Of a DNA stretch of 62,156 bases, positions 1 to 62,156 are shown piece after piece. The translations under genes were made by a program, and so were the position numbers. The notes beneath the pieces are model-generated. The model searched no databases. It had not been told where the DNA came from and saw only the letters and a list, made by a program, of their open reading frames with translations. Position 1 is the first letter of the stretch. The number at the start of each line of letters is the position of its first letter. This stretch comes from Comamonadaceae bacterium ALPHA2B (GTDB lineage Bacteria > Pseudomonadota > Gammaproteobacteria > Burkholderiales > Burkholderiaceae_C). The DNA is taken from the NCBI GenBank assembly GCA_005503065.1, contig SCOE01000035.1, forward strand, positions 1 to 62,156. Direction: 5' to 3'.

Positions 1-1578
1 CTCACCGTCCCCGCCTCCGCCATCGGCCTCCCCACCCGCGGCGCCAAGGTCACCTCGGCCACGCGGGTCGCACCCGGCGGCACCGGGGCCGCAGCGCTGC
101 CCGAGTACTGCAAGGTGCTGGCCGACATCGCGCCGGTCGATCCCACGGCGCCGGCGATCAAGCTGGAGCTGGACCTGCCGACGCAGTGGAACCGCAAGTT
201 CCTGATGTTCGGCGGCGGCGGCTACAACGGGCTCATCCGGCTGCCGCCCAACGGCAACGTGCCGGCCGGCCCGGCCGACCAGCCGTACCCGCTGGGGCGC
301 GGCTACGCCACCGTGGTCAGCGACTCGGGCCACCAGGCCGGGCCGCTGGGCGCGCTGGACGGCTCCTTCGGCGTCAACGACGAGGCGGTGCGCAACTTCT
401 CGCGCGACGCGCTGAAGAAGACGCGCGACGTGGCGATCGCCCTGCTGCGCCAGCGCTATGCGGTGGCGGGCCCGGAGCGGGCCTACTTCGCGGGCGGCTC
501 GACCGGCGGGCGCGAGGCGCTGGCCGTGATCCAGAACTGGCCCGGTGACTGGAACGGCGCGATCGCGCTGTACCCGGCCGGCGCGGCCGCGAGCCTGGAT
601 CTGCAGTTCGGCCGCATCTCGCAGGCGCTGGCACGCCCGGGTGCGTACCCCAACGCGGCCAAGCGCAAGCGGCTGTTCGACGCGGCGCTGCAGGCCTGCG
701 ACGAGCTGGACGGCGTGAAGGACGGGATCATCGGCGCCACGCGCGCCTGCCACGCCCGCTTCGACCCGGCCACGGCGATGGTGGACGGCGCGCCGCTGCG
801 TTGCGCCAACGGCGCGGAGGGCGGCGACCGCTGCCTGTCCGACGCGCAGATCGCCGCGCTCAAGGTGTACGACACGCCCATCCGCTTCGGCTACCCGGTG
901 GCCAGCGGCGAGACGGGGTATCCCGGCTTCAACCTCTGGGGCTCCGACCTGGGCATGGACGGCCCCCTGCCCGCCCAGGCCACGGTGACGACGCTGGCCC
1001 TGGGCAGCGAGCAGCCCGCATCGCCGATGCCGCCCAAGGCGCCCTTCGGCCCCGCCTTCTGGGACCAGTGGGCGCGCTTCTTCGTCACGCGCGATCCGGC
1101 CTTCAACTCAATGACGCTCGACCCCACGCAGCCGGGCCGCTGGCAGGCGCGCATCAGCGAGCTGACGGCCCTGCAGGACATCAACAAGACCGACCTGGGC
1201 GCCTTCCAGTCGCGCGGCGGCAAGCTGCTGATGGCGCATGGCACCAACGACGTGCTGGTGAGCACGCGCGCCAGCGAGGACTACTTCCAGCGGCTGAAGA
1301 AGACGATGGGCGCCGAGCGCGTCGATGCCTTCGTGCGCTACTACGAGATCCCGGGCTACGGGCACGCCGTGAGCACGACCTTCAACGCCGCCTGGGATTC
1401 GCTCACCACGCTGGAGAACTGGGTCGAACGCGGCATCGCCCCGCCGCCTCAGGTCGTCGCCGACACGCTGGGCGTGCCCGGCCGCACGCGGCCGCTGTGC
1501 CCGTACCCCGGCTACCCGCGCTACAACGGCAGCGGGGACGTGAACCGGGCGTCGAGCTTCAGCTGCGCCCAGCCCTGA
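1..1578 (+). CDS. Tannase/feruloyl esterase-family alpha/beta-hydrolase, 5' end outside window
   Basis: The frame is open from base 1, and residues upstream of the first possible GTG (115) still look like family sequence (LPEYCKV before LADIAPVDP), so the start lies outside the window. The family hydrolyses ester bonds of gallate, ferulate or related aryl esters and is usually secreted. The nucleophile is the Ser at 499-501 in FAGGSTGGREAL, the acid is probably the Asp in HGTNDVLV, and the base is the His at 1363-1365 in GYGHAVS. The calcium-loop region (CDELDGVKDGII) and the C-terminal RPLCPYPGYPRYNG are typical. Oddly, both cysteines of the family's CS-D-HC motif are missing: Gly at 496-498 and Ala at 1366-1368. 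Substrate cannot be told; the family call is firm. Confidence 0.85.
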   Translation, partial: LTVPASAIGLPTRGAKVTSATRVAPGGTGAAALPEYCKVLADIAPVDPTAPAIKLELDLPTQWNRKFLMFGGGGYNGLIRLPPNGNVPAGPADQPYPLGRGYATVVSDSGHQAGPLGALDGSFGVNDEAVRNFSRDALKKTRDVAIALLRQRYAVAGPERAYFAGGSTGGREALAVIQNWPGDWNGAIALYPAGAAASLDLQFGRISQALARPGAYPNAAKRKRLFDAALQACDELDGVKDGIIGATRACHARFDPATAMVDGAPLRCANGAEGGDRCLSDAQIAALKVYDTPIRFGYPVASGETGYPGFNLWGSDLGMDGPLPAQATVTTLALGSEQPASPMPPKAPFGPAFWDQWARFFVTRDPAFNSMTLDPTQPGRWQARISELTALQDINKTDLGAFQSRGGKLLMAHGTNDVLVSTRASEDYFQRLKKTMGAERVDAFVRYYEIPGYGHAVSTTFNAAWDSLTTLENWVERGIAPPPQVVADTLGVPGRTRPLCPYPGYPRYNGSGDVNRASSFSCAQP

Positions 1579-1585
1579 GCCATCC

Positions 1586-1640
1586 GCTATCATTTTCGTA
1601 GCTGCCTGCGCCCATGGGACGGGCGCTGCAGCCCGATTCG
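1586..1640 (+). repeat. Dispersed intergenic repeat, copy 1
   Basis: It begins GCTATCATTTTCGTAGCTGC and continues with CGCCCATGGGACGGGCGCTG. It has the same two-part layout as copies at 2430, 14368, 15607, 22255, 28637 and 61288: an AT-rich GCTAT...ATAGC half followed by a GC-rich GGGCGCTGCAG half. It lies just after the esterase stop codon. Confidence 0.75.
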
Positions 1641-1743
1641 ATGCCCGGCACCACGGCGCTGGGCGCGTCCATCGTGCAGCGCAGCCGGCTGTTCGATGCC
1701 TTGATGGAAGGCCGGGTGCATTGACCGCTCCGTACCGCCTGCC

Positions 1744-2445
1744 ATGAACGCCATCGATCTCACGCCTGCCCGGCGCGCCGCCTTCCGCCAACTCGCCGAA
1801 CACACCCCAGGCATCGACCGCGAGGCCTACGACGCCTATGGCCGCGACTGGCGTGAGCCCATCATCGGCCTGGGCCCGCGCGAAGCGCGCCTGTGCATCT
1901 TCGGCCGCGACCCGGGGCGCACGGAGGTCGAGCACGCCCAGCCCTTCGTCGGCAAGGGTGGGCAACTGGTGCGTGCGGCGCTGTACCGGCACCGGCACGA
2001 GGCCGACGCCGTGGTGCCGGACTTCGCCGCGTCGGTCGCGGCCGGGCGCGAGGTGTTCTGGCTCAACACGGTGCCGTACAAGCCGCTGGGCAACCGCGCC
2101 TGGTCGATGGCGGTGAAGCGGCGCTTCCAGGCGCTGATGGCCGAGCTGCTGCTCGACATGTGGCAGGGCCGCGGCGGCGAGCGGACCGTGATCGCGCTGG
2201 GGCGCGAGGCCTTCTTCTGGTTCGGCATCGCACAGCCGGCGGAAGTGGGCGCAGCGCTCGACGCTTTCTGGGCGCAAGGCGATGCGCGCTACCGGCGCAC
2301 GCTGCGCATCGACTACCGCGCGGGAGATGCGACGCACGCCATCACGCTGGCGCCCCTGCCCCATCCTTCGCCGGCGAACGCGGTGTGGTTCGCGCGCTTT
2401 GCGAGGCTGATGGACGAACGGCTGCGATTGCTATCGAATTCGTAG
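1744..2445 (+). CDS. Uracil-DNA glycosylase family protein
   Basis: The 233-residue protein carries a single UDG-superfamily fold. GRDPGRTE stands where family 4/5 enzymes have GEAPG-x-x-E. PFVGKGGQLV matches the conserved PFVGRAGQ loop, WLNTVPYKP matches the N-x-x-K-C-x-P strand, and LPHPSPAN is the catalytic HPS motif B. Such enzymes remove uracil from DNA; iron-sulfur members have four spaced cysteines, which I do not see here, so this is probably a cluster-free relative. The start is the first ATG. Unusually, its last five codons and stop (CTATCGAATTCGTAG) are donated by a dispersed repeat. It stands alone between unrelated genes; the exact family within the superfamily is uncertain. Confidence 0.72.
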   Translation: MNAIDLTPARRAAFRQLAEHTPGIDREAYDAYGRDWREPIIGLGPREARLCIFGRDPGRTEVEHAQPFVGKGGQLVRAALYRHRHEADAVVPDFAASVAAGREVFWLNTVPYKPLGNRAWSMAVKRRFQALMAELLLDMWQGRGGERTVIALGREAFFWFGIAQPAEVGAALDAFWAQGDARYRRTLRIDYRAGDATHAITLAPLPHPSPANAVWFARFARLMDERLRLLSNS

Positions 2446-2486
2446 CTGCTCGCGCAGGCGGGGCGGGCGCTGGTGGCCCTTTTGGC
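2430..2486 (+). repeat. Dispersed intergenic repeat, copy 2 (overlaps a gene end)
   Basis: The sequence GCTATCGAATTCGTAGCTGC followed by TCGCGCAGGCGGGGCGGGCG matches copies 5 and 6 closely. Its first 16 bases form the C-terminal codons and TAG stop of the uracil-DNA glycosylase-like gene. Confidence 0.8.
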
Positions 2487-2514
2487 TTGCAAACGCCTGG
2501 CGCTGCGTGGTTCT

Positions 2515-3495
2515 TCAATCCGGCTTGATGCCCCGGTCCTTGATCAACTGCGCCCATTTGGCGATCTCGGCCTTGAGGAAGGCGCCCATGTCTTCGGGCG
2601 AGCCTTTGCCCGCGATGGCCCCCTGCGCTTCGAGCCGCTCGCGGAATTTCGGCGACTGCAGGATGCGATTGGCGTCGGCGTTCACCTTGCGCACGATCTC
2701 CGGCGGGGTCGCGGCAGGCGCGAAGAGCGCGGTCCATGTGTAGGCCGAGAAGCCCGGCAGCCCCGATTCGGCGACGGTCGCGGCGTCGGGCCACGAGGGC
2801 ATGCGCGTCTCGGTGCTGACGCCCAGCAGCTTGAGCTTGCCGCCCTTGACGTGCGGGCCGGCCGACAGCGCCGCGTCGAACAGCACGTGGCAGGTGCCGC
2901 CGATCGCGTCCACCAGCGCCGGCCCGCTGCCCTTGTACGGGATGTGCGTCATGTCGAGCTTGGCCATCGATGCGAAGAGCTCGCCCGCCAGGTGCGACGG
3001 CGATCCCGGCCCGATGGAGCAGTAGTTCACCTTGCCCTTGTTGGCCTGCGCCCAGGCCAGGAACTCCTTGACGTTGCCGTACGGCGCCGTCGCCGGCGCC
3101 ACCATCAGCAGCGGCAGGATGGCGGCCTGCACCACCGGCGCGAAGTCCTTCACCGGGTCGTAGGCGATCTTGGGGAACAGGCTGACGTTGACGGCCTGCG
3201 GCCCGCTCGCGCTCATGAGCAGGGTGTAGCCGTCGCCTTCGCTGCGGGCCACCTGCTCCACGCCGATCATTCCCGACGCGCCGCCCTTGTTGTCGATCAC
3301 CACCGGCTGCTTCCATTCGTCCGACAGGGCCTGCCCGAGCATGCGCGTGATGGCATCGGTCGACCCGCCCGGCGGGTAGGGCACGACGACCCGCACGGCC
3401 TTGGCCGGGTAGGCGGGGGGCTGTGCGAGGGCGGGCGCAGCGCCGGCCAGCGCCGCGCACAGCGCCGCGAGGGACAGGGGAAGGAAGGGCTTCAT
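2515..3495 (-). CDS. Bug-family tripartite tricarboxylate transporter substrate-binding receptor
   Basis: The protein (326 residues) starts MKPFLPLSLAALCAALAG and has a clear Sec signal peptide ending at APALAQ. The mature part follows the Bug pattern: YPAKAVRVVVPYPPGG, then RMLGQALSDEWKQPVVIDNK, GASGMIGVEQVARS and VPYKGSGPALVDAIGG. Bug proteins bind carboxylates or aromatic acids in the periplasm for TctAB-like permeases, which are not encoded nearby, as is common in Burkholderiales. It is 32 bases downstream of the TauD-type dioxygenase on the same strand, so the two are probably cotranscribed and the ligand may be the dioxygenase substrate. The frame continues far upstream, but the signal peptide fixes this start. 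Confidence 0.9.
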   Translation of the reverse strand: MKPFLPLSLAALCAALAGAAPALAQPPAYPAKAVRVVVPYPPGGSTDAITRMLGQALSDEWKQPVVIDNKGGASGMIGVEQVARSEGDGYTLLMSASGPQAVNVSLFPKIAYDPVKDFAPVVQAAILPLLMVAPATAPYGNVKEFLAWAQANKGKVNYCSIGPGSPSHLAGELFASMAKLDMTHIPYKGSGPALVDAIGGTCHVLFDAALSAGPHVKGGKLKLLGVSTETRMPSWPDAATVAESGLPGFSAYTWTALFAPAATPPEIVRKVNADANRILQSPKFRERLEAQGAIAGKGSPEDMGAFLKAEIAKWAQLIKDRGIKPD

Positions 3496-3527
3496 CGTGG
3501 TTCCGTGGATGCTTGGGAGGACGGCGC

Positions 3528-4436
3528 TCAGGCGCTCTGGAGTTCGGCCGCGCGCGCGGGCGCGGCGGCGCGCGGGCGCACGCTGTCGATGCCGTCCGAT
3601 TCGTCGGCCGAGATGGTCACGCGCACGATCGAACGCGGCTGGCCGCCCTTCCAGGGCTGGCCCCGGTGCATGGTGGCGCGGTTGTCCCACATGACCACGT
3701 CGCCCGGCTGCCATGTGTGGACGTAGCGCCGCTGGGGCGCGGTGGCGAAGTCCATCAGTTCGCGCAGCAGTGCGCGCGCGCGGCCCTCGTCCATGCCGGC
3801 GATGCCGCCGGCGTGCGACGCGAGGTACAGCGAAGACCGCGCGTTCACCGGGTTGCGCCAGGTCAGTCGCCACGTCACCGGCGGCAGGGCGGCACGTTCG
3901 TCGGCGCCCATCATGGCCGGGTCGATCTGGTCGCGCGAGGTGGCGTAGCTGTGCATCACCTCCAGGTCCTGCAGCTCGGCGCGGCGCGCCTCGGGCAGCG
4001 CCGCCCAGGCCGCCCGGGTGGACACGAACTCGGTGCCGCCGCCGTCTTCGGGAATGACGCGTGCCGACAGCACCGACGCCAGCGCGGGCAGCTTCTTGAA
4101 CGAAGAGTCGGTGTGCCACAGCTGGTTGGCACGCGCGATGAGCATGGCGCGATCGCTCGGCGCCACCACCGCGCCGTCCGGGCCGATGTTGTTCATGCGC
4201 GAGTAGAAGGTGCCCGCACCGCCCGAGCCCACCTTGGTCTTCTCCAGCGCCCCGAAGCCGCGTGCGAAGGTGGCCTGGATGTCGTCGCTCACGTCCTGGC
4301 CACGCAGGACGACGACCGAGTGCTCCTCGAACAGTTCTCGCACCTGCCGGTGCAGGGCGTCGGAACACACGATGTCCAGCAGCGTGATGCCTTGGATCTC
4401 GACGCCGAAATCAGGGTGCAGCGCGACGGTCTTCAT
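3528..4436 (-). CDS. TauD/TfdA-family 2-oxoglutarate-dependent dioxygenase
   Basis: The family couples 2-oxoglutarate decarboxylation to hydroxylation of a small organic acid, ether or sulfonate in the cytoplasm. The iron ligands are visible: WHTDSSF gives the H-x-D pair and MHRGQPW the distal His; RSIVRVTI supplies the oxoglutarate-binding Arg. N-terminal VEIQGITLLDI and DFATAPQRRYVHTWQPGD are typical. Length is 302 residues, normal for the family. The start MKTVALHPDFG is chosen because GGAG stands eight bases upstream; an in-frame Met nine codons earlier lacks this. It leads the two-gene unit with the Bug receptor and is divergent from the IclR gene, whose product probably controls it. The substrate cannot be deduced. 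Confidence 0.88.
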   Translation of the reverse strand: MKTVALHPDFGVEIQGITLLDIVCSDALHRQVRELFEEHSVVVLRGQDVSDDIQATFARGFGALEKTKVGSGGAGTFYSRMNNIGPDGAVVAPSDRAMLIARANQLWHTDSSFKKLPALASVLSARVIPEDGGGTEFVSTRAAWAALPEARRAELQDLEVMHSYATSRDQIDPAMMGADERAALPPVTWRLTWRNPVNARSSLYLASHAGGIAGMDEGRARALLRELMDFATAPQRRYVHTWQPGDVVMWDNRATMHRGQPWKGGQPRSIVRVTISADESDGIDSVRPRAAAPARAAELQSA

Positions 4437-4515
4437 GGGGAGGTCTCCTTGGTTGCGGACCAATCTAGCAGCGCGGTCGCAGGCCTTCCAAGGGTGCTTG
4501 CGCCAGTCGCCCCGA

Positions 4516-4531
4516 TTTACATGGATGTGAA
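4516..4531. promoter_or_regulatory. Candidate IclR operator, inverted repeat TTTACAT-GG-ATGTGAA
   Basis: The arms TTTACAT and ATGTGAA pair with one mismatch around GG. The site lies in the 179-base gap between the divergent dioxygenase and IclR genes, where an IclR dimer would be expected to bind. Assignment to IclR is inference. Confidence 0.4.
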
Positions 4532-4540
4532 AAACGCCAA

Positions 4541-4558
4541 TGGCGCACAGGTGCGCCA
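4541..4558. promoter_or_regulatory. Perfect 8-2-8 palindrome in the dioxygenase/IclR divergent gap
   Basis: TGGCGCAC-AG-GTGCGCCA is a perfect inverted repeat centred 26 bases from the centre of the other palindrome, on the IclR side. It could be a second operator or an mRNA hairpin in the iclR leader; it has no following T run, so a terminator is unlikely. Confidence 0.45.
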
Positions 4559-4615
4559 GGCCGTCGCGAAGGCGACTTGCACAGCCGCGGCCGCCGTGTC
4601 CAAATCGCGCGCGCC

Positions 4616-5359
4616 ATGACCACGCCCATCATCAAGACGGCCCGCCGCGCCTTCGAGGTGCTGGAGCTCTTCCAGGCCCGCCGCGCACCGTTGCGGCTGC
4701 AGGAGGTGTGCGCGGCGCTCGAGTACCCGGCGTCGAGCGCGTCGGCCCTGCTCAAGTCGATGGTGGCGCTGGGCTACCTGCGCTACGACAAGGCCGCGCG
4801 CACCTACATGCCCACGATGAAGATCGCCGACCTGGGCGGCTGGGTGCAGAGCGCCATCTTCGGCGACGGCTCGGTCATGCGGGCCATGCACGCCCTGTCG
4901 GAACGCTTCGGCGAGACGGTCACGCTCGCGGTGCAGAGCGACCTGCACGCGCAGTACGTCTACCTCATCCAGTCGCGGCTGCCGATCTGGTACCTGCCCC
5001 CCATCGGCACCATCCGCACGCTCACGGCGTCCGGCAGCGGCCTGCTCATGCTGGCCGCGAAGAGCGACGCGCAGATCCGCAAGGTGTGGAAGCGCATCGA
5101 CTTCCATCGGCTCGACCCGGCGCGGCCGACGCTGGACGAGGTCATGGCCCAGGTGGTGGTGTGCCGCCGGCAGGGCTGGTTCTTCTCCAAGCACCGCATC
5201 GAGCCCGGGGCGGGCGGCATATCGGTCCTGCTCGAAGACCCGAAGTTCGGCCGCGGCTACGCCCTGGGCGTGCACGGCCCGGTGGATCGGCTGGAGGCAC
5301 GCGAGGCCGAGATCGTGGCCGCACTGCAGGCGGCCGCGCGCGCCGTGGACGGCCACTGA
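4616..5359 (+). CDS. IclR-family transcriptional regulator
   Basis: The protein (247 residues) has an N-terminal winged helix ([20 protein letters not shown], then the recognition region [19 protein letters not shown]) and a C-terminal IclR effector domain ([59 protein letters not shown]). IclR proteins repress or activate neighbouring catabolic genes in response to a small molecule. It is divergent from the dioxygenase/Bug unit, which is its likely target. The ATG at 4616 is preferred over an upstream TTG at 4577 because the helix-turn-helix begins right after it. The ligand is unknown. Confidence 0.87.
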
Positions 5360-5405
5360 ACCGGGCCCCCTGGAGCGCGACGGCCACGCGCTAAGCTGCG
5401 CCGCC

Positions 5406-5993
5406 ATGCCTGCCCCCGCCCCGCCCCGCCTCATCCGCTTCCACAAGCCCTACGGCGTGCTCAGCCAGTTCACGCCCGAGGGCCGCTGGCGCGGTCTGAA
5501 GGACTTCATCGACCTGCCGGGCGTGTACGTGGCCGGCCGGCTCGATGCCGACAGCGAGGGCCTGCTGCTGCTCACCAGCGACGGGGCGCTGCAGGCGCGC
5601 ATCGCCGATCCGCGGCACAAGATGGCGAAGACCTACTGGGTGCAGGTGGAGGGCGAGCCCGACGAGGCGGCGCTGGCCGCGCTGCGCGCGGGCGTGACGC
5701 TCAACGACGGCCCCACGCGGCCGGCGCAGGCGCGGCGGCTCGATCCCGCGCCCGACGTGCCGCCGCGCGATCCGCCGATCCGCGAGCGCAAGAGCATTCC
5801 CACGGCTTGGATCGAATTGGTCATTCGCGAAGGCCGCAACCGGCAGGTGCGGCGCATGACGGCGGCGGTGGGCTTTCCCACGCTGCGGCTCATCCGCGTG
5901 GCGATCGGGCCCTACACGCTGGACGGGCTCGCGCCCGGACAGTGGGCGCCGCAGCCCGTGGCGACGACCGGCTCAGGCGGCCTGCGCGGCTGA
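5406..5993 (+). CDS. rluE: Pseudouridine synthase, RluE-like (RsuA/RluB/E/F family)
   Basis: This cytoplasmic enzyme converts uridine to pseudouridine in rRNA; RluE acts on 23S rRNA position 2457 in E. coli. The 195-residue protein lacks an S4 domain and starts directly with [15 protein letters not shown]. Motif [19 protein letters not shown] contains the catalytic Asp. [10 protein letters not shown] and the C-terminal [19 protein letters not shown] complete the family signature. Short length and absence of S4 favour RluE over RluB/RsuA. Its 3' end overlaps by 21 bases the end of the opposite small gene. The family call is strong; the exact target position is by analogy. Confidence 0.85.
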
Positions 5994-6314
5994 GGCACCG
6001 CGCGCAGCCCGTGCGGGCCGCGCATCCACCAGGTAGATGCCGCGCGCCTCATGCACGCGCTCCTCGCGAAGGGTATCGCGCGCCTCGTCGTCGGCGCAGG
6101 CGGCGCGCAGCAGGCGGTCGACCTCGTGCAGCGGCCGGGTGAACAGGTGCTCGATGGACGCACGCTGCGCAGCCGTCAGGACTCGCTCGCGTGCCAGGCG
6201 GTCGAGCTGGCGGCGCGCCTCGTGCGGCGCGAAATCCATCAACTCGAGCAGCTCGATGACGTGCCGCATCTGCGGGCCGTCGAACACGGGGCTGGCGAAA
6301 TCGTCGGATGTCAT
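5973..6314 (-). CDS. Small hypothetical protein, 113 residues
   Basis: I do not recognise this protein. It starts [19 protein letters not shown] after an AGGAG box eight bases upstream, which fixes the start; the frame continues 40 codons further up but with low-complexity, Pro/Arg-rich sequence. It is predicted helical and charged, with [18 protein letters not shown] and [20 protein letters not shown] suggesting a small helical bundle, and ends in an Ala/Arg-rich tail. No signal peptide or membrane segment is seen. It converges on the pseudouridine synthase gene and overlaps its last 21 bases. Confidence 0.6.
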
Positions 6315-6478
6315 GGGATGGCTCCTGCCCGTCGGGGCGATGTGTGGCGGCCAGTCTCGGCACGCTGGCTTAGGCGGGGCTGAAGGCGCAGGCCGCACCA
6401 GGACCGGGCAACGGGCCCCGCGCGCCGCACGCATCCGTGCAAACCCCGGCGCCCGATTGCACCAACTTTAAGTAACTT

Positions 6479-6505
6479 CTCCAATTTAATGGAGTAAACA
6501 CTCCA
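6479..6505. promoter_or_regulatory. Operator-like array: three CTCCA/TGGAG half-sites at 11-base spacing
   Basis: CTCCA (6479), TGGAG (6490) and CTCCA (6501) alternate in orientation with exactly six bases between neighbours. The right-hand pair forms the perfect palindrome TGGAGTAAACACTCCA (6490-6505). The array is in an AT-rich patch about 50 bases before the Rieske oxygenase start, where a dimeric regulator could act. Which regulator binds is not known; the TetR gene at 8874-9620 is one candidate. Confidence 0.5.
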
Positions 6506-6556
6506 CAAATTGCTGGCACGGCTCGTGCTGCCGTGCCCATCACGCAGGAGTCCACG

Positions 6557-7588
6557 ATGAACCGCTATGCCTTCAATGCCTGGTACCCGCTCGCCTGGTC
6601 GCGCGACATCGGGCACGCCCTCACCACCCGCCGCGTGCTCGAGGAGGACATCGTCGTCTTCCGCACCGAGGCCGGCGCCGTGGCCGCCCTGGAAGACGCC
6701 TGCCCGCACCGCCTCGCGCCGCTCTCCATCGGGCGCCTGCGCGGCGACGCGGTGGAGTGCGGCTACCACGGCCTGACCTTCGACTGCGAGGGCACCTGCA
6801 CGCACGCGCCGGGCATGCCGCGGCCACCGGCCTCGGTGCGCGTGCGCAGCTACCCCACGGCCGAGAGCATGGGCATGGTGTGGGTGTGGATGGGCGACGC
6901 TGCCAAGGCCGACCCGTCGCAGGTGTTCCACCTGCCGCAATACGACGATCCGGCCTACAGCGTGGTCGAGGGCGACGCGCTGCCGGTGCAGGCCAACTAC
7001 CTGAGCCTGGCCGACAACCTGTGCGACCCAACGCATGTGGTCTTCGTGCACCAGACCACGCTGGCCAGCGCGGGACGCGAGGAAACGCGCGTGATGCACG
7101 AGCGCCAGGGCAACAAGGTCGTGACCTGGCGCTGGGTGATCGACGGCCCGCTGATTCCCGTGTTCGAGGGCCTGAAGGACTTCGGCGGCAATGTGGACCG
7201 CTGGCATTACTACCACTACCACGCGCCGAGCATCGCGGTGATCGACTTCGGTTCGGCGCGGACCGGCACCGGCGCCCCCGAGGGCCACCGCGACGACTGC
7301 ATCCAGATGTACGCGTGCCACTTCATCACGCCGGTGGATGAGCGCACCTGCGTGCAGCACTGGCTGGTGCTGAAGAACTCGCCGGCCGACCCGGCGGTGG
7401 ACGAGCGCTTGCGCGCCAGCCTTCGGCTGGCGTTCGACGAGGACAAGCGCGTGCTCGAGGCCATCCAGCGCAACGAGGACAAGCCGCGCGAATGGAAGCG
7501 CATCCGCCTGGCCCTCGATGCGTCGTCGATCAAGATGCGCGGCATCGTCGAGGAGATGGCGGCCGCCGACGGCCCGCCCGCCGCCTGA
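6557..7588 (+). CDS. Rieske [2Fe-2S] aromatic ring-hydroxylating/demethylating oxygenase, VanA-like
   Basis: This is the terminal oxygenase of a two-component Rieske system. The cluster ligands are CPHR and CGYHG, at spacing normal for the family. The mononuclear iron site is NLCDPTHVVFVHQTT (Asp and two His). The 343-residue length and a C-terminal region with HYYHYHAPSIAVIDFG fit the VanA/toluenesulfonate/phthalate group, which O-demethylates or hydroxylates aromatic acids. Start ATG 6557 follows CAGGAG by six bases; the frame opens eight codons earlier without such a site. No reductase (VanB-like) is adjacent, so electrons must come from elsewhere. It leads a unit with the binding protein downstream. 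Confidence 0.9.
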   Translation: MNRYAFNAWYPLAWSRDIGHALTTRRVLEEDIVVFRTEAGAVAALEDACPHRLAPLSIGRLRGDAVECGYHGLTFDCEGTCTHAPGMPRPPASVRVRSYPTAESMGMVWVWMGDAAKADPSQVFHLPQYDDPAYSVVEGDALPVQANYLSLADNLCDPTHVVFVHQTTLASAGREETRVMHERQGNKVVTWRWVIDGPLIPVFEGLKDFGGNVDRWHYYHYHAPSIAVIDFGSARTGTGAPEGHRDDCIQMYACHFITPVDERTCVQHWLVLKNSPADPAVDERLRASLRLAFDEDKRVLEAIQRNEDKPREWKRIRLALDASSIKMRGIVEEMAAADGPPAA

Positions 7589-7636
7589 CTGCCGCCGCTG
7601 CCGATTCCCTTTACCCCCACGCCACGGAGCCCCACG

Positions 7637-8851
7637 ATGAACACCGCCCGACGCCTCGGCACTTCCCTCGTCTCGCTCGCATCGCTCGGCCTCGCCCTGG
7701 CCGCAGGCCCCGCGCTTGCGCAGGGCACGATCAAGATCGGCGAGATCAACAGCTACAAGGCCCTGCCGCAGAACCTGGTGCCCTACCGGCAGGGCTGGCT
7801 GCTGGCGCAGGAAGAGGTCAATGCCGCCGGCGGCGTGCTCGGCAAGAAGCTGGAGACGGTGTTCCGCGACGACAACGCCAACCCGGGCGACGCCGTGCGC
7901 ATGGCCGAGGAACTGCTGGCGCGCGAGAACGTCGACCTGCTCTCGGGCGTGACGCTGTCGCACGTCGGGCTGGCGCTCACGGATTTCGCCAAGCAGCGCA
8001 AGGTGTTCTTCCTCGCCTCGGGCCCGCTCTCCGACAAGGTGGTGTGGGAGAACGGCAACCGCTACACCTACCGGCTGCGCTCGGGCACCTATGCGCTGGC
8101 CACCTCGGTCGTCGCCGAGGCCGCGAAGCTGCGCAAGAAGCGCTGGGCGCTGATCTACTCCAACTACGAATACGGCCAGGCCGCGGTGGCCGCCTTCAAG
8201 GAAAACCTGAAGAAGGCGCAGCCCGACGTGGAGTTCGTGGCCGAGCAGTCGCCGCCCCTGGGCAAGATCGACGCAGGCGCGGTGTCGCAGGCCATCGCCG
8301 ATGCCAAGCCCGATGCCATCTTCAACGTGATGTTCGGCAGCGACCTCACGAAGCTGGCGCGCGAGGGCAAGACGCGGGGGCTCTTCACCGGCCGCGAGGT
8401 CGTGAGCCTGCTCACGGGCGAGCCCGAATACCTCGATCCGCTCAAGGACGACGCACCCGCGGGCTGGATCGTGACCGGCTACCCCTACGCCAACATCGAC
8501 ACGCCGGAACACAAGGCTTTCATCGCTGCCTACCAGAAGAAGTACAACGACTATCCGCGGCTCAACTCGGTGGTGGGCTATGCGACGGTCAAGGCCCTGG
8601 CCGCCGGCATCCAGAAGGCCGGCTCGACCGACACCGAGAAGCTCATCGCCGCCTTCAAGGGCCTGGAGTTCGGCACTCCCTTCGGCCAGGCCGTCTTCCG
8701 GCCGCAGGACAACCAGTCGACGATGGGCATCTACGTCGGCCGCACCGAGGTGAAGGACGGCCGCGGCGTCATGCCCGCCGGCACCTACCTCGACGGCGCG
8801 AAGCTGCAGCCCAGCGACGAGCAGGTGCGCAAGCTGCGCAGCCCCTCGTGA
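7637..8851 (+). CDS. Periplasmic ligand-binding protein, branched-chain amino acid ABC type (Peripla_BP_6)
   Basis: The 404-residue protein has a Sec signal peptide (SLVSLASLGLALAAGPALAQ) and the fold-type I binding-protein pattern IKIGEINSYKALPQNLVPYR, AGGVLGKKLETVFRDDNANP and WALIYSNYEYGQAAVAAFK. Such proteins feed LivHMGF-like importers, and many bind aromatic or carboxylic acids rather than amino acids. No permease or ATPase gene is next to it, so it either shares a transporter or is an orphan. It follows the Rieske oxygenase by 48 bases, which suggests that its ligand is the oxygenase substrate. Confidence 0.88.
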   Translation: MNTARRLGTSLVSLASLGLALAAGPALAQGTIKIGEINSYKALPQNLVPYRQGWLLAQEEVNAAGGVLGKKLETVFRDDNANPGDAVRMAEELLARENVDLLSGVTLSHVGLALTDFAKQRKVFFLASGPLSDKVVWENGNRYTYRLRSGTYALATSVVAEAAKLRKKRWALIYSNYEYGQAAVAAFKENLKKAQPDVEFVAEQSPPLGKIDAGAVSQAIADAKPDAIFNVMFGSDLTKLAREGKTRGLFTGREVVSLLTGEPEYLDPLKDDAPAGWIVTGYPYANIDTPEHKAFIAAYQKKYNDYPRLNSVVGYATVKALAAGIQKAGSTDTEKLIAAFKGLEFGTPFGQAVFRPQDNQSTMGIYVGRTEVKDGRGVMPAGTYLDGAKLQPSDEQVRKLRSPS

Positions 8852-8873
8852 GCGACCTGCCGACGACCGGCTG

Positions 8874-9620
8874 CTAGGCGCGCGGGGCGCCCGTCGCCAG
8901 GTGGTCCAGCACCACGCGGCAGATGTGCGCGCGCCAGGCCGTCCGGCGCGGCTTCTTCATCAGGTCGCCGCCCAGCCAGGCAGAACAGGTGTACTGGTTC
9001 GACAGGTAGAAGAAGCCCAGCGACATGATCGTCATGAGCGTGTGATCGGGCGTGGCGTCGGCGCGGAACACGCCGCGCGCCTGGCCCGCCTCCAGGATGC
9101 GCGTCACCGTCTCGACGAGCGGGAAGGAGGTCGGCCCGATCTGCTCCGACAGCTGGATGTGCCGCCCGCGCAGCAGGTTCTCGTTCATGAGCAGGCGCAC
9201 GAGCTTCGGGCTGGCGGCGTAGTGGTCCCACGAGTGCTCGATGAGCTGGCGCATCGCGGACACGGGGTCATCCGGCTGCACGAAGTTGCGCTGCGCGCCG
9301 ATCATGTCGGCATAGATCTGCTCCAGGACCGCCTGGTACAGCCGCTCCTTGTTGCCGTAGTAGTAGTACAGCATGCGGTCGACCGTGCCCGCCTGGCTGC
9401 TGATGCGCTCGATGCGCGCGCCTGCAAAGCCGTGCTCGGCGAACTCTTCGACGGCAGCGGCCAGGATGCGGTTTTCGATCTGGTCACCCGGATCGCGCTT
9501 GACCCTGCGCCGGGTCGGGCCGCCGGCGCGAGGCGCGGTGGCCGCAGGGGCGGTCGATGCGCGGGCGGGCTGTCGGGGTTTCGCTGGCACGGGGAGGTCC
9601 TTCGGATGTCGCGACGGCAT
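8874..9620 (-). CDS. TetR/AcrR-family regulator with basic N-terminal extension
   Basis: The protein (248 residues) has about 45 Pro/Ala/Arg-rich residues before the helix-turn-helix (IENRILAAAVEEFAEHGFAG, RMLYYYYGNKERLYQAVLEQ). The C-terminal domain (IEHSWDHYAASPKLVRLLMN; MSLGFFYLSNQYTCSAW) resembles the TetR C-terminal group that includes RutR-like regulators. It converges on the binding-protein gene and is divergent from the histidine kinase gene with only 57 bases between starts, so it could control itself and either neighbour. The first in-frame ATG is used. The ligand is unknown. Confidence 0.85.
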   Translation of the reverse strand: MPSRHPKDLPVPAKPRQPARASTAPAATAPRAGGPTRRRVKRDPGDQIENRILAAAVEEFAEHGFAGARIERISSQAGTVDRMLYYYYGNKERLYQAVLEQIYADMIGAQRNFVQPDDPVSAMRQLIEHSWDHYAASPKLVRLLMNENLLRGRHIQLSEQIGPTSFPLVETVTRILEAGQARGVFRADATPDHTLMTIMSLGFFYLSNQYTCSAWLGGDLMKKPRRTAWRAHICRVVLDHLATGAPRA

Positions 9621-9677
9621 TGTCCATGACGGTCCCTGCCTGCCGCGCCGCGGCTCCTGCTGGTAGGCTCGCCCCCC

Positions 9678-11057
9678 GTGAACCTGCGCACCAAGATCGT
9701 CGCCCTGGCCGTGGCCCCGCTGCTGGTGGCGCTGCTGCTGGTGGCCCTGGCAGTGCGCCACCAGGAGCGCGACCTCGCGCAGCGCGAGCGGGTGCTGATC
9801 GAGCAGAGCTACATGGCGCAGCGCCGCAGCGAATTGCGCAGCTACGTCGACCTGGCGGTGAGCATCGTGCGCCCGCTGTACGAGGCCGGCCAGGACGACG
9901 AGGCCACGCGCGCCGAGGCGCTGCGGCGCCTGGCAGCGCTGGACTACGGCAGCGACGGCTATTTCTTCGTCTACGACCTGCAGGGCCGCTCGCTGATGCA
10001 TTCGCGCCAGCCGGAACTCGTGGGCCAGGACCTGTGGGACCTGCGCGACTCGCAGGGCCGCTACACGATCCGCGATCTCATCGCCGGCGCACAGCGCGGC
10101 GGCGGCAGCTACGTCGAATACGAATGGCGCAAGCCCTCGCTGGGCACCGCCGCGCCCAAGCTGGGCTACGTGACGGCCTTCCCGCGCTGGAACTGGATGG
10201 TCGGCACCGGGCTGTACCTGGACGACATCCAGACCACCATGGCTTCGCTGGACCGGCAGATCAGCAGCAACGTGACGACCACGCTGCTGTGGATCGCCGG
10301 CATCGCCGCGCTGTGCCTGGCGGCCGTGAGCGCCGGCGGGCTGGCGCTCAACCTCAGCGAGCACCGCGTGGCCGAGGCCAAGCTGCGCCTGCTCGCGCGG
10401 CGCGTGGTGCAGTCGCAGGAGGAGGAACGCGGCCACCTCGCCCGCGAGCTGCACGACGGCACCAGCCAGACGCTGGTGTCGGCCAAGCTGCTGATCGAAT
10501 CGGCCGTCGACGCGCTGGCACGCGAGCAGCGGCCGGTGCCGCCCGCGCTGCCCAAGGCGCTGCAGCGGCTGGGCGATTCGCTCACCGAGGTGCGGCGCAT
10601 CTCGCACCGGCTGCGCCCTGCCCTGCTCGACACACTGGGCCTGCCGGCCGCCATCGAGCGGCTGGTCGACGAGTTCGCCGAGGACGGCACGCTGACGGCC
10701 ACCCTCGACGTGCAGGGCGAGCCCTTCGAGCTGTCGCAGGACGTGAAGACCGCGCTCTTTCGCGTCGCGCAGGAGGCGCTGACCAACGTCCACAAGCATG
10801 CGCGCGCCCGGCGGGTGCACATCGCGCTGCGATTCGGTGCCGCCACGGGCGTTCGGCTCGATGTGGAGGACGACGGCGCGGGCTTCGACGTCGAGGCCAC
10901 GCAGGCCGACCCGCGCCGCGGTATCGGGCTGCGCAACATGCGCGAGCGCCTGGGCGCGATCGACGGCCAGCTCGACGTGCGCTCGGGCGCGGGCCGCACC
11001 ACCATCACCGCCGAGGTGCCGGCCGCGAGCGCCCGCGCCGAAGGAGCCACCGCATGA
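9678..11057 (+). CDS. Cache-domain sensor histidine kinase (HisKA_3 type)
   Basis: This is a membrane sensor of 459 residues starting at GTG. TM1 is about residues 7-26, followed by a periplasmic single Cache domain (about 35-185, with DYGSDGYFFVYDLQGRSLMH and FPRWNWMVGTGLYLDDI). TM2 is about 200-224. The DHp segment EERGHLARELHDGTSQTL carries His259, and the HATPase_c domain follows (ALTNVHKHARA; VEDDGAGFDVE; GIGLRNMRERL). Cache domains of this type bind small carboxylates. Its stop overlaps the response regulator start (ATGA), and cstA follows, so it probably senses a substrate taken up by CstA, such as pyruvate. That is inference from context. Confidence 0.92.
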   Translation: MNLRTKIVALAVAPLLVALLLVALAVRHQERDLAQRERVLIEQSYMAQRRSELRSYVDLAVSIVRPLYEAGQDDEATRAEALRRLAALDYGSDGYFFVYDLQGRSLMHSRQPELVGQDLWDLRDSQGRYTIRDLIAGAQRGGGSYVEYEWRKPSLGTAAPKLGYVTAFPRWNWMVGTGLYLDDIQTTMASLDRQISSNVTTTLLWIAGIAALCLAAVSAGGLALNLSEHRVAEAKLRLLARRVVQSQEEERGHLARELHDGTSQTLVSAKLLIESAVDALAREQRPVPPALPKALQRLGDSLTEVRRISHRLRPALLDTLGLPAAIERLVDEFAEDGTLTATLDVQGEPFELSQDVKTALFRVAQEALTNVHKHARARRVHIALRFGAATGVRLDVEDDGAGFDVEATQADPRRGIGLRNMRERLGAIDGQLDVRSGAGRTTITAEVPAASARAEGATA

Positions 11058-11692
11058 GCACTGCAACGCCCGTGCGCCTCTTCCTCGTCGACGACCACCC
11101 GCTGGTGCGCGACGGCCTGCGCGCGCGCCTGGGCGCGATGCCTGGGCTGGAGATCGTTGGCGAGGCAGGCAGCGCCGCCGAGGCGCTGGCGCAGGTCGAT
11201 GCGCTGCGGCCCGACCTCATGCTGGTCGACGTCGGCATGAAGGACATGAACGGCATCGAGCTGGCCGCGCTGCTGCTCCAGCGGCCGGAGCCGCCGCACG
11301 TGGTGATGCTGAGCATGTACGACAACCCCGAATACGTGCAGCGCGCGCTGCAGGCGGGCGCGCACGGCTACGTGCTCAAGGATGCGCCGGCCTCGGAGAT
11401 CGTGGCCGCGATCGAGGCCGTGTCGGCCGGCGGCACCTTCCTCAGCCCCGCGGTGTCGAAGAAGCTGTTTCGCAACCAGTCGGCACGGCCCTTGCTCACA
11501 CCGCGGGAGGCCGAGATCCTCACCGCGCTGGGCCGCGGCGAATCGAGCAAGCAGATCGCGCGCAGCCTGGGCCTGAGCGTGCGCACCGTCGACGCGCACC
11601 GCCAGAGCATCAAGCGCCGCCTGGGCATCGACGGCCAGGCCGAGCTCATCAAGTACGCGGTGGAGCACACGCGGCAGTTCGGCGGCGGTTGA
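11054..11692 (+). CDS. NarL/FixJ-family response regulator
   Basis: The 212-residue protein has an N-terminal receiver domain (LFLVDDHPLVRDGL; phosphoacceptor Asp59 in LMLVDVGMKDMNG; Lys in HGYVLKDAPASE) and a C-terminal LuxR-type helix-turn-helix (LTPREAEILTALGRGESSKQ, then LGLSVRTVDAHRQSIKRRL). Its start codon overlaps the kinase stop by four bases, so the pair is translationally coupled and surely cognate. An imperfect palindrome at 11706-11726, just before cstA, is a candidate binding site. Confidence 0.94.
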   Translation: MSTATPVRLFLVDDHPLVRDGLRARLGAMPGLEIVGEAGSAAEALAQVDALRPDLMLVDVGMKDMNGIELAALLLQRPEPPHVVMLSMYDNPEYVQRALQAGAHGYVLKDAPASEIVAAIEAVSAGGTFLSPAVSKKLFRNQSARPLLTPREAEILTALGRGESSKQIARSLGLSVRTVDAHRQSIKRRLGIDGQAELIKYAVEHTRQFGGG

Positions 11693-11705
11693 CACTTCTC
11701 AGCGT

Positions 11706-11726
11706 GCCTAGGGTTGTCCCTTAGGC
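11706..11726. promoter_or_regulatory. Inverted repeat upstream of cstA, candidate response-regulator site
   Basis: GCCTAGGG-TTGT-CCCTTAGGC pairs over eight positions with one bulged T. It lies 14 bases after the response regulator stop and about 90 bases before the cstA start. It could be the regulator's operator or a weak intercistronic hairpin; there is no T run. Confidence 0.4.
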
Positions 11727-11818
11727 AATCCTGCGCAACCGGCCTGCGCACTGCAACCGATGCGCCCTCGCCCCGCACAGGAAAGACTCCCTGGGTTCCA
11801 ACCCGAGGAGACATCTTC

Positions 11819-13885
11819 ATGCACAGCATCCGCCGCCACCTGGTGTGGCTGGTCGTGGCCGTGGTCGGCGCCTTCGCGCTCGGCACCGTGGCGCTCAGCC
11901 GAGGCGAAAGCATCAACGCGCTGTGGGTGGTCACGGCCGCCATCTGCGTCTACCTGATCGCCTACCGCTACTACAGCCTCTTCATCGCCGACAAGGTGCT
12001 CGGCCTGGACGGCAGCCGCAAGACGCCGGCGCACCGCCACAACGACGGCCTGGACTACGTGCCGACCGACAAGAACGTGCTGTTCGGCCACCACTTCGCG
12101 GCCATCGCGGGCGCGGGCCCGCTGGTGGGCCCGGTGCTGGCGGCGCAGATGGGCTACCTGCCCGGCCTGCTGTGGGTGCTGGCCGGCGTGGTCTTCGCCG
12201 GGGCGGTGCAGGACTTCATCATCCTGTTCATCTCCACGCGGCGCGACGGCCGCTCGCTGGGCGACCTGGTCAAGCAGGAGATGGGCGTGGTGCCCGGCAT
12301 GATCGCCCTCTTCGGCACCTTCATGATCATGATCATCATCCTGGCGGTGCTGGCGCTGATCGTGGTGAAGGCGCTGGCCGAATCGCCCTGGGGCACCTTC
12401 ACCGTGGCGGCGACCGTTCCGGTGGCGGTGTTCATGGGGCTCTACCTGCGCTACATCCGCCCGGGCCGCATCGGCGAGGTGTCGGTGATCGGCTTCGTGC
12501 TGCTGATGGCGGCCATCTTCGGCGGCCAGGCCGTGAGCCAGAGCCCCGAGTGGGCGCCGCTCTTCACCTTCGACGGCAAGGCGCTGACCTGGATGCTGGT
12601 GGGCTACGGCTTGGTGGCCGCCAGCCTGCCGGTGTGGCTGCTGCTGGCGCCGCGCGACTACCTCTCGACCTTCCTGAAGATCGGCACCATCGTCGCGCTG
12701 GCCATCGGCATCGTGTTCGTGATGCCCACGCTGCAGATGCCGGCGCTCACGCAGTTCGCGCAGGGCAATGGTCCGGTGTGGTCGGGCAGCCTGTTCCCGT
12801 TCCTCTTCATCACCATCGCCTGCGGCGCGGTGTCGGGCTTCCACGCGTTGATCTCTTCGGGCACCACGCCCAAGATGCTGGACAACGAGAAGCACGCCCG
12901 CTTCATCGGCTACGGCGGCATGCTGGCCGAGTCCTTCGTGGCGGTGATGGCGCTGGTCGCGGCCTCGTGCATCGAGCCGGGCGTGTACTTCGCGATGAAC
13001 AGCCCGGCCGCGCTGGTGGGCAGCACGCCCGAGGCGGTGGCGAAGGTGATCTCGGGCTGGGGCTTCACCGTCACGCCCGACATGCTGCTGCAGACCGCCA
13101 AGGACGTGGGCGAGAGCACCATCCTCGGCCGCGCCGGCGGCGCGCCCACCCTGGCCGTGGGCATGGCCCACATCCTTCACCAGGCCATCGGCGGCCCGGC
13201 CATGATGGCCTTCTGGTACCACTTCGCGATCCTGTTCGAGGCGCTGTTCATCCTCACCGCCGTCGACGCGGGCACCCGCGCCGGCCGCTTCATGCTGCAG
13301 GACCTGATGGGCAGCTTCGTGCCCGCGCTCAAGCGCACCGATTCGCTGCCGGCCAACCTCTTCGCCACCGCGCTCACCGTGGCGGCCTGGGGCTACTTCC
13401 TCTACCAGGGCGTGGTCGATCCGCTGGGCGGCATCAACACGCTGTGGCCGCTGTTCGGCATCTCCAACCAGATGCTGGCCGCGGTGGCGCTGATGCTGGG
13501 CGTGGTGGTGCTGTTCCGTATGAAGCGCGAGCGCTATGCCTGGGTGGCGGCAGCGCCGGCCGCCTGGCTGCTGGCCTGCACGCTCACGGCCGGCTGGCAG
13601 AAGATCTTCTCGGCCGATCCGAAGGTGGGCTTCCTCTCGCACGCCGCGCGCTACACCGAAGGCCTGGCCAACGGCGTGCTCGTGGCGCCGGCCAAGACGC
13701 CCGAGGCGATGGCCCGGATCGTCTTCAACGACCGGCTCGACGCGGGGCTGTGTGCGCTGTTCATGTTCGTGGTGCTGAGCGTGCTGGTCTACAGCATCAG
13801 GGCCTGCCTGGCCGCACGTGCCGCCAACCGGCCGACCGTGCACGAGACGCCGTACGAACCGCTCGCGGCGGCGCCCGCGCGATGA
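11819..13885 (+). CDS. cstA: CstA-family carbon starvation transporter
   Basis: This polytopic inner-membrane protein of 688 residues belongs to the CstA/BtsT family, which imports pyruvate and possibly peptides during carbon limitation. It has many hydrophobic segments through its length. Family-typical stretches are visible: TDKNVLFGHHFAAIAGAGPL, VGPVLAAQMGYLPGLLW, VSGFHALISSGTTPKMLDNE and FGISNQMLAAVALMLG. The start MHSIRRHLVW is chosen over an upstream in-frame codon because GAGGAG precedes it. It follows the kinase/regulator pair and overlaps a YbdD-like gene by four bases, the usual CstA-YbdD or BtsT-YjiX arrangement. Transcriptional control by the adjacent two-component pair is likely. 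Confidence 0.95.
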   Translation: MHSIRRHLVWLVVAVVGAFALGTVALSRGESINALWVVTAAICVYLIAYRYYSLFIADKVLGLDGSRKTPAHRHNDGLDYVPTDKNVLFGHHFAAIAGAGPLVGPVLAAQMGYLPGLLWVLAGVVFAGAVQDFIILFISTRRDGRSLGDLVKQEMGVVPGMIALFGTFMIMIIILAVLALIVVKALAESPWGTFTVAATVPVAVFMGLYLRYIRPGRIGEVSVIGFVLLMAAIFGGQAVSQSPEWAPLFTFDGKALTWMLVGYGLVAASLPVWLLLAPRDYLSTFLKIGTIVALAIGIVFVMPTLQMPALTQFAQGNGPVWSGSLFPFLFITIACGAVSGFHALISSGTTPKMLDNEKHARFIGYGGMLAESFVAVMALVAASCIEPGVYFAMNSPAALVGSTPEAVAKVISGWGFTVTPDMLLQTAKDVGESTILGRAGGAPTLAVGMAHILHQAIGGPAMMAFWYHFAILFEALFILTAVDAGTRAGRFMLQDLMGSFVPALKRTDSLPANLFATALTVAAWGYFLYQGVVDPLGGINTLWPLFGISNQMLAAVALMLGVVVLFRMKRERYAWVAAAPAAWLLACTLTAGWQKIFSADPKVGFLSHAARYTEGLANGVLVAPAKTPEAMARIVFNDRLDAGLCALFMFVVLSVLVYSIRACLAARAANRPTVHETPYEPLAAAPAR

Positions 13886-14112
13886 GGGTGACACTCGGCG
13901 GCCTCGACCTGCCCGAGGCCGGGCGCTACCTTGCACGCTCGACGCGCGCGCTGGGCCAGTCGCTGCGGCTGATGGTGGGGCTGCCCGACTACGACACCTA
14001 CCTGTCGCACATGGCGGCCACGCACCCGGACCGCGCGCCGATGAGCTACGAGGCCTTCTTCCGCGAGCGGCTGGAGGCGCGTTACGGCGCGGGCAAAGGG
14101 CGCTGCTGCTAG
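13882..14112 (+). CDS. YbdD/YjiX-family small protein, CstA partner
   Basis: The 76-residue protein fits the DUF466 family: ARSTRALGQSLRLMVGLPDY, DTYLSHMAATHPDRAPMSYE and FFRERLEARYG. Homologues are encoded directly after CstA or BtsT in many proteobacteria and are thought to assist the transporter. Its ATG overlaps the cstA stop (ATGA), indicating coupled translation. The C-terminal GRCC ending is a little unusual. No membrane segment is seen. Confidence 0.9.
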   Translation: MRVTLGGLDLPEAGRYLARSTRALGQSLRLMVGLPDYDTYLSHMAATHPDRAPMSYEAFFRERLEARYGAGKGRCC

Positions 14113-14174
14113 CGTCCTGCGCCCTTGTTCCGCGTCAAGGGTTCGCCATGGGTGCCGCCCCACAATGGCGGACC

Positions 14175-14306
14175 ATGAACGGGCGAACGCTTCTGGCAGC
14201 CGGTGTCGGAACGCCCGCCTTGGCAGCGGCAGTCGCGGCGACATGGCGCCATATGGGCTCGCCTGCGGGCTACGACGCTTGGTCGGTGGCACAGGTCCTG
14301 GCCTGA
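14175..14306 (+). CDS. Possible small ORF, 43 residues
   Basis: It reads MNGRTLLAAGVGTPALAAAV and ends SVAQVLA. The N-terminus could be a weak signal peptide or a single membrane segment. There is no convincing ribosome binding site and no family resemblance that I recognise. It is the only coding candidate in the 329-base gap 14113-14441, whose right end holds repeat copy 3. It may be chance. Confidence 0.15.
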   Translation: MNGRTLLAAGVGTPALAAAVAATWRHMGSPAGYDAWSVAQVLA

Positions 14307-14367
14307 GCGCGGGCGGCCATTGGTGCCGCTACCCGATCGGGGTACTTCATGGCGCCGGATCCGATTT

Positions 14368-14424
14368 GCTATTGATTTCATAGCTGCTCGCGCCCGTGGA
14401 TCGGGCGCTGCAGCCGCTTTTTTC
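14368..14424 (+). repeat. Dispersed intergenic repeat, copy 3
   Basis: GCTATTGATTTCATAGCTGC followed by TCGCGCCCGTGGATCGGGCG and then CTGCAGCCGCTTTTTT. The GGGCGCTGCAG half is followed by a T run, so this copy could also end transcription of the upstream operon. Confidence 0.8.
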
Positions 14425-14441
14425 TTGAAACACCGCCGCCT

Positions 14442-15068
14442 TCATTCCACCAATTGGCGCAGCAGCCAGGCCATCGCGGCCTGCTGCGCCTTGAGGTCGC
14501 CACCCGCATCGACCGCCAGCGCCGCACGATCGAAGGCCGCCGACAGCAGGTCGGCCAGCACCGGCAGCACCACGCCCCGCGGGGCGACGCCGGCGGCGGT
14601 CAGGCCCTCGGCCAGCGTCGCCGCAGCGGCGGCCCCGTCCATCGCCAGCACCTGCGCCAGGCCGAGCACGGCCGGCCCGTCGACCAGCAGCAGCCGCGTG
14701 CGGCCCGGCGCCGTCATGGCGCGCAGGTAGGCGTCGCTGCCGGCAACGAGCGCCTTGAGCGGCGGCAGGCCGTCCCGCGCCGCCGCGCGGATCTCATCCG
14801 CCACCGCCGCCATTTCGCGCGCCAGCACGGCGCGGAACAGGTCGCGCTTGTCGGCGAAGTGGTGGTACAGCGCGCCGCGCGTGGTGCCCGCCGCGGCCAC
14901 CACCTCCGGCGTGGAGGTGCCGGCATACCCCTTCTCGACGAAGAGGGCGCGCGCCGCGTCCATCAGCGCACCGCGCGTGGCCTCGGTGCGCTCGCGGTTG
15001 CTGCGCGGGGCGGCCGGGATGACCTCGGCGGTCATGGACGGGCGCTCGGCAGGGTCATTCAATGACAT
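14442..15068 (-). CDS. TetR-family regulator of the divergent VOC gene
   Basis: The 208-residue protein has a TetR helix-turn-helix: TRGALMDAARALFVEKGYAG, then TRGALYHHFADKRDLFRAVL. The C-terminal half (KALVAGSDAYLRAMTAPGRT, LLLVDGPAVLGL) resembles the TetR_C group found in many uncharacterised regulators. The first ATG (15068) directly abuts an operator-like palindrome and has no room for a ribosome binding site, so the message may be leaderless; the alternative start is Met12 at 15035. It is divergent from the VOC gene, with twin palindromes between, so it most likely represses both. Confidence 0.88.
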   Translation of the reverse strand: MSLNDPAERPSMTAEVIPAAPRSNRERTEATRGALMDAARALFVEKGYAGTSTPEVVAAAGTTRGALYHHFADKRDLFRAVLAREMAAVADEIRAAARDGLPPLKALVAGSDAYLRAMTAPGRTRLLLVDGPAVLGLAQVLAMDGAAAAATLAEGLTAAGVAPRGVVLPVLADLLSAAFDRAALAVDAGGDLKAQQAAMAWLLRQLVE

Positions 15069-15085
15069 ACATACAGCCTGTACGT
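15069..15085. promoter_or_regulatory. TetR operator 1, ACATACAG-C-CTGTACGT
   Basis: An 8-1-8 inverted repeat with one mismatch, immediately upstream of the tetR start codon. It is nearly identical to operator 2 at 15100-15116. Confidence 0.7.
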
Positions 15086-15099
15086 TAATCTTCGAGAAA

Positions 15100-15116
15100 A
15101 CATGCAGCCTGTATGT
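15100..15116. promoter_or_regulatory. TetR operator 2, ACATGCAG-C-CTGTATGT
   Basis: An 8-1-8 inverted repeat with one mismatch. Each operator is followed by TAATC (TTAATC in both), so the two form a direct repeat with centres 31 bases apart, about three helical turns. They occupy the promoter gap of the VOC gene. Confidence 0.7.
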
Positions 15117-15140
15117 TAATCAACCTTCTCAGGAGATGCC

Positions 15141-15584
15141 ATGCCCGCCCCCTTCCAGGTCACCAGCTACTACCCCGTCGTCATGACCCGAGACGTCGCC
15201 GGCACCGCCGACTTCTGGCGCACGCACTTCGGCTTCGTGCCGCTGTTCACGAGCGACTGGTATGTCCACCTGCAGCTCGAAGGCGATGCCGCGGTCAACC
15301 TGGCCGTGCTTGACGGCAGCCACGCCACCATTCCCGAGGCCGCACGCGGCCAGGTGGCGGCCGGCCTGCTGCTGAACTTCGAGGTCGAAGACGTGGATGC
15401 CTTCCATGCGCGCGTGCAGGCCGCCGGTCTGCCGGTGCTGTTGCCGCTGCGCGACGAGGCCTTCGGCCAGCGCCACTTCATCACGCGCGACCCGAATGGT
15501 GTGCTGATCGACGTCATCAAGCCCATTCCTCCGACGGGCGAGTTCGTGCAGCAGTACGAGGCGTCGGCCTTGCCGCAGGGCTGA
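15141..15584 (+). CDS. VOC-superfamily (glyoxalase/bleomycin-resistance-like) protein
   Basis: The 147-residue protein has the paired beta-alpha-beta-beta-beta modules of the vicinal-oxygen-chelate fold: [38 protein letters not shown], then [20 protein letters not shown] and [18 protein letters not shown]. Members are lyases, dioxygenases or drug-binding proteins; no diagnostic metal set identifies the reaction. An AGGAG box precedes the ATG by five bases. It is divergent from a TetR gene with twin operators between, which suggests induction by its own substrate or a toxic compound. Confidence 0.87.
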
Positions 15585-15606
15585 TGCGCAGGGGGGGCCG
15601 GCGCCC

Positions 15607-15668
15607 GCTATAAACTTCATAGCACCCCGCGTCCGATGCGCGGGCGCAAGCGGCCCGTTCGGCCCCCA
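15607..15668 (+). repeat. Dispersed intergenic repeat, copy 4 (divergent)
   Basis: GCTATAAACTTCATAGCACC followed by CCGCGTCCGATGCGCGGGCG. It keeps the GCTAT...ATAGC first half, but the second half is diverged and forms its own small hairpin (GCG-TCCGATG-CGC). Confidence 0.6.
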
Positions 15669-15682
15669 ACCTGCCCCTTCGC

Positions 15683-16567
15683 ATGACATCGACCGCTCCT
15701 GCCTCCTTCCTGCCCCGCCGCCACGTGATCGCCGGCCTGGCTGCCGGCCTCGCCGCCCCCGCCGTCTGGGCCGCGCGCACCCAGGCCGCGCCGCCCGCCC
15801 CGCCGGCGCCCGCACTCTGGCCGAAGGCGCTGGCGGTGCCGGGCGGCGTGGCGCGGCTGTCGCTCGGGCCGGGGGCCGAGCGGCCCACGGCGCACACGCG
15901 CATCGGCGACGCCCAGGTGCCGCTGCTGGTGGTGGGCGATGCGATCGACTGGACCGCGCTGGTCGGCATCCCGCTGGCGGCCACGCCGGGCGAGGCGGCC
16001 ATCACCAGCGCCGGCCGCAGCGTCCTGTACACCGTTGGACCCAAGCAGTACCGCGAGCAGCACCTGAAGGTCGCGCCCGGCACCGTGGACCTCTCCGCGG
16101 AGGACACGGCGCGCTACGAACGCGAGCGCGACCACCTTGCGGGCGTGATGGCGACCGTCACCGACGCACCGCCCGCCACGCTGCACATGGCGGTGCCGGT
16201 GCCGGGGCGGCGCTCCAGCTCCTTCGGCCTGCGCCGGGTGTTCAACGGGCAATCGCGCAATCCGCACAGCGGCATGGACATCGCGGCCGGCACCGGCACG
16301 CCCGTGCGCGCCCCGATCAGGGGCCGAGTGATCGACACCGGCGACTACTTCTTCAACGGCGGCACGGTCTGGCTCGACCACGGCTCGGGCCTGCTCAGCA
16401 TGTACTGCCACCTCAGCCGCATCGACTGCAAGGTGGGCGACGCCGTGAAGGCGGGCGAGGCCTTCTGCGCCGTCGGCGCCACGGGCCGCGTGACCGGGCC
16501 GCACCTGCACTGGTCGGTGATGCTCAACCGCGCGATGGTCGATCCCGCCCTGTTCATCGACGCCTGA
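15683..16567 (+). CDS. M23-family (LytM) peptidoglycan metallopeptidase, exported
   Basis: The protein has 294 residues. The N-terminus RRHVIAGLAAGLAAPAVWAA looks like an export signal with a twin-arginine start. An unassigned N-terminal domain (about 45-150) precedes the LytM domain (about 170-294). Zinc ligands are visible as NPHSGMDIAAG (H-x-x-x-D) and HLHWSV (H-x-H), so the active site is intact. Family members cut peptide cross-links in peptidoglycan or, when inactive, activate amidases. It stands alone between the VOC gene and the GAF gene and is preceded by repeat copy 4. Confidence 0.9.
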   Translation: MTSTAPASFLPRRHVIAGLAAGLAAPAVWAARTQAAPPAPPAPALWPKALAVPGGVARLSLGPGAERPTAHTRIGDAQVPLLVVGDAIDWTALVGIPLAATPGEAAITSAGRSVLYTVGPKQYREQHLKVAPGTVDLSAEDTARYERERDHLAGVMATVTDAPPATLHMAVPVPGRRSSSFGLRRVFNGQSRNPHSGMDIAAGTGTPVRAPIRGRVIDTGDYFFNGGTVWLDHGSGLLSMYCHLSRIDCKVGDAVKAGEAFCAVGATGRVTGPHLHWSVMLNRAMVDPALFIDA

Positions 16568-16643
16568 GACATCGGCTTCGCGCCGATTGACGCGAGGGCG
16601 GCTTGCACCTTAAAAGGGTTTGCAACAAAAGGAGTCGGGCGCG

Positions 16644-17150
16644 ATGGTCGCTGAATTGTTCGAAGAGGTACTCGGACGTGCCGCGGCGCTGCCTGCGGAC
16701 GCGTCGGCCGAACGCATCGATCGTGCCGTGCACGAGGTGGTGCGGCTCATGCGCGAGCATCTGGAGATGGACGTGGCCTTCGTGTCGCACCTGCATGGCG
16801 GGCGGCGCTACTTCGTCACCGTCGACACCCGCGCCGGGGCCGAGGTCATCGCCGCCGGCGACTCGGCGCCGGCGGAAGAGAGCTTCTGCCAGCGCGTGAT
16901 CGACGGCCGCCTGCCGCAGAGCATCCAGGACGTGCGCCTGCTCCCCGGCGCCGCCGAACTGCCGGCAACGCCCTTCGGCATCGGCTCGCACCTGAGCACG
17001 CCCGTGGTGCTGGGCGACGGCAGCATCTACGGCACGATGTGCTGCTTCACCTTCGCGGCGGCCCGACCGCTCGTCGAGCGCGACCTCAAGCGCCTGCGGA
17101 TGGCGGCCGACCTGACGGCCCGCCTGATCGACCAGCGCCATCGCGACTGA
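16644..17150 (+). CDS. GAF-domain protein
   Basis: The 168-residue protein is essentially one GAF domain: VVRLMREHLEMDVAFVSHLH, AEESFCQRVIDGRLPQSIQD, GSHLSTPVVLGDGSIYGTMC and CFTFAAARPLVERDLKRLRM. GAF domains bind small ligands, nucleotides or chromophores. No output domain is attached, so it probably works with a partner. The ATG at 16644 follows AAAAGGAG by ten bases; an in-frame TTG at 16620 precedes that site and is rejected. Confidence 0.85.
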   Translation: MVAELFEEVLGRAAALPADASAERIDRAVHEVVRLMREHLEMDVAFVSHLHGGRRYFVTVDTRAGAEVIAAGDSAPAEESFCQRVIDGRLPQSIQDVRLLPGAAELPATPFGIGSHLSTPVVLGDGSIYGTMCCFTFAAARPLVERDLKRLRMAADLTARLIDQRHRD

Positions 17151-17228
17151 TCCGAGGCACGCGGCGCGCCGCAACGACAATGCGGTCCACCTCCGGCCGC
17201 GCTGCGGCGTTGGAGACGAGTCCGCACC

Positions 17229-17870
17229 ATGACTGCCCACGAGCCCACCCCCATCCTGCAACTGCGCCGATTGCGCGTCGCCTTCCCCGGCGAAGCACCG
17301 CTGATCGCCTGCGAGTCGCTCGCCCTGCCCGCCGGCCTCACGCTGGTCGAGGGCGACACCGGCTCGGGCAAGACCACGCTGCTGCGGGTGCTGGCCGGCG
17401 AGCAGCCGGCGCAGGGGACGCTGGTGCTGGAGGGCATCCATCTCGCGCAGGCGCCGCAGGCGTACCGGCGCGCGGTCTTCCATGTCGATGCACGCGAAGC
17501 GGCGCTCGATGCACTCACGCCGCATGCCTGCACCGCCGCCTGGCGCGAGGACGACCCCGGATTCGATGCCGCGCGCTGGTCCCTGATGGTCGAGGGCTTC
17601 GCCCTGGGCGAGCACCTCGACAAGCGCATGGACATGCTTTCCACCGGCTCGCGCCGCAAGGTGGTTCTGGCAGCCGCGCTGGCCAGCGGACGCGCCCTGG
17701 TGCTGCTCGACGAGCCCACCGCCGCGCTCGACAAGGCCTCGGTGCGGTGGCTGTGGCAGGCCCTGGCCGAAAGCGCGCACCGCGGCGCGCGCCAGGCCAT
17801 CGTCGTGGCCAGCAGCCTGCCTTCGGATGGCCTGCCGCTGGCTGCGACCTTCACCCTCCCCCTTCGCTGA
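17229..17870 (+). CDS. Orphan ABC-type ATPase subunit with degenerate signature
   Basis: The 213-residue cytoplasmic protein has Walker A (EGDTGSGKTTLLRVLAGE) and Walker B (ALVLLDEPTAALD). The signature is LSTGSRRK rather than LSGGQ, and no glutamine is evident in the Q-loop position (AVFHVDAREAAL). It is most like CcmA- or YbbA-sized ATPases but has no permease neighbour. Its stop overlaps the start of the next gene (TGATG), so the two are translated together, which is unexpected for an ATPase and a secreted protein. Confidence 0.78.
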   Translation: MTAHEPTPILQLRRLRVAFPGEAPLIACESLALPAGLTLVEGDTGSGKTTLLRVLAGEQPAQGTLVLEGIHLAQAPQAYRRAVFHVDAREAALDALTPHACTAAWREDDPGFDAARWSLMVEGFALGEHLDKRMDMLSTGSRRKVVLAAALASGRALVLLDEPTAALDKASVRWLWQALAESAHRGARQAIVVASSLPSDGLPLAATFTLPLR

Positions 17871-18343
17871 TGCACTTGCACGCCCGCCTCCACCCGTCCG
17901 ACACCCGCCGCCGCTGGCTGCTGTGGGCTGCGGCAGCCACGCTGCTGCCGACCGCCGCGGCAGCCCAGGTCAAGGCGCCCGCTCCACCGACGGCCCGCGT
18001 GCCGTGGATGCGTGTGCGCTTCGCCCGGCGTGGCGGCATGCGCCTGCTGCGCGGACGTCTGCAGGCGCGCACGCACAGCGTGCGCGATTACGTGATCCAG
18101 GGGCGCGCCGGGCAGTCGCTCGAGGTGGAGCTGGAGACGCTGGCACCGGGCGCCTCCTTCAAGGTGCTGGGGCCGCAACAGACGGACGCGCTCTTCATGA
18201 GCGAGTTCTCTGCCCTGCCGCTGTGGCAAGGCCGCTTGAGCGCCGACGGCGACTACCGCGTGCGCGTCTCGCTCAACGCCGTGCAGCGCGCGCGGGGCGA
18301 GTCGATGGATTTCATTCTGCGGCTCGCGCTGCGCGCGGCCTGA
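17870..18343 (+). CDS. Secreted protein, possibly lysozyme-inhibitor (PliG)-like
   Basis: The 157-residue protein has a clear signal peptide (RRRWLLWAAAATLLPTAAAA). The mature part contains RLLRGRLQARTHSVRDYVIQ, GRAGQSLEVELETLAPGASF, KVLGPQ and GDYRVRVSLNAVQRARGESM. This beta-rich pattern (repulsion of a GQ...L.V.L strand and a DGDYRVRV strand) resembles periplasmic g-type lysozyme inhibitors and related domains, but the match is by eye only. It begins inside the stop of the ABC ATPase gene. Confidence 0.55.
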   Translation: MHLHARLHPSDTRRRWLLWAAAATLLPTAAAAQVKAPAPPTARVPWMRVRFARRGGMRLLRGRLQARTHSVRDYVIQGRAGQSLEVELETLAPGASFKVLGPQQTDALFMSEFSALPLWQGRLSADGDYRVRVSLNAVQRARGESMDFILRLALRAA

Positions 18344-18355
18344 AGGCGAGGCCGT

Positions 18356-20002
18356 TCAGGTCCGCGTGCCGGTGGCACCGTCGAGCGCCATGCGCACGCG
18401 CAGCGCCAGGTCCGACAGGCGGTACGGCTTCTTGAGGATGTCGAACTCCGAGGGCGCAACCTGGTCGATGTTGCCCATGTCGCGGTCGTAGCCGGTGGTC
18501 AGCAGCACGTGCACGGACGGCAGCAGGCGCCGCATCTCGCGGGCCAGCGTGTAGCCGTTGATGCCGCCAGGCATCACCACGTCGGAGAACAGCAGGTCGG
18601 GCATGCGGTCCGGCGGCAGCGAGCGCACCAGTTCCAGGGCGGCGCGCCCCGTGTCGGCCACGTGCACGCGGTAGCCCAGGCCCTCGAGCATGTCGCGCGC
18701 GAGCTCGGACACCTCGGGCCGGTCCTCCACCACCAGGATGGTCTCGGTCCCGCCCCGTTCGTTGGGCCGCGGGCCGGCCTCGCCCTCGACACGCACGGCA
18801 CCGCGCACGGCGGGAAAGAACATGCGCACCGTGGTGCCCTGCCCCGGCTCCGACGAAACCGTCGCCGTACCGCCCGACTGCTTCGCGAAGCCGTACACCA
18901 TCGACAGGCCCAGGCCGGTGCCCTTGCCCTCGTCCTTGGTGGTGAAGAAGGGGTCCATCACGCGCGCGATGATCTCGGGCGCGATGCCGCTGCCGGTATC
19001 GGTGACCGACAGGGCCGCATAGGCCCCGGGGCGCAGGCCCGCGGGCAGGTCGCCGCTGTCGTCGCCTTCATTGGCCGCTTCGACCGCACGCGTCTCGATG
19101 CGGATGCGCCCCCCATCGGGCATGGCGTCGCGCGCGTTCACGAGCACGTTGAGCAGCGCCACCTCGACCTGTGTCGTGTCGAGCTCGCAGTTGGGCAGGT
19201 CGGGCGCGAGGTCGAACTCGAGCTGGATCTGCTCGCCCAGCGTGCGCTGCACGAGCGCCGTCATGCCGGTGGCCAGGGTGTTGAGGTTGATGGTGCGGCC
19301 GCGCAGCTTCTGCTTGCGCGAGAAGGCCAGCAGCTGCTGGGTGAGGGTGGACGCCTTGGTCACCGCGCTGCGGATGCTCTCGATGCCGCGGGCCAGGTCT
19401 TCGGCGCCGAGCTTGCCCAGGCGGGCACGCACGCCCATCAGGTCCAGGTGGCCCGACATGACCTGCAGCAGGTTGTTGAAGTCATGCGCGATGCCGCCAG
19501 TGAGCTGGCCCAACGCCTCCATCTTCTGTGACTGGGCCAGGCCTTCCTCGGCATCGCGGCGGCGGCTCACGTCCAGCTGCGAGGCGAAGAAGAACACCAG
19601 TTCGTCGCGGCGGTTGTACACAGGCGAGATGAACAGCGCGTTCCAGAAGGTGGAGCCGTCCTTGCGGTAGTTGAGGATCTCGAGCGAGATCTCGCGCCGC
19701 TCCTCGATCGCCTGGCGGATCGCCTGCACGGTCTGCCGGTCGGTTGCCGGCCCCTGCAGAAAGCGGCAGTTGTGGCCCACGATCTCTTCGCGCGCATAAC
19801 CGGTCATGGCGATGAAGGCGCGGTTGGCGAAGACGATGGGGTTGTCGGACTGGCGCGGATCGGTCACGAGCATCGGCATGCGCGTGGTCTCGATCGCGGC
19901 GAAGAAGATGTCGTCCTTGTGCGAGACGAATTCGGATGGCCCGCCGTCCTCGATCTGGACAGGGCTGCGGCCGGGGATCGGCGGTTTTTCGGGTTGGCTC
20001 AT
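18356..20002 (-). CDS. LOV-domain hybrid histidine kinase, predicted blue-light sensor
   Basis: The 548-residue soluble protein starts MSQPEKPPIPGRSPVQIE. A PAS/LOV domain (about 30-147) contains GHNCRFLQGPATD, with Cys79 as the flavin-adduct cysteine, plus NYRKDGSTFWN and the terminal FFFASQLDVS with Gln142, all hallmarks of FMN-binding LOV photoreceptors. Then come HisKA (His173 in GGIAHDFNNLLQ), HATPase_c (DTGSGIAPEI; GKGTGLGLSMVYG) and a C-terminal receiver (ILVVEDRPEV; LLFSDVVMPGG; ILKKPYRL). No output gene is adjacent, so its target is unknown. Confidence 0.93.
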   Translation of the reverse strand: MSQPEKPPIPGRSPVQIEDGGPSEFVSHKDDIFFAAIETTRMPMLVTDPRQSDNPIVFANRAFIAMTGYAREEIVGHNCRFLQGPATDRQTVQAIRQAIEERREISLEILNYRKDGSTFWNALFISPVYNRRDELVFFFASQLDVSRRRDAEEGLAQSQKMEALGQLTGGIAHDFNNLLQVMSGHLDLMGVRARLGKLGAEDLARGIESIRSAVTKASTLTQQLLAFSRKQKLRGRTINLNTLATGMTALVQRTLGEQIQLEFDLAPDLPNCELDTTQVEVALLNVLVNARDAMPDGGRIRIETRAVEAANEGDDSGDLPAGLRPGAYAALSVTDTGSGIAPEIIARVMDPFFTTKDEGKGTGLGLSMVYGFAKQSGGTATVSSEPGQGTTVRMFFPAVRGAVRVEGEAGPRPNERGGTETILVVEDRPEVSELARDMLEGLGYRVHVADTGRAALELVRSLPPDRMPDLLFSDVVMPGGINGYTLAREMRRLLPSVHVLLTTGYDRDMGNIDQVAPSEFDILKKPYRLSDLALRVRMALDGATGTRT

Positions 20003-20186
20003 GGGGCGCGGCCCGCAAGGGCGCCGGATGATGCGGGCGAGCGTAACCGCGCCGGATCGCTTCGCCTGTCGGATAAGGCCCCGGCGCGCGACCGCAACGG
20101 CTGTTCGGGGCGCTGTCGGACCCGGCCCGGCACGGTGCCATTCCCATCGGCCGTGCGAACGGCGCGGCGCCAGGCAGCCGCGATGC

Positions 20187-22133
20187 TCAGGCCGTCGGCC
20201 TCCACAGCGCGGCACCCTCGCGCAGCGCATCGGCGGCGTCGTGCACGACCTGGCGCAGCGCCGGGTCGTGCACGGCGGCGCCGGCCTGGAGCGCCGCCGC
20301 CCCAGCGCCTTCGGGGTCCCGGTCGAAGGCCTGCAGGGCATGCAGCACGGTTTCGAGCGCGGCGCGCTGCGGGTCGCTGCCGCCGCAGGCGTCCAGCGCA
20401 TCCTGCAGGGCGGTGACGGCATGGCCCAGGTTCAGCGCCGCCAGCAGCCCTTCGGGCGCCTCGCCGGAGCGGCCAGCGCGCTGCAGGTCGAGCAGCAGGC
20501 GCAGGATGCGCCGCGCCGTCCGCGCATGCCACTCGCCCGCCACGGCGGCTGCGCGGGTGCGCGGGTTGTCGAAAAGGCGCGCGACGTCGCGCCGGATGTG
20601 TCCGGCCAGCGCCTGCGAACGCGTGGCCGAGCGGTCGGGCGCCAGCAGGAAGGCACTGCCCACCAGCACCGCCCCCGTCATCAGCGCCGCGGCCCCATTG
20701 AGGATCTCCGGCCCGCCGGCGGCCGGCATGCCGGCCTGGCTGCCGAGCATGAAGCACATGTTGGCGTCCAACGCCGGCATGGCGGTGTGGCGGCTCACGC
20801 GCGCCAGCGCGCCGACGACGATGAAGGGCACGATGCTCAGCACCAGCGACGCCGGGCCGGCCACGTGCGGCTGCACCACGAAGCGGTAGAAGGTGGCGGC
20901 CACCACGCCCGCGGCCACGCCGGCAATGAGCTTCGGCGCCACCGCGCGCGGCGCCGGCAACGTTCCCAGGACCATCGAGAAGATGCACACGCCCAGGGCC
21001 GCCAGTTCCGCCGCCGGCCACCCGGAGGCCAGGCCCACGGCCGCAGCGGCGAAGGTGCCCAGCCCGGCGGCCACGGCATTGCTCGCGGCGCGGTGCCAGT
21101 CGCGGTGCGGCGTCAGGTAGGCGCTCGCACGCGGAGCGAACCCGCGCTCTTCGGCGGCCGTGTCGACGCGCTGCGCGAAAAGGGCTTGCTCCGCCGCCAC
21201 CAGCCAGGCCATGGCGCGGTGCACGCGCTCCTCGGGCGTGGTGGCGCCGCCGGGGAGCTGGGCCGGGTCGAGGGGGGCCGGTTCCCAGGGCGCAGCCTCG
21301 CGCAGGAGCGCGGCCTGGCTGGCCAGTTGGCCCGCCAGCGCGTCGGGCACCGGTTCGCCGCGCAGGCGCCGGGCGCGCAGCGCCGCTGCGGCGGCCATCA
21401 GCGCAATGGACGCCGCCACCAGCGCCGTCGTGTAGCGCAGGCGCCGGTAGCCTTCGACCGATCCGGCGGCGACGGTGCGGGCGGCGGTGTCGACCTCGAC
21501 CATCTCGGTCAGCACGCGCCGCTCCAGCGCGGCCGTGTCGCGCGCGGGGCGGCCGCCGGCGGCCTCGGCGGCGAAGCCGGCGGCGTCGGCCGCCAGCTGT
21601 CGCACGCGCTGGTAGAACTCGCGCCGACGGGCGGAGGGCGTGAAGAAGCCCGTGACCAGGGTCACCACCACGACGCCGATCAGCGTGCACTCGACGCGAG
21701 CGACCGCCAGCGGCAACAGCCGCTCCGGCGCCAGCACCGAGGGCAGCACGACCACGGCCGCCGTCATGCCGGCCATCAGTGCTGCATAGGACACCACGCC
21801 GCGCAGCAGCGCCGCGGCCGCGGCGCCGCCCGCCACCCACAGGCCCAGCAGGGCCAGCGCCGCATAGGGGCCGGGCACGGCGCGCAGGATGGCGAAACCC
21901 GCCGCCGCGCCGATCAGCGTGCCGACGATGCGGAAGAAGCCGCGCTCGATGAGCAGCCCGCGGGCGTTCTGTGCGACGACCCACACCGGCATCGCGGCCC
22001 AGTAGGCGTTGTGGACGTGAAGGGCCGCGGCGATGGCGAAGGCCAGTGTGGCAGCCACGGCCATGCGCAGCGCGAGGGCGGCGCCCGCTGCGTCGATGCC
22101 GAGGCGCCGGCCGACGGAGGCGAGCGTGGTCAT
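20187..22133 (-). CDS. FUSC-family inner-membrane protein (aromatic acid exporter-like)
   Basis: The protein has 648 residues. It contains two sets of membrane segments, an N-terminal block (about 20-170) and a second block (about 370-510), separated by a large soluble region, the layout of the FUSC/YccS/AaeB group. The second block contains the typical ALGVCIFSMVLGTLPAPRAV. AaeB homologues export aromatic carboxylic acids with a membrane-fusion partner, which is not encoded here. The start MTTLASVGRRLG is chosen over an upstream in-frame Met because the leader would be Arg-rich and unlike the family. The upstream gap carries repeat copy 5. Confidence 0.82.
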   Translation of the reverse strand: MTTLASVGRRLGIDAAGAALALRMAVAATLAFAIAAALHVHNAYWAAMPVWVVAQNARGLLIERGFFRIVGTLIGAAAGFAILRAVPGPYAALALLGLWVAGGAAAAALLRGVVSYAALMAGMTAAVVVLPSVLAPERLLPLAVARVECTLIGVVVVTLVTGFFTPSARRREFYQRVRQLAADAAGFAAEAAGGRPARDTAALERRVLTEMVEVDTAARTVAAGSVEGYRRLRYTTALVAASIALMAAAAALRARRLRGEPVPDALAGQLASQAALLREAAPWEPAPLDPAQLPGGATTPEERVHRAMAWLVAAEQALFAQRVDTAAEERGFAPRASAYLTPHRDWHRAASNAVAAGLGTFAAAAVGLASGWPAAELAALGVCIFSMVLGTLPAPRAVAPKLIAGVAAGVVAATFYRFVVQPHVAGPASLVLSIVPFIVVGALARVSRHTAMPALDANMCFMLGSQAGMPAAGGPEILNGAAALMTGAVLVGSAFLLAPDRSATRSQALAGHIRRDVARLFDNPRTRAAAVAGEWHARTARRILRLLLDLQRAGRSGEAPEGLLAALNLGHAVTALQDALDACGGSDPQRAALETVLHALQAFDRDPEGAGAAALQAGAAVHDPALRQVVHDAADALREGAALWRPTA

Positions 22134-22254
22134 GGGGGCGGATTGTCGGCCGCGCCGCCGCCCGGCGGCCGGACGGGCGGCGATGGCGCAGCGGCCGACT
22201 GGGACGCGCGACCCCGGGCTCGCACGGCTGCGCGCACGCGCCGCGTACTTTTTT

Positions 22255-22309
22255 GCTCCTGAATTCATAGCTGCTCGCGCAGGCAGGACGGGCGCCAGAG
22301 GCCGATTTC
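22255..22309 (+). repeat. Dispersed intergenic repeat, copy 5
   Basis: GCTCCTGAATTCATAGCTGC followed by TCGCGCAGGCAGGACGGGCG and CCAGAGGCCGATTTC. It lies between two divergent genes, unlike the other copies. Confidence 0.78.
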
Positions 22310-22350
22310 ATTGCCGATCCGGACGAGAGTTACATTTTTTCTCTTGCGCC

Positions 22351-22391
22351 ATACCAATCGGTACGTATAGTCCATACCAACCAATCGGTAT
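22351..22391. promoter_or_regulatory. Tandem TetR operators ATACC-N4-GGTAC and ATACC-N8-GGTAT
   Basis: Left site ATACCAATCGGTAC (22351-22364) and right site ATACCAACCAATCGGTAT (22374-22391) share the arms ATACC and GGTA(T/C) and a common CCAATCGGTA core. The right site runs into the ATG of the TetR gene, so binding there would block initiation. Autoregulation is inferred. Confidence 0.6.
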
Positions 22392-23094
22392 GGCCATGAA
22401 CACCCTTTCCTCCCCTGCCCTCCCGTCGCGCACCCGGCTGCTCGACGCCGCGCTGCAGGTCATCCGCACCAAGGGCTACACCGCCACGACGGTCGACGAG
22501 ATCTGCCAGGCCGCCGGCGTCACCAAGGGCAGCTTCTTCCACCACTTCAAGGGCAAGGAAGACCTCGCGATCCAGGCCACGCTGCACTGGAGCGACGTCA
22601 CCGGCGCCGCCTTCGCCGCGGCCAACTACCACCGCCTGGCCGACCCGCGCGACCGCGTGCTGGGCTACCTCGACCTGCGTGCCGTGATGCTGGCCGGCGA
22701 ACTCCCCGACTTCACCTGCCTGCTCGGCACCATGGTGCAGGAGACCTTCACCACCCACCCCGCCATCCGCGATGCCTGCAATGCCGGCATCGACGGGCAC
22801 GCGCACACGGTGGCGGTGGACATCGCCGAGGCACAGGCGCTGTACGTGCCCGACGCCACCTGGGACGCGCAGGAGCTGGCGCTCTACACCCAGGCCGCGC
22901 TGCAGGGCGCCTTCGTGTTGGCCAAGGCGCAGGGCGGCGCGCGCATCGCGTCGGTCTGCGTGGCCCACCTGCGCGCCTACGTGCAGGCACTGCTCACGCC
23001 CGGTGCGGCGGTGGCGCTGGCTCCGCCGGTGGCGCCTGGTCGCATCGACCCCCTTCCCGTTCCCGTTCCGTCCAACCAAGGAGACACACCATGA
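22390..23094 (+). CDS. TetR-family regulator leading a small-enzyme operon
   Basis: The 234-residue protein has a TetR helix-turn-helix (RTRLLDAALQVIRTKGYTAT, then VTKGSFFHHFKGKEDLAIQA) and a C-terminal domain of the kind with LLGTMVQETFTTHPAIRDAC. Two starts are possible (22390 and Met3 at 22396); the first is taken. The ATG at 22390 falls within its operator. It overlaps the DUF1428 gene by four bases and so leads a five-gene transcription unit. The effector is unknown. Confidence 0.88.
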   Translation: MAMNTLSSPALPSRTRLLDAALQVIRTKGYTATTVDEICQAAGVTKGSFFHHFKGKEDLAIQATLHWSDVTGAAFAAANYHRLADPRDRVLGYLDLRAVMLAGELPDFTCLLGTMVQETFTTHPAIRDACNAGIDGHAHTVAVDIAEAQALYVPDATWDAQELALYTQAALQGAFVLAKAQGGARIASVCVAHLRAYVQALLTPGAAVALAPPVAPGRIDPLPVPVPSNQGDTP

Positions 23095-23450
23095 CGATGC
23101 ACTACGTCGACGGCTTCGTGGCCGCCGTGCCCACCGCCAACCAGGAGAAGTACCGCGCGCATGCGGCCAGGGCGGCCGAGATGTTCAAGGAGTTCGGCGC
23201 GCTCGCCGTCGTCGAATGCTGGGGCGACGACGTGCCCGAGGGCAAGCTCACGTCGTTCACCCTGGCCGTCAAGCGCGAGCCGGACGAGACCGCCGTGTTC
23301 TCGTGGATCACCTGGCCGTCGAAGGCGGTGCGCGACGCGGCTTGGCAGAAGGTCATGGCCGACCCGCGCATGCAGCCCGACGCCAACCCCATGCCCTTCG
23401 ACGGCAAGCGGATGATCTACGGCGGCTTCCGGATGATCGTCAACGCCTGA
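23091..23450 (+). CDS. DUF1428 (YbaA-like) family protein
   Basis: The 119-residue protein matches the DUF1428 pattern closely: YVDGFVAAVPTANQEKYRAH, VVECWGDDVPEGKLTSF and VFSWITWPSKAVRDAAWQKV, ending in MIYGGFRMIV. The fold is a ferredoxin-like alpha/beta dimer related to ABM monooxygenases; no reaction is established. Its ATG overlaps the TetR stop (ATGA). Confidence 0.9.
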   Translation: MTMHYVDGFVAAVPTANQEKYRAHAARAAEMFKEFGALAVVECWGDDVPEGKLTSFTLAVKREPDETAVFSWITWPSKAVRDAAWQKVMADPRMQPDANPMPFDGKRMIYGGFRMIVNA

Positions 23451-23464
23451 GCGAGGTGACACCC

Positions 23465-23821
23465 ATGAGCGCCACCACCCACCGTGTGAGCTGCCATTGC
23501 GGCGCCGTGCGCCTCGAGGTCGACGGCACCATCGACTCGGGCATGGCCTGCAACTGCTCGATGTGCCAGCGCAAGGGCTCGCTGCTCTGGTTCGTGCCGC
23601 CGGAGCAGGTGCGCTTCGAGTCCGACGACGGCAAGCTGGGGCGCTATCTCTTCCACCGGCATGTGATCGCGCATCGCTTCTGCACCGTCTGCGGCATCCA
23701 TCCCTACGCCGAAGGGAAGAAGCCCGATGGCTCGCCGATGGTGGCGATCAACCTGCGCTGCGTGGAAGGCATCGACCTCGAGGCCATCCCGGTGAAGCAC
23801 GTGGACGGGCGCGCCTTCTAG
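23465..23821 (+). CDS. GFA (CENP-V/glutathione-dependent formaldehyde-activating-like) zinc protein
   Basis: The 118-residue protein is a GFA domain with its zinc ligands: VSCHCGAVRLEV (C-x-C), CNCSMCQRKGS (C-x-C-x-x-C) and FCTVCGIHPYAE (C-x-x-C). The family includes enzymes first linked to S-hydroxymethylglutathione formation, but most members have no proven activity. It is the third gene of the TetR-led unit and begins 14 bases after the DUF1428 stop. Confidence 0.9.
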   Translation: MSATTHRVSCHCGAVRLEVDGTIDSGMACNCSMCQRKGSLLWFVPPEQVRFESDDGKLGRYLFHRHVIAHRFCTVCGIHPYAEGKKPDGSPMVAINLRCVEGIDLEAIPVKHVDGRAF

Positions 23822-23929
23822 GCCAGCCGTTCGCGCGCACCCTTTTTCTTCTGTTTTCCGTTCCCCCGACCTTGCGGCCCGCGCGGCTGCAGGGACTTCC
23901 TCAGCCTGCTTTTCCATCAGGAGCTCATC

Positions 23930-24439
23930 ATGACCGACACGACGAACCCCGACCCCTGCCGCAACGTCGCCGCGAGCGATGCCCATGCGCTGACCCTCAC
24001 GCGCCTCTTCGACGCCACGCCGGAGAAAGTCTTCCGCGCCTGGACCGAGCCCGAGCTGCTCAAGCAGTGGTTCGTCCCGCGCCCATGGACCATCGCCAAG
24101 GTGCAGCACGACCTGCGCCCCGGCGGCCAGTCGCTGGTGGTGATGCGCGACCCGGAAGGCAACGAGTACCCCAACGACGGCGTGTTCCTCGAGATCGTGC
24201 CCAACCGCAAGCTCGTGTTCACGAACATCTTCACGCCCGGTTGGGTGCCGGCCGATCCGCAGCCGATCAAGATGATCGCGGTGGTGAGCTTCGAGCCCGA
24301 AGGCGCCGGCAAGACGCGCTACACCGCCACCGCCATGCACTGGAGCGCGGCCGACCGCGAGACGCACGAGAAGATGGGCTTCCACGAAGGCTGGGGCCTG
24401 TGCGCGGACCAGCTGGCCGAACTGCTCGCCAAGGGCTGA
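23930..24439 (+). CDS. SRPBCC/AHSA1-family (START-like) protein
   Basis: The 169-residue protein has the AHSA1 pattern: LTLTRLFDATPEKVFRAWTE, PELLKQWFVPRPWTI and the C-terminal MGFHEGWGLCADQLAELL. The fold makes a hydrophobic ligand cavity; members bind or act on small lipophilic compounds. CAGGAG stands shortly before the ATG. A 108-base gap separates it from the GFA gene, but the strand and theme suggest the same unit. Confidence 0.9.
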   Translation: MTDTTNPDPCRNVAASDAHALTLTRLFDATPEKVFRAWTEPELLKQWFVPRPWTIAKVQHDLRPGGQSLVVMRDPEGNEYPNDGVFLEIVPNRKLVFTNIFTPGWVPADPQPIKMIAVVSFEPEGAGKTRYTATAMHWSAADRETHEKMGFHEGWGLCADQLAELLAKG

Positions 24440-24449
24440 GGAGCCCGCC

Positions 24450-24923
24450 ATGCGCAAGATCACACCCTGCCTGTGGTTCGACTTCGACGCCGAGGAGGCG
24501 GTGGCGCACTACATGCGCGTCTTCCCCGATTCGCGCGTGCTCGAGACCTCGCACTACAACGACGCCGTGCCCCATCTCAAGGGCAAGGTGCTGACGATCC
24601 GCTTCGAGGTCGAGGGCCAGGAACTGCTGGCCCTCAACGGCGGGCCGCAGTTTCCCTTCACCGAGGCGATCTCGCTGTCAGTGGACTGCGCCGACCAGGC
24701 GGAGGTCGACCGCCTGTGGGCGCAGCTGAGCGAGGGCGGCTCCGAAGGCCCCTGCGGCTGGGTGAAGGACCGCTTCGGCCTGTCGTGGCAGATCGTGCCG
24801 CGGCCGATGATCGAGATGCTCCAGGGCCCCGACACCGCCGGCGCGGCGCGCGCCATGGCGGCCATGATGAAGATGGGCAAGCTCGACATCGCCGCGCTGC
24901 GCGCGGCCTACGAAGGCCGCTGA
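24450..24923 (+). CDS. PhnB-like VOC-superfamily protein
   Basis: The 157-residue protein fits the PhnB/3-demethylubiquinone-methyltransferase-like group: KITPCLWFDFDAEEAVAHYM, LNGGPQFPFTEAISLSVDCA, CGWVKDRFGLSWQIVPRP and MMKMGKLDIAALRAAYEG. The group is named after annotations that are not enzymatically proven. It begins ten bases after the SRPBCC stop and ends the TetR-led unit. Confidence 0.9.
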   Translation: MRKITPCLWFDFDAEEAVAHYMRVFPDSRVLETSHYNDAVPHLKGKVLTIRFEVEGQELLALNGGPQFPFTEAISLSVDCADQAEVDRLWAQLSEGGSEGPCGWVKDRFGLSWQIVPRPMIEMLQGPDTAGAARAMAAMMKMGKLDIAALRAAYEGR

Positions 24924-24942
24924 GGCGCCGCCGGCGCCGCGC

Positions 24943-25218
24943 TCAATGGGCGCTGCGCCGGTGCCGCTGCACCGAGCGCCAGATGTCGACCTTGGCGCGT
25001 GCCAGGCGGGCCAGCCGGTTCGCCACGTCCTCGGGCGTCGCATCGGGGCTGCCGATGGACAGCCGGCCGCGGAACTGCGTGTCCTCGAACAGGTCGGCGC
25101 GGCCGAAGGTGCAGTGGGGCGTGCGCTCCACGTCGATGCGGATGTCCACGCCGCGGTAGCGCGACGGTGATGGCCGCGACGCTGCGCCGGAAGCGGGGGG
25201 CGTCGGATCGATGGTCAT
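24943..25218 (-). CDS. Small hypothetical protein, 91 residues
   Basis: I do not recognise the family. The start MTIDPTPPASG follows a strong AAGGAGG site by six bases, so it is probably translated. The protein has a Pro/Ser-rich N-terminus and a basic C-terminus (ANRLARLARAKVDIWRSVQR). YRGVDIRIDVERTPHCTFGR may form beta-strands. It is divergent from the Hsp20 pair and could share its regulatory region. Confidence 0.6.
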   Translation of the reverse strand: MTIDPTPPASGAASRPSPSRYRGVDIRIDVERTPHCTFGRADLFEDTQFRGRLSIGSPDATPEDVANRLARLARAKVDIWRSVQRHRRSAH

Positions 25219-25333
25219 GTCATGCCTCCTTGTCTCGATGAACCATGCGTCGTGACGAAGGGCGAAATAGGTGTGGACGGCGGCATTTCAAGAGGGGCTG
25301 GCAAACGACCTCGCACACGCCTGAAATTTCCTA

Positions 25334-25361
25334 CTTGAAGCGAACGCGGGAGCACCTAGAT
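25334..25361 (+). promoter_or_regulatory. Possible heat-shock (sigma-32-like) promoter of the hsp20 pair
   Basis: CTTGAAG (25334) matches the sigma-32 -35 box, and CACCTAGAT (25353) is a weak match to CCCCATNT at an acceptable 12-base spacing. It sits 70 bases before the first Hsp20 start. Tentative. Confidence 0.3.
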
Positions 25362-25430
25362 GGCCCCTCGGAGCCGCCGCGCTTCGGCCTGCGTGCTCCG
25401 CATCGATGTTCGACTTCAGGAGGTTTCGCC

Positions 25431-25868
25431 ATGTACCGATCCGCGTTCCCGCGCGACATGCTCGCCGAGATGGATCGCCTGCAGCGCGAGATGCAGCAGG
25501 CCTTCGATCTGTCTCCCACCATCCGCGGCCCGGCCCGCCAGGGCTTTCCCGCGCTCAACGTCGGCCACACGCCGCAGGCGCTCGAGATCTACGCCTTCGT
25601 GCCGGGCGTCGACCCGGCCTCGATCGAGGTGCAGCTCGAGCGCGGGCTGCTCACCGTCAGCGGCGAGCGCCGCAGCGCCCTGCCCGACGCGCAGAGCAAG
25701 GCCGCGGTCCACATCCACGAGCGCTTCGCCGGCAGGTTCCACCGCGCGCTCACCCTGCCCGACGATGCCGACCCCGAGGGGGTGGACGCCCGCCTGCAGG
25801 ACGGCGTGCTGCACATCACCGTGCGCCGGCGCGCCGCGGCCCAGCCGCGCCGCATCGAGATCCATTGA
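25431..25868 (+). CDS. Hsp20/alpha-crystallin small heat-shock protein, first copy
   Basis: This ATP-independent holdase has 145 residues. The alpha-crystallin domain spans about 45-135: EIYAFVPGVDPASIEVQLER, GLLTVSGERRSA, FHRALTLPDDADPEGVDARL and the DGVLHITV motif. The tail RRIEIH carries the I-x-I motif needed for oligomer assembly. A CAGGAGG site lies seven bases before the ATG. A second Hsp20 follows 16 bases downstream, so they are probably cotranscribed. Confidence 0.93.
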   Translation: MYRSAFPRDMLAEMDRLQREMQQAFDLSPTIRGPARQGFPALNVGHTPQALEIYAFVPGVDPASIEVQLERGLLTVSGERRSALPDAQSKAAVHIHERFAGRFHRALTLPDDADPEGVDARLQDGVLHITVRRRAAAQPRRIEIH

Positions 25869-25884
25869 ACCGGGAGACGACGCC

Positions 25885-26289
25885 ATGAACGAGATCCAGA
25901 CCCCTCGTGCGACGCAGCCTGCAAGTCGGCAGGCCGCCCAGGCCTCGCACGACGCCGAGGACGCCCTGACCCCACCCGTGGACGTGGTGGAAGACGCGCA
26001 GGGCATCACCCTGTATGCCGACCTGCCCGGCGTGCCGAAGGACCGGCTGCGGCTGGAGGTGGAGGCCGGCACGCTGACCATCGAGGGCCAGATGCAGCTG
26101 GCGGTGCCCGACGCCCTGCAGTCCAGCCACCGCGAGGTGCCGACCCCGCGCTTTCGCCGTGTGTTCACCCTGAGCAAGGAACTGGACACCGAGCAGGTGA
26201 GCGCCGAGCTGGCCCAGGGCGTGCTGACGCTGCGCATCCCGAAGGCGCGGCACGCGCAGGCGCGGCGCATTGACGTGCGCGTGGGCTGA
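25885..26289 (+). CDS. Hsp20/alpha-crystallin small heat-shock protein, second copy
   Basis: The 134-residue paralogue has a crystallin domain at about 30-125: DVVEDAQGITLYADLPGVPK, LRLEVEAGTLTIEGQ, RFRRVFTLSKELDTEQVSAE and LAQGVLTLRIPKA. The tail RRIDVRVG holds a conservative I-x-V version of the assembly motif. It is preceded by GGGAG. Paired Hsp20s of this kind often form mixed oligomers; that is family knowledge, not shown here. Confidence 0.93.
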   Translation: MNEIQTPRATQPASRQAAQASHDAEDALTPPVDVVEDAQGITLYADLPGVPKDRLRLEVEAGTLTIEGQMQLAVPDALQSSHREVPTPRFRRVFTLSKELDTEQVSAELAQGVLTLRIPKARHAQARRIDVRVG

Positions 26290-26295
26290 ACGACG

Positions 26296-26322
26296 ACGCG
26301 GCCGGCATCTGCCCGGCCGCGT
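26296..26322. terminator. Hairpin between convergent hsp20 and MFS genes
   Basis: ACGCGGCCGG and CCGGCCGCGT form a perfect ten-base stem with a seven-base loop (CATCTGC). It begins six bases after the hsp20 stop and lies 20 bases from the end of the opposite MFS gene. There is no T run, so termination may be inefficient. Confidence 0.5.
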
Positions 26323-26342
26323 TCCCTGGGGCTGGCCGCCGC

Positions 26343-27575
26343 TCAGCGCGCCTGGGCGGCGCCCGGCCACAGGCGCACCGCCAGGGCACCCAGGGCCGAC
26401 ACGGTGGCCAGCACGGTCACGCCCATCCAGCCCCACTGCGCCAGGGCCAGCGCGCCGAGCGCGGAGCCCGCCGCCATGCCGATGAAGGTGCCGGTGAACA
26501 GCACCGCGTTGAGGCGGCTGCGTGCGCCGGGGTCGATGCTGTAGACGATGGTCTGGTGCGCGATCAGCGCCGCCTGCAGCCCGAGGTCGAAGCCGATCGC
26601 GCTTGCCACCAGCAGGCCCAGGCGGGCATGCGGCATCAGCAGCGGCGACAGGGCCATCAGCGCGAACGACAGGACCACCAGCCCCGCCCCCAGGCGCGTG
26701 ACCAGTTCCGGCCCGCGCCGGTCGGCGATGCGGCCGGCGATGGGTGCCGCCAGGGCACCGGCGGCCCCGGCCAGGCCGAAGGCACCGGCCGCCGCGCTGC
26801 CGAGGTGGAAGGGCGCGCCGTGCAGCATCACGGCCAGGGTCGACCAGAAGGCGCTGAAGCCCACCGAGAGCAGGCCCTGCGCCAGGGCGGCGCGGCGCAG
26901 CGCGCCGTGCTGGCGCCACAGCTTGCCCAGCGAGCCCAGCAGCGCGCCGTAGGCCAGGTGCGTGGTCGGCCGGAAGCGCGGCAGCCCGCGCCAGGCGGCG
27001 GCGCCGATCAGCGCGATGCTGGCGGCGGCGGCCACGAACATCGAGCGCCAACCGAAATGCTCGGCGACGAAGCCGCTCACCACGCGCGAGAGCAGGATGC
27101 CCAGCAACAGCCCCGTCATGACCGTGCCGACGACCTTGCCGCGGTGCGTCTCGGGCGCGAGCGTGGCGGCGGCCGGCACGATGTCCTGCGCCAGCGTGGC
27201 CGAGAGGCCGATCACCAGGCTGGCGGCCAGCAGCATGGCGATGGACGGCGCGGCGCCGGCCAGCAGCAGCGCCGCGCACAGCACGGCCGCCTTGATCAGG
27301 ATGATGCGCCGCCGGTCGTAGCGGTCGCCCAGCGGCGCCAGCAGCAGGATGCCCAGCGCATAACCCAGCTGAGTGAGCGTGGGCACGAAGCCGACCAGCC
27401 GGTCGGAGGCGCCGATGTCGGCGCCCAGTACCCCCAGCATCGGCTGGGCGTAGTACAGCGCGGCGACGCCGAAGCCGGCACCGCTGGCCAGCAGCAGCGT
27501 GAGCGCCGGCGGCAGGCCCGCGGCGCTCTCGGGCGCCGGGGCGGCCGTCGCATGCGCTGATTGAATGTTCGACAT
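26343..27575 (-). CDS. Major facilitator superfamily transporter
   Basis: The 410-residue inner-membrane protein has 12 predicted membrane segments. The MFS loop motif is LLLAPLGDRYDRRRIILIKA after segment 2 and AAPIAGRIADRRGPELVTRL in the second half. The overall pattern (FGVAALYYAQPMLGVLGADI near the start; IVYSIDPGARSRLNAVLFTG late) is that of the YnfM/drug-efflux-like group. Start MSNIQSAHAT lies 81 bases inside the open frame, at the first ATG that removes an Arg/Cys-rich leader. It is divergent from a LysR gene, which likely controls it. Confidence 0.88.
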   Translation of the reverse strand: MSNIQSAHATAAPAPESAAGLPPALTLLLASGAGFGVAALYYAQPMLGVLGADIGASDRLVGFVPTLTQLGYALGILLLAPLGDRYDRRRIILIKAAVLCAALLLAGAAPSIAMLLAASLVIGLSATLAQDIVPAAATLAPETHRGKVVGTVMTGLLLGILLSRVVSGFVAEHFGWRSMFVAAAASIALIGAAAWRGLPRFRPTTHLAYGALLGSLGKLWRQHGALRRAALAQGLLSVGFSAFWSTLAVMLHGAPFHLGSAAAGAFGLAGAAGALAAPIAGRIADRRGPELVTRLGAGLVVLSFALMALSPLLMPHARLGLLVASAIGFDLGLQAALIAHQTIVYSIDPGARSRLNAVLFTGTFIGMAAGSALGALALAQWGWMGVTVLATVSALGALAVRLWPGAAQAR

Positions 27576-27674
27576 GGTGTTTACCCGTATCTCGAGAAGC
27601 GATGGCGCGAGTGTGCAAGACGCAGGCTCGACTCGGTAGCTCCGCTGCCGGAACAATTGCTATACGCTACATGC

Positions 27675-28622
27675 ATGACCAAGCCCGCTTCCAATGCCGT
27701 TGTTCCGGCTCCCGACCGGCTGGAGCTGATGCAGACCTTCGTGCGCATCGTCGAGGCCGGCAGCCTGTCGGCCGCGGCAGCGCAGATGCTGTCGACCCAG
27801 CCCACCGTGAGCCGCCGGCTGCAGGCGCTGGAACGCTCGCTGGGCGTGCGGCTGCTGCAGCGTTCCACCCATGCCATGAAGCTCACCGAGGACGGCGAGC
27901 GCTGCTACGCCCGCGCCAAGGAACTGCTGGCGAGCTGGGCCTCCTTCGAGGCCGACATGCGCGGCACCGGCGACGCGCCCGAGGGCCTGCTCCGCGTGGT
28001 GGCGCCGCACGCCTTCGGGCAGCAGCAGCTGGTCGCGCCGCTGGCCGACTTCCTTCGCACCCATCCGCAGGTGAACGTCGAATGGCTGCTGCACGACCGC
28101 CGGCCCGACTTCATCGCCCACGGCATCGACTGTGCGATCCAGGTCGGCGAGGTGGACGACCCGTCGGTGGTGGCGATGCGCCTGGCCGAGGTGCCGCGCA
28201 TCGTGGTGGCCGCGCCCGCAGTGCTGCAGGGCCGTGCGGCGCCGGCGCACGCGCGCGATCTCGCGGACCTGCCCTGGCTGGCGCTGCAGACCTTCTACCG
28301 GCACGAGATCGCCCTGACGCACCGCCGCACCGGCGATCAGGAAGTGCTGTCGCTGCGGCCACGCCTGTCGACCGACAGCCTCTATGCCCTGCGCAGCGCC
28401 GCGCTGCAGGGCCTGGGTGTGGGGGTGGGCTCGGCCTGGCTGCTGGCGGGGGACCTCGCGAGCGGCGCCCTGCTCCACCTGGTGCCCGATTGGGAGGCGG
28501 CGCCGCTGCCGGTGTACCTGGTGTACCCCTACGCCCGCTTCTACCCGGCGCGCCTGCAGCGCTTCGTGGCGCTCATGCGCCAGGCCATGCCCGCGGCCGT
28601 GCGCGGTGCGCAGCCCGGGTGA
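27675..28622 (+). CDS. LysR-family regulator
   Basis: The 315-residue protein has the LysR helix-turn-helix (LMQTFVRIVEAGSLSAAAAQ, then LSTQPTVSRRLQALERSLGV) and the periplasmic-binding-like effector domain (GLLRVVAPHAFGQQQLVAPL; IDCAIQVGEVDDPSVVAMRL), typical of the CrgA-like group. It is divergent from the MFS gene with 99 bases between starts, the usual arrangement for an efflux regulator. The inducer is unknown. Confidence 0.9.
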   Translation: MTKPASNAVVPAPDRLELMQTFVRIVEAGSLSAAAAQMLSTQPTVSRRLQALERSLGVRLLQRSTHAMKLTEDGERCYARAKELLASWASFEADMRGTGDAPEGLLRVVAPHAFGQQQLVAPLADFLRTHPQVNVEWLLHDRRPDFIAHGIDCAIQVGEVDDPSVVAMRLAEVPRIVVAAPAVLQGRAAPAHARDLADLPWLALQTFYRHEIALTHRRTGDQEVLSLRPRLSTDSLYALRSAALQGLGVGVGSAWLLAGDLASGALLHLVPDWEAAPLPVYLVYPYARFYPARLQRFVALMRQAMPAAVRGAQPG

Positions 28623-28636
28623 GGCACAGGCCGGAC

Positions 28637-28693
28637 GCTATCGAATTCATAGCAAGCTGTGCAGGAAGGGCGGGGGCTGCAGGCTGTTTTTTC
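28637..28693 (+). repeat. Dispersed intergenic repeat, copy 6
   Basis: GCTATCGAATTCATAGCAAG followed by CTGTGCAGGAAGGGCGGGGG and CTGCAGGCTGTTTTTT. It lies 14 bases after the LysR stop, and the T run could serve as terminator. Confidence 0.78.
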
Positions 28694-28820
28694 TCATGAC
28701 ACCAGCGCTTGCGCCGCGTGCGCAGGCTTTCGTCCGACAGCCGAAACGCACGATTTGCGCTGCAATGCAGCACCAGCGGCGCCCCCTGCGGTGCGTCCGC
28801 GCTGCCCCAAAGGAGATGCC

Positions 28821-29036
28821 ATGAAACGCCAAGCGACCATCCACGGCCACGTGACCTACACCCCCGGCGACGGCGTCCCCCTCCCGATCCCCGAGGGCCC
28901 GATCGAGATCGAGGAGACCGACGACAGCGTGATCCTGGGCTGGGAGCAGGCCAACGGCGTGGTGGGCTCCACCGCGATGCCGCGCATCCAGTACGACCAA
29001 TACGTGGAGGCCGGCAAGATCCGCCTCGCCGACTGA
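28821..29036 (+). CDS. Small conserved-looking hypothetical protein, 71 residues
   Basis: I do not recognise the family. The start MKRQATIHGHVTYTPGDG follows AAAGGAG by six bases. The protein is acidic with short strands (IPEGPIEIEETDDSVILGWE) and ends YDQYVEAGKIRLAD. It has no signal peptide and no cysteine. The compact length and strong start signal make it a likely real gene; it converges on the MBL-fold gene. Confidence 0.65.
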   Translation: MKRQATIHGHVTYTPGDGVPLPIPEGPIEIEETDDSVILGWEQANGVVGSTAMPRIQYDQYVEAGKIRLAD

Positions 29037-29055
29037 GCCGAGCGCCCGGCGCCGA

Positions 29056-29859
29056 TCAGGCCGGCCGGCGCCGTGCAGGCAACAGCGGGCGGATCGGCAG
29101 CCGGTAGGCCTCGGGCCCGAAGAGGTCGATGCCGCAGGCCAGCGACTCGACCCAGTCGAAGAAATCCGCGATCGCTGCCGCGCCCTCGATCGGGGCGCCG
29201 TGCTGCGGCACCAGCATGGCGATCTCCAGGCCGCGCGCCATCTGCGCCCACAGCCGCAGCACCTTGTTCGACACCATGTAGCGACGGTGGAAGCCTTCCA
29301 TGCGCGGGATGTGGGATGCGAGCTCGCGCACGGGCTGCTGTGCATCGGCACCGCTGGTCATCGACACGCCCAGGTCGCCGGTGAAGAGGATGCGGCTCAC
29401 GGGATCGTAGAAATGGAAGTTGCCTTCGGCGTGCAGGAAATGCGCGGGCAGCAGGTGCAATTCGCTGTTGCCCAGCGGCAGGATGCCGCCCGCATCGGGC
29501 ACCGCCAGCACCCGCTCCTGCGTCTTGCCGCTCTTGGCGAAATGCGGCACGAAGCGCTCCCACACGCGCGAGATGACGAGCTGCGCCTGCGTCGACGTCA
29601 GCCAGCGGTCCAGCGAGGCGATGATGTCCGGGTCGGCGTGCGAGGCCAGCAGGTACGCCAGTCGCTGCGGCGGGAAATGCCGCCCCATGCCGAGGAACAA
29701 CTCGTTGAAGGCGATGTTGCCGCCCGGGTCGATGAGCGCGCCCACGCCGTGGTCGACGACCAGGAACTGGTTGGCCTGCACCGCCGCCTCCGACGCGTGG
29801 ACGAGGTCGGAGAACATCAGGCAGACATGCTGCGGGTCGCGGTAGAGCTCGAGGGGCAT
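29056..29859 (-). CDS. MBL-fold metalloprotein, oxygen-binding diiron (ODP)-like
   Basis: The 267-residue protein is a single metallo-beta-lactamase-fold domain: FLVVDHGVGALIDPGGNIAF, LLASHADPDIIASLDRW, LLPAHFLHAEGNFHFYDP, RILFTGDLGVS and VPQHGAPIEG. The first metal motif reads HADPD instead of H-x-H-x-D-H, as in the FprA/ODP-like group whose diiron centre binds oxygen or nitric oxide. A flavodoxin domain is absent, so electron supply is not evident. ATG at 29859 is used instead of an in-frame TTG three codons earlier. It does not overlap its neighbours. Confidence 0.75.
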   Translation of the reverse strand: MPLELYRDPQHVCLMFSDLVHASEAAVQANQFLVVDHGVGALIDPGGNIAFNELFLGMGRHFPPQRLAYLLASHADPDIIASLDRWLTSTQAQLVISRVWERFVPHFAKSGKTQERVLAVPDAGGILPLGNSELHLLPAHFLHAEGNFHFYDPVSRILFTGDLGVSMTSGADAQQPVRELASHIPRMEGFHRRYMVSNKVLRLWAQMARGLEIAMLVPQHGAPIEGAAAIADFFDWVESLACGIDLFGPEAYRLPIRPLLPARRRPA

Positions 29860-29932
29860 GGCGGCCAAAGCGCCGCACTGTAGGACGGCACGGGCCAGCC
29901 CACCTTGATCTGCATCAGCCTCCCGGGCTGCA

Positions 29933-30910
29933 TCACGCGCCCGCGTGCGCCTGCGCCAAACACTCGCCGAACAGCGCCGTGGCCCGCCCCGGCTGGGGCG
30001 AGCGTCGCCAGATGGCCGTGAAGCGGCAGTCGTAGCGCAACTGCGCAGGCGACACGGCCGCCATGCGCCCCTCGCGCTCGAACGCAGCGGCGTAGTGGTC
30101 GGGCAGGAAGCCCAGGTACCGGCCCGAGAGGATCAGCAGCGCGATCGCCTCCTGGTCGTAGCCCGTGGCGCTGCGCGCCAGGCGGCGGGCGTGGCTCAGC
30201 TCCATGTTGGGCGAGTGGTAGCCCAGCCCGGCGAAGGCATGGCGGCGCAGCTCGGCCCAGCCCAGGGCCGCGCCCGCGCTGCCGAAAAGGGGGTGCGCCC
30301 GCCCGGCGTAGATCTGCATCGTCTCGCCGAACAGGTCGGCGTAGGCCAGGCTCTGCGAGGCCCGGTGCGCCGGAATCACGCCGACCTGGAAACGGCCGTC
30401 GATCACGCCGCGCTCGATGGCGTTGATGGACGCCACGTGCACGTTGAGCCGCACGTCGGGCGCCCGTTCCGAGAACAGCGCGATCGCCTCGCCGATGCGC
30501 GCCTGCGGGTTGCTGGCCGTCTTGTCGAACAGGGCCAGGTCCAGCTCGCCGCCCATGCGGCCGTGGATGTCGTCGATGCCGCTGCGGAAGCCGTCGACCG
30601 AGGCCAGCAGCCGCAGCGTCTCGTCGTACACGCGCTGGCCCTCGGCCGTGAGCGCGAAGCCGGCGCGGCCGCGGCGGCACAGCGTCAGGCCCAGCCGCGT
30701 CTCCAGGTCCTTCACGTGGCGGCTGACGGTCGAGGTGCCGATGTTGAGCTCCAGTTCGGCCGCCGTCATGCCGCCGCAGTCGACCACGCTCTTGAACACG
30801 CGCAGCAGGCGCAGGTCCATGTCGCTGAGCTGGCCCAGCACGGCGCGCTGGCGCGGCTGCGCCGGAGCCGCCTTGGGTGCGGCACGCCTGGCCGGCTTCT
30901 TAACTTGCAT
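29933..30910 (-). CDS. LysR-family regulator, divergent from the omega-transaminase gene
   Basis: The 325-residue protein has a basic 25-residue leader (KKPARRAAPKAAPAQPRQRA) before the helix-turn-helix (LRLLRVFKSVVDCGGMTAAE, then IGTSTVSRHVKDLETRLGLT). The effector domain follows (ELDLALFDKTASNPQARIGE; GRFQVGVIPAHRASQSLAYA). It is divergent from the transaminase gene with 92 bases between starts and most likely controls it in response to an amino acid or keto acid. Confidence 0.9.
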   Translation of the reverse strand: MQVKKPARRAAPKAAPAQPRQRAVLGQLSDMDLRLLRVFKSVVDCGGMTAAELELNIGTSTVSRHVKDLETRLGLTLCRRGRAGFALTAEGQRVYDETLRLLASVDGFRSGIDDIHGRMGGELDLALFDKTASNPQARIGEAIALFSERAPDVRLNVHVASINAIERGVIDGRFQVGVIPAHRASQSLAYADLFGETMQIYAGRAHPLFGSAGAALGWAELRRHAFAGLGYHSPNMELSHARRLARSATGYDQEAIALLILSGRYLGFLPDHYAAAFEREGRMAAVSPAQLRYDCRFTAIWRRSPQPGRATALFGECLAQAHAGA

Positions 30911-31002
30911 GGATCGTCAAGTGAACAGTGATGATTGTCCATTTTCGCCAGTAAAAGGCAGGCCAACAATGGCGCCTTCGTCCACCCTACTGCCGCCCTG
31001 CC

Positions 31003-32367
31003 ATGAGCTCCGTCCTCACGCCCGACACCTCGTCCTCCTCCCCGCGCAGCGACGCCGCCTGGCTCGATGCGCACTGGATGCCCTTCACCGCCAACCGCCA
31101 GTTCAAGGCCGATCCGCGGCTGATCGTCGAGGGCAAGGGCGCCTACTTCACCGATGCCGAAGGCCGCAAGATCTTCGACGGCCTCTCCGGCCTGTGGTGC
31201 ACCGGCCTGGGCCACGGCCGCACCGAGATCGCCGAGGCCGTGGGCCGCCAGGCCGCGAAGCTGGACTACTCGCCCGGCTTCCAGTTCGGCCACCCGCTGT
31301 CCTTCGAGCTGGCCAACAGGATCAAGGGCCTGATGCCCGCCGGCGCCGGGCTGGACTACGTCTTCTTCACCGATTCGGGTTCCGAATCGGCAGACACCTC
31401 GCTGAAGATGGCGCGCGCCTACTGGCGCGCCAAGGGCCAGGGCACCAAGACGCGCCTGATCGGCCGCGAGAAGGGCTACCACGGCGTCAACTTCGGCGGC
31501 ATCTCGGTGGGCGGCATCGTCGGCAACCGCAAGACCTTCGGCCAGGGCGTCGAGGCCGACCACATCCCGCACACGCAACCGGCCATGGGCTCCTTCCACC
31601 GCGGCATGCCGGCCGAAGGCGGCGAGGCGCTGGCCAACCGCCTGCTGGACGTGATCGCCCTGCACGACGCGTCGAACATCGCGGCCGTGATCGTCGAACC
31701 CTTCTCCGGCTCGGCCGGCGTGGTCATCCCGCCCGTGGGCTACCTGAAGCGCCTGCGCGAGATCTGCACACAGAACAACATCCTGCTGATCTTCGACGAG
31801 GTCATCACCGGCTTCGGCCGCTGCGGCGCCATGACCGGCTCCGAGGCCTTCGGCGTGACGCCCGACATCCTGAACTTCGCCAAGCAGGTGACCAACGGCG
31901 TGCAGCCGCTGGGCGGCGTGGTGGCCAGCAAGGAGATCTACGACACCTTCATGGCCGCCGGCGGCCCGGACTACATGGTCGAGTTCCCGCACGGGTATAC
32001 CTACTCGGCCCACCCGGTCGCCTGCGCCGCCGGCCTGGCCGCGCTCGACCTGCTCGAGAAGGAAGACGGCCCCGGCCGCGTCAAGGCGCTCGCGCCGCAC
32101 TTCGAGGCCGCCGTGCACAGCCTCAAGGGCAGCAATCACGTGCTCGACATCCGCAACTACGGCCTGGCCGCCGGCATCACCATCGACCCCGTGCCCGGCG
32201 AGCCCGCCAAGCGCCCGTACGAGATCGCCATGGCCTGCTGGAAAAAGGGCTTCTACGTGCGCTACGGCGGCGACACCATCCAGCTCGCACCGCCGTTCAT
32301 CACGGAGAAGGCGGAGATCGACCGGCTGGTGAATGCGGTGGGGGATGCGCTGGCGGAGACGGCCTGA
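31003..32367 (+). CDS. Beta-alanine/omega-amino acid:pyruvate transaminase (class III, PLP)
   Basis: The enzyme moves an amino group from beta-alanine or another omega-amino acid to pyruvate, giving a semialdehyde and alanine. The 454-residue protein is standard class-III length. Visible sites: WCTGLGHGRTEIAEAV near the N-terminus, the phosphate site GSESADTSLKMARAY, Asp265 in IFDEVITGFGRCG, and the Schiff-base Lys294 in FAKQVTNGVQPLGG, which is close to the Pseudomonas omega-transaminase motif. A strong terminator follows. Methylmalonate-semialdehyde dehydrogenase, a usual partner, is not adjacent. The divergent LysR probably regulates it. Confidence 0.9.
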   Translation: MSSVLTPDTSSSSPRSDAAWLDAHWMPFTANRQFKADPRLIVEGKGAYFTDAEGRKIFDGLSGLWCTGLGHGRTEIAEAVGRQAAKLDYSPGFQFGHPLSFELANRIKGLMPAGAGLDYVFFTDSGSESADTSLKMARAYWRAKGQGTKTRLIGREKGYHGVNFGGISVGGIVGNRKTFGQGVEADHIPHTQPAMGSFHRGMPAEGGEALANRLLDVIALHDASNIAAVIVEPFSGSAGVVIPPVGYLKRLREICTQNNILLIFDEVITGFGRCGAMTGSEAFGVTPDILNFAKQVTNGVQPLGGVVASKEIYDTFMAAGGPDYMVEFPHGYTYSAHPVACAAGLAALDLLEKEDGPGRVKALAPHFEAAVHSLKGSNHVLDIRNYGLAAGITIDPVPGEPAKRPYEIAMACWKKGFYVRYGGDTIQLAPPFITEKAEIDRLVNAVGDALAETA

Positions 32368-32395
32368 TCCCCGCAGTTGCGGCCGATGAAGTCGG

Positions 32396-32420
32396 AGCGC
32401 CCTTCGGGGCGCTTTTTTTT
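32396..32420 (+). terminator. Rho-independent terminator after the omega-transaminase gene
   Basis: AGCGCCC-TTCG-GGGCGCT is a perfect seven-base stem with the stable TTCG loop, followed at once by a run of T residues (32413-32420). It lies 29 bases after the stop codon. Confidence 0.93.
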
Positions 32421-32657
32421 GCTCCCGACTGGTGCAGTTCCACGGGCCAAACCTTGAATCCGTGACGCAGGGGTCTGTGTCAAATCTCGACGTTCAGAGC
32501 GTCGTACGGCGGCGACATCCGCGCCGTCGGGTGTGGCGACAATACGCGCCACCGTACCGTCTCGCGGCACTTGCCAGGCGCGCAACATCTGCCGACCACA
32601 GCGCGACGACGCCGACCTGAACTTCTCCGCGCCGTGCTCGAAGAATCATTTCCGCTC

Positions 32658-34442
32658 ATGCCCGCGACTGCCCTGTCATGGCGTCGCCTGTCGTGGTGCG
32701 TCGGGCCGCTGTTCATGCTGGTGCTCGCGCTGCTGACGCTGGCTTCGGCGCGTGCGGACACGGCGCGTGAACCGCTGCGCCTGTCGCGTCAGGACGGCGG
32801 CATGGCGGCCGTCCATGCCCTGCAGGTCCTCGAGGACGACAGCCGCGCCCTGACCCTCCAGCAGGTCCGGTCCGCACCCGACATCGCACGCTTTGCCTAT
32901 CCGCAGGACCCGCTGCGCGGCAAGGAAGCAGACCGCGTGCTCTGGTTCCGCCTGGAGATGCGGTTGGCCGACCCGGCCGACGCGAGCCGCGACTGGCTGA
33001 TGGTGGTGCCGACCGTCTCGACCCACGAGATTCGCTTCTATGGCCCCTTCGATGCCGACGGCAAGGCACTGGCACCGGTCGTCGTGACCGGCATGCGCCA
33101 TCCCTGGGCGAGCCGCCCGGCGGCATCGGAACAGATGGCCTGGCGCTTCCGCCTGCCCGGACCGGGCATCTACACCGCCTATTTCCGGGTGGAGTCGACT
33201 TTCGCCCGGATCTACGACGTGAAGATCTGGGACCCCGTCGACTACCTGCAGTCCACGCAGGACAAGCGCATGTTCGATGCGCTGACCTACGGCCTGCTCG
33301 TCGGCCTCATGGTCTATGGGCTGGTGCTTTTCAAGGTGTTCGGCGAAGCCCTCTACGGGTTCTACGTGCTGGCCTGCGCCACCGGCATCCTCGCGCTGTC
33401 GAGCATCAACGGCCATGCGCTGCGCTACGCCTTCCCGAACTGGCCCGCCGCCGCCGAGTTCGCGTATGGAGCGGGGCCCGCGCTGTGGGCGGTGTGCAAG
33501 CTGCAATTCGGCCGTCGGCTGCTGCGGCTGCGCCACTTCGCGCCGCGCCTGGATCTGCTGGTGCAGGTGATCACGGTGGCCCTGCTGCTTGCCGTGCCCT
33601 ATGCCTTCTGGGGCGCGTACCCGCTGGCGACCTTCCGCCTCGTCCAGCTGTCGGTGGTGGGCTCGACGGCGGTCATGGTGGTGGGCGCCCTCATCGCGAT
33701 GCGTCGGCGCTACTGGCCGGCAGTTCTGTACTTCTTCGGCGTCGCGATGCTGCTGGCCGGCATCGGTGCGATCGTGGTGGCCAGCTGGGGCTGGATCGCC
33801 TGGGCGCCGAACCAGATGAACATCTCCCAGGGGGCGCTGCTCGCGGAACTGATCGTCTTCGGGGTGGCGATGGGATCGCGCCTGCAGTTGGTGCACCGTT
33901 CGGAGCGGGCGCTGGCAGTGCGCACCGAGCAGCTCGTGCAGGCGCTGGGCACGGATGCGCTGACGGGCGTGGCCAGTCGCGCCGCCTTCGACAGCGCGGG
34001 CGAAGCGCGCCTGCGCGACGGGAGCGCCTTTGCCGTGGCCATGCTCGACCTGGACGGCTTCAAGGCGGTGAACGACAAGCACGGCCACGCGGCGGGAGAC
34101 GCCGTGCTGGCCGCGGTCGCCCAGCGCCTGCGCGAACGGCTGGGCCATGACGAACTGGTGGCCCGACTGGGTGGCGATGAGTTCGCCTTGCTGCTGGCCG
34201 ATCGATCTGTCCACGCCCTGGCCGAGCTGGCCGAGGGCCTGCTCGACGCCTGCCGCGCGCCCGTCCGGTTCGACGGGCTGGACCTGGTGGTCGGGGCGAG
34301 CGCAGGCATCGCGGTCCATGACCAGCAGGACGAGACGCTGGCGCAGTTGCTCCGGCGGGCCGACCGAGCCATGTACGACGCGAAGCGCCAGCGCACAGGA
34401 TTGCCGCTGGCGTTCGCCGATGGCGCTGCAGCGGCGCGCTAG
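32658..34442 (+). CDS. Membrane diguanylate cyclase with 7TMR-DISM sensor
   Basis: The 594-residue protein makes the second messenger c-di-GMP from GTP. A signal-like segment (FMLVLALLTLASARA) is followed by a periplasmic 7TMR-DISM extracellular domain (about 45-205, with VLWFRLEMRLADPADASRDW). Next are seven membrane helices (about 215-405) and a short coiled linker. The GGDEF domain (about 425-585) includes DALTGVASRAAFD, LDLDGFKAVNDKHGHAAGD and RLGGDEFALL, so the active site is intact; an inhibitory R-x-x-D is not obvious. Start ATG 32658 precedes the signal segment. It ends in a four-base overlap with the opposite oxidoreductase gene. Confidence 0.9.
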   Translation: MPATALSWRRLSWCVGPLFMLVLALLTLASARADTAREPLRLSRQDGGMAAVHALQVLEDDSRALTLQQVRSAPDIARFAYPQDPLRGKEADRVLWFRLEMRLADPADASRDWLMVVPTVSTHEIRFYGPFDADGKALAPVVVTGMRHPWASRPAASEQMAWRFRLPGPGIYTAYFRVESTFARIYDVKIWDPVDYLQSTQDKRMFDALTYGLLVGLMVYGLVLFKVFGEALYGFYVLACATGILALSSINGHALRYAFPNWPAAAEFAYGAGPALWAVCKLQFGRRLLRLRHFAPRLDLLVQVITVALLLAVPYAFWGAYPLATFRLVQLSVVGSTAVMVVGALIAMRRRYWPAVLYFFGVAMLLAGIGAIVVASWGWIAWAPNQMNISQGALLAELIVFGVAMGSRLQLVHRSERALAVRTEQLVQALGTDALTGVASRAAFDSAGEARLRDGSAFAVAMLDLDGFKAVNDKHGHAAGDAVLAAVAQRLRERLGHDELVARLGGDEFALLLADRSVHALAELAEGLLDACRAPVRFDGLDLVVGASAGIAVHDQQDETLAQLLRRADRAMYDAKRQRTGLPLAFADGAAAAR

Positions 34443-35380
34443 CGTATGCCGAACGTGGATGGATCCCACGGTTTGATCAGCACCTTTCCTGCCGCGCCTT
34501 CTTCAACCAGACGATGCGCCTGGCCCAGTTCGGCAAACGACAGGACCCGTGCCACAGGAATGCGCAGTGCGCCACTGGCTGCGGCTGCAGCCACTGCCGA
34601 GAGCGTTTCCGCATCGGTACGATGACGGACCTGAACCAGGCGCACCTGCTTGCTTGCCGCATGTTCCGACATTGACGCAGGCACTTCAGGCACGATGTTG
34701 ACAACGGTTCCATCCTTCCTCACGTGGTCGATCACGTGCTGCATCACCGGTGCCGCCGTGCTGATCGCGTAGTCGAAGGAGGGCGTCGTCGGCGCAACGG
34801 TGATGTCAAGCGCCTCCCCGGCAACGCGGCGCGCCTCGTCCACGCGATCTGGACGCACGCCGGCTACCGGAACGGCGTGAATCTCCTTCAAGTACTGCAC
34901 TGCGGCCCGCCCTACCACGCCGAGCGCGCCCGAAACAAGCACAGTTGCGCCGGCACCCACGCCAAGCGCCGTCACCGTTTGGCGACCCGTGAGCCCCGCC
35001 TTGGGCAGCGTGGCACCTTCCTCGAAGCTCACATTGTCCGGAAGCAGGGTTGCAGCCGTTTCGGGCACGACTCCGAACTCGGCGTGGGCGCCACGGCCGT
35101 TGTGCGGGAAATCGGCGATGACGCGATCACCAGGCCGGAAGCGCGCGACGCCTGGACCCACCCTGACGACGACGCCGGCAGCATCGGTACCGAGCGTTGC
35201 GGGCAACGACAAGGGGCGCACGTTCTGCCTGAGACCTCGGCGCAGGATGATGTCGAATGGATTGACGGCTGAAACCTCGACGCGGATCAGCATCTCACCC
35301 GGGCCCGGCTCGGGCACAGGGATCTCCTCCACCAGGAACTGGTCCACATCACCATAGGACTGCAGGCGAACTGCTTTCAT
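34439..35380 (-). CDS. NADPH:quinone oxidoreductase-like zinc-free MDR dehydrogenase
   Basis: The 313-residue protein belongs to the medium-chain dehydrogenase superfamily, quinone-oxidoreductase branch: MKAVRLQSYGDVDQFLVEEI, VNPFDIILRRG, LGTDAAGVVVRVGPGVARF, the Rossmann loop VLVSGALGVVGRAAVQY and a C-terminal GKVLIKPW. Cysteine zinc ligands are absent. Three Mets lie near the start; the third (35380) is chosen because GGAGAG stands five bases upstream. It follows the aldolase gene by 144 bases on the same strand and may be the last gene of the aromatic operon, for example reducing an enone intermediate. That role is inference. Confidence 0.85.
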   Translation of the reverse strand: MKAVRLQSYGDVDQFLVEEIPVPEPGPGEMLIRVEVSAVNPFDIILRRGLRQNVRPLSLPATLGTDAAGVVVRVGPGVARFRPGDRVIADFPHNGRGAHAEFGVVPETAATLLPDNVSFEEGATLPKAGLTGRQTVTALGVGAGATVLVSGALGVVGRAAVQYLKEIHAVPVAGVRPDRVDEARRVAGEALDITVAPTTPSFDYAISTAAPVMQHVIDHVRKDGTVVNIVPEVPASMSEHAASKQVRLVQVRHRTDAETLSAVAAAAASGALRIPVARVLSFAELGQAHRLVEEGAAGKVLIKPWDPSTFGIR

Positions 35381-35524
35381 CATCTCTCCAAGCTCCATAC
35401 GAAACCTCTAACCAAATCGCCCACGCCCACGCCCACGCCCATCGCACGCAGCGAAGTCGAGTGGCGGCAGGCGACTTCCATTGCTGCCTCCCGCCCAACG
35501 CGCGCGCATTCGTGAAGAGCTTCC

Positions 35525-36562
35525 CTAGGCTGCGGACGCCTGGTGCCGATTCGCCAGATCCAACGCCACGTCCACGATCATGTCTTCCTGACCGCCAACC
35601 ATGCGGCGTTTGCCGAGTTCGACCAGAATGTCCACGGTCTTGATGTTGTAGCGCGCAGCGGCCGCTTCGGAGTGCCGCAGGAAGCTGCTGTACACGCCCG
35701 CGTAGCCAAGCGCCAGCGTTTCGCGGTCGACCCGCACTGGCCGGTCCTGCAGCGGACGCACGATGTCATCGGCCGCATCCATCAACCTGTACAGATCGCA
35801 CCCGTGCTTCCAGCCCTGGCGTTCGGCCGCGGCGATGAACACCTCCAGCGGCGCATTGCCTGCCCCCGCGCCCATGCCGGCCAGGCTGGCATCGATGCGG
35901 TCGCAGCCCTCTTCGGCCGCCACGATCGAATTGGCCACACCCAGGCTGAGGTTGTGGTGGGCATGCATGCCGGTGTGGGTTTCCGGCTTGAGGACGTCCT
36001 TGAAGGCGCGGAAGCGATCGCGCACGTCGTTCATGCCAAGTGCGCCCCCCGAGTCCACCACGTAAATGCAGGTGGCGCCGTAGCTTTCCATCAGCTTGGC
36101 CTGCTGGGCCAGGTGCTGCGATGTGGTCATGTGGCTCATCATGAGGAAGCCGACGGTGTCCATTCCGAGCCTGCGCGCGGCTTCGATGTGCTGGCGGGAG
36201 ACGTCGGCCTCGGTGCAATGGGTGGCCACGCGCACGATCCGGGCGCCAGCGTCGTAAGCGGCCTTGAGGTCGTGGACGGTGCCAATGCCTGGCAGTAGCA
36301 GGGTCGCGACCTTGGCGTGCTTCACCGTGGAGGCGACGGCCTCGATCCATTCCAGATCCGTGTGGGCACCGAAGCCGTAGTTGAAGGACGATCCGGCCAG
36401 GCCGTCGCCGTGCGCGACTTCAATGGAATCGACGCGTGCCTCGTCCAGAGCCTTGGCGATCTGGCGGGCGTTCTCCAGCGAGTACTGATGGCGGATCGCG
36501 TGGCTGCCGTCTCGCAGCGTCACGTCGGAGATGTAGAGCTTGCGGTCTTTGAGGTTTGTCAT
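35525..36562 (-). CDS. dmpG: 4-Hydroxy-2-oxovalerate aldolase
   Basis: It splits 4-hydroxy-2-oxovalerate to pyruvate and acetaldehyde as the last carbon-cleaving step of meta-cleavage. The 345-residue protein is an HMGL-type TIM barrel plus communication domain: [20 protein letters not shown] with the metal-binding Asp and catalytic Arg, [20 protein letters not shown], and [20 protein letters not shown] with the metal His pair. It is overlapped by the acetaldehyde dehydrogenase gene (four bases), its obligate complex partner that receives acetaldehyde through a tunnel. Function is certain from motifs and context. Confidence 0.96.
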
Positions 36563-37518
36563 GCTGTTTCCCTGAGGCCTCGTGCGATACCGGCCTCGAT
36601 GCGGCGGCGCGCCATCATGTCGCCGCAGGCGAGCGCGGCGGACGTCATGATGTCCAGGTTGCCTGCATAAGCCGGCAGGTAATGCGCCGCACCTTCGACT
36701 TCCAGGAAGACAGATGTCTTCAGCCCATGGCGCAAGCCGACGCCGGGAACATTGAGCGGCTTGTCCGCCGGCACCACTTCGAATTGCACCTGCTGCTTGA
36801 GGCGATAGCCCGGCACATACGACTGCACGGCAGCCACCATGTCCTTGATGCTCTTTTCCACCACCGCCGTTTCGGCCATCTCGGAGAGCACGAACACCGT
36901 GTCCCGCATGATCAGCGGCGGCTCCGCCGGGTTGAGCACGATGATGGCCTTGCCGCGCTGCGCACCGCCCAGTTTCTCGATGGCGAGCGAGGTTGTTTCG
37001 GTGAATTCGTCGATGTTGGCGCGCGTACCCGGTCCTGCCGACTTGCTCGCGATGGACGCGACGATCTCTCCGTAGTGGACTTTCGCGACGCGCGACACGG
37101 CCGCGATCATCGGGATGGTCGCCTGACCGCCGCAGGTCACCATGTTCATGTTGCTCGCGTTCTCGGCCTCGAGGTTGATCGCCGGGATGACGAACGGGCC
37201 GATGGCCGCAGGCGTGAGGTCGATCACCTGCACGCCGTGCTTCTGCAGCGCGTCGTTGTGCTTGCGATGAGCGCCGGCCGAGGTCGCGTCGAACACCACG
37301 TCGATGTCGGCGAACTGAGGCAACTTCAGCAACCCCTCGATGCCCTCGGCCGTGGTGGCCACGCCCATGCGTCTTGCTCGCTCCAGTCCGTCGGAGGCCG
37401 GATCGATGCCGACCATCGCACCCATCTCGAGATGGTGGCCGTATCGCATGACCTTGATCATGAGATCGCTGCCGATGTTGCCGCTGCCAAGGATTGCGGC
37501 CTTGAGTTTTCTGGTCAT
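36559..37518 (-). CDS. dmpF: Acetaldehyde dehydrogenase (acylating)
   Basis: It oxidises acetaldehyde with NAD and CoA to acetyl-CoA in complex with the aldolase. The 319-residue protein has the Rossmann motif [20 protein letters not shown], the catalytic cysteine in [16 protein letters not shown], and family segments [20 protein letters not shown] and [19 protein letters not shown]. Start [13 protein letters not shown] is chosen because the Rossmann strand follows directly; the frame is open 60 codons further. Its stop overlaps the aldolase start. Confidence 0.96.
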
Positions 37519-37579
37519 GCGTGTGCTCCGAGGCAAGTGCCGTGGCGATTGAACTGCGTCATGGGCTTCCTGAATGGCA

Positions 37580-38605
37580 TCAATGGGGGCCGGGCTGGGC
37601 GCCGGCGAAGAACGATTCCAGTTCGGCCTTCCAATGCGCCGCATGGAGCGCAGAGTGGTGCCCCCTGGAATCGGGCCGTGCCGGCAGCAGCACGGCATGG
37701 GCGTTACGAACCTTCGCGATCCCGGCGTCCAGCGTTCCGAGCGCCGCCGGATTCAGTTCGTCATCGGAAAAATTGACTGCCAGCACGCGCGCCTCGATCC
37801 GCTCCAGCAGCGGCCTCGGGTCGTAGTCCATCGAGGCTTCGAGCTGGTAGAGCCGGTCGTTGGCGTCGCCGCCTCGGGCCCGCTCGACCAGGCGGCTGTA
37901 GAGCGCATCGGCTGCTTCCCGCGTCGGCGCCTGCTGCTGCAGGTGAACCGCGCTTTGTGTCATCAGCGCGCCGAACGGCGCGCGCGAGTAGTAGGCCGGC
38001 TGCTCGATGTAGTCGCCGCCATGCCAGCCCGGGTCATTGCGGATCAGTTCGATCTGCATCCGGCGCTGCAGCCAGTTGCGGCCGCTCATGGGTCCCGGCT
38101 GGCAGGCGATCGGAACCAGCGCGTCCATGAACTGGGGAAACAGACCGCCCCAAAGCCAGGCCATCATGCCGCCCATGGACAGACCGACGATCATCCGCAG
38201 GTGCTCGATGCCGAGTCCCTCGGTCAACAGCCGGTGCTGCGCCAGCACGATGTCGTGGTAGCGGTAGTTCGGAAAGCGGGCGCGCAACCCGTCGCTGGGC
38301 TTGCTGGAGCGTCCGAAGCCGATCGCGTCCGGCATGATGAGGAAGTGGCGCGACGCATCCAGCGGTTGCCCCGGCCCGAACAATTCGCCGGCCAGCGTCG
38401 GCGCCAGCCATTCGCGGCTGTTGCCGGTGGTGTTGTGCAGCAGCAGCACGGCGTTGTCGATGCGCCCGGTGGCGTCGCGCCGGGGGTCGCCCAGGGTCAG
38501 GTAGCCCTGCCTCAGTTCATCGAAGCGCCCCCCGCCCTGCAGGGGGAAGTCGCGGAATACGTATTCGCCGGATACGGGCGGGCGGCTGGTGGATGTGTCG
38601 GTCAT
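37580..38605 (-). CDS. Alpha/beta-hydrolase, MetX-like, in the meta-cleavage operon
   Basis: The 341-residue hydrolase has the nucleophile elbow [14 protein letters not shown], a probable acid in NFSDDELNP and the base His in [11 protein letters not shown]. The oxyanion region is [14 protein letters not shown]. Overall it is closest to homoserine O-acetyltransferase-like hydrolases rather than to the classic BphD/XylF group. Between the extradiol dioxygenase (one base apart) and the acetaldehyde dehydrogenase it most likely hydrolyses the ring-cleavage product or an acyl intermediate. The exact substrate is open. Confidence 0.85.
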
Positions 38606-38606
38606 G

Positions 38607-39524
38607 TCAGTCGAGCCGGTGGCCCCCTTCGACGAAGGGCATGCTGGACTGGGCGCGCTTCACGCGTTCGCTCGGCCCCGACACCACCCCCCATTGATCC
38701 ACCCGACCCGGCGGCCAGTGCCATTCTTCCGGCTTGCGGACGTGGTAGTTGTCATCGATCTGTTCGACCTCTGCGGTGTATTCGATCGGCATCTCGTCCG
38801 GCCCGCAGAAGTAGGCGAAGACGTTGTTGCCGGCGCCGTGGCGGCCCGGGCCCCATTCGATCGGGTAGCCGTGGTCACGCATCCGGCCGATGCCGCGCAT
38901 CACGGAATCGATGTCCGGCACCTCGAAGGCGATGTGGTTCAGGCACACGTTGTCCGAGAAACTCAGGCCCAGGCTGTGGTGGTCGCTGTCGCAGCTGAGG
39001 AAGCGAAAGACCTTCGTCTGATCGGACAGTTTGAAGTCGAACACATCCGTGGTGAACTGAAACGAAGCGTCGTTGTCGATGCTGTTCAGGTTGACGTGCG
39101 TGATCTTGCTGGGCCGGTCATGCACGGGCCCATGTTCCTCGTGGCGAGCCATGCCGTGCACGAGGCTGTAGTTGCGGCCCTCCGGGTCGAGCACGCCGAA
39201 TCCGTAGCCACTCCCGGGCGTCGCCAGAACCCGCGGCGGCCCGTCAACCGCACGCCCCGTGGCGACCGCCCGCTGGAAGGCGGTGTCCACGGCAGCCCGG
39301 TCCCGGGCCTCCAGGACGATGCGCACGATGCCGGGGCGTTCCGCCTGGCGCAGGCTCAGCACGCTGAAGTGCGGCCCGCTGGCGCGGAAGTAGACGCGCC
39401 CATGCCCTTGTGCGACTTCGTCGAGACGCCAGACGTCCCTGAAGAAGGCCCGCGACTCCGCGAGGTTCGTGACGGCGAGGTCAATGCTCGCCACGGCACG
39501 GACGATGGAAGACTGCAGTTTCAT
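38607..39524 (-). CDS. Type I extradiol ring-cleavage dioxygenase (catechol 2,3-dioxygenase-like)
   Basis: It opens a catechol-like ring next to the hydroxyl pair using Fe(II). The 305-residue protein has two VOC modules; the C-terminal one holds the iron ligands His in KITHVNLNSID, His in LNHIAFEVPDID and Glu in MPIEYTAEVEQID. The active-site stretch GPGRHGAGNNVFAYFCGPDE is typical of this family. The N-terminal module ends LDPEGRNYSLVHGM. The start MKLQSSIVRAV follows the decarboxylase stop by ten bases. The substrate is not classic catechol with certainty; the C-terminal pattern resembles enzymes for substituted dihydroxy aromatics. Confidence 0.9.
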   Translation of the reverse strand: MKLQSSIVRAVASIDLAVTNLAESRAFFRDVWRLDEVAQGHGRVYFRASGPHFSVLSLRQAERPGIVRIVLEARDRAAVDTAFQRAVATGRAVDGPPRVLATPGSGYGFGVLDPEGRNYSLVHGMARHEEHGPVHDRPSKITHVNLNSIDNDASFQFTTDVFDFKLSDQTKVFRFLSCDSDHHSLGLSFSDNVCLNHIAFEVPDIDSVMRGIGRMRDHGYPIEWGPGRHGAGNNVFAYFCGPDEMPIEYTAEVEQIDDNYHVRKPEEWHWPPGRVDQWGVVSGPSERVKRAQSSMPFVEGGHRLD

Positions 39525-39534
39525 TCGGTTGTCC

Positions 39535-40302
39535 TCATGGATGGACGTGGAACCCGGCGCAACCCAGGCGCTCCATGTCGACGCTGACATATCGCCCCGG
39601 CTCGATCCACTCGGCGGGCGTCGCTCCACCGGCCATGACGATCCATCCCGCCTGCAGCGGCTCGCCGGCCGCGGCCGACAGCCGGGCGGCGGCGACGAGC
39701 GAACGCAAGGGGTGGCCGAGGATGGCTGCGGTGGAGCCGACCTGCACCGGGCGTCCGTCCACGCTCATCACCAGGCCAAGGTTGCTGAAGTCCTGGCACG
39801 GGTCGCTCCAGGCACCGACGACGAAGCCGCTCGACGAGGCGTTGTCGGCGACCACGTCCGGCAAACTGAACTTGAAATCCTGGTAGCGCGAGTCGATGAT
39901 CTCGAGCGCAGGGGCAATGGCCTCGACGGCGGCAAGCGCCTCGACCGCGGTGACGTCGCCGGCCAGCGGCTTCTTCAGCACGAAAGCGAGTTCGGGCTCG
40001 ACGCGCGGATGCACGAAGCGCGAGAACGGGACGGATGCGCCCTCCTCGACCTGCATGCTGTGGGTCAACCGTCCCCAGATCACGTCGCCGATCCCCATCT
40101 GGATCATCTTGGCGCGGCTCGTGAAGCCCATCTTCACGCCCACGCGTCGCTCGCCGCGCTCGACGCGGCGCTGGATCGAAGCCGCCTGGACGGCGTAGGC
40201 GTCTGCCAGGGGCATCTTGCCCTCGGGATCAATCTGGGCGGTCGCGCTGGCAGATTGGGCGGCCTCGTCCAACAGGGTTGCGAATTCGAGAAGTTGGCTC
40301 AT
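39535..40302 (-). CDS. dmpH: 4-Oxalocrotonate (2-oxo-3-hexenedioate) decarboxylase
   Basis: It decarboxylates 2-oxo-3-hexenedioate to 2-oxopent-4-enoate, forming a complex with the hydratase. The 255-residue protein has VGVKMGFTSRAKMIQMGIGD, VEPELAFVLKKPLAGDV and the metal-site region IDSRYQDFKFSLPDVVADNA. KMGFTSRAK rather than KIGLTA separates it from the hydratase next door. It overlaps the hydratase gene by four bases. Confidence 0.9.
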   Translation of the reverse strand: MSQLLEFATLLDEAAQSASATAQIDPEGKMPLADAYAVQAASIQRRVERGERRVGVKMGFTSRAKMIQMGIGDVIWGRLTHSMQVEEGASVPFSRFVHPRVEPELAFVLKKPLAGDVTAVEALAAVEAIAPALEIIDSRYQDFKFSLPDVVADNASSSGFVVGAWSDPCQDFSNLGLVMSVDGRPVQVGSTAAILGHPLRSLVAAARLSAAAGEPLQAGWIVMAGGATPAEWIEPGRYVSVDMERLGCAGFHVHP

Positions 40303-41105
40303 GACGCGTCCTTTCCGCTGGCTGCTTCAAACACGGCCTTGACGCTGCCCAGCCCATTGATGCGGGTGTCGAAGACATCGCCTGGCGACACCGCGACCAT
40401 CGGCCCCAACGCGCCCGACATCACGAGATCGCCGGCACGCAGCGGCCGGCCGAGCCGACCCATGGTTCTGGCCAGCCACACGACGGCGTTCAACGGATTG
40501 CCCAAACACGCGGCGCCGGCGCCGGTCGAGACTGGCTCGCCGCGGCGGCTCATCACCATTCCACACAGCCGCAGATCGAACTCCGACAGCCTGCGCGGCG
40601 TGCTGCCGAGGACGTAGCAACTCGACGAAGCGTTGTCGGCCACCGTGTCAACGAACTTGATGCTCCAGTTCGCGATGCGGCTTCCGACGATTTCCAGCGC
40701 GGGCAACGCGTAGTCGATGGCGTTCATCACGTCCACCTGCGACGGATTGTCGGAACGCAGATCCCGGCCGAGCACGAAAGCCACTTCGGCTTCGATCTTC
40801 GGCTGTTGCAGCACGGCCAGCGGCACCGGCTCGCCATCACCGTAGCCCATATCGTCGAACAACATGCCGAAGTCAGGCTGATCCACACCCAGTTGCGTCT
40901 GCACGGCGCGCGCCGTAAGGCCGATCTTGCAGCCGACGATGCGGCGGCCGCTCGCGAGGCGATGCTCGGTGTTGATTTGCTGAATCGCATAGGCGGCTTC
41001 ACCGTCAATGCCAGGGTAGGTTTCTCGCAGCGGCGCAATGAAGCGACCGCTGCTTTCGGCGTCGCGCAGTGATTGCGCCGCTTCGCGGAGTTGTTCAGGG
41101 TTCAT
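40299..41105 (-). CDS. dmpE: 2-Oxopent-4-enoate (2-keto-4-pentenoate) hydratase
   Basis: It adds water to 2-oxopent-4-enoate, giving the substrate of the aldolase. The 268-residue protein belongs to the FAH/hydratase family: RRIVGCKIGLTARAVQTQLG, PKIEAEVAFVLGRDL with metal-binding glutamates, and IVGSRIANWSIKFVDTVADN. It is a paralogue of the adjacent decarboxylase (about 1:1 alignment of motifs). Start MNPEQLREAAQ is preceded by the tautomerase stop by seven bases. Confidence 0.93.
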   Translation of the reverse strand: MNPEQLREAAQSLRDAESSGRFIAPLRETYPGIDGEAAYAIQQINTEHRLASGRRIVGCKIGLTARAVQTQLGVDQPDFGMLFDDMGYGDGEPVPLAVLQQPKIEAEVAFVLGRDLRSDNPSQVDVMNAIDYALPALEIVGSRIANWSIKFVDTVADNASSSCYVLGSTPRRLSEFDLRLCGMVMSRRGEPVSTGAGAACLGNPLNAVVWLARTMGRLGRPLRAGDLVMSGALGPMVAVSPGDVFDTRINGLGSVKAVFEAASGKDAS

Positions 41106-41112
41106 GACTGTC

Positions 41113-41340
41113 TTACTTCTCGGATGCTGGAACTTTTGCCGCCGGGCGCTCTGCGTCGATTTCGTCGCGGGTCCTGTCACCCACCGCCCAGAATTCGGCA
41201 GGCACCTGCTGCACGATGACCCGGATGGTGTCCATCGGCGCCCCGAGGGTTTCATGGATCGTGCGGGCAATCGACTTGATGCAGTGCTTGACATCTTCGG
41301 TCGCACGCCCTTGGATAACGGTAATTTGGACGAGTGGCAT
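41113..41340 (-). CDS. dmpI: 4-Oxalocrotonate tautomerase
   Basis: This small enzyme isomerises enol and keto forms of 2-hydroxymuconate. The 75-residue protein starts MPLVQITVIQGR; removal of Met exposes the catalytic Pro1. Arg11 and Arg39 (TIRVIVQQV) are present, and position 50 is Trp (AEFW) where the well-known enzymes have Phe. The C-terminus is extended by about a dozen charged residues compared with the usual 62. The start is fixed by Pro1; the frame opens nine codons earlier. Confidence 0.92.
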   Translation of the reverse strand: MPLVQITVIQGRATEDVKHCIKSIARTIHETLGAPMDTIRVIVQQVPAEFWAVGDRTRDEIDAERPAAKVPASEK

Positions 41341-41392
41341 GGGATTCGTTTTCCTATGAAGTCGCAAGGATCAGGTCAACTGAGCCGCATCT

Positions 41393-42340
41393 TCAGGGAC
41401 GGCGCTTCAGCACTTGAAGTTGTGGCCGCGCGCCGCTTGCCTTGCCGGAGATCGGCGGCGCGGGGAGCGTCGATTCGCCCGGCTCGACGACGAAGCGGTG
41501 CTCCAGCGAATACCAAGGGCCGCTGATGTCCGGTGCCGGCATTGGCTCGCCTGCCTGATGCAGGACATAGCGCCCGACCAGTGCCTGCGTGACGCCAAAC
41601 TGCACGTCGGTTTCCAAGTTCGGGTCGTCGCTGGAATAGACCTGTGAAAACTGGGTCTTGAACCCCGGCTTGTGGACCATGAAATGGATGTGCGCGGGGC
41701 GCATGTTGTGGCGTCCTTGGGCACGCAGCAGCGCACCGACCGGGCCGCTCAAGGGAATCGGGTAGCCGGCCGGCTTGATGCTCCGGAACGCGATGCGGCC
41801 CTCAACGTCCGTGACGAACTTGCCGCGCAGATTCATATCGCCCTGCTCCGGATCCTGGTTCTCGTAGAACCCCTCCGCCGAGGTGTGCCACACATCGACC
41901 TCCGCCCCTTCGACCGGTCGACCCTCCAGGTCCTGCACCCATGCGTCAACGAAGAGCGGCGTGCCGGGCGTCAGCGTTCGCACGATGGAGCCGCCGTTCT
42001 CGGTGGGCGGCGAATTCTGGCGCCAGAACGGTCCCATGAGATTGGCGGTGGTCTCGGTCTGCCCATGGTTGCCGTTGTTGAGCAGGCAAACGAGCGAGGA
42101 GATGCCGAGCGAGCCAGCCACCAGCACAACCTCGTTGTGCGAGCTGGTCGTCAACTGCCCGAGCTTGGCAATCCATCCGCAGGCCTGGTGGAACTCGGCC
42201 TCGGTGAGCCTGGCATCGCGCACGAAGCCATGCAGGTGCTCGATGGCCGCCGACATGATCTCCTTGAATCGCGGGCTCTCGGCGCGGCCCAGTTCCGCCA
42301 GCACGGCTGCGGTCACATCCTGGTGGGTCTTGATGATCAT
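41393..42340 (-). CDS. Intradiol ring-cleavage dioxygenase (catechol/hydroxyquinol 1,2-dioxygenase type)
   Basis: It cleaves a catechol-like ring between the hydroxyl groups using Fe(III). The 315-residue protein has an N-terminal dioxygenase helical domain (about 10-95) and the catalytic beta-sandwich. Iron ligands are Tyr159 (HTSAEGFYENQDPEQ), Tyr193 (KPAGYPIPL), His217 and His219 (MRPAHIHFMV), all in place. HTSAEGFYENQ and the helical domain favour the hydroxyquinol/chlorocatechol branch over protocatechuate enzymes. Finding it inside a meta-cleavage operon is odd, since its product would not feed the hydratase and aldolase. It follows the Bug receptor gene. Confidence 0.9.
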   Translation of the reverse strand: MIIKTHQDVTAAVLAELGRAESPRFKEIMSAAIEHLHGFVRDARLTEAEFHQACGWIAKLGQLTTSSHNEVVLVAGSLGISSLVCLLNNGNHGQTETTANLMGPFWRQNSPPTENGGSIVRTLTPGTPLFVDAWVQDLEGRPVEGAEVDVWHTSAEGFYENQDPEQGDMNLRGKFVTDVEGRIAFRSIKPAGYPIPLSGPVGALLRAQGRHNMRPAHIHFMVHKPGFKTQFSQVYSSDDPNLETDVQFGVTQALVGRYVLHQAGEPMPAPDISGPWYSLEHRFVVEPGESTLPAPPISGKASGARPQLQVLKRRP

Positions 42341-42380
42341 CGCGGCTCGGCTGCTTCTTGTTGTGAAGTCTTCGGATGAC

Positions 42381-43346
42381 TCAATCCGCACGAATGCCAT
42401 TCGTCCGGATCAGGGCGCCGTAGCGCTCAAAGTCTTCCGCGGTTCCGCGAGCGAACTGCTCCGGCGTTTGCGGCCGAGGCACCTGCCCCCCTGCCAGGAT
42501 GCGCTCACGAGCCGGCCCTGCCCTGAGGGCGCGATTCACCTCGGCGTTGATCGCGCTGATGATGGCTTGCGGTGTCCCTGCAGGGGCGTAGAGGCCGAAT
42601 ACCGTGTCGGCATTGAAGCCCTTCAGGCCCAGCTCGTCGAGGGTCGGTGCGTCAGGCAGTGCCGGCACCCGGCTCGGACTGCCCACGCCCAGCAACTTCA
42701 GCTGGCCGGTCTTGATGTACTGGATGGAGGCGCCCGAGTCAAAGAGAAAGCTCACCTGCCCACCCAGCAGATCGGTCAGGGCGGGCGCCGCCCCTCGATA
42801 GGGCACGTGGATAGCCTGCGTATTCGTATCTCCGAGCAGCATCTCCGCAGCCAGATGCCCCGACGAGCCGACGCCCGGTGAGCCGTAGGAGCGCTTGCCC
42901 GGATTCGTCTTCAGGTCGGCAATCAGCTTGCGCAGATCGGTGATCCCGCTTTCGGGGCGGACGACCAGGTATTGCGGGACGAGCGCGACGGACGCCACCG
43001 GCACCAGGTCCTTTGCCGGATTGAAAGGCATCGTCTTGTACAGGTGAGGATTGATCGAGAAGATGCCGCCCGACCCCAGCAGCAAGGTATAGCCGTCAGG
43101 TGGCGACTTGGCGACGTTGTCGGCGCCGATGTTCCCGCCGGCACCGGCCTTGTTCTCGACCAGGACCGTCTGACCCAATGCCTCCTGGAGGGCGGGCGCG
43201 ATGTTGCGAGCCAGTTGGTCAGCAGCGCCACCGGCTGCGAACGCGACGACGATCTTGACGGGCTTCGAGGGCCAGCTTTGAGCCTGAGCGAGCGGGCTCA
43301 GAGCCACGGAGAGCGCCAAAAGTGGCATGGCAAATAGGCATTTCAT
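42381..43346 (-). CDS. Bug-family substrate-binding receptor of the aromatic operon
   Basis: The 321-residue periplasmic protein has a Sec signal (MPLLALSVALSPLAQAQ) and Bug motifs: WPSKPVKIVVAFAAGGAADQ, LVENKAGAGGNIGADNVAKS, PPDGYTLLLGSGGIFSINPH and HVPYRGAAPALTDLLGGQVS. As first gene after the divergent LysR promoter it probably captures the aromatic substrate or a carboxylate derived from it. No TctAB membrane pair is encoded in the window. The start is set by the signal peptide. Confidence 0.9.
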   Translation of the reverse strand: MKCLFAMPLLALSVALSPLAQAQSWPSKPVKIVVAFAAGGAADQLARNIAPALQEALGQTVLVENKAGAGGNIGADNVAKSPPDGYTLLLGSGGIFSINPHLYKTMPFNPAKDLVPVASVALVPQYLVVRPESGITDLRKLIADLKTNPGKRSYGSPGVGSSGHLAAEMLLGDTNTQAIHVPYRGAAPALTDLLGGQVSFLFDSGASIQYIKTGQLKLLGVGSPSRVPALPDAPTLDELGLKGFNADTVFGLYAPAGTPQAIISAINAEVNRALRAGPARERILAGGQVPRPQTPEQFARGTAEDFERYGALIRTNGIRAD

Positions 43347-43532
43347 GGTTGTCTCCTGTAGTTTCTTGGTCGCTCGCACTCGTTTTCTCGCTAGCGCCAA
43401 AGGCGCTGCGCGCGATGAACCGCCCGATGCGCCCCCGGCCCGCTGCCGGTCTTACTCAGCTCTCGGCAAGCGGGACAGCGCGACTGTGACTCGTCGACGT
43501 ATAGCCGTCCAATACTTTCTCCCCGGCTTCTG

Positions 43533-43547
43533 ATACCTTCCAGGTAT
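43533..43547. promoter_or_regulatory. LysR box ATAC-N7-GTAT
   Basis: ATACCTTCCAGGTAT is a perfect palindrome that contains T-N11-A and matches the ATAC-N7-GTAT core recognised by BenM, CatM, CatR and CbnR. It lies 28 bases before the LysR start and about 190 bases from the operon start, so it could serve autorepression and activation. Confidence 0.7.
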
Positions 43548-43575
43548 ATCAACAGATGTGACCGATGGAGTCGAC

Positions 43576-44496
43576 ATGGACTTGCGACAGATGCGCTATG
43601 TTCTTGCCCTGGCCGAAGAACGCAGCTTCAGCAAAGCCGCGGAGCGGCTGCATATGGCCCAACCGCCTCTTTCCAGGCAGATTCGACAAATCGAGAACGA
43701 CCTCGGCGTTCCGCTATTCATCCGCACAGCGCGGGGCGTCGACCTCACAGAGGCTGGGAAGTCCTTGCTGCACGACGTGCCCAACATCCTCGGTCTGTCC
43801 AAGCTTGCACAGGAACGCGCCGTTCGAGCCGGGAAGGGGCTTGTGGGCGACTTGCACATTGGCATCTTCGGGTCGGGCATCCTGAACGTCATTCCGCTTC
43901 TGATCCAGCAATTTCATGCCTTGCGGCCGGACGTGCGCATCCGTCTGCACAGCCTGACCAAGGACGAACAGATTCGAGCCCTTCGGGAACACCGGATCAC
44001 CGTCGGATTCAACAGGCTGTTGCCTTCAGAGGATGACCTCGCTGTTCGCCTGGTCCTGCGTGAACCCATGTTCGTCGGCCTCTATGAAAGCCATCCCTTG
44101 GCATCCAAGGAAGAGATTTCGCTCTCGGAGCTGGCCAGGCAGCCGATGATCCTCTACCCCAACGCGCCTCTTCCAGGGCTGGCGCAGTACGTGATAAGCG
44201 CCTTCCGCCACGAAAACGTTGAGCTGACGATCGCGCAGGAAGTGGAAGATGTGACGACCTGCATTGCCTTGGTATCGGCGAAGTTGGGTCTATGCGTCAC
44301 GCCGGAATCCGGCACGATGCTTCGGCTATCCAATGTTGTCTTCAAACCGTTGCGGTCCTCGTATTTGAAGAACATTGAGTTGAGCTGTGTTTATCGAAGA
44401 GCGGACGATTCCCCTGTGCTGGCTGCATTCTTGGACGTAGTGAAGTCGTTCTCACAGGGCCGAGCAAGGAGCAAACCTTCCAAGACTCGCTCCTGA
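43576..44496 (+). CDS. LysR-family activator of the aromatic operon (CatR/BenM-like)
   Basis: The 306-residue protein starts MDLRQMRYVLALAEERSFSK with the helix-turn-helix AAERLHMAQPPLSRQIRQIE, a sequence typical of CatR/BenM/CbnR regulators. The effector domain follows (GDLHIGIFGSGILNVIPLLI; EDVTTCIALVSAKLGLCVTP). ATG 43576 follows GGAG by six bases; an in-frame GTG at 43558 is rejected. It is divergent from the Bug receptor and the catabolic genes, with a BenM-type box between. The inducer is probably a ring-cleavage product. Codon use is clearly more AT-tolerant than in neighbouring regions. Confidence 0.92.
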   Translation: MDLRQMRYVLALAEERSFSKAAERLHMAQPPLSRQIRQIENDLGVPLFIRTARGVDLTEAGKSLLHDVPNILGLSKLAQERAVRAGKGLVGDLHIGIFGSGILNVIPLLIQQFHALRPDVRIRLHSLTKDEQIRALREHRITVGFNRLLPSEDDLAVRLVLREPMFVGLYESHPLASKEEISLSELARQPMILYPNAPLPGLAQYVISAFRHENVELTIAQEVEDVTTCIALVSAKLGLCVTPESGTMLRLSNVVFKPLRSSYLKNIELSCVYRRADDSPVLAAFLDVVKSFSQGRARSKPSKTRS

Positions 44497-44754
44497 ATCG
44501 TTCTGGGGACGCTTCTGCCTTACGTACCACCACAGCAAGGGTCGCTTGTCGGTCAGTCTGCAACGCTTCGTGGCGCACCGCCAGCGTCTTGCATTGCTTG
44601 CGGCCGAGCCCCATAACGCCCAATGGTGGTCAGTGTGTTCAATTGCTGAGCACATGACAGGCAGCAAAGTGGCGCGCTTTCCCACCAGGCAGGCGGATGC
44701 CTTGCAGCGGACGCCGACCTTCGCGCTATCCCGTCAGCCGGCCGGCCGTGAGAT

Positions 44755-45696
44755 TCAGACCGCCGCGCTGATCAAGGGCCGCCCGGCAAAGAACGCGGCC
44801 AGGTTGTCTTCCACGCGGCGCGCCATGTCGGCCCGCGTCTCATGCGTGTTGCTTGCCACGTGCGGCAGCAGCACGACATTGTCGAGCGCCATCAGCGCCT
44901 CGGGCACGTGGGGCTCGTGCGTGAACACGTCGAGGCCCGCGCCCGCGATGCGCCGATGCACCAGTGCATCGATCAGCGCGTCTTCGTCGGTCACGCTGCC
45001 GCGTGCGATATTCACCAGATAGCCCTCCGGCCCGAGCGCGTCGAGGATCTCGCGCGACACCAGCCCGCGCGTGCCCCCGCCGCCGGCACTGGCGATCACC
45101 AGGAAGTCCGACCACTCGGCCAGCCCCTTCAGCGTGGGTTCGTAGACATAGGGCACATCGTTCAGCGCGCGCCGGTTGTGATAGCGCACCTCCATGTCGA
45201 AGCCCGACGTGCGGCGCGCGATGGCCTGGCCGATGCGCCCCAGCCCCAGGATCCCCACGCGCTTTCCCGACACCTTGGTGGCCAGCGGAAACTGGCCCGT
45301 GCGCCAGTCGCCACGGCGCACGAAGCGGTCAGCCGCGCTGATGCCGCGCGCCACGTCCATCAGCAGCGCGAAGGCGGTGTCGGCCACGCAGTCGTTGAGC
45401 ACGTCGGGCGTGTAGCCCACCGCGATGCCGCGCGCACGCGCCGCGTCGAGGTCGAAGGCATCGAGCCCGACGCCGAAGCTGGAGATCACCTTCAAGGCTG
45501 GCAGCGAGTCGATGAGCGCCTGGTCGGCGCCATAGCGCGCGGAGGTGACCAGGCCGACGAATTCAGCGCCGCGCGCGGCGAGGAAGGCGGCGGCGTCCGG
45601 CTCTTTCCAGAGTGGGTGCACCGAGTACCGTTGCGCGAGCCGGTCCTCGAGCGCCGGAAGCAGCGGCCCGAGTTGGAGAAGCGAATGGGATGGCAT
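44755..45696 (-). CDS. D-2-hydroxyacid dehydrogenase (hydroxypyruvate/glyoxylate reductase-like)
   Basis: The 313-residue NAD(P)-dependent enzyme reduces a 2-oxo acid or oxidises the D-hydroxy acid. The Rossmann motif is GKRVGILGLGRIGQAIARRT; substrate Arg lies in VNIARGSVTDEDALIDAL and the catalytic His in VVLLPHVASNTHETRADMAR. HNRRALNDVPY after the Rossmann fold resembles the NADPH-preferring plant-like hydroxypyruvate reductases. It ends beside an unexplained 258-base gap and is encoded on the same strand as the Lrp gene, 32 bases downstream of it, so the pair may be one unit. Confidence 0.9.
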   Translation of the reverse strand: MPSHSLLQLGPLLPALEDRLAQRYSVHPLWKEPDAAAFLAARGAEFVGLVTSARYGADQALIDSLPALKVISSFGVGLDAFDLDAARARGIAVGYTPDVLNDCVADTAFALLMDVARGISAADRFVRRGDWRTGQFPLATKVSGKRVGILGLGRIGQAIARRTSGFDMEVRYHNRRALNDVPYVYEPTLKGLAEWSDFLVIASAGGGGTRGLVSREILDALGPEGYLVNIARGSVTDEDALIDALVHRRIAGAGLDVFTHEPHVPEALMALDNVVLLPHVASNTHETRADMARRVEDNLAAFFAGRPLISAAV

Positions 45697-45728
45697 GAAG
45701 CAGGTGACGTGATGCGGGGCGCGGAAGC

Positions 45729-46211
45729 CTAATTCTGCGGTGGCACGGCAGTGCTGTACTTGATGCGCTCCATCGCGAAGCTCGAACTCACGTTAGACAG
45801 CTGCACCAGCCGGATGAGGCGTTGGTAAAAACGGTCGTAGTCGGCGATGTCGCTCACCAGCACATGCAGCAGGTAGTCGATGTCGCCGCTCAGCCGGTAG
45901 GCGGCAGTGACCTCGGGCAGTTGCCCCAGTGCCACCGAGAAGCTCTTGAGCCACTCCTGGCTGTGGTCGCGTGCCTGGATGAAGACGAAGGCCAGCATGC
46001 CGCGGTCGAGCTTGGCCGGATCGCAGATCGCCACCTCGGCCGTGATCACGCCCGCGCTCTTGAGCCGCTGGATGCGCTTCCAGCACGCGGGGCCGCTCAG
46101 GTTGACCATCTGCCCCAGTTCGTTGACCGGGATGGAACAGTCGCGCTGCAGGTTTTCAAGCAGCACACGATCGACCTTGTCCAAGGTAATTTCTTTTCCT
46201 GGTGCCTGCAT
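45729..46211 (-). CDS. Lrp/AsnC-family regulator
   Basis: The 160-residue protein has the Lrp helix-turn-helix (LDKVDRVLLENLQRDCSIPV, then VNLSGPACWKRIQRLKSAGV) and the RAM effector domain (LAFVFIQARDHSQEWLKSFS; YRLSGDIDYLLHVLVSDIAD). Lrp-type proteins respond to amino acids and often control one adjacent amino-acid gene. It is divergent from the cystathionine beta-lyase-like gene, its most likely target. ATG 46211 is preferred over an upstream TTG at 46229; neither has a good ribosome site. Confidence 0.9.
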   Translation of the reverse strand: MQAPGKEITLDKVDRVLLENLQRDCSIPVNELGQMVNLSGPACWKRIQRLKSAGVITAEVAICDPAKLDRGMLAFVFIQARDHSQEWLKSFSVALGQLPEVTAAYRLSGDIDYLLHVLVSDIADYDRFYQRLIRLVQLSNVSSSFAMERIKYSTAVPPQN

Positions 46212-46217
46212 GATGGG

Positions 46218-46229
46218 TTGAAAGTTCAA
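46218..46229. promoter_or_regulatory. Palindrome TTGAAAGTTCAA in the Lrp/beta-lyase gap
   Basis: TTGAA-AG-TTCAA is a perfect 5-2-5 inverted repeat in the AT-rich 73-base gap between the divergent genes. It is a candidate Lrp operator; AT-rich symmetric sites fit this family. Confidence 0.4.
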
Positions 46230-46284
46230 ATAAATTTAACCGGAGCGGGACATAAAGTTTCTGTTCACCGAACCAGAAAGCGCC

Positions 46285-47547
46285 ATGTCCCATCGCAAAT
46301 TGCATGCCACCGCAACGCCACGACAGGACACCGCCCTGACGCGCGTCGGCCGGTCGTCCCCGCACGGGCCCGCGTGCGACGACGCAGGCATTTCCCCGGC
46401 CTATGCCAACCCGCCGCTGGTGCGCGCATCGACCGTGCTGGCCGGTTCCCTGCGCGAATGGCGCGAACGCGCCGCACTGCCGACCCGCGACAAGCCCGCC
46501 GCCGCCTACGGGCGTTTCGGCACGCCGACCACGCAGGCATTCGAATCGGCGATGGCCGAACTCGAATCGGCGCATCGCGCACTGTGCTTCCCGTCGGGAC
46601 TGGCCGCCTGCACGATCTCGCTGCTGGCGCTCGCCCCGCCGGGCTCGCATGTGCTGATCACCGCCAGCGTCTATTGGCCGGTGCGCGAGTTCGCCGAGGA
46701 GACGCTCACGCAGCTGGGCTGCACCGTCGAGTTCTTCAACGAGATCGATGCCGACGGCATCGCGGCGCGCCTGCGCCCCGACACCTCGGTCGTTTATCTC
46801 GAATCGCCGGGCTCGCTGACCTTCGAGGTCTGCGACGTCGACCACATCGCGGCGCGCTGCCACGCCGCGGGCGTGCGCGTGGTGATGGACAACACCTGGG
46901 CCACGCCGGTGCTGTTTCGACCGCTCGAGCATGGCGTCGACGTGTCGGTGCAATCGGCCACCAAGTACATCTGCGGCCACTCCGACTGCATCCTCGGCGT
47001 GGCCGCGTGCAACGAGGAGACCTGGCGTGCGGTCGCAACGATGGCCACGCGCTTTGGCCAGACCGCATCGCCCGACGATCTCTATCAGGGGCTGCGCGGC
47101 CTGCGCACGCTGGGAGTGCGCATGCGCCAGCATGGGGCCAGCGCGGTCACGCTGGCGCACTGGCTCGCCGCGCGCCCCGAGGTGATGCATGTGTTCTCGC
47201 CGGTGATGCCCGGACATCCCGGCCACGCCGAATGGAAGCGCTTGTACGACGGCGCCTCGGGCGTGTTCTCCTTCGTGCTGAAGCCCGTGCCCGAGGCGGT
47301 GCTCGCGCGCTTCTTCGACAGCTTGCGCGCGTTCGGCATCGGCCTGTCCTGGGGTGGCTTCGAGAGCCTGGTGGTCCCGGTGCCCTCGGGCCGCACGCTG
47401 GCCATGCAGCAGGTTCAGGGCGGCGGCCAGCTGGTGCGCATCGCCGCCGGCCTCGAGGCCATCGAGGATCTGGTGGAAGACCTGCGCCAAGCGCTTGATT
47501 CCATGATCGATGTATCTTCTCTCGCCTTGTCGGCCCAGGTTGCCTGA
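46285..47547 (+). CDS. metC: Cystathionine beta-lyase-like PLP enzyme (C-S lyase)
   Basis: Family members cleave the C-S bond of cystathionine or cysteine conjugates to a thiol, pyruvate and ammonia. The 420-residue protein belongs to the Cys/Met-metabolism PLP family: YGRFGTPTTQAFESAMAELE, CFPSGLAACTISLLALAPPG, the Asp in MDNTWATPVLF and Schiff-base Lys227 in VSVQSATKYICGHSD. GLSWGGFESLVVP near the C-terminus fits beta-lyases better than gamma-synthases. It is divergent from the Lrp gene and 124 bases before the ABC-importer operon, so the real substrate may be an imported S-conjugate rather than cystathionine. Confidence 0.88.
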   Translation: MSHRKLHATATPRQDTALTRVGRSSPHGPACDDAGISPAYANPPLVRASTVLAGSLREWRERAALPTRDKPAAAYGRFGTPTTQAFESAMAELESAHRALCFPSGLAACTISLLALAPPGSHVLITASVYWPVREFAEETLTQLGCTVEFFNEIDADGIAARLRPDTSVVYLESPGSLTFEVCDVDHIAARCHAAGVRVVMDNTWATPVLFRPLEHGVDVSVQSATKYICGHSDCILGVAACNEETWRAVATMATRFGQTASPDDLYQGLRGLRTLGVRMRQHGASAVTLAHWLAARPEVMHVFSPVMPGHPGHAEWKRLYDGASGVFSFVLKPVPEAVLARFFDSLRAFGIGLSWGGFESLVVPVPSGRTLAMQQVQGGGQLVRIAAGLEAIEDLVEDLRQALDSMIDVSSLALSAQVA

Positions 47548-47588
47548 GACCGTTACACCGCCCTCCCTCCACCTCCACAGGAATGACC

Positions 47589-47675
47589 ATGCCCCGAAAC
47601 CACGCGTCGATGCGCGACGTTATGCCGAGCGATGTCCTAGCCACCGTCAACGTCTTGGGCGGGGTGCGGCCATGA
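47589..47675 (+). CDS. Possible 28-residue leader peptide before the ABC operon
   Basis: It reads MPRNHASMRDVMPSDVLATV and ends NVLGGVRP. AGGA lies six bases upstream, and the TGA stop overlaps the ATG of the binding-protein gene (CCATGA), the layout of a translationally coupled leader. An alternative in-frame ATG is at 47583. There is no family resemblance; the codon pattern is not decisive. Confidence 0.3.
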   Translation: MPRNHASMRDVMPSDVLATVNVLGGVRP

Positions 47676-49267
47676 CCGACCTGTCGCGCAGAACGGTGGT
47701 GGTCGGCGGTGCCGCCCTGGCGCTGGGGAACACGCTGGCCGGCCAAGCCATGGCACAGGCCGCGGCGAGCAAGAACACCTTGCGCATCACGCTGCCCGAG
47801 CCGGTGATGCTGACCGGCGCCTTCAACTCGTCGGGCCAGATCTACCTGATCTCCGGCAAGATGTTCGACGGCCTGGTGACCTACGGCTTCGACTTCAAGC
47901 CGCAGCCGCAGTTGGCCGAATCGTGGCAGCTCAGCGCCGACGGCCTCACGCTCACCTTCAAGCTGCGCGCCGGCGTGAAGTGGCATGACGGCAAGCCGTT
48001 CACCTCGGCCGACCTCGCCTATTCGGCGATGAGCGTGTGGAAGGTCGCGCACCCGCGCGGGCGCTCGACCTATGCCAATCTCGAGAAGGTCGAGACGCCC
48101 GACGCGCTGACCGCCGTGATGCGCTTCAGCAAACCCGCGCCCTACGTGATGAACGCCCTGGCTGGCATCGAGTCGCAGATCCTCCCGAGGCATCTGTACG
48201 AGGGCAAGGACCTGCTCACCAACCCGCTGAACTCGGCGCCGGTGGGCACCGGCCCCTACAAGTTCGTCGAGTGGCAGCGCGGCCAGTTCATCACACTCGA
48301 GCGAAACCCCGACTACTGGGATCGGACCAAGACGCCGGTCGAACGCATCGTCGTGCGAATCATCCCCGACCCGGCCGGACGCTCGGCGGCCTTCGAGTCG
48401 GGCGAGCTCGACGTCGGCGGCGCGATCCCGGTGGCGCTGGCCGACGCCAAGCGCCTGGGCAGCCTGCCCAGCCTGGAGATTCCCGACAAGGGCACCGAGG
48501 CGCTGGCCACCATGGCCTACATCGAGTTCAACCTGCGCAAGGCGCCGTTCAACGACGTGCGCGTGCGCCGCGCCATCGCTCATGCCCTGAACCGCGAGTT
48601 CATGCTGAAGAACATCTGGTACGGCTTCGGGCGCCCGTCGACCGGACCGATCTCCTCGGACATGGTCCAGTACTATTCCAAGGACGTGCCGAGCTACAAG
48701 TACGACCTCGAGATCGCCAAGAAGCTGCTCGACGAGGCCGGCCTCAAGCCCGGCGCCGATGGCATCCGCCTGCGCATGACGCACGACCCGCTGCCCGGCG
48801 GCGACCACTACCGCGCCACGGGCGACTACTTCCGCGCGGCGCTGCAGCGCATCGGCATCGCGGTCGAAGTGCGCAACCAGGACTTCGCGGGCTACTACAA
48901 GCGCGTCTACACCGACAACGACTTCGACACGACCAATTTCGTCGCCTTCAACCTGACCGATCCGACCATGGGCGTGCAGCGCTTCTACTGGTCGAAGAAC
49001 ATCCAGAAGGGCGTCGTGTTCTCCAACGGCTCGGGCTACTCGAATCCGGAGGTGGACAAGCTGCTCGAGGCCGCGCAGGTCGAGATCGATCCGGTCAAGC
49101 GCAAGGCGCAGTTCGCGGCGTTCCAGAAGATCGTGATGACCGACCTGCCCAACATCCCCATCGGCGACATCAATTACTTCACGCTGATCAACCGCCGCGT
49201 GAAGAACTCGGTCACCAGCCCCTTCGGCGCGCACGACAACTTCGCTGCCGTGACGCTCGCGGGCTGA
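47672..49267 (+). CDS. Peptide/opine-type ABC transporter solute-binding protein (SBP_bac_5)
   Basis: The 531-residue protein starts with a twin-arginine-like signal (SRRTVVVGGAALALGNTLAG). The mature part has the DppA/OppA-class pattern: MFDGLVTYGFDFKPQPQLAE, TFKLRAGVKWHDGKPFTSAD, GTGPYKFVEWQRGQFITLER and RNPDYWDRTKTPVERIVVRI. It delivers peptides, opines or similar amine ligands to the permeases encoded next. It leads the operon of importer and enzyme genes. The ligand is unknown; the linked C-S lyase and oxidative enzymes suggest an amino-acid conjugate. Confidence 0.92.
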   Translation: MTDLSRRTVVVGGAALALGNTLAGQAMAQAAASKNTLRITLPEPVMLTGAFNSSGQIYLISGKMFDGLVTYGFDFKPQPQLAESWQLSADGLTLTFKLRAGVKWHDGKPFTSADLAYSAMSVWKVAHPRGRSTYANLEKVETPDALTAVMRFSKPAPYVMNALAGIESQILPRHLYEGKDLLTNPLNSAPVGTGPYKFVEWQRGQFITLERNPDYWDRTKTPVERIVVRIIPDPAGRSAAFESGELDVGGAIPVALADAKRLGSLPSLEIPDKGTEALATMAYIEFNLRKAPFNDVRVRRAIAHALNREFMLKNIWYGFGRPSTGPISSDMVQYYSKDVPSYKYDLEIAKKLLDEAGLKPGADGIRLRMTHDPLPGGDHYRATGDYFRAALQRIGIAVEVRNQDFAGYYKRVYTDNDFDTTNFVAFNLTDPTMGVQRFYWSKNIQKGVVFSNGSGYSNPEVDKLLEAAQVEIDPVKRKAQFAAFQKIVMTDLPNIPIGDINYFTLINRRVKNSVTSPFGAHDNFAAVTLAG

Positions 49268-49273
49268 GGACCG

Positions 49274-50263
49274 ATGGGCCCCTCGACCCCACCCCTGGTG
49301 CGCTTCCTCGGGCGACGGCTTCTGCACGGGCTCGTGGTGCTGGTGTGCATTGCGGTGCTCGACTTCGTGCTGCTGCACATGGCGCCGGGCGACGCGGCCG
49401 AGATCCTGGCGGGCGAATCGGGCGGCAGCGATGCGACCTACGTCGCGCAGTTGCGTGCGCAGTTCGGACTCGACCAGCCGCTGTACAAGCAGCTCGGCCA
49501 CTACCTGCTGAGGCTCGCACAGTTCGACCTGGGTTGGTCCGGACGCAACAACATGTCGGTCGCGCAGCTGCTGATGTCGCGCCTGCCGGCCACGCTGCTG
49601 CTGATGGTCGCGGCCATCACGCTGGCGGTGGTGGCCGGTGCGGCGCTGGGCACGCTGGCCGCGCGCCGCGTGAACTCGCCAACCGACAACGCCATCGCCG
49701 TGTTCTCGCTACTCTCCTACGCCACGCCGCTGTTCTGGCTCGGGCTGATGCTGATCGTGCTGTTCTCCGTCACGCTGCGGTGGCTGCCGACCGGCGGCAT
49801 GGAAAGCGTGGGCGCGGGGCTTACCGGCTGGAGCCGCATCACCGATGTCGCGGCGCATGCGGTGCTGCCCACCATCACGCTGGGGTTGTTCTACATGGCC
49901 GTGTACACACGCCTGGTGCGCGCTTCGGTGCTCGAGGTGAAGGAGATGGACTATGTGCGCATGGCGCGCGCCAAGGGCCTGAGCCCCGCACGTGTGACGC
50001 TGCGCCACGTGTTCCGCAACGCGATGCTGCCGATGGTCACCATGCTGGGCGTACAGGTCGGCTCGCTGCTGGGGGGCGCGGTCGTGGTCGAGATGGTGTT
50101 CAGCTGGCCCGGCCTCGGCCGCCTGGCATTCGACGCGGTGCTCGCGCGCGACTTGAACCTGCTGCTGGGGATCGTGCTCGCCAGCGCGGTACTGGTCATC
50201 CTCATCAACATCGCGGTCGACCTGCTCTATGCGCGGCTCGACCCCCGGATCGAGGTGCGCTGA
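49274..50263 (+). CDS. ABC transporter permease, DppB/OppB type
   Basis: The 329-residue inner-membrane subunit has six predicted helices. The N-terminal segment LVVLVCIAVLDFVLLHMAPG, followed by DAAEILAGESGGSD and LRAQFGLDQPLYKQ, is typical of DppB. The EAA loop for contact with the ATPase is YVRMARAKGLSPARVTLRHV. It begins six bases after the binding-protein stop. Confidence 0.93.
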   Translation: MGPSTPPLVRFLGRRLLHGLVVLVCIAVLDFVLLHMAPGDAAEILAGESGGSDATYVAQLRAQFGLDQPLYKQLGHYLLRLAQFDLGWSGRNNMSVAQLLMSRLPATLLLMVAAITLAVVAGAALGTLAARRVNSPTDNAIAVFSLLSYATPLFWLGLMLIVLFSVTLRWLPTGGMESVGAGLTGWSRITDVAAHAVLPTITLGLFYMAVYTRLVRASVLEVKEMDYVRMARAKGLSPARVTLRHVFRNAMLPMVTMLGVQVGSLLGGAVVVEMVFSWPGLGRLAFDAVLARDLNLLLGIVLASAVLVILINIAVDLLYARLDPRIEVR

Positions 50264-50264
50264 G

Positions 50265-51104
50265 ATGGTCCGTGCAATGCGTTTTGCGCGTGACTTCGCC
50301 AGACGCTGGCCCGCGCTGCTCGGTCTGGTGCTGCTGCTGGCCGTGGTGTGCGCCGCGCTGTTCGCGCCGGTGTTCTATCCCGAAGACCCCCTCGAGATGG
50401 TCGGGCAGCCGCTGACCTGGCCTGGCAAGGACGCGACCACGCCGCTGGGCACCGACACGCTCGGCCGTGACGTGGCTTCAGGCATCGTGCACGGTGCGCG
50501 CGTGTCGCTGGCGGTCGGGTTCTCGGCCACGCTGGTCGCGATGATCGTGGGCGTCGGCGTCGGCGCCACCGCCGGCTACGCGGGCGGCCGCGTCGACGAC
50601 CTGCTGATGCGCCTCACCGAAGTGTTCCAGACCATTCCGAACTTCGTGCTGCTGATCGTGCTGGTGGTCGTGCTGCAGCCCTCGCTCGGCACCGTGACCG
50701 TGGCGATCGCCGCCGTGTCGTGGCCCAGCCTCGCGCGGCTGGTGCGCGCCGAGGTAATGGCGCTGCGGCGGCGCGAGTTCGTGCAGTCGTGCGTGACGCT
50801 GGGCATGGGCCACCTGCGCATCGTGCTCACGCAGATCCTGCCGAACTGCCTGGCGCCGGTGATCGTCACCGCATCGATCATGATGGCCAGCGCCATCCTG
50901 ATGGAGACCGGCCTGTCCTTCCTCGGCCTGGGCGACCCGAACGTCGTGAGCTGGGGCAGCATGATCGGCAACGGCCGCAATTCGCTGCGCACCGCGTGGT
51001 ACCTCTGCGCGATTCCGGGCGTGGCGATCATTCTCACGGTGCTGTCGATCAACCTCGTCGCCGAGGGACTCAACGACGTGCTCAATCCGAGGCTGCAGCG
51101 CTGA
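50265..51104 (+). CDS. ABC transporter permease, DppC/OppC type
   Basis: The 279-residue second permease has the DppC features: LGTDTLGRDVASGIVHGARV near the start, LTEVFQTIPNFVLLIVLVVV and the EAA loop RREFVQSCVTLGMGHLRIVL. SFLGLGDPNVVSWGSMIGNG is the family's C-terminal mark. Its ATG lies one base after the DppB-like stop, and its stop overlaps the start of the ATPase gene by one base. Confidence 0.93.
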   Translation: MVRAMRFARDFARRWPALLGLVLLLAVVCAALFAPVFYPEDPLEMVGQPLTWPGKDATTPLGTDTLGRDVASGIVHGARVSLAVGFSATLVAMIVGVGVGATAGYAGGRVDDLLMRLTEVFQTIPNFVLLIVLVVVLQPSLGTVTVAIAAVSWPSLARLVRAEVMALRRREFVQSCVTLGMGHLRIVLTQILPNCLAPVIVTASIMMASAILMETGLSFLGLGDPNVVSWGSMIGNGRNSLRTAWYLCAIPGVAIILTVLSINLVAEGLNDVLNPRLQR

Positions 51105-52071
51105 TGGCCGCACTCGACATCCAGGGCCTCAACGTCACGCTCACGCGCGACGGCCAGCGCTTTCTCGCGGTCGAAGGCGTCACGCTTTTGGTCGAACGCG
51201 GCCAGACGCTGGCGCTCGTCGGCGAATCGGGCAGCGGCAAGTCGGTGACGGCGCTGGCCATCATGCGGCTGCTGCCGCCGCGCGGCGCGAGTCTCGCGGC
51301 CAAGAAGCTTTCGCTCGACGGCGTCGACCTGATGGCGCTGCCCGAGCGCGAGATGCGCCGCATCCGCGGCAACCGCATCTCGATGGTGTTCCAGGAGCCG
51401 ATGACGTCGCTCAACCCGGTGCTCACCATCGGCGAGCAGATCGTCGAAGTGCTTCGCGAGCACGAAGACCTGACGCACGCGCAGGCCTGGGAGCGCGCCA
51501 TCGAACTGTGCAAACGCGTGCGCATCCCCGACGCCGAACGCAAGGTCAAGGACTACCCGCACCGCCTGTCGGGCGGCATGCGCCAGCGCGTGGTGATCGC
51601 CATCGCGCTTGCCTGCCAGCCGGACATCCTGATCGCCGACGAGCCGACCACCGCGCTGGACACCACGATCCAGGCACAGGTGCTGCGGCTGCTGCGCGAG
51701 CTGCAGCGTGAAAGCAATGCGGGCGTGCTGCTCATCACGCACAACCTGGGCGTGGTGGCGCAAGTGGCCGACCGCGTGGCCGTGATGTACGCCGGCCGCA
51801 CGGTCGAACATGCGGCCGTGCGCGACCTGTTCCGCCAGCCGCTGCATCCGTACACGCAGGGCCTGCTGCGGGCGATGCCGGTGCCGGGTTCGACCGACCG
51901 GCTCGTCGAGATCCCGGGCAGCGTGCCCGATCCGCGGCGTCGCCCGGCGGGCTGCGCGTTCAACGACCGTTGCCCGCGTGCGATCGCCCTCTGCCGCGAG
52001 GCGCGGCCCGACATGGTCGAGCTGGCACCGGGCCATTCGGTCGCCTGCTTCGTGGCCCAGGAAGAGACGGC

Positions 52072-52075
<4 letters not shown>
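51104..52075 (+). CDS. ABC transporter ATPase, DppD/OppD type
   Basis: The 323-residue ATPase has Walker A ([20 protein letters not shown]), Q-loop ([19 protein letters not shown]), signature ([17 protein letters not shown]) and Walker B ([12 protein letters not shown]). The C-terminal oligopeptide extension with [14 protein letters not shown] carries the cysteines found in many DppD/F proteins, some of which bind a 4Fe-4S cluster. It starts one base before the end of the permease gene. Confidence 0.94.
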
Positions 52076-53111
<1,036 letters not shown>

Positions 53112-53115
<4 letters not shown>

Positions 53116-53918
53116 ACAAGGTCGCAGGCAAAGTCGCGCTCGTCACCGGCGCCACCGGCGGCCTCGGCTCTGCCATCGCGCTGCAGCTTGCCGCCTCGGG
53201 TTGCCGCGTGGTGGTGCACTACGGTCATGACGCTGCGAAGGCCGACGCCGTGGTCGCCGACTGCATCACGGCCGGCAGCGAGGCCGTGGCCGTGAGCGGC
53301 GACCTGGCCGACGACGACGCCTGCCGCCGCATCGCGACCGAAGCCGCAGCCGCCTGGGGCCGCATCGACGTGCTGGTGAACAACGCCGCCATCACGCGCT
53401 TCATTCCGCATGCCGATCTCGAGGCGCTCGACTCCGCCAGCTTTCGCCAAGTGATGGACGTGAACCTGATGGGCCCGTTCCAGATGACGCGCGCCGCGTT
53501 GCCCTGGCTGCGCGCGCACGGTGCAGGCAGCGTGGTCAACATCTCGTCGACGGCGGGCCAGGCCGGCACCGGCAGCTCGATCGCCTATGCGGCCTCGAAG
53601 GCGGCACTCAACAACCTCACGCTGACGCTGGCCCGCGCGCTCGCGCCCGCCGTGCGGGTGAACGCGGTCGTGCCTGGCTTCATCGCCAACGACTGGCTGC
53701 TGAAGGGCATCGGACCCGAGCGCTTCGCCGCGCTCACGGCCGCGCAAATCGCGGCCACGCCGCTGCAGCACGCGGCGACGCCCGACGACGTGGCCGAGGT
53801 CGCGGTGTGGGTGGCGCTGTCGGCGCGCCATCTCACCGGCGAGCTGGTGCGCGTCGACGGTGGACACCACCTGGGACCGGGCTCCGCGGTGGTCCCGAGC
53901 GAACGGAGAACCCCTTGA
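53112..53918 (+). CDS. Short-chain dehydrogenase/reductase, first of two in the operon
   Basis: The 268-residue classical SDR uses NAD(P)[21 protein letters not shown] is the cofactor loop, [11 protein letters not shown] the NNA motif, [12 protein letters not shown] holds the catalytic Ser and [13 protein letters not shown] the Tyr and Lys. [10 protein letters not shown] near the end is typical of FabG-like proteins. Its ATG overlaps the ATPase stop, and its own stop is overlapped by the TTG start of the flavoprotein, so it belongs firmly to the importer operon. Confidence 0.93.
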
Positions 53919-55372
53919 TCCCCGACACCCACACCACGGCCCTCGACCGCCTCGCGCAACAGGCCCACCACGAACGAACGCTGTTCGACTACCCGCCGCG
54001 CGAATGGGTGCCGCCGCGCTTGCGCGACGGCGAGCGGGTGCTCGACGTCGTCATCGTCGGTGGCGGGCAAAACGGCATCGCCGCCGCGTCGGGCCTTCAG
54101 CAGGCGCGCGTGCCCAACCTTCTGATGCTCGACGAGAACCCCGAAGGCCGCGAAGGCCCCTGGGTGACCTACGCGCGGATGATCACCCTGCGCACCATCA
54201 AGACGCTGCCTGGCCCCGCGCTGAAGGTGCCCGCGCTGTCGTTCCAGAGTTGGTACGAGGCCCAGTACGGGGCCGACGCCTGGGAGGCCCTGGTGCGCAT
54301 CCCCAGGGAAATGTGGATGGCCTACCTTGGCTGGATCCGCCAGACGCTGGCGATCCCGACGATGCACGGCACGCGGCTCGAACTGATCGAACCCGACGAC
54401 GGCCTGCTGCGCCTGACGGTGCGCACGTCGGCCGGCACGCAGCACATCCTCACGCGCAAGGTGGTTCTGGCCACCGGCAGCACCGGTGCAGGTGGCCGCA
54501 ACATCCCGGCTTTCGTCGAGCAGAAGCTGCCGCGCGACCGCTGGGCGCACAGCGCCCAGTCGATCGACTTCGCGGCACTCCAGGGCAAGGACGTGGCGGT
54601 GCTCGGCGCCGGCGCGTCGGCCTTCGACAACGCGGCCACCGCGCTGGAAGCGGGCGCCGCGCGCGTCGACCTGTACATGCGCCGCGCCACGCTGCCCGAG
54701 ATGAATAGCGCGCGCTTCATGGAGTTCGAAGGCCTGTACCGCCACTTCGCGGAGATGGACAGCCTGGTGCGCTGGCGCTTCATGCGCAAGATCTTCGCGA
54801 GCCCGATGCCGCCGCCGCCCGACACCTTCCTGCGCACCACGGCCTTCCCCAACTTCCACATGCACTTCGAATCGGCCTGGGAAGACGTCGGACTTCGCGA
54901 CGACGGCACGATCGAACTGGTCACGCCGACGGGCACGCACACGGCGGACTTCGCGATCCTGGGCACCGGCTTCGCGGCCAACCTTGCGCGCCGGCCTGAA
55001 CTGGCCGCGGTGCTGCCGCACGTCGCGCTGTGGGGCGATCGCTTCGTGCCGCCGGCCGGCGAGGAGTCGCCTGCCATCGCCCGCTTCCCCTTCCTGGGTG
55101 CCGGCTTCGAGCTGACCGAGCGCACGCCGGGCGAGTGCCCGGAGGTCGCGGACATCCACATGTTCAACGGCGGCGCGCTGCCCAGCATGGGCCCGATCGG
55201 CCTGGGCATCAACGGCATGGCGCATGGCACCGAGCGGCTGGTGCGGGGCATCACGCGGGACTTCTACCTGCGTGACGCCGAGCGCTTCTGCGCCGAGTTC
55301 CTGGCTTACGACGTGCCCGAGGCCAAGCTGGTGCCTGCACCGGTGGCCATGCCGTCGCCTTCACCGACCTGA
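53915..55372 (+). CDS. Flavoprotein monooxygenase-like (two-Rossmann, FAD/NADPH)
   Basis: The 485-residue protein has the FAD loop LDVVIVGGGQNGIAAASGLQ (about 44-64) and an NADPH loop VAVLGAGASAFDNAATALEA (about 229-249), with a later ATG motif (FAILGTGFAANL), the layout of class B FMO/SidA-like enzymes. It should hydroxylate N, S or C atoms of a small compound. It starts at TTG, in a TTGA overlap with the dehydrogenase stop, seven bases after GGAG; the next in-frame ATG is after the FAD loop, so TTG is the only sensible start. The substrate is probably that imported by the preceding ABC system. Confidence 0.88.
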   Translation: MIPDTHTTALDRLAQQAHHERTLFDYPPREWVPPRLRDGERVLDVVIVGGGQNGIAAASGLQQARVPNLLMLDENPEGREGPWVTYARMITLRTIKTLPGPALKVPALSFQSWYEAQYGADAWEALVRIPREMWMAYLGWIRQTLAIPTMHGTRLELIEPDDGLLRLTVRTSAGTQHILTRKVVLATGSTGAGGRNIPAFVEQKLPRDRWAHSAQSIDFAALQGKDVAVLGAGASAFDNAATALEAGAARVDLYMRRATLPEMNSARFMEFEGLYRHFAEMDSLVRWRFMRKIFASPMPPPPDTFLRTTAFPNFHMHFESAWEDVGLRDDGTIELVTPTGTHTADFAILGTGFAANLARRPELAAVLPHVALWGDRFVPPAGEESPAIARFPFLGAGFELTERTPGECPEVADIHMFNGGALPSMGPIGLGINGMAHGTERLVRGITRDFYLRDAERFCAEFLAYDVPEAKLVPAPVAMPSPSPT

Positions 55373-55393
55373 ACCCTCCACCTTTGGACTGCC

Positions 55394-55915
55394 ATGACCC
55401 CACCCGACGTGATCGACCGACTGATGGGCCTGCGGCCCGGCGACTTCCTGAGTGACCTGCGCCATGAACGCCCGGCCGTGCGGCAGCACAGCCAGGGCAG
55501 CTTCGACGCGCTGCTGAATGTGGCCCAGGCGGCCGACCTGTCCCCTGCCGAGCGCGACTTGGTCGCGCTGCGGGTGGCCACGCTGCACGCCTGTGCGCCG
55601 CTGGTGGCGCTGCATCGCGAGCGCCTGGCCGCGCTGGGCATTGGACCTGCCGCAATGGATGCCGCCGCGGCGGGCCCGGATGCAAATGGCGCGACGGCTG
55701 CCGATGGCTTCGACGCACGCACGGTCGCCCTGCTGCGCCACGCGGACCTGCTGACCTTGCGGCCCATCGAGGCACGGCCCGAGCACCTGCATGCGCTCGC
55801 CGACGCGGGCCTCACGCCGGCCGCCATCGTCACGTTGTCGCAGCTGATCGCCTTCGTTGCGTACCAGGTGCGCGTCGTCGCTGGCTTGACGCTGCTGGAA
55901 CGGAGCCCCGCATGA
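55394..55915 (+). CDS. CMD/AhpD-fold protein without CxxC
   Basis: The 173-residue protein starts MTPPDVIDRLMGLRPGDFLS and has the carboxymuconolactone-decarboxylase helical fold: AERDLVALRVATLHACAPLV and ALHRERLAALGIGP. The AhpD active site C-x-x-C-x-x-x-H reads CAPLVALH, with the second cysteine lost, so peroxidase activity is unlikely; the protein may be structural or use another chemistry. It resembles the CMD family I remember as Avi_7170-type, found with ABC importers and monooxygenases. It overlaps the next gene by four bases. Confidence 0.82.
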   Translation: MTPPDVIDRLMGLRPGDFLSDLRHERPAVRQHSQGSFDALLNVAQAADLSPAERDLVALRVATLHACAPLVALHRERLAALGIGPAAMDAAAAGPDANGATAADGFDARTVALLRHADLLTLRPIEARPEHLHALADAGLTPAAIVTLSQLIAFVAYQVRVVAGLTLLERSPA

Positions 55916-56481
55916 ACTTCACGCTCGACACGCTCGACTGGAAGCCCTGGATCGCGGCGGTGCCGCTGGAAGACTGCAGCGAAGCACAGCTTGCAGTGCT
56001 CGACGCCAGCAACCGCAGTGCACGCCAGTCGCAGTACTACCTGACCCTGGTGCACGACGCGCCCGCGCTGCTGGAGCGCTCGCTGCTCTTCAATGCCGTG
56101 ATGTACGGAACCAAGGGGCTGCCGCGCGCCGAGCGCGAGTTCGCGACAGTGGTGGAGTCGCGCATCAACGGCTGCCCGTACTGCGCATCCGTGCACGCAC
56201 GTCTCTTCGTGCAACTGGCCAAGGACCTGCCGACGATGCAGGGCCTGCTCGCCGACGGCCCCGCCGCACCGATGCCGCCGAGACTGCGCGCCATCGCCGA
56301 CTACGCCGCTGCGCTCACCACCACGCCGCCGAGCGCCACGCCGGCGCATATCACCGCGCTGCGCGAGGTCGGCCTCACCGACCTCGAGATAGCCGACGCG
56401 ACGCATGCCGTCGCGATGTTCGCCTGGGCCAACCGCCTGATGCAGACGCTGGGCGAGCCCTTTCTGCCGCAAGCCGCCTGA
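55912..56481 (+). CDS. AhpD-like peroxidase-related protein with intact CxxC
   Basis: The 189-residue protein has the complete alkylhydroperoxidase motif GCPYCASVHARLFVQLAKD (C-x-x-C-x-x-x-H). The N-terminus TLDTLDWKPWIAAVPLEDCS precedes a helical bundle (YLTLVHDAPALLERSLLF). Family members reduce peroxides or other substrates with the cysteine pair. It is paired with the CxxC-less CMD protein by a four-base overlap, suggesting a hetero-oligomer; it resembles the Avi_7169-type family as I remember it. Confidence 0.87.
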   Translation: MNFTLDTLDWKPWIAAVPLEDCSEAQLAVLDASNRSARQSQYYLTLVHDAPALLERSLLFNAVMYGTKGLPRAEREFATVVESRINGCPYCASVHARLFVQLAKDLPTMQGLLADGPAAPMPPRLRAIADYAAALTTTPPSATPAHITALREVGLTDLEIADATHAVAMFAWANRLMQTLGEPFLPQAA

Positions 56482-56522
56482 AGGCGGCGCGCGGCGCTGT
56501 CACGGTTCGAGGAGATTCCGTC

Positions 56523-57257
56523 ATGCCCTTTCCCCCTTCGCTTGGTTATCGCATCGCGCTCGTCACCGGTGCCTCGAGCGGCATCGGCGCCTCCACGGTC
56601 GAGGCGCTGACTGCGGCCGGCCTGAAGGTGTACGCCGTGGCACGCCGCGGCGACCGTCTGCAATCGCTTGCGCAGCGAACCGGCTGCATCCCGTTGGTGC
56701 TGGACATCACCGACCGCACCGCCTGCGCCGCCGCACTCGACGGGCTGGAAATCGACATCCTGGTGAACAACGCCGGCGGTTCGCACCAGAGCCCGCTGCA
56801 GGACTACCCGCCGGACGAGATCGATCGAATCCTCGACCTGAACCTGCGTGCCGTGATGCACCTCAACCGCATCGTGCTGCCCGGCATGCTCGAGCGCGAC
56901 CGCGGCCACATCGTGGTGATCGGTTCGATGGCAGGCCACTACCCGATGCGCGGGTCGGCGCTTTACTCCGCCGCCAAGGCCGCGGTATCGCACGCCTTCG
57001 ACGTGCTGCGCCTTGACACGCTGGGCAGCCGCGTGCGCTGGACCGAAGTCGCGCCCGGCCGCGTGGCAACCGAAGCCTTCATCAACTCCATCGGCCCCGA
57101 GCGTGCCAAGGAATTCCTGAGCAAGGAAACGCTGCAGCCCGAAGACCTGGCCGCCTCGATCTGTCACGCGCTGATGGCGCCGCCCCACGTGAACGTGAGC
57201 CGCATCGAGATCTATCCGGTCAAGCAGGCGTCGGGCGGCTTTCTCTACGCGGACTGA
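56523..57257 (+). CDS. Short-chain dehydrogenase/reductase, second of two (YdfG-like)
   Basis: The 244-residue SDR has the cofactor loop RIALVTGASSGIGASTVEAL, the NNAG motif in DILVNNAGGSHQSPLQ, the catalytic Ser in VIGSMAGHYPMRGS and YSAAKAAVSHAFDVL with Tyr and Lys. The C-terminal HVNVSRIEIYPVKQ resembles YdfG, the NADP-dependent serine/3-hydroxy acid dehydrogenase. It begins 41 bases after the AhpD-like stop and closes the rightward operon. Confidence 0.9.
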   Translation: MPFPPSLGYRIALVTGASSGIGASTVEALTAAGLKVYAVARRGDRLQSLAQRTGCIPLVLDITDRTACAAALDGLEIDILVNNAGGSHQSPLQDYPPDEIDRILDLNLRAVMHLNRIVLPGMLERDRGHIVVIGSMAGHYPMRGSALYSAAKAAVSHAFDVLRLDTLGSRVRWTEVAPGRVATEAFINSIGPERAKEFLSKETLQPEDLAASICHALMAPPHVNVSRIEIYPVKQASGGFLYAD

Positions 57258-57345
57258 AACGACCTGTCGGCTGGGGTGGGTCGCATCGATCCATCAAGCC
57301 GACCCGATTGCCGCGCAGACTGCACTGTCCGCTTTGCCCGGCCCC

Positions 57346-58293
57346 TCAAATCCCCCGCGTCAAATACACCGCTTCCCGCCCCACGATCGGCTCGCGCGTC
57401 GGCATGAAGATCGTGCACCCGTCGCAGGGCGAGACGATACGGCGGTCGCCGTCGGTGGCGATGAGCTCGTCCTTGGCAAAGGTCTCGAAGCCGACCAGCG
57501 GGCGCTCGAAACGGAACTCGGTGGTGTGGACCATGTGGGTCTGCAGGAGTTCATAGCGGCGCTGCGGCTCCCTGGGCGTGGAGGGCTCGGGCGCGTCGAT
57601 GAGGCCGAAGTGGGCCAGGAAGTCCAGCGTCACGGCGGTGGCCAGTTGCGAGGCCGATGCCTTGAAGTGCTGGCCGCACTCGACCACCATGGCCGTGCCG
57701 GGGCCGGGCCCGTCGTTGCCATGGCGGCCGTACTGGATGAGCGGGATGCCGGACCCCAAACCCTGCGGCATGACCAGGTGCACCGGCGGGCGGCCGATGG
57801 CCATGGCGACGGCGCCGTTGCGCTCGAAGGCGGGGTACACCCAGAAGGGCACCACGTCCTGGCTGGTGGAGTGGATGTCGAGGATGTGGTCGGCCGCGTC
57901 GACCACGCCGCGCATGGCGCGGGCGCGCTGCAGTTCGGGGCTGTCTTCGGCGCCGTCGAGCCATTCGCTGGACCAGATGCGGTTCATGTTGTGCACCAGC
58001 TGCCGGCTCTCGAAGGGCTTCTCGATGTCGAAGCTCTCGTACGCCGCCACATTGGCAAAGCTGACGGTGAGCGTGCCGATCTTGGGCCGCACGCCGGTGT
58101 CGAGCAGGTGGGTGGCGGCCACCATGCCGCAGATCTCGTTGCCGTGCGTCAGGGCGTTGATGAGCACATGCGGGCCGGGGCGGCCGGATTCGAAGCGGTG
58201 GACGTAATCGACCCCGGTGTTGCCGGCCTTGTAGGCCGACAGGTCGCGGGGAGTGACTTCGAGCGTGGGGAGCGGGGGTGGGGTGTGGGTCAT
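57346..58293 (-). CDS. Succinylglutamate desuccinylase/aspartoacylase-family metallohydrolase
   Basis: The 315-residue zinc enzyme removes an acyl group from an N-acyl amino acid or a related amide. Zinc ligands are His and Glu in LTHGNEICG and a second His in ILDIHSTSQDVVPF. NMNRIWSSEWLDG gives the substrate-binding Asn-Arg pair. The C-terminal domain starts near YELLQTHMVHTTEFRFERPL. Start MTHTPPPLPTLEV is at 58293; the frame is open far upstream through the next gene's antisense, which is ignored. It converges on the operon above and stands apart from it. Confidence 0.9.
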   Translation of the reverse strand: MTHTPPPLPTLEVTPRDLSAYKAGNTGVDYVHRFESGRPGPHVLINALTHGNEICGMVAATHLLDTGVRPKIGTLTVSFANVAAYESFDIEKPFESRQLVHNMNRIWSSEWLDGAEDSPELQRARAMRGVVDAADHILDIHSTSQDVVPFWVYPAFERNGAVAMAIGRPPVHLVMPQGLGSGIPLIQYGRHGNDGPGPGTAMVVECGQHFKASASQLATAVTLDFLAHFGLIDAPEPSTPREPQRRYELLQTHMVHTTEFRFERPLVGFETFAKDELIATDGDRRIVSPCDGCTIFMPTREPIVGREAVYLTRGI

Positions 58294-58310
58294 TGCGCCA
58301 TTCTGGCGCG

Positions 58311-60059
58311 TCATCCGCCGGGCTGCAGGGCGTCGGCCGAAGCGCCGGTCCACCGCAGCATCGTGAACTCGGCGGGCTGCAGCAGGGCAATGCCGATCTC
58401 GCACACGACGCGGCCCTGGGCGACGTCGCGGGTCGTCATGGTGCTGCCGAGGCCGCACCGCACGTACCAGGCATCGCGCATGCGGCTGCCCTGCAGCGCG
58501 CCCTCCTGCCACTGGCCCAGCAGGAAGCCGTCGACCGCCGCGCGCAGCCGGGCCCAGAGCGCCCTGCCCTGCGGCTCGAAGGCGACCCATCGGAGACCCG
58601 CGTCGAGCGAGGCCTCGATGGCATCGACGTAGCGGCGCAGGTGGACGTAGCGCCACTGCGGTTCGGACGACAGCGTGCGGCCGCCCCACAGCACGAGGCC
58701 GCGGCCGATGAATTCCCGAAAGCAGTTGATGCCGAGCGGGTTGAGATGCTCCTGCTCGTGGGTGCTCACGGGCTGCTCTGCGCGAACCACGCCCTGCACC
58801 GCCAGGTCGGCCGGCGCGTGATGCACGCCGCGCTGCAGGTCCGAGCGCGCATACAGGCCCGCGACGGCGCCGCTGGGCGGCACGGTGAGGGTCGCGCCGA
58901 CGACACCCGGCAGCGGCAGCGGGTCGGGCACCACCAGGCAGGGCCAGTGCAGCGCGGCGTGCGGCGAATCGACCCCGGCGCGCAGTGCCTGCACGTCCGC
59001 CGCCGTGAGGCCCGGCGCCGGGTCGAGCAGCGCCATGCGCCAGGCCCGCGGTGCGCCGGCATGCGCGACCAGCGCGGCGCGCAGCGCGGCGCCGTCGGAC
59101 CGCAGGCTGCTTCCGGGCGCAGCGACGAGGCGCACGTCGTCCAGGCCGGCCAGCGTGGCGAAGGCGGCGGCGTAGCTGCCAGGCTCGTCCGCCGCGCCCA
59201 GGGGTGGCAACCGGCCGTCGGTGCCGCCGGCCAGCGAGACGGGCGCCAGGCCGTCGGCATCGGGCACCAGCGAACGCACCGCATCGAGCAGCGCCCAGGC
59301 ATCGGCCGCCGGCGCGAGCTCCCACCACACCGGCGCCCGTCCCACGGCGGCCGCCTCTCGCGAGAGCACGGTGCCCACCCACCGTGGATGCAGTGCGGAG
59401 AAGGCCAGCCCCGTCCAGGCGTCCAGCAGCAGGCCCTCGGCGTCGAGGCATTCGATTTCGAAGCTGAGGATGCGGCTCACGCCGACGCGTCCGTGCACCA
59501 CCCGGCGGCCCTGGCGGTCGTGCCAGCGGCCCTGGGCATCGGCGACGCATTCGAAGATGCCGTCCGCGTTGGCCGTGCGCATCATCGCGCCCGGTTCGGC
59601 ATGGGTCATGGCGCGCAAGGTGGCCGGGCTGGCACGCTCGCGCAGCCGGACGGTGCCGTTGCCGAGGCGGCCGGGCGTCGCGGCGTGGATCACGATGGAC
59701 CGGTCCGGCGCGGCACCGTCGGGGTGCAGCGGCGCGCTGGCTGCGGTCGCCGCTGCCGCGGTCCGCTGCACGTACAGCCGCGTGCCGCCGTTGTCGAAGA
59801 AGGCGCGCACGGCCAGTGCGATGTGGTTGGTCTGCGGCGCCACGCCGCCGGCGCCGTCGTCGTCGAGCCACAGCGGCTGCGCGTCGCCATAGATGCGCTC
59901 GAAGTCCGCCACGCTCGCGAGCACAGGCGGCACGGCTTCCACCGGCCCGCGGCGGGTCGGCCCGACGAAGGCTGCGATGTGCGTGGGCACCAGCGTGATC
60001 GTGTCGCTCGACGAGGGCGTCTCTTCCACGTAGACGCCGGGAGCGGTCGAGGCCGGCAA
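58311..60059 (-). CDS. Solitary contractile-tail sheath protein (phage/injection-system type)
   Basis: The 582-residue protein matches the phage tail sheath family at both ends: N-terminal STAPGVYVEETPSSSDTITL, THIAAFVGPTRRGPVEAVPP and FERIYGD, and C-terminal LNPLGINCFREFIGRGLVLW, GGRTLSSEPQWRYVHLRRYV, CEIGIALLQPAEFTMLRW. Its start is TTG 60059, eight bases after GGGAGG; no nearby ATG fits the conserved N-terminus. No tube, baseplate, spike or terminase gene lies beside it; neighbours are a deacylase and an RbgA GTPase. It ends 17 bases before the deacylase start. The role of a lone sheath is unknown. Confidence 0.87.
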   Translation of the reverse strand: MPASTAPGVYVEETPSSSDTITLVPTHIAAFVGPTRRGPVEAVPPVLASVADFERIYGDAQPLWLDDDGAGGVAPQTNHIALAVRAFFDNGGTRLYVQRTAAAATAASAPLHPDGAAPDRSIVIHAATPGRLGNGTVRLRERASPATLRAMTHAEPGAMMRTANADGIFECVADAQGRWHDRQGRRVVHGRVGVSRILSFEIECLDAEGLLLDAWTGLAFSALHPRWVGTVLSREAAAVGRAPVWWELAPAADAWALLDAVRSLVPDADGLAPVSLAGGTDGRLPPLGAADEPGSYAAAFATLAGLDDVRLVAAPGSSLRSDGAALRAALVAHAGAPRAWRMALLDPAPGLTAADVQALRAGVDSPHAALHWPCLVVPDPLPLPGVVGATLTVPPSGAVAGLYARSDLQRGVHHAPADLAVQGVVRAEQPVSTHEQEHLNPLGINCFREFIGRGLVLWGGRTLSSEPQWRYVHLRRYVDAIEASLDAGLRWVAFEPQGRALWARLRAAVDGFLLGQWQEGALQGSRMRDAWYVRCGLGSTMTTRDVAQGRVVCEIGIALLQPAEFTMLRWTGASADALQPGG

Positions 60060-60225
60060 GCTCAGGGCCTCCCTGGGTTGGGGCGGCTGAGCGCGACGTG
60101 GGGGGCGGAACGGGCAGCCATGGGGCGCGGGGACAGGTCCGGGAAAGAACGGACCATTGTGGGCAAGGCCCCTCCCGCTGCCCATCTGCCGGATGGCCAG
60201 TCCGCGCGCCCGCGGCGGCCAGGGA

Positions 60226-61218
60226 TCAGTCGGCCGCTTCTTCTTCGTTCGCCGCGTCGTCGTCCGCGCGCCGCCCGCTGCCCTTCTTGGCCTTGAGCGC
60301 GGCCTCGCGCCGCTTGCGCAGCTCGGCCTCGGCCTTGCGGCCGTCGCTCAGCCACTTGGCGAACTGGTTGACTGTCTCGAGCGTGATGCGCCCCAGTGCG
60401 CCGCTGCGGAAGTCGGTGATCAGCGCCTCGGCCGCCTTCTGCCGGTCGACCCGGCCCCCGCTGACGAGGGCACCTCGCTTGCGGCCGATGGCATCGAGGA
60501 TGTCCTCGTCCGCCTGGGTGCACAGCGCCGCCTGCGCCGTGTCGGCCGCCAGCTTGTAGCGGCTGCGCAGCGCCTCGGTGTACTGGGCCTTGAGGTAGGC
60601 GATCAGCTCCAGCGCCACCTCTTCGTCGTCGTAGGCGTTGCGGCCCACGGCGCCGCTGATGGCCAGCCGGTAGCCGCTCTCGGGCACGATGATCTTGGGC
60701 CACAGCATGCCCGGCGTGTCGTAGAGGTAGAAGTCGTCGGCCAGCAGGATGCGCTGCTCCTGCTTGGTCACGCCCGCCTCGTCGGCCGCCTTGGCCTGGC
60801 GCTTGAGGCTCAGGGTGTTGATCAGGGTCGACTTGCCCACGTTGGGCACGCCGCAAATGAGCACGCGCATCGGCTTGGCCAGCCCGCCGCGGTTGGGCGA
60901 CAGGCGATGGCAGGCGTCGATGATGGCCTGCCGCTGGGCCGGCGCGGTCTGGCTGGCGTCGAGGGCGATGGCGCCGGTGGCGCTCTGCGCCTGGTAGTGG
61001 GCCAGCCACTCGGCGGTGCGGGTGGGGTCGGCCAGGTCCTGCTTGTTGAGGATCTTCAGCCGCGGCTTGACCGACGTCATGCCCTCGATGGCCGGGTTGG
61101 CGCTGGAGCCCGGCAGGCGCGCGTCGAGCAGCTCGATCACGACGTCGGTGGTCTTGAGCCGCTCCGCGATCGCCTTGCGGGTGGCATTCATGTGACCGGG
61201 GAACCACTGGATCGTCAT
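60226..61218 (-). CDS. ylqF: Ribosome biogenesis GTPase, RbgA/YlqF family
   Basis: The 330-residue circularly permuted GTPase assists late 50S assembly. The order of motifs is G4 NKQDLAD, then G1 GVPNVGKSTLINTL and G3 DTPGML, as expected. The N-terminus IQWFPGHMNATRKAIAERLK is the family hallmark. The C-terminal ANTAR-like helical domain ends in a basic/acidic tail (KAKKGSGRRADDD) longer than in Bacillus. The gene stands alone upstream of the sheath gene, with repeat copy 7 in its leader. Confidence 0.93.
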   Translation of the reverse strand: MTIQWFPGHMNATRKAIAERLKTTDVVIELLDARLPGSSANPAIEGMTSVKPRLKILNKQDLADPTRTAEWLAHYQAQSATGAIALDASQTAPAQRQAIIDACHRLSPNRGGLAKPMRVLICGVPNVGKSTLINTLSLKRQAKAADEAGVTKQEQRILLADDFYLYDTPGMLWPKIIVPESGYRLAISGAVGRNAYDDEEVALELIAYLKAQYTEALRSRYKLAADTAQAALCTQADEDILDAIGRKRGALVSGGRVDRQKAAEALITDFRSGALGRITLETVNQFAKWLSDGRKAEAELRKRREAALKAKKGSGRRADDDAANEEEAAD

Positions 61219-61287
61219 CGGGGGGCTGGCTGCTGGCTGAGAGAGGGGAGCCCGCGATTGTCCGCGGTCGGCGCTGCGCCGCGCTTT

Positions 61288-61349
61288 GCTATCGAAATGA
61301 GAGCTGCATGCGCATACCGGGCGGGGGCTGCAGGCCGATTCGGCCTAAG
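61288..61349 (+). repeat. Dispersed intergenic repeat, copy 7
   Basis: GCTATCGAAATGAGAGCTGC followed by ATGCGCATACCGGGCGGGGG and CTGCAGGCCGATTCGGCC. GGCCGATTCGGCC at the end forms a small hairpin. It lies between two leftward genes. Confidence 0.75.
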
Positions 61350-61358
61350 AAAAACGCC

Positions 61359-62156
61359 TCAGGCGGCCGCACCCGTCAGCGCCTCGCGGTAGCGCCGGCT
61401 GCACGGCACCACGCTGCCGTCGTGCAGGTGCAGCCGCGCATCGCCGCCGTCGGTGGGCTCGATCTCGCGGATGCGGTCGAGGTTCACGGCGTGGCTGCGG
61501 TGCACGCGCACGAAGCGGGCCGGGTCGAGCTGGGTGAGGAAGTCGGTCAGCGTGGCGCGCAGCAGGTAGTCGTGGCCGTTCACGTGCAGGCCGACGTAGT
61601 TGCCCTGGGCCTGCAGCCAGTCGATGTCGGCCGCGGCGATGAGGAACTCGCGCCGCAGCTTGCGCACCAGGAAGCGCTCGGGCCGCGCGGGAGGCACGCG
61701 GTCAACCGGCGATTCGGACTCAGGCCCGGGCTCGGGCTCGGCTGCCGGCTGCGGCGATGGAGCGGCGGCCGCCTGCCCGGCCGGCTCCGGCCCATCGAGC
61801 ACCCGCGCCTCTCCCTGCAGGCGCAGCAGCCAGAGGCGGTAGATGGCGATGCCGGCCACGATCGACACGTAGCTGCGCACGTCCTTCAGGTACTCGTAGC
61901 CCCAGGCGCTGCCGCCGCCGAAGTCGTACTGGCCGCCGGCCGCCCAGGCCACCGCCTTGCGCAGCAGCACCATGCCGCCCACGTGCAGCACGCAGAAGAC
62001 GAGGCTGCCGGCCACGTGCGCGCCCAGCGTGCGCCACCAGCCCACGGGCCGGTAGAGCGGAAAGCGGCGCTCGAAGGCCGCCAGCACCGGCACCAGCGCC
62101 AGCAGCACGACGTGGCTCGACAGCTCCCAGCTCACCACCTGCCAGGTGGCCGGCGG
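61359..62156 (-). CDS. LytTR-domain membrane regulator, 5' end outside window
   Basis: The frame is open to the window edge, and residues before the first GTG (PPATWQVV) read on smoothly, so the start is missing. Three or more membrane segments (about residues 8-20, 40-62 and 88-105 of the visible part) precede a Pro/Ala/Glu-rich linker and a C-terminal LytTR DNA-binding domain: FLVRKLRREFLIAAADIDWL, QAQGNYVGLHVNGHDYLLRA and RFVRVHRSHAVNLDRIREIE. Membrane-bound LytTR proteins act as one-component regulators; the target is not evident. The visible part is 265 codons. Confidence 0.88.
   Translation of the reverse strand, partial: PPATWQVVSWELSSHVVLLALVPVLAAFERRFPLYRPVGWWRTLGAHVAGSLVFCVLHVGGMVLLRKAVAWAAGGQYDFGGGSAWGYEYLKDVRSYVSIVAGIAIYRLWLLRLQGEARVLDGPEPAGQAAAAPSPQPAAEPEPGPESESPVDRVPPARPERFLVRKLRREFLIAAADIDWLQAQGNYVGLHVNGHDYLLRATLTDFLTQLDPARFVRVHRSHAVNLDRIREIEPTDGGDARLHLHDGSVVPCSRRYREALTGAAA

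Follow-up and report, generated by a model that had tools for sequence, protein, structure and literature searches.

Among the described gene sets nearest to the locus analyzed here is that of Avi_7170/Avi_7169 and KPN_01854, covered by the NCBIfam families TIGR04027 to TIGR04030. KPN_01858 reportedly occurs once in a proteomics paper on iron limitation in Klebsiella. Our search of open-licence PMC papers found none that describes the set of genes analyzed here. In Chelativorans BNC1, EDTA uptake and oxidation join the EppA importer to EmoA/EmoB (PMC7312458). CmoO/CmoJ of B. subtilis serve S-alkylcysteine salvage, in which S-oxygenation and C-S cleavage yield a sulfenic acid that is then reduced (PMC10863075).

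Here we analyze a window, a stretch of 62,156 nucleotides from Comamonadaceae bacterium ALPHA2B, in which a peptide-type importer lies beside a class B flavoprotein, a CMD protein and an AhpD protein. Ten of its genes, at 47672-57257, most likely constitute a single operon that serves to take up an amino-acid-like compound and break it down oxidatively. As read from the sequence, and tentatively, we favor import of an S-substituted amino acid followed by S-oxygenation and C-S cleavage, the substrate and the reactions both being putative.

Results

The ten genes share one strand and encode a complete Dpp-type ABC importer, an SDR, a class B flavoprotein, CMD and AhpD proteins and a second SDR (Table 1). 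The initial annotation had placed them in one rightward run, joined mostly by 1-4 base overlaps with a last gap of 41, and had set a C-S lyase-like gene, a divergent Lrp gene and a 2-hydroxyacid dehydrogenase directly upstream. This layout held. All the genes named proved to be intact ORFs at their given positions (start and stop codons were checked for the ten run genes and the MetC-type gene), the upstream positions were confirmed, and the HMM searches it proposed returned the expected family matches for each protein. Of the nine junctions inside the run, five are overlaps of 1 or 4 bases and the rest are gaps of no more than 41. The operon layout counts in favor of the S-oxygenation reading. 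A pattern scan found no sigma70-type promoter and two terminator-like sites (5.7 in shuffles), both outside the run; searches for RNA families and tRNAs found none.

Table 1. Genes of the locus, with the junction to the preceding gene
Feature	Coordinates	Strand	Basis and remarks	Junction
D-2-hydroxyacid dehydrogenase	44755..45696	-	Best model glyoxylate reductase, 220 bits, below cut-off of 455; system membership uncertain	
Lrp/AsnC-type regulator, divergent from C-S lyase-like gene	45729..46229	-	Family matches	
MetC-type PLP enzyme (cystathionine beta-lyase family), candidate cysteine S-conjugate beta-lyase	46285..47547	+	TIGR01324, 391.6 vs 365.9 bits	
Family-5 (peptide/nickel-type) solute-binding protein (SBP)	47672..49267	+	PF00496, 307 bits	Gap 124 (MetC-like stop 47547 to ATG 47672)
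DppB-type permease	49274..50263	+	Family match	Gap 6
DppC-type permease	50265..51104	+	Start 50265 inferred; ORF opens at 50229	Gap 1 with ATG 50265; 35-base overlap with ATG 50229
DppD-type ATPase	51104..52075	+	Family match	1-base overlap
DppF-type ATPase	52072..53115	+	Family match	Overlap 4
SDR oxidoreductase 1	53112..53918	+	Family match; 48% homolog between DppC and flavoprotein in L021	Overlap 4
Class B flavoprotein monooxygenase-like (FMO/N-hydroxylase fold), TTG start	53915..55372	+	PF13434 and PF13738 over cut-off	Overlap 4 (TTGA); GGAG precedes TTG at 53915
CMD-fold protein, TIGR04029, without CxxC pair	55394..55915	+	132.8 vs 100.75 bits	Gap 21
AhpD-type 'peroxidase-related' protein, CPYCASVH motif	55912..56481	+	TIGR01926, 159.7 vs 81.8 bits	Overlap 4
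SDR oxidoreductase 2	56523..57257	+	Family match	Gap 41

The six best solved-structure matches of the MetC-type enzyme carry the name cystathionine beta-lyase or cysteine-S-conjugate beta-lyase, and its orthologs in all four other loci examined (4/4) have a divergent Lrp-like gene. The stretches around those four orthologs gave no match to DppA, DppB, DppC or the flavoprotein, and the other flavoprotein loci compared held no MetC-like gene above 28% identity. MetC was rejected as a conserved member of the flavoprotein system, not being found in these other flavoprotein loci while the MetC-Lrp pair recurs alone. The pair's stand-alone recurrence, its distance of 124 bases from the operon and the lack of a MetC-like gene above 28% in those flavoprotein loci count against the reading that we favor.

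The flavoprotein has two dinucleotide-binding motifs and the two-dinucleotide-fold architecture of class B. The best fold matches of its structure model (pLDDT 84.4) are PvdA, KtzI and SidA, which are amine N-hydroxylases, and this counts against S-oxygenation; a PDB sequence search gave partial matches only. Among 8,000 candidates scored, 4,191 were relatives and the closest had 84-92% identity; relatives from named genomes are those among the matches listed, and closer ones may exist. In a quick tree, the window row, on a long end branch, groups with L004, L021 and L213 (99), outside a 60-row CMD-linked clade (97) whose CMD label is BLAST-based and undercounts. In profile searches, 65 of 158 flavoprotein places (duplicate and overlapping loci counted) had CMD or AhpD no farther than 11 kb away. 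Across 299 family genomes, drawn from a larger family, there were 52 places with a relative of the flavoprotein, the window's own included, and at 35 of them a TIGR04029-type (CMD) gene stood no more than 10 kb away; the count used 41 CMD places, one per place, with E-values of roughly 1e-9 or lower.

An alphaproteobacterial MAG (L021) keeps the order DppA-DppB-DppC-SDR-flavoprotein at 62, 65, 70, 48 and 50%, respectively; a composition-based gene caller missed genes, such as the first SDR of L021, which tblastn recovered. Because this five-gene order recurs and flavoprotein and CMD genes are so often close, the gene association exceeds chance. Conserved synteny, which the initial annotation had proposed to survey, was thus found for these five genes and not for the window's complete order with CMD-AhpD and SDR2, which was seen in no other locus examined.

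Across all loci examined, the flavoprotein-CMD-AhpD module occurs with five importer classes. A flavoprotein, Dpp genes, an S/N-oxide reductase and a CMD-like gene form a single run in Brenneria (L045), in favor of the S-oxygenation reading; this CMD-like gene reaches the end of the stretch and has no NCBIfam match at 1e-10. Opine dehydrogenase-like genes, near 10 of the 59 CMD/AhpD loci listed (several of them close kin), count against it. No weight was given to sulfur clues from single loci: L209 alone has TauE, L220 has an annotated CysB-family regulator, and a sulfurtransferase of L220 has likenesses in L247 and L281.

The initial annotation had named the Avi_7170/Avi_7169 families and their travelling with ABC binding proteins and luciferase-like enzymes. 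Both points proved sound. The CMD protein passes TIGR04029, and the AhpD protein passes TIGR01926 and reaches 175.2 bits with TIGR04030, short of the cut-off of 233.15. CMD/AhpD genes accompany Dpp genes and a luciferase-like gene in L181, L187, L188 and L248, where the latter are BLAST matches to the annotated L220 protein rather than TIGR04027 profile matches, and, as annotated, in Variovorax L220. In the window, flavoprotein, CMD and AhpD adjoin one another. The AhpD motif C-x-Y-C-x-x-V-H, present in 68/68 rows, counts in favor of our reading. The window AhpD, on a long end branch (0.82), groups with 62 other rows of the flavoprotein-linked clade, apart from five luciferase-set rows (100/100).

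A class B enzyme had also been proposed to replace the luciferase-like one. Such clusters are indeed common, and both enzymes occur together in L214, L220 and L247, but the window is no simple swap: its SBP fails TIGR04028 (91.5 vs cut-off 468.5 bits) and belongs to another SBP clade. None of the 13 cluster proteins matched TIGR04027 among the matches listed (best 25 for some), and no window ORF matched the luciferase-like monooxygenase references. A plain luciferase-to-flavoprotein swap within the TIGR04027-04030 set was rejected, SBP and AhpD falling in other clades. Judged from sequence, the window is a mosaic of a flavoprotein from outside the CMD-linked clade and an SBP from a clade often near a luciferase-like monooxygenase.

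The SBP, whose N-terminus reads as twin-arginine-like, joins L021 and L213 (support 100/97) and then L273-L275 (98/97), all in a 23-row clade of a 65-row tree that took proteins of 430-700 aa, with several rows from one genome and with L283 and partial copies absent. Thirteen of the 23 rows have a luciferase-like gene (NtaA/DmoA-, SfnG- or SsuD-like) within 9 kb, and two further rows only an acyl-CoA dehydrogenase-like gene; automated labelling gave 16 rows, one being L021 by a generic acyl-CoA dehydrogenase, and the L276 neighbor labelled acyl-CoA dehydrogenase matched no NCBIfam model at 1e-30. Among the partners scanned, the NtaA/DmoA family was over cut-off in L283 and L287, and those of L280, L284 and L288 were SfnG-, SsuD- and SfnB-like, below cut-off. 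Because no luciferase-like gene lies within 9 kb in the window's own subclade (0/6 rows: window, L021, L213, L273-L275), the link is with more distant SBP kin, which counts against the reading that we favor.

In seven genomes, a luciferase-like gene lay within 10 kb of 5 of 9 relatives of the window SBP versus 3 of 74 other family-5 SBPs. This contrast, the luciferase-like neighbors in the 23-row clade and the five-gene order kept in L021 count in favor of the S-oxygenation reading. At 8, 10 and 12 kb the counts were 4, 5 and 5 of 9 against 3/74 each (p 2e-3, 2e-4 and 2e-4), where paralogs within one genome are non-independent and one of the three controls is a 41% relative (L279). The seven were hand-picked from 17 matching genomes and omitted the window's own genome, G171, G215, G220, G277, G334, G346, G390, G456 and G469.

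At three loci in two genomes, the next SBP relatives head runs ending in an S/N-oxide reductase, with a C-S lyase in two of the three. In L274 and L275 a BisC-family S/N-oxide reductase (928.6 and 936.4 bits, below the cut-off of 1017.55) comes after DppABCDF, and in L273, whose genome is that of L274, the run headed by a window-type SBP has the reductase at its end. A MetC-type lyase lies 1.4 kb past the reductase in L275 (448.6 vs 365.9 bits), and the L273 stretch also holds part of a MetC-type gene. These three loci count in favor of the reading that we favor. All BisC matches fall below the family cut-off, and BisC-family enzymes also act on N-oxides; both points count against S-oxygenation. 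The cysteine-conjugate substrate of the initial annotation, itself putative, gains from these neighborhoods, because S/N-oxide reductase and C-S lyase adjoin related importers.

Discussion

In the pathway that we favor, the SBP would capture a zwitterionic S-substituted amino acid, either a cysteine S-conjugate or its sulfoxide. The flavoprotein would use NADPH and O2 to oxygenate a heteroatom of the compound, preferably sulfur, and the adjacent MetC-type enzyme, probably under control of the divergent Lrp, would cut the C-S bond; pyruvate, ammonia and either a sulfenic acid or a thiol would result. Reduction of the reactive sulfenic or peroxy product may fall to the AhpD-type protein with CMD as its partner, and that of the carbonyl set free to the SDRs. 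If this is true, soil- and plant-associated bacteria would have a further way of regaining sulfur from cysteine conjugates.

A wider proposal, rather doubtful as it stands, treats flavoprotein, CMD and AhpD as a portable cassette for oxygenation, undescribed so far, that would have been combined with five or more importer classes. Within it, the dithiol of AhpD, together with CMD, would act directly as the reductant of a product oxygenated on S or N. The window would then be an independent assembly on an importer lineage elsewhere paired with luciferase-like C-S/C-N monooxygenases or with an S/N-oxide reductase. The locus and its relatives offer a testable function for TIGR04029 and TIGR04030, which carry structural names only, tie both to a broad family of flavoproteins, and provide importer-enzyme pairs as leads to substrates.

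The main rival to S-oxygenation, possible but hardly probable, is N-oxygenation by the flavoprotein of an imported primary or secondary amine, opine-like or aminopolycarboxylate-like. The product would give an oxo-acid such as glyoxylate, reduced by the 2-hydroxyacid dehydrogenase or the SDRs, and MetC-Lrp would be an unrelated neighbor. Class B monooxygenases also include Baeyer-Villiger-type and ring-opening enzymes, and the flavoprotein might be one, acting on an imported carbonyl or heterocyclic carboxylate. Distant relatives adjoin questin oxidase-like, creatininase-like and amidohydrolase genes (L217, L221), and L216, L219 and L254 hold HCCA isomerase-annotated genes. However, L217 and L221 separate from the window protein in the flavoprotein tree, and the window operon has none of these four kinds of gene, which leaves such an activity unlikely.

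Quite unlikely, too, is an ordinary di- or oligopeptide importer that lies by chance beside unrelated oxidoreductases with no joint pathway. Family-5 SBPs are common (6 to 20 matches per genome in seven genomes), and the window's full order is found nowhere else among the loci examined. Against this stand the overlapping genes, the retention of five of them in another class (L021), the proximity of flavoprotein and CMD, and the SBP itself. The SBP fails the E. coli DppA model NF043070 (134.9 vs cut-off 1005 bits), and where E. coli DppA has Arg355 and Asp408, which clamp the peptide ends, one MAFFT alignment of these diverged proteins places Leu and Asn in the window SBP. Ordinary dipeptide import was rejected on these model scores and ligand-site residues.

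The Avi/KPN set shares with the window a CMD protein of the same family, an AhpD partner, a Dpp-type importer and a flavin oxygenase; the window differs in having a class B flavoprotein, an SBP that fails TIGR04028, and an AhpD that scores below TIGR04030 and belongs to another clade. The class B N-hydroxylases PvdA, KtzI and SidA have 15-20% identity to the flavoprotein; the window operon, with its importer and degradative enzyme families, looks catabolic. As in the window, modules in L048, L063, L175, L205, L215 and L216 hold flavoprotein family, CMD and AhpD genes close together, but with SBP_bac_3 (amino-acid), branched-chain, SBP_bac_8, Bug or Dpp-with-BAAT importers, and the window flavoprotein lies outside their clade. 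No cluster protein or window ORF matched the NtaA/DmoA-family (EmoA-type) monooxygenases. The EDTA system of BNC1 is alike in its dedicated ABC importer and SBP feeding a flavin monooxygenase that cleaves the imported amino-acid-like compound; EmoA is FMNH2-dependent with a partner reductase, whereas the window has a single class B flavoprotein with CMD/AhpD (PMC7312458). CmoO/CmoJ salvage works as the pathway that we favor would, although CmoJ is a YxeK/DszA homologue acting on an N-acetylated sulfoxide (PMC10863075) and in the window the enzymes are instead a class B flavoprotein and a PLP lyase.

Organization of the gene run

The initial annotation had placed the importer, SDR, flavoprotein, CMD and AhpD genes in a single run on one strand, and this arrangement was confirmed: adjacent genes overlapped by 1 or 4 bases at 5 of the 9 junctions, and the other gaps were 1, 6, 21 and 41 bases. 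The family-5 (DppA-type) solute-binding protein (SBP) gene starts 124 bases beyond the end of the upstream MetC-type gene. The TTG start proposed for the flavoprotein was also backed, because a GGAG lies at a fitting spacing and the overlap with SDR1, the first of two SDR oxidoreductases, reads TTGA.

Features of the run and of its flanks in the window
Feature	Position	Strand	Remarks
Intradiol (catechol-type) dioxygenase, Bug-type binding protein, AlsR/BenM-like LysR regulator	41393-44496		beneath cut-offs
MetC-type PLP enzyme, divergent Lrp gene, 2-hydroxyacid dehydrogenase	upstream of SBP
SBP	47672-49267	+	first gene of run
DppB, DppC, DppD, DppF, SDR1	between SBP and flavoprotein, in that order	+
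Class B flavoprotein	TTG start at 53915	+	after SDR1
CMD-fold protein, AhpD-type protein, SDR2	after flavoprotein, SDR2 ending 57257	+
Aspartoacylase/succinylglutamate desuccinylase-like protein	57346-58200	-	PF24827; start approximate; convergent with SDR2
Phage tail sheath-like protein, 624 aa	58311-60185	-	PF04984, PF17482

The leftmost three genes make up a separate aromatic-degradation-like set. Enzymes of the aspartoacylase/succinylglutamate desuccinylase-like kind can deacylate N-acyl amino acids. The tail sheath-like gene, on the opposite strand, is found downstream of the operon at a distance of a few hundred bases up to a kilobase; of the window proteins scanned next beyond it, one has a GTPase domain and one a LytTR domain.

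The importer and flavoprotein form a conserved heart

Among the matches listed, the closest whole-cluster match was L021, from an alphaproteobacterial MAG (L-numbers denote comparison loci from other genomes), with the order DppA-DppB-DppC-SDR1-flavoprotein at 62%, 65%, 70%, 48% and 50% identity to the window. Microvirga L213 carried DppA-DppB-(IS)-DppC-flavoprotein-DppDF (60, 57, 56, 46 and about 50%). CMD, AhpD and MetC were found in neither the L021 nor the L213 stretch examined. The part conserved here is therefore the importer with the flavoprotein; CMD-AhpD, SDR2 and MetC look like additions in the window, or losses in L021 and L213.

By tree placement the window is a mosaic. In a 132-row flavoprotein tree, built by a quick method, one 60-row clade took in 42 of the 44 rows that carried a CMD-linked label; the window row lay outside this clade, nearest to L004, L021 and L213 (support 99). 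The window AhpD fell inside the flavoprotein-linked AhpD clade, distant from AhpDs of the luciferase set (TIGR04027-TIGR04030), and its CMD within a 51-row group that also contains luciferase-set rows. Fine placement in these three trees is unsure because the window rows have long end branches. The window SBP fell in a third group, with L021 and L213 (100/97) and next with L273-L275 (98/97). Its 23-row clade had a luciferase-like gene within 9 kb in 13 rows and only an acyl-CoA dehydrogenase-like gene in 2 further rows; the automatic label counts 16, L021 being scored through a generic acyl-CoA dehydrogenase. None of the six innermost rows (window, L021, L213, L273-L275) had a luciferase-like gene within 9 kb.

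Neighbors of related importers

Importers of this lineage were found to accompany enzymes by which S-O/N-O and C-S/C-N bonds are formed, cleaved or reduced. Across seven genomes, a luciferase-like gene lay within 10 kb of 5/9 relatives of the window SBP versus 3/74 other family-5 SBPs (Fisher p 2e-4, with distance and genomes picked after looking). Of the partners scanned, those in L283 and L287 scored above the NtaA/DmoA family cut-off; SfnG-, SsuD- and SfnB-like ones in L280, L284 and L288 fell beneath cut-off. In the Agrobacterium pTi locus L214 (7412-17972), two luciferase-like monooxygenases (one NtaA/DmoA-type), the class B flavoprotein, a Dpp-type importer and an acyl-CoA dehydrogenase-like gene follow in a single run, with a LysR gene divergent from it. 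About 6-7 kb upstream lie a sulfonate binding protein and a further luciferase-like gene.

S/N-oxide reductases likened to the BisC family, all four beneath its cut-off (731.7-936.4 vs 1017.55 bits), occurred in L273-L275 and Brenneria L045, the only loci among L001-L292 above 100 bits by tblastn with the L275 reductase. In L274 and L275 the reductase follows DppABCDF, and in L275 it precedes IclR, a MetC-type lyase (above cut-off) and aldehyde dehydrogenase. L273, from the same genome as L274, has a window-type SBP (53%), AtzE-type amidase, second importer and reductase in succession on one strand; the opposite strand carries IclR, aldehyde dehydrogenase and a partial MetC-type gene. In L045 the reductase gene lies between DppA and a CMD-like gene, inside a flavoprotein-Dpp run.

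Distribution of the flavoprotein and its partners

Flavoprotein relatives (E <= 1e-40) occurred at 52 places in 44 of the 299 genomes surveyed from the window's family. Counting our own window, a TIGR04029-type (CMD) gene lay within 10 kb at 35 of these places, and the flavoprotein stood beside 35 of 41 such CMD places. Within the genus, 7/15 genomes (own included) had a relative, the best outside our genome at 44%.

Across the loci compared, the flavoprotein-CMD-AhpD module goes with binding proteins of Dpp type (L205), amino-acid-type SBP_bac_3 (L209, L218; L048 by likeness), branched-chain type (L063), SBP_bac_8 type (L215, L216) and Bug/TctC type (L175). In Dpp versions (L205, L174, L183 and relatives), a BAAT-like enzyme (bile acid/acyl-CoA thioester hydrolase family; assigned by Pfam for L205, otherwise by likeness) lies between SBP and CMD. 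A rhizobial version, conserved on Agrobacterium, Sinorhizobium and Shinella plasmids (L216, L219, L215, L250, L252), comprises an opine dehydrogenase-like gene divergent from LysR, an SBP_bac_8-type importer, flavoprotein, CMD and AhpD; L216, L219 and L252 additionally encode a MATE exporter. On Rhizobium leguminosarum plasmids (L217, L221), distant flavoprotein relatives adjoin questin oxidase-like, deaminase and amidohydrolase genes, which suggests a different use of the family.

The AhpD rows all kept C-x-Y-C-x-x-V-H (68/68) and are therefore capable of dithiol chemistry; the second-position cysteine was absent from all 70 aligned CMD rows, so CMD by itself is probably incapable of it. Many loci encode the two as a single fused protein, which fits CMD and AhpD working as a pair.

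Predicted substrate and known systems

The enzyme company of the importer lineage, along with the MetC-type lyases of the window and of L273 and L275, favors an S-substituted cysteine or its sulfoxide as the imported compound, a tentative prediction that is our best single guess. Somewhat less likely, but the chief alternative, is that an opine- or chelator-like amine undergoes N-oxygenation; this reading draws on the flavoprotein fold, on opine dehydrogenase-like neighbors at 10 of 59 CMD/AhpD loci (PF02317 confirmed for L216) and on the precedent of EDTA breakdown, in which every oxidative cut produces glyoxylate (PMC7312458). With an S-substituted cysteine, the pathway would start with sulfoxidation, go on to cleave the C-S bond, giving a sulfenic acid, and end in a reduction.

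No paper describing this gene set was found in the literature searched, which covered few subscription journals. Dedicated ABC importers supplying a flavin monooxygenase are an established kind of system. The combination of a class B flavoprotein with CMD/AhpD represents a widespread variant of this kind that is, within the literature searched, uncharacterised. The proposed steps would follow the order of CmoO/CmoJ salvage (PMC10863075), but with other enzyme families.
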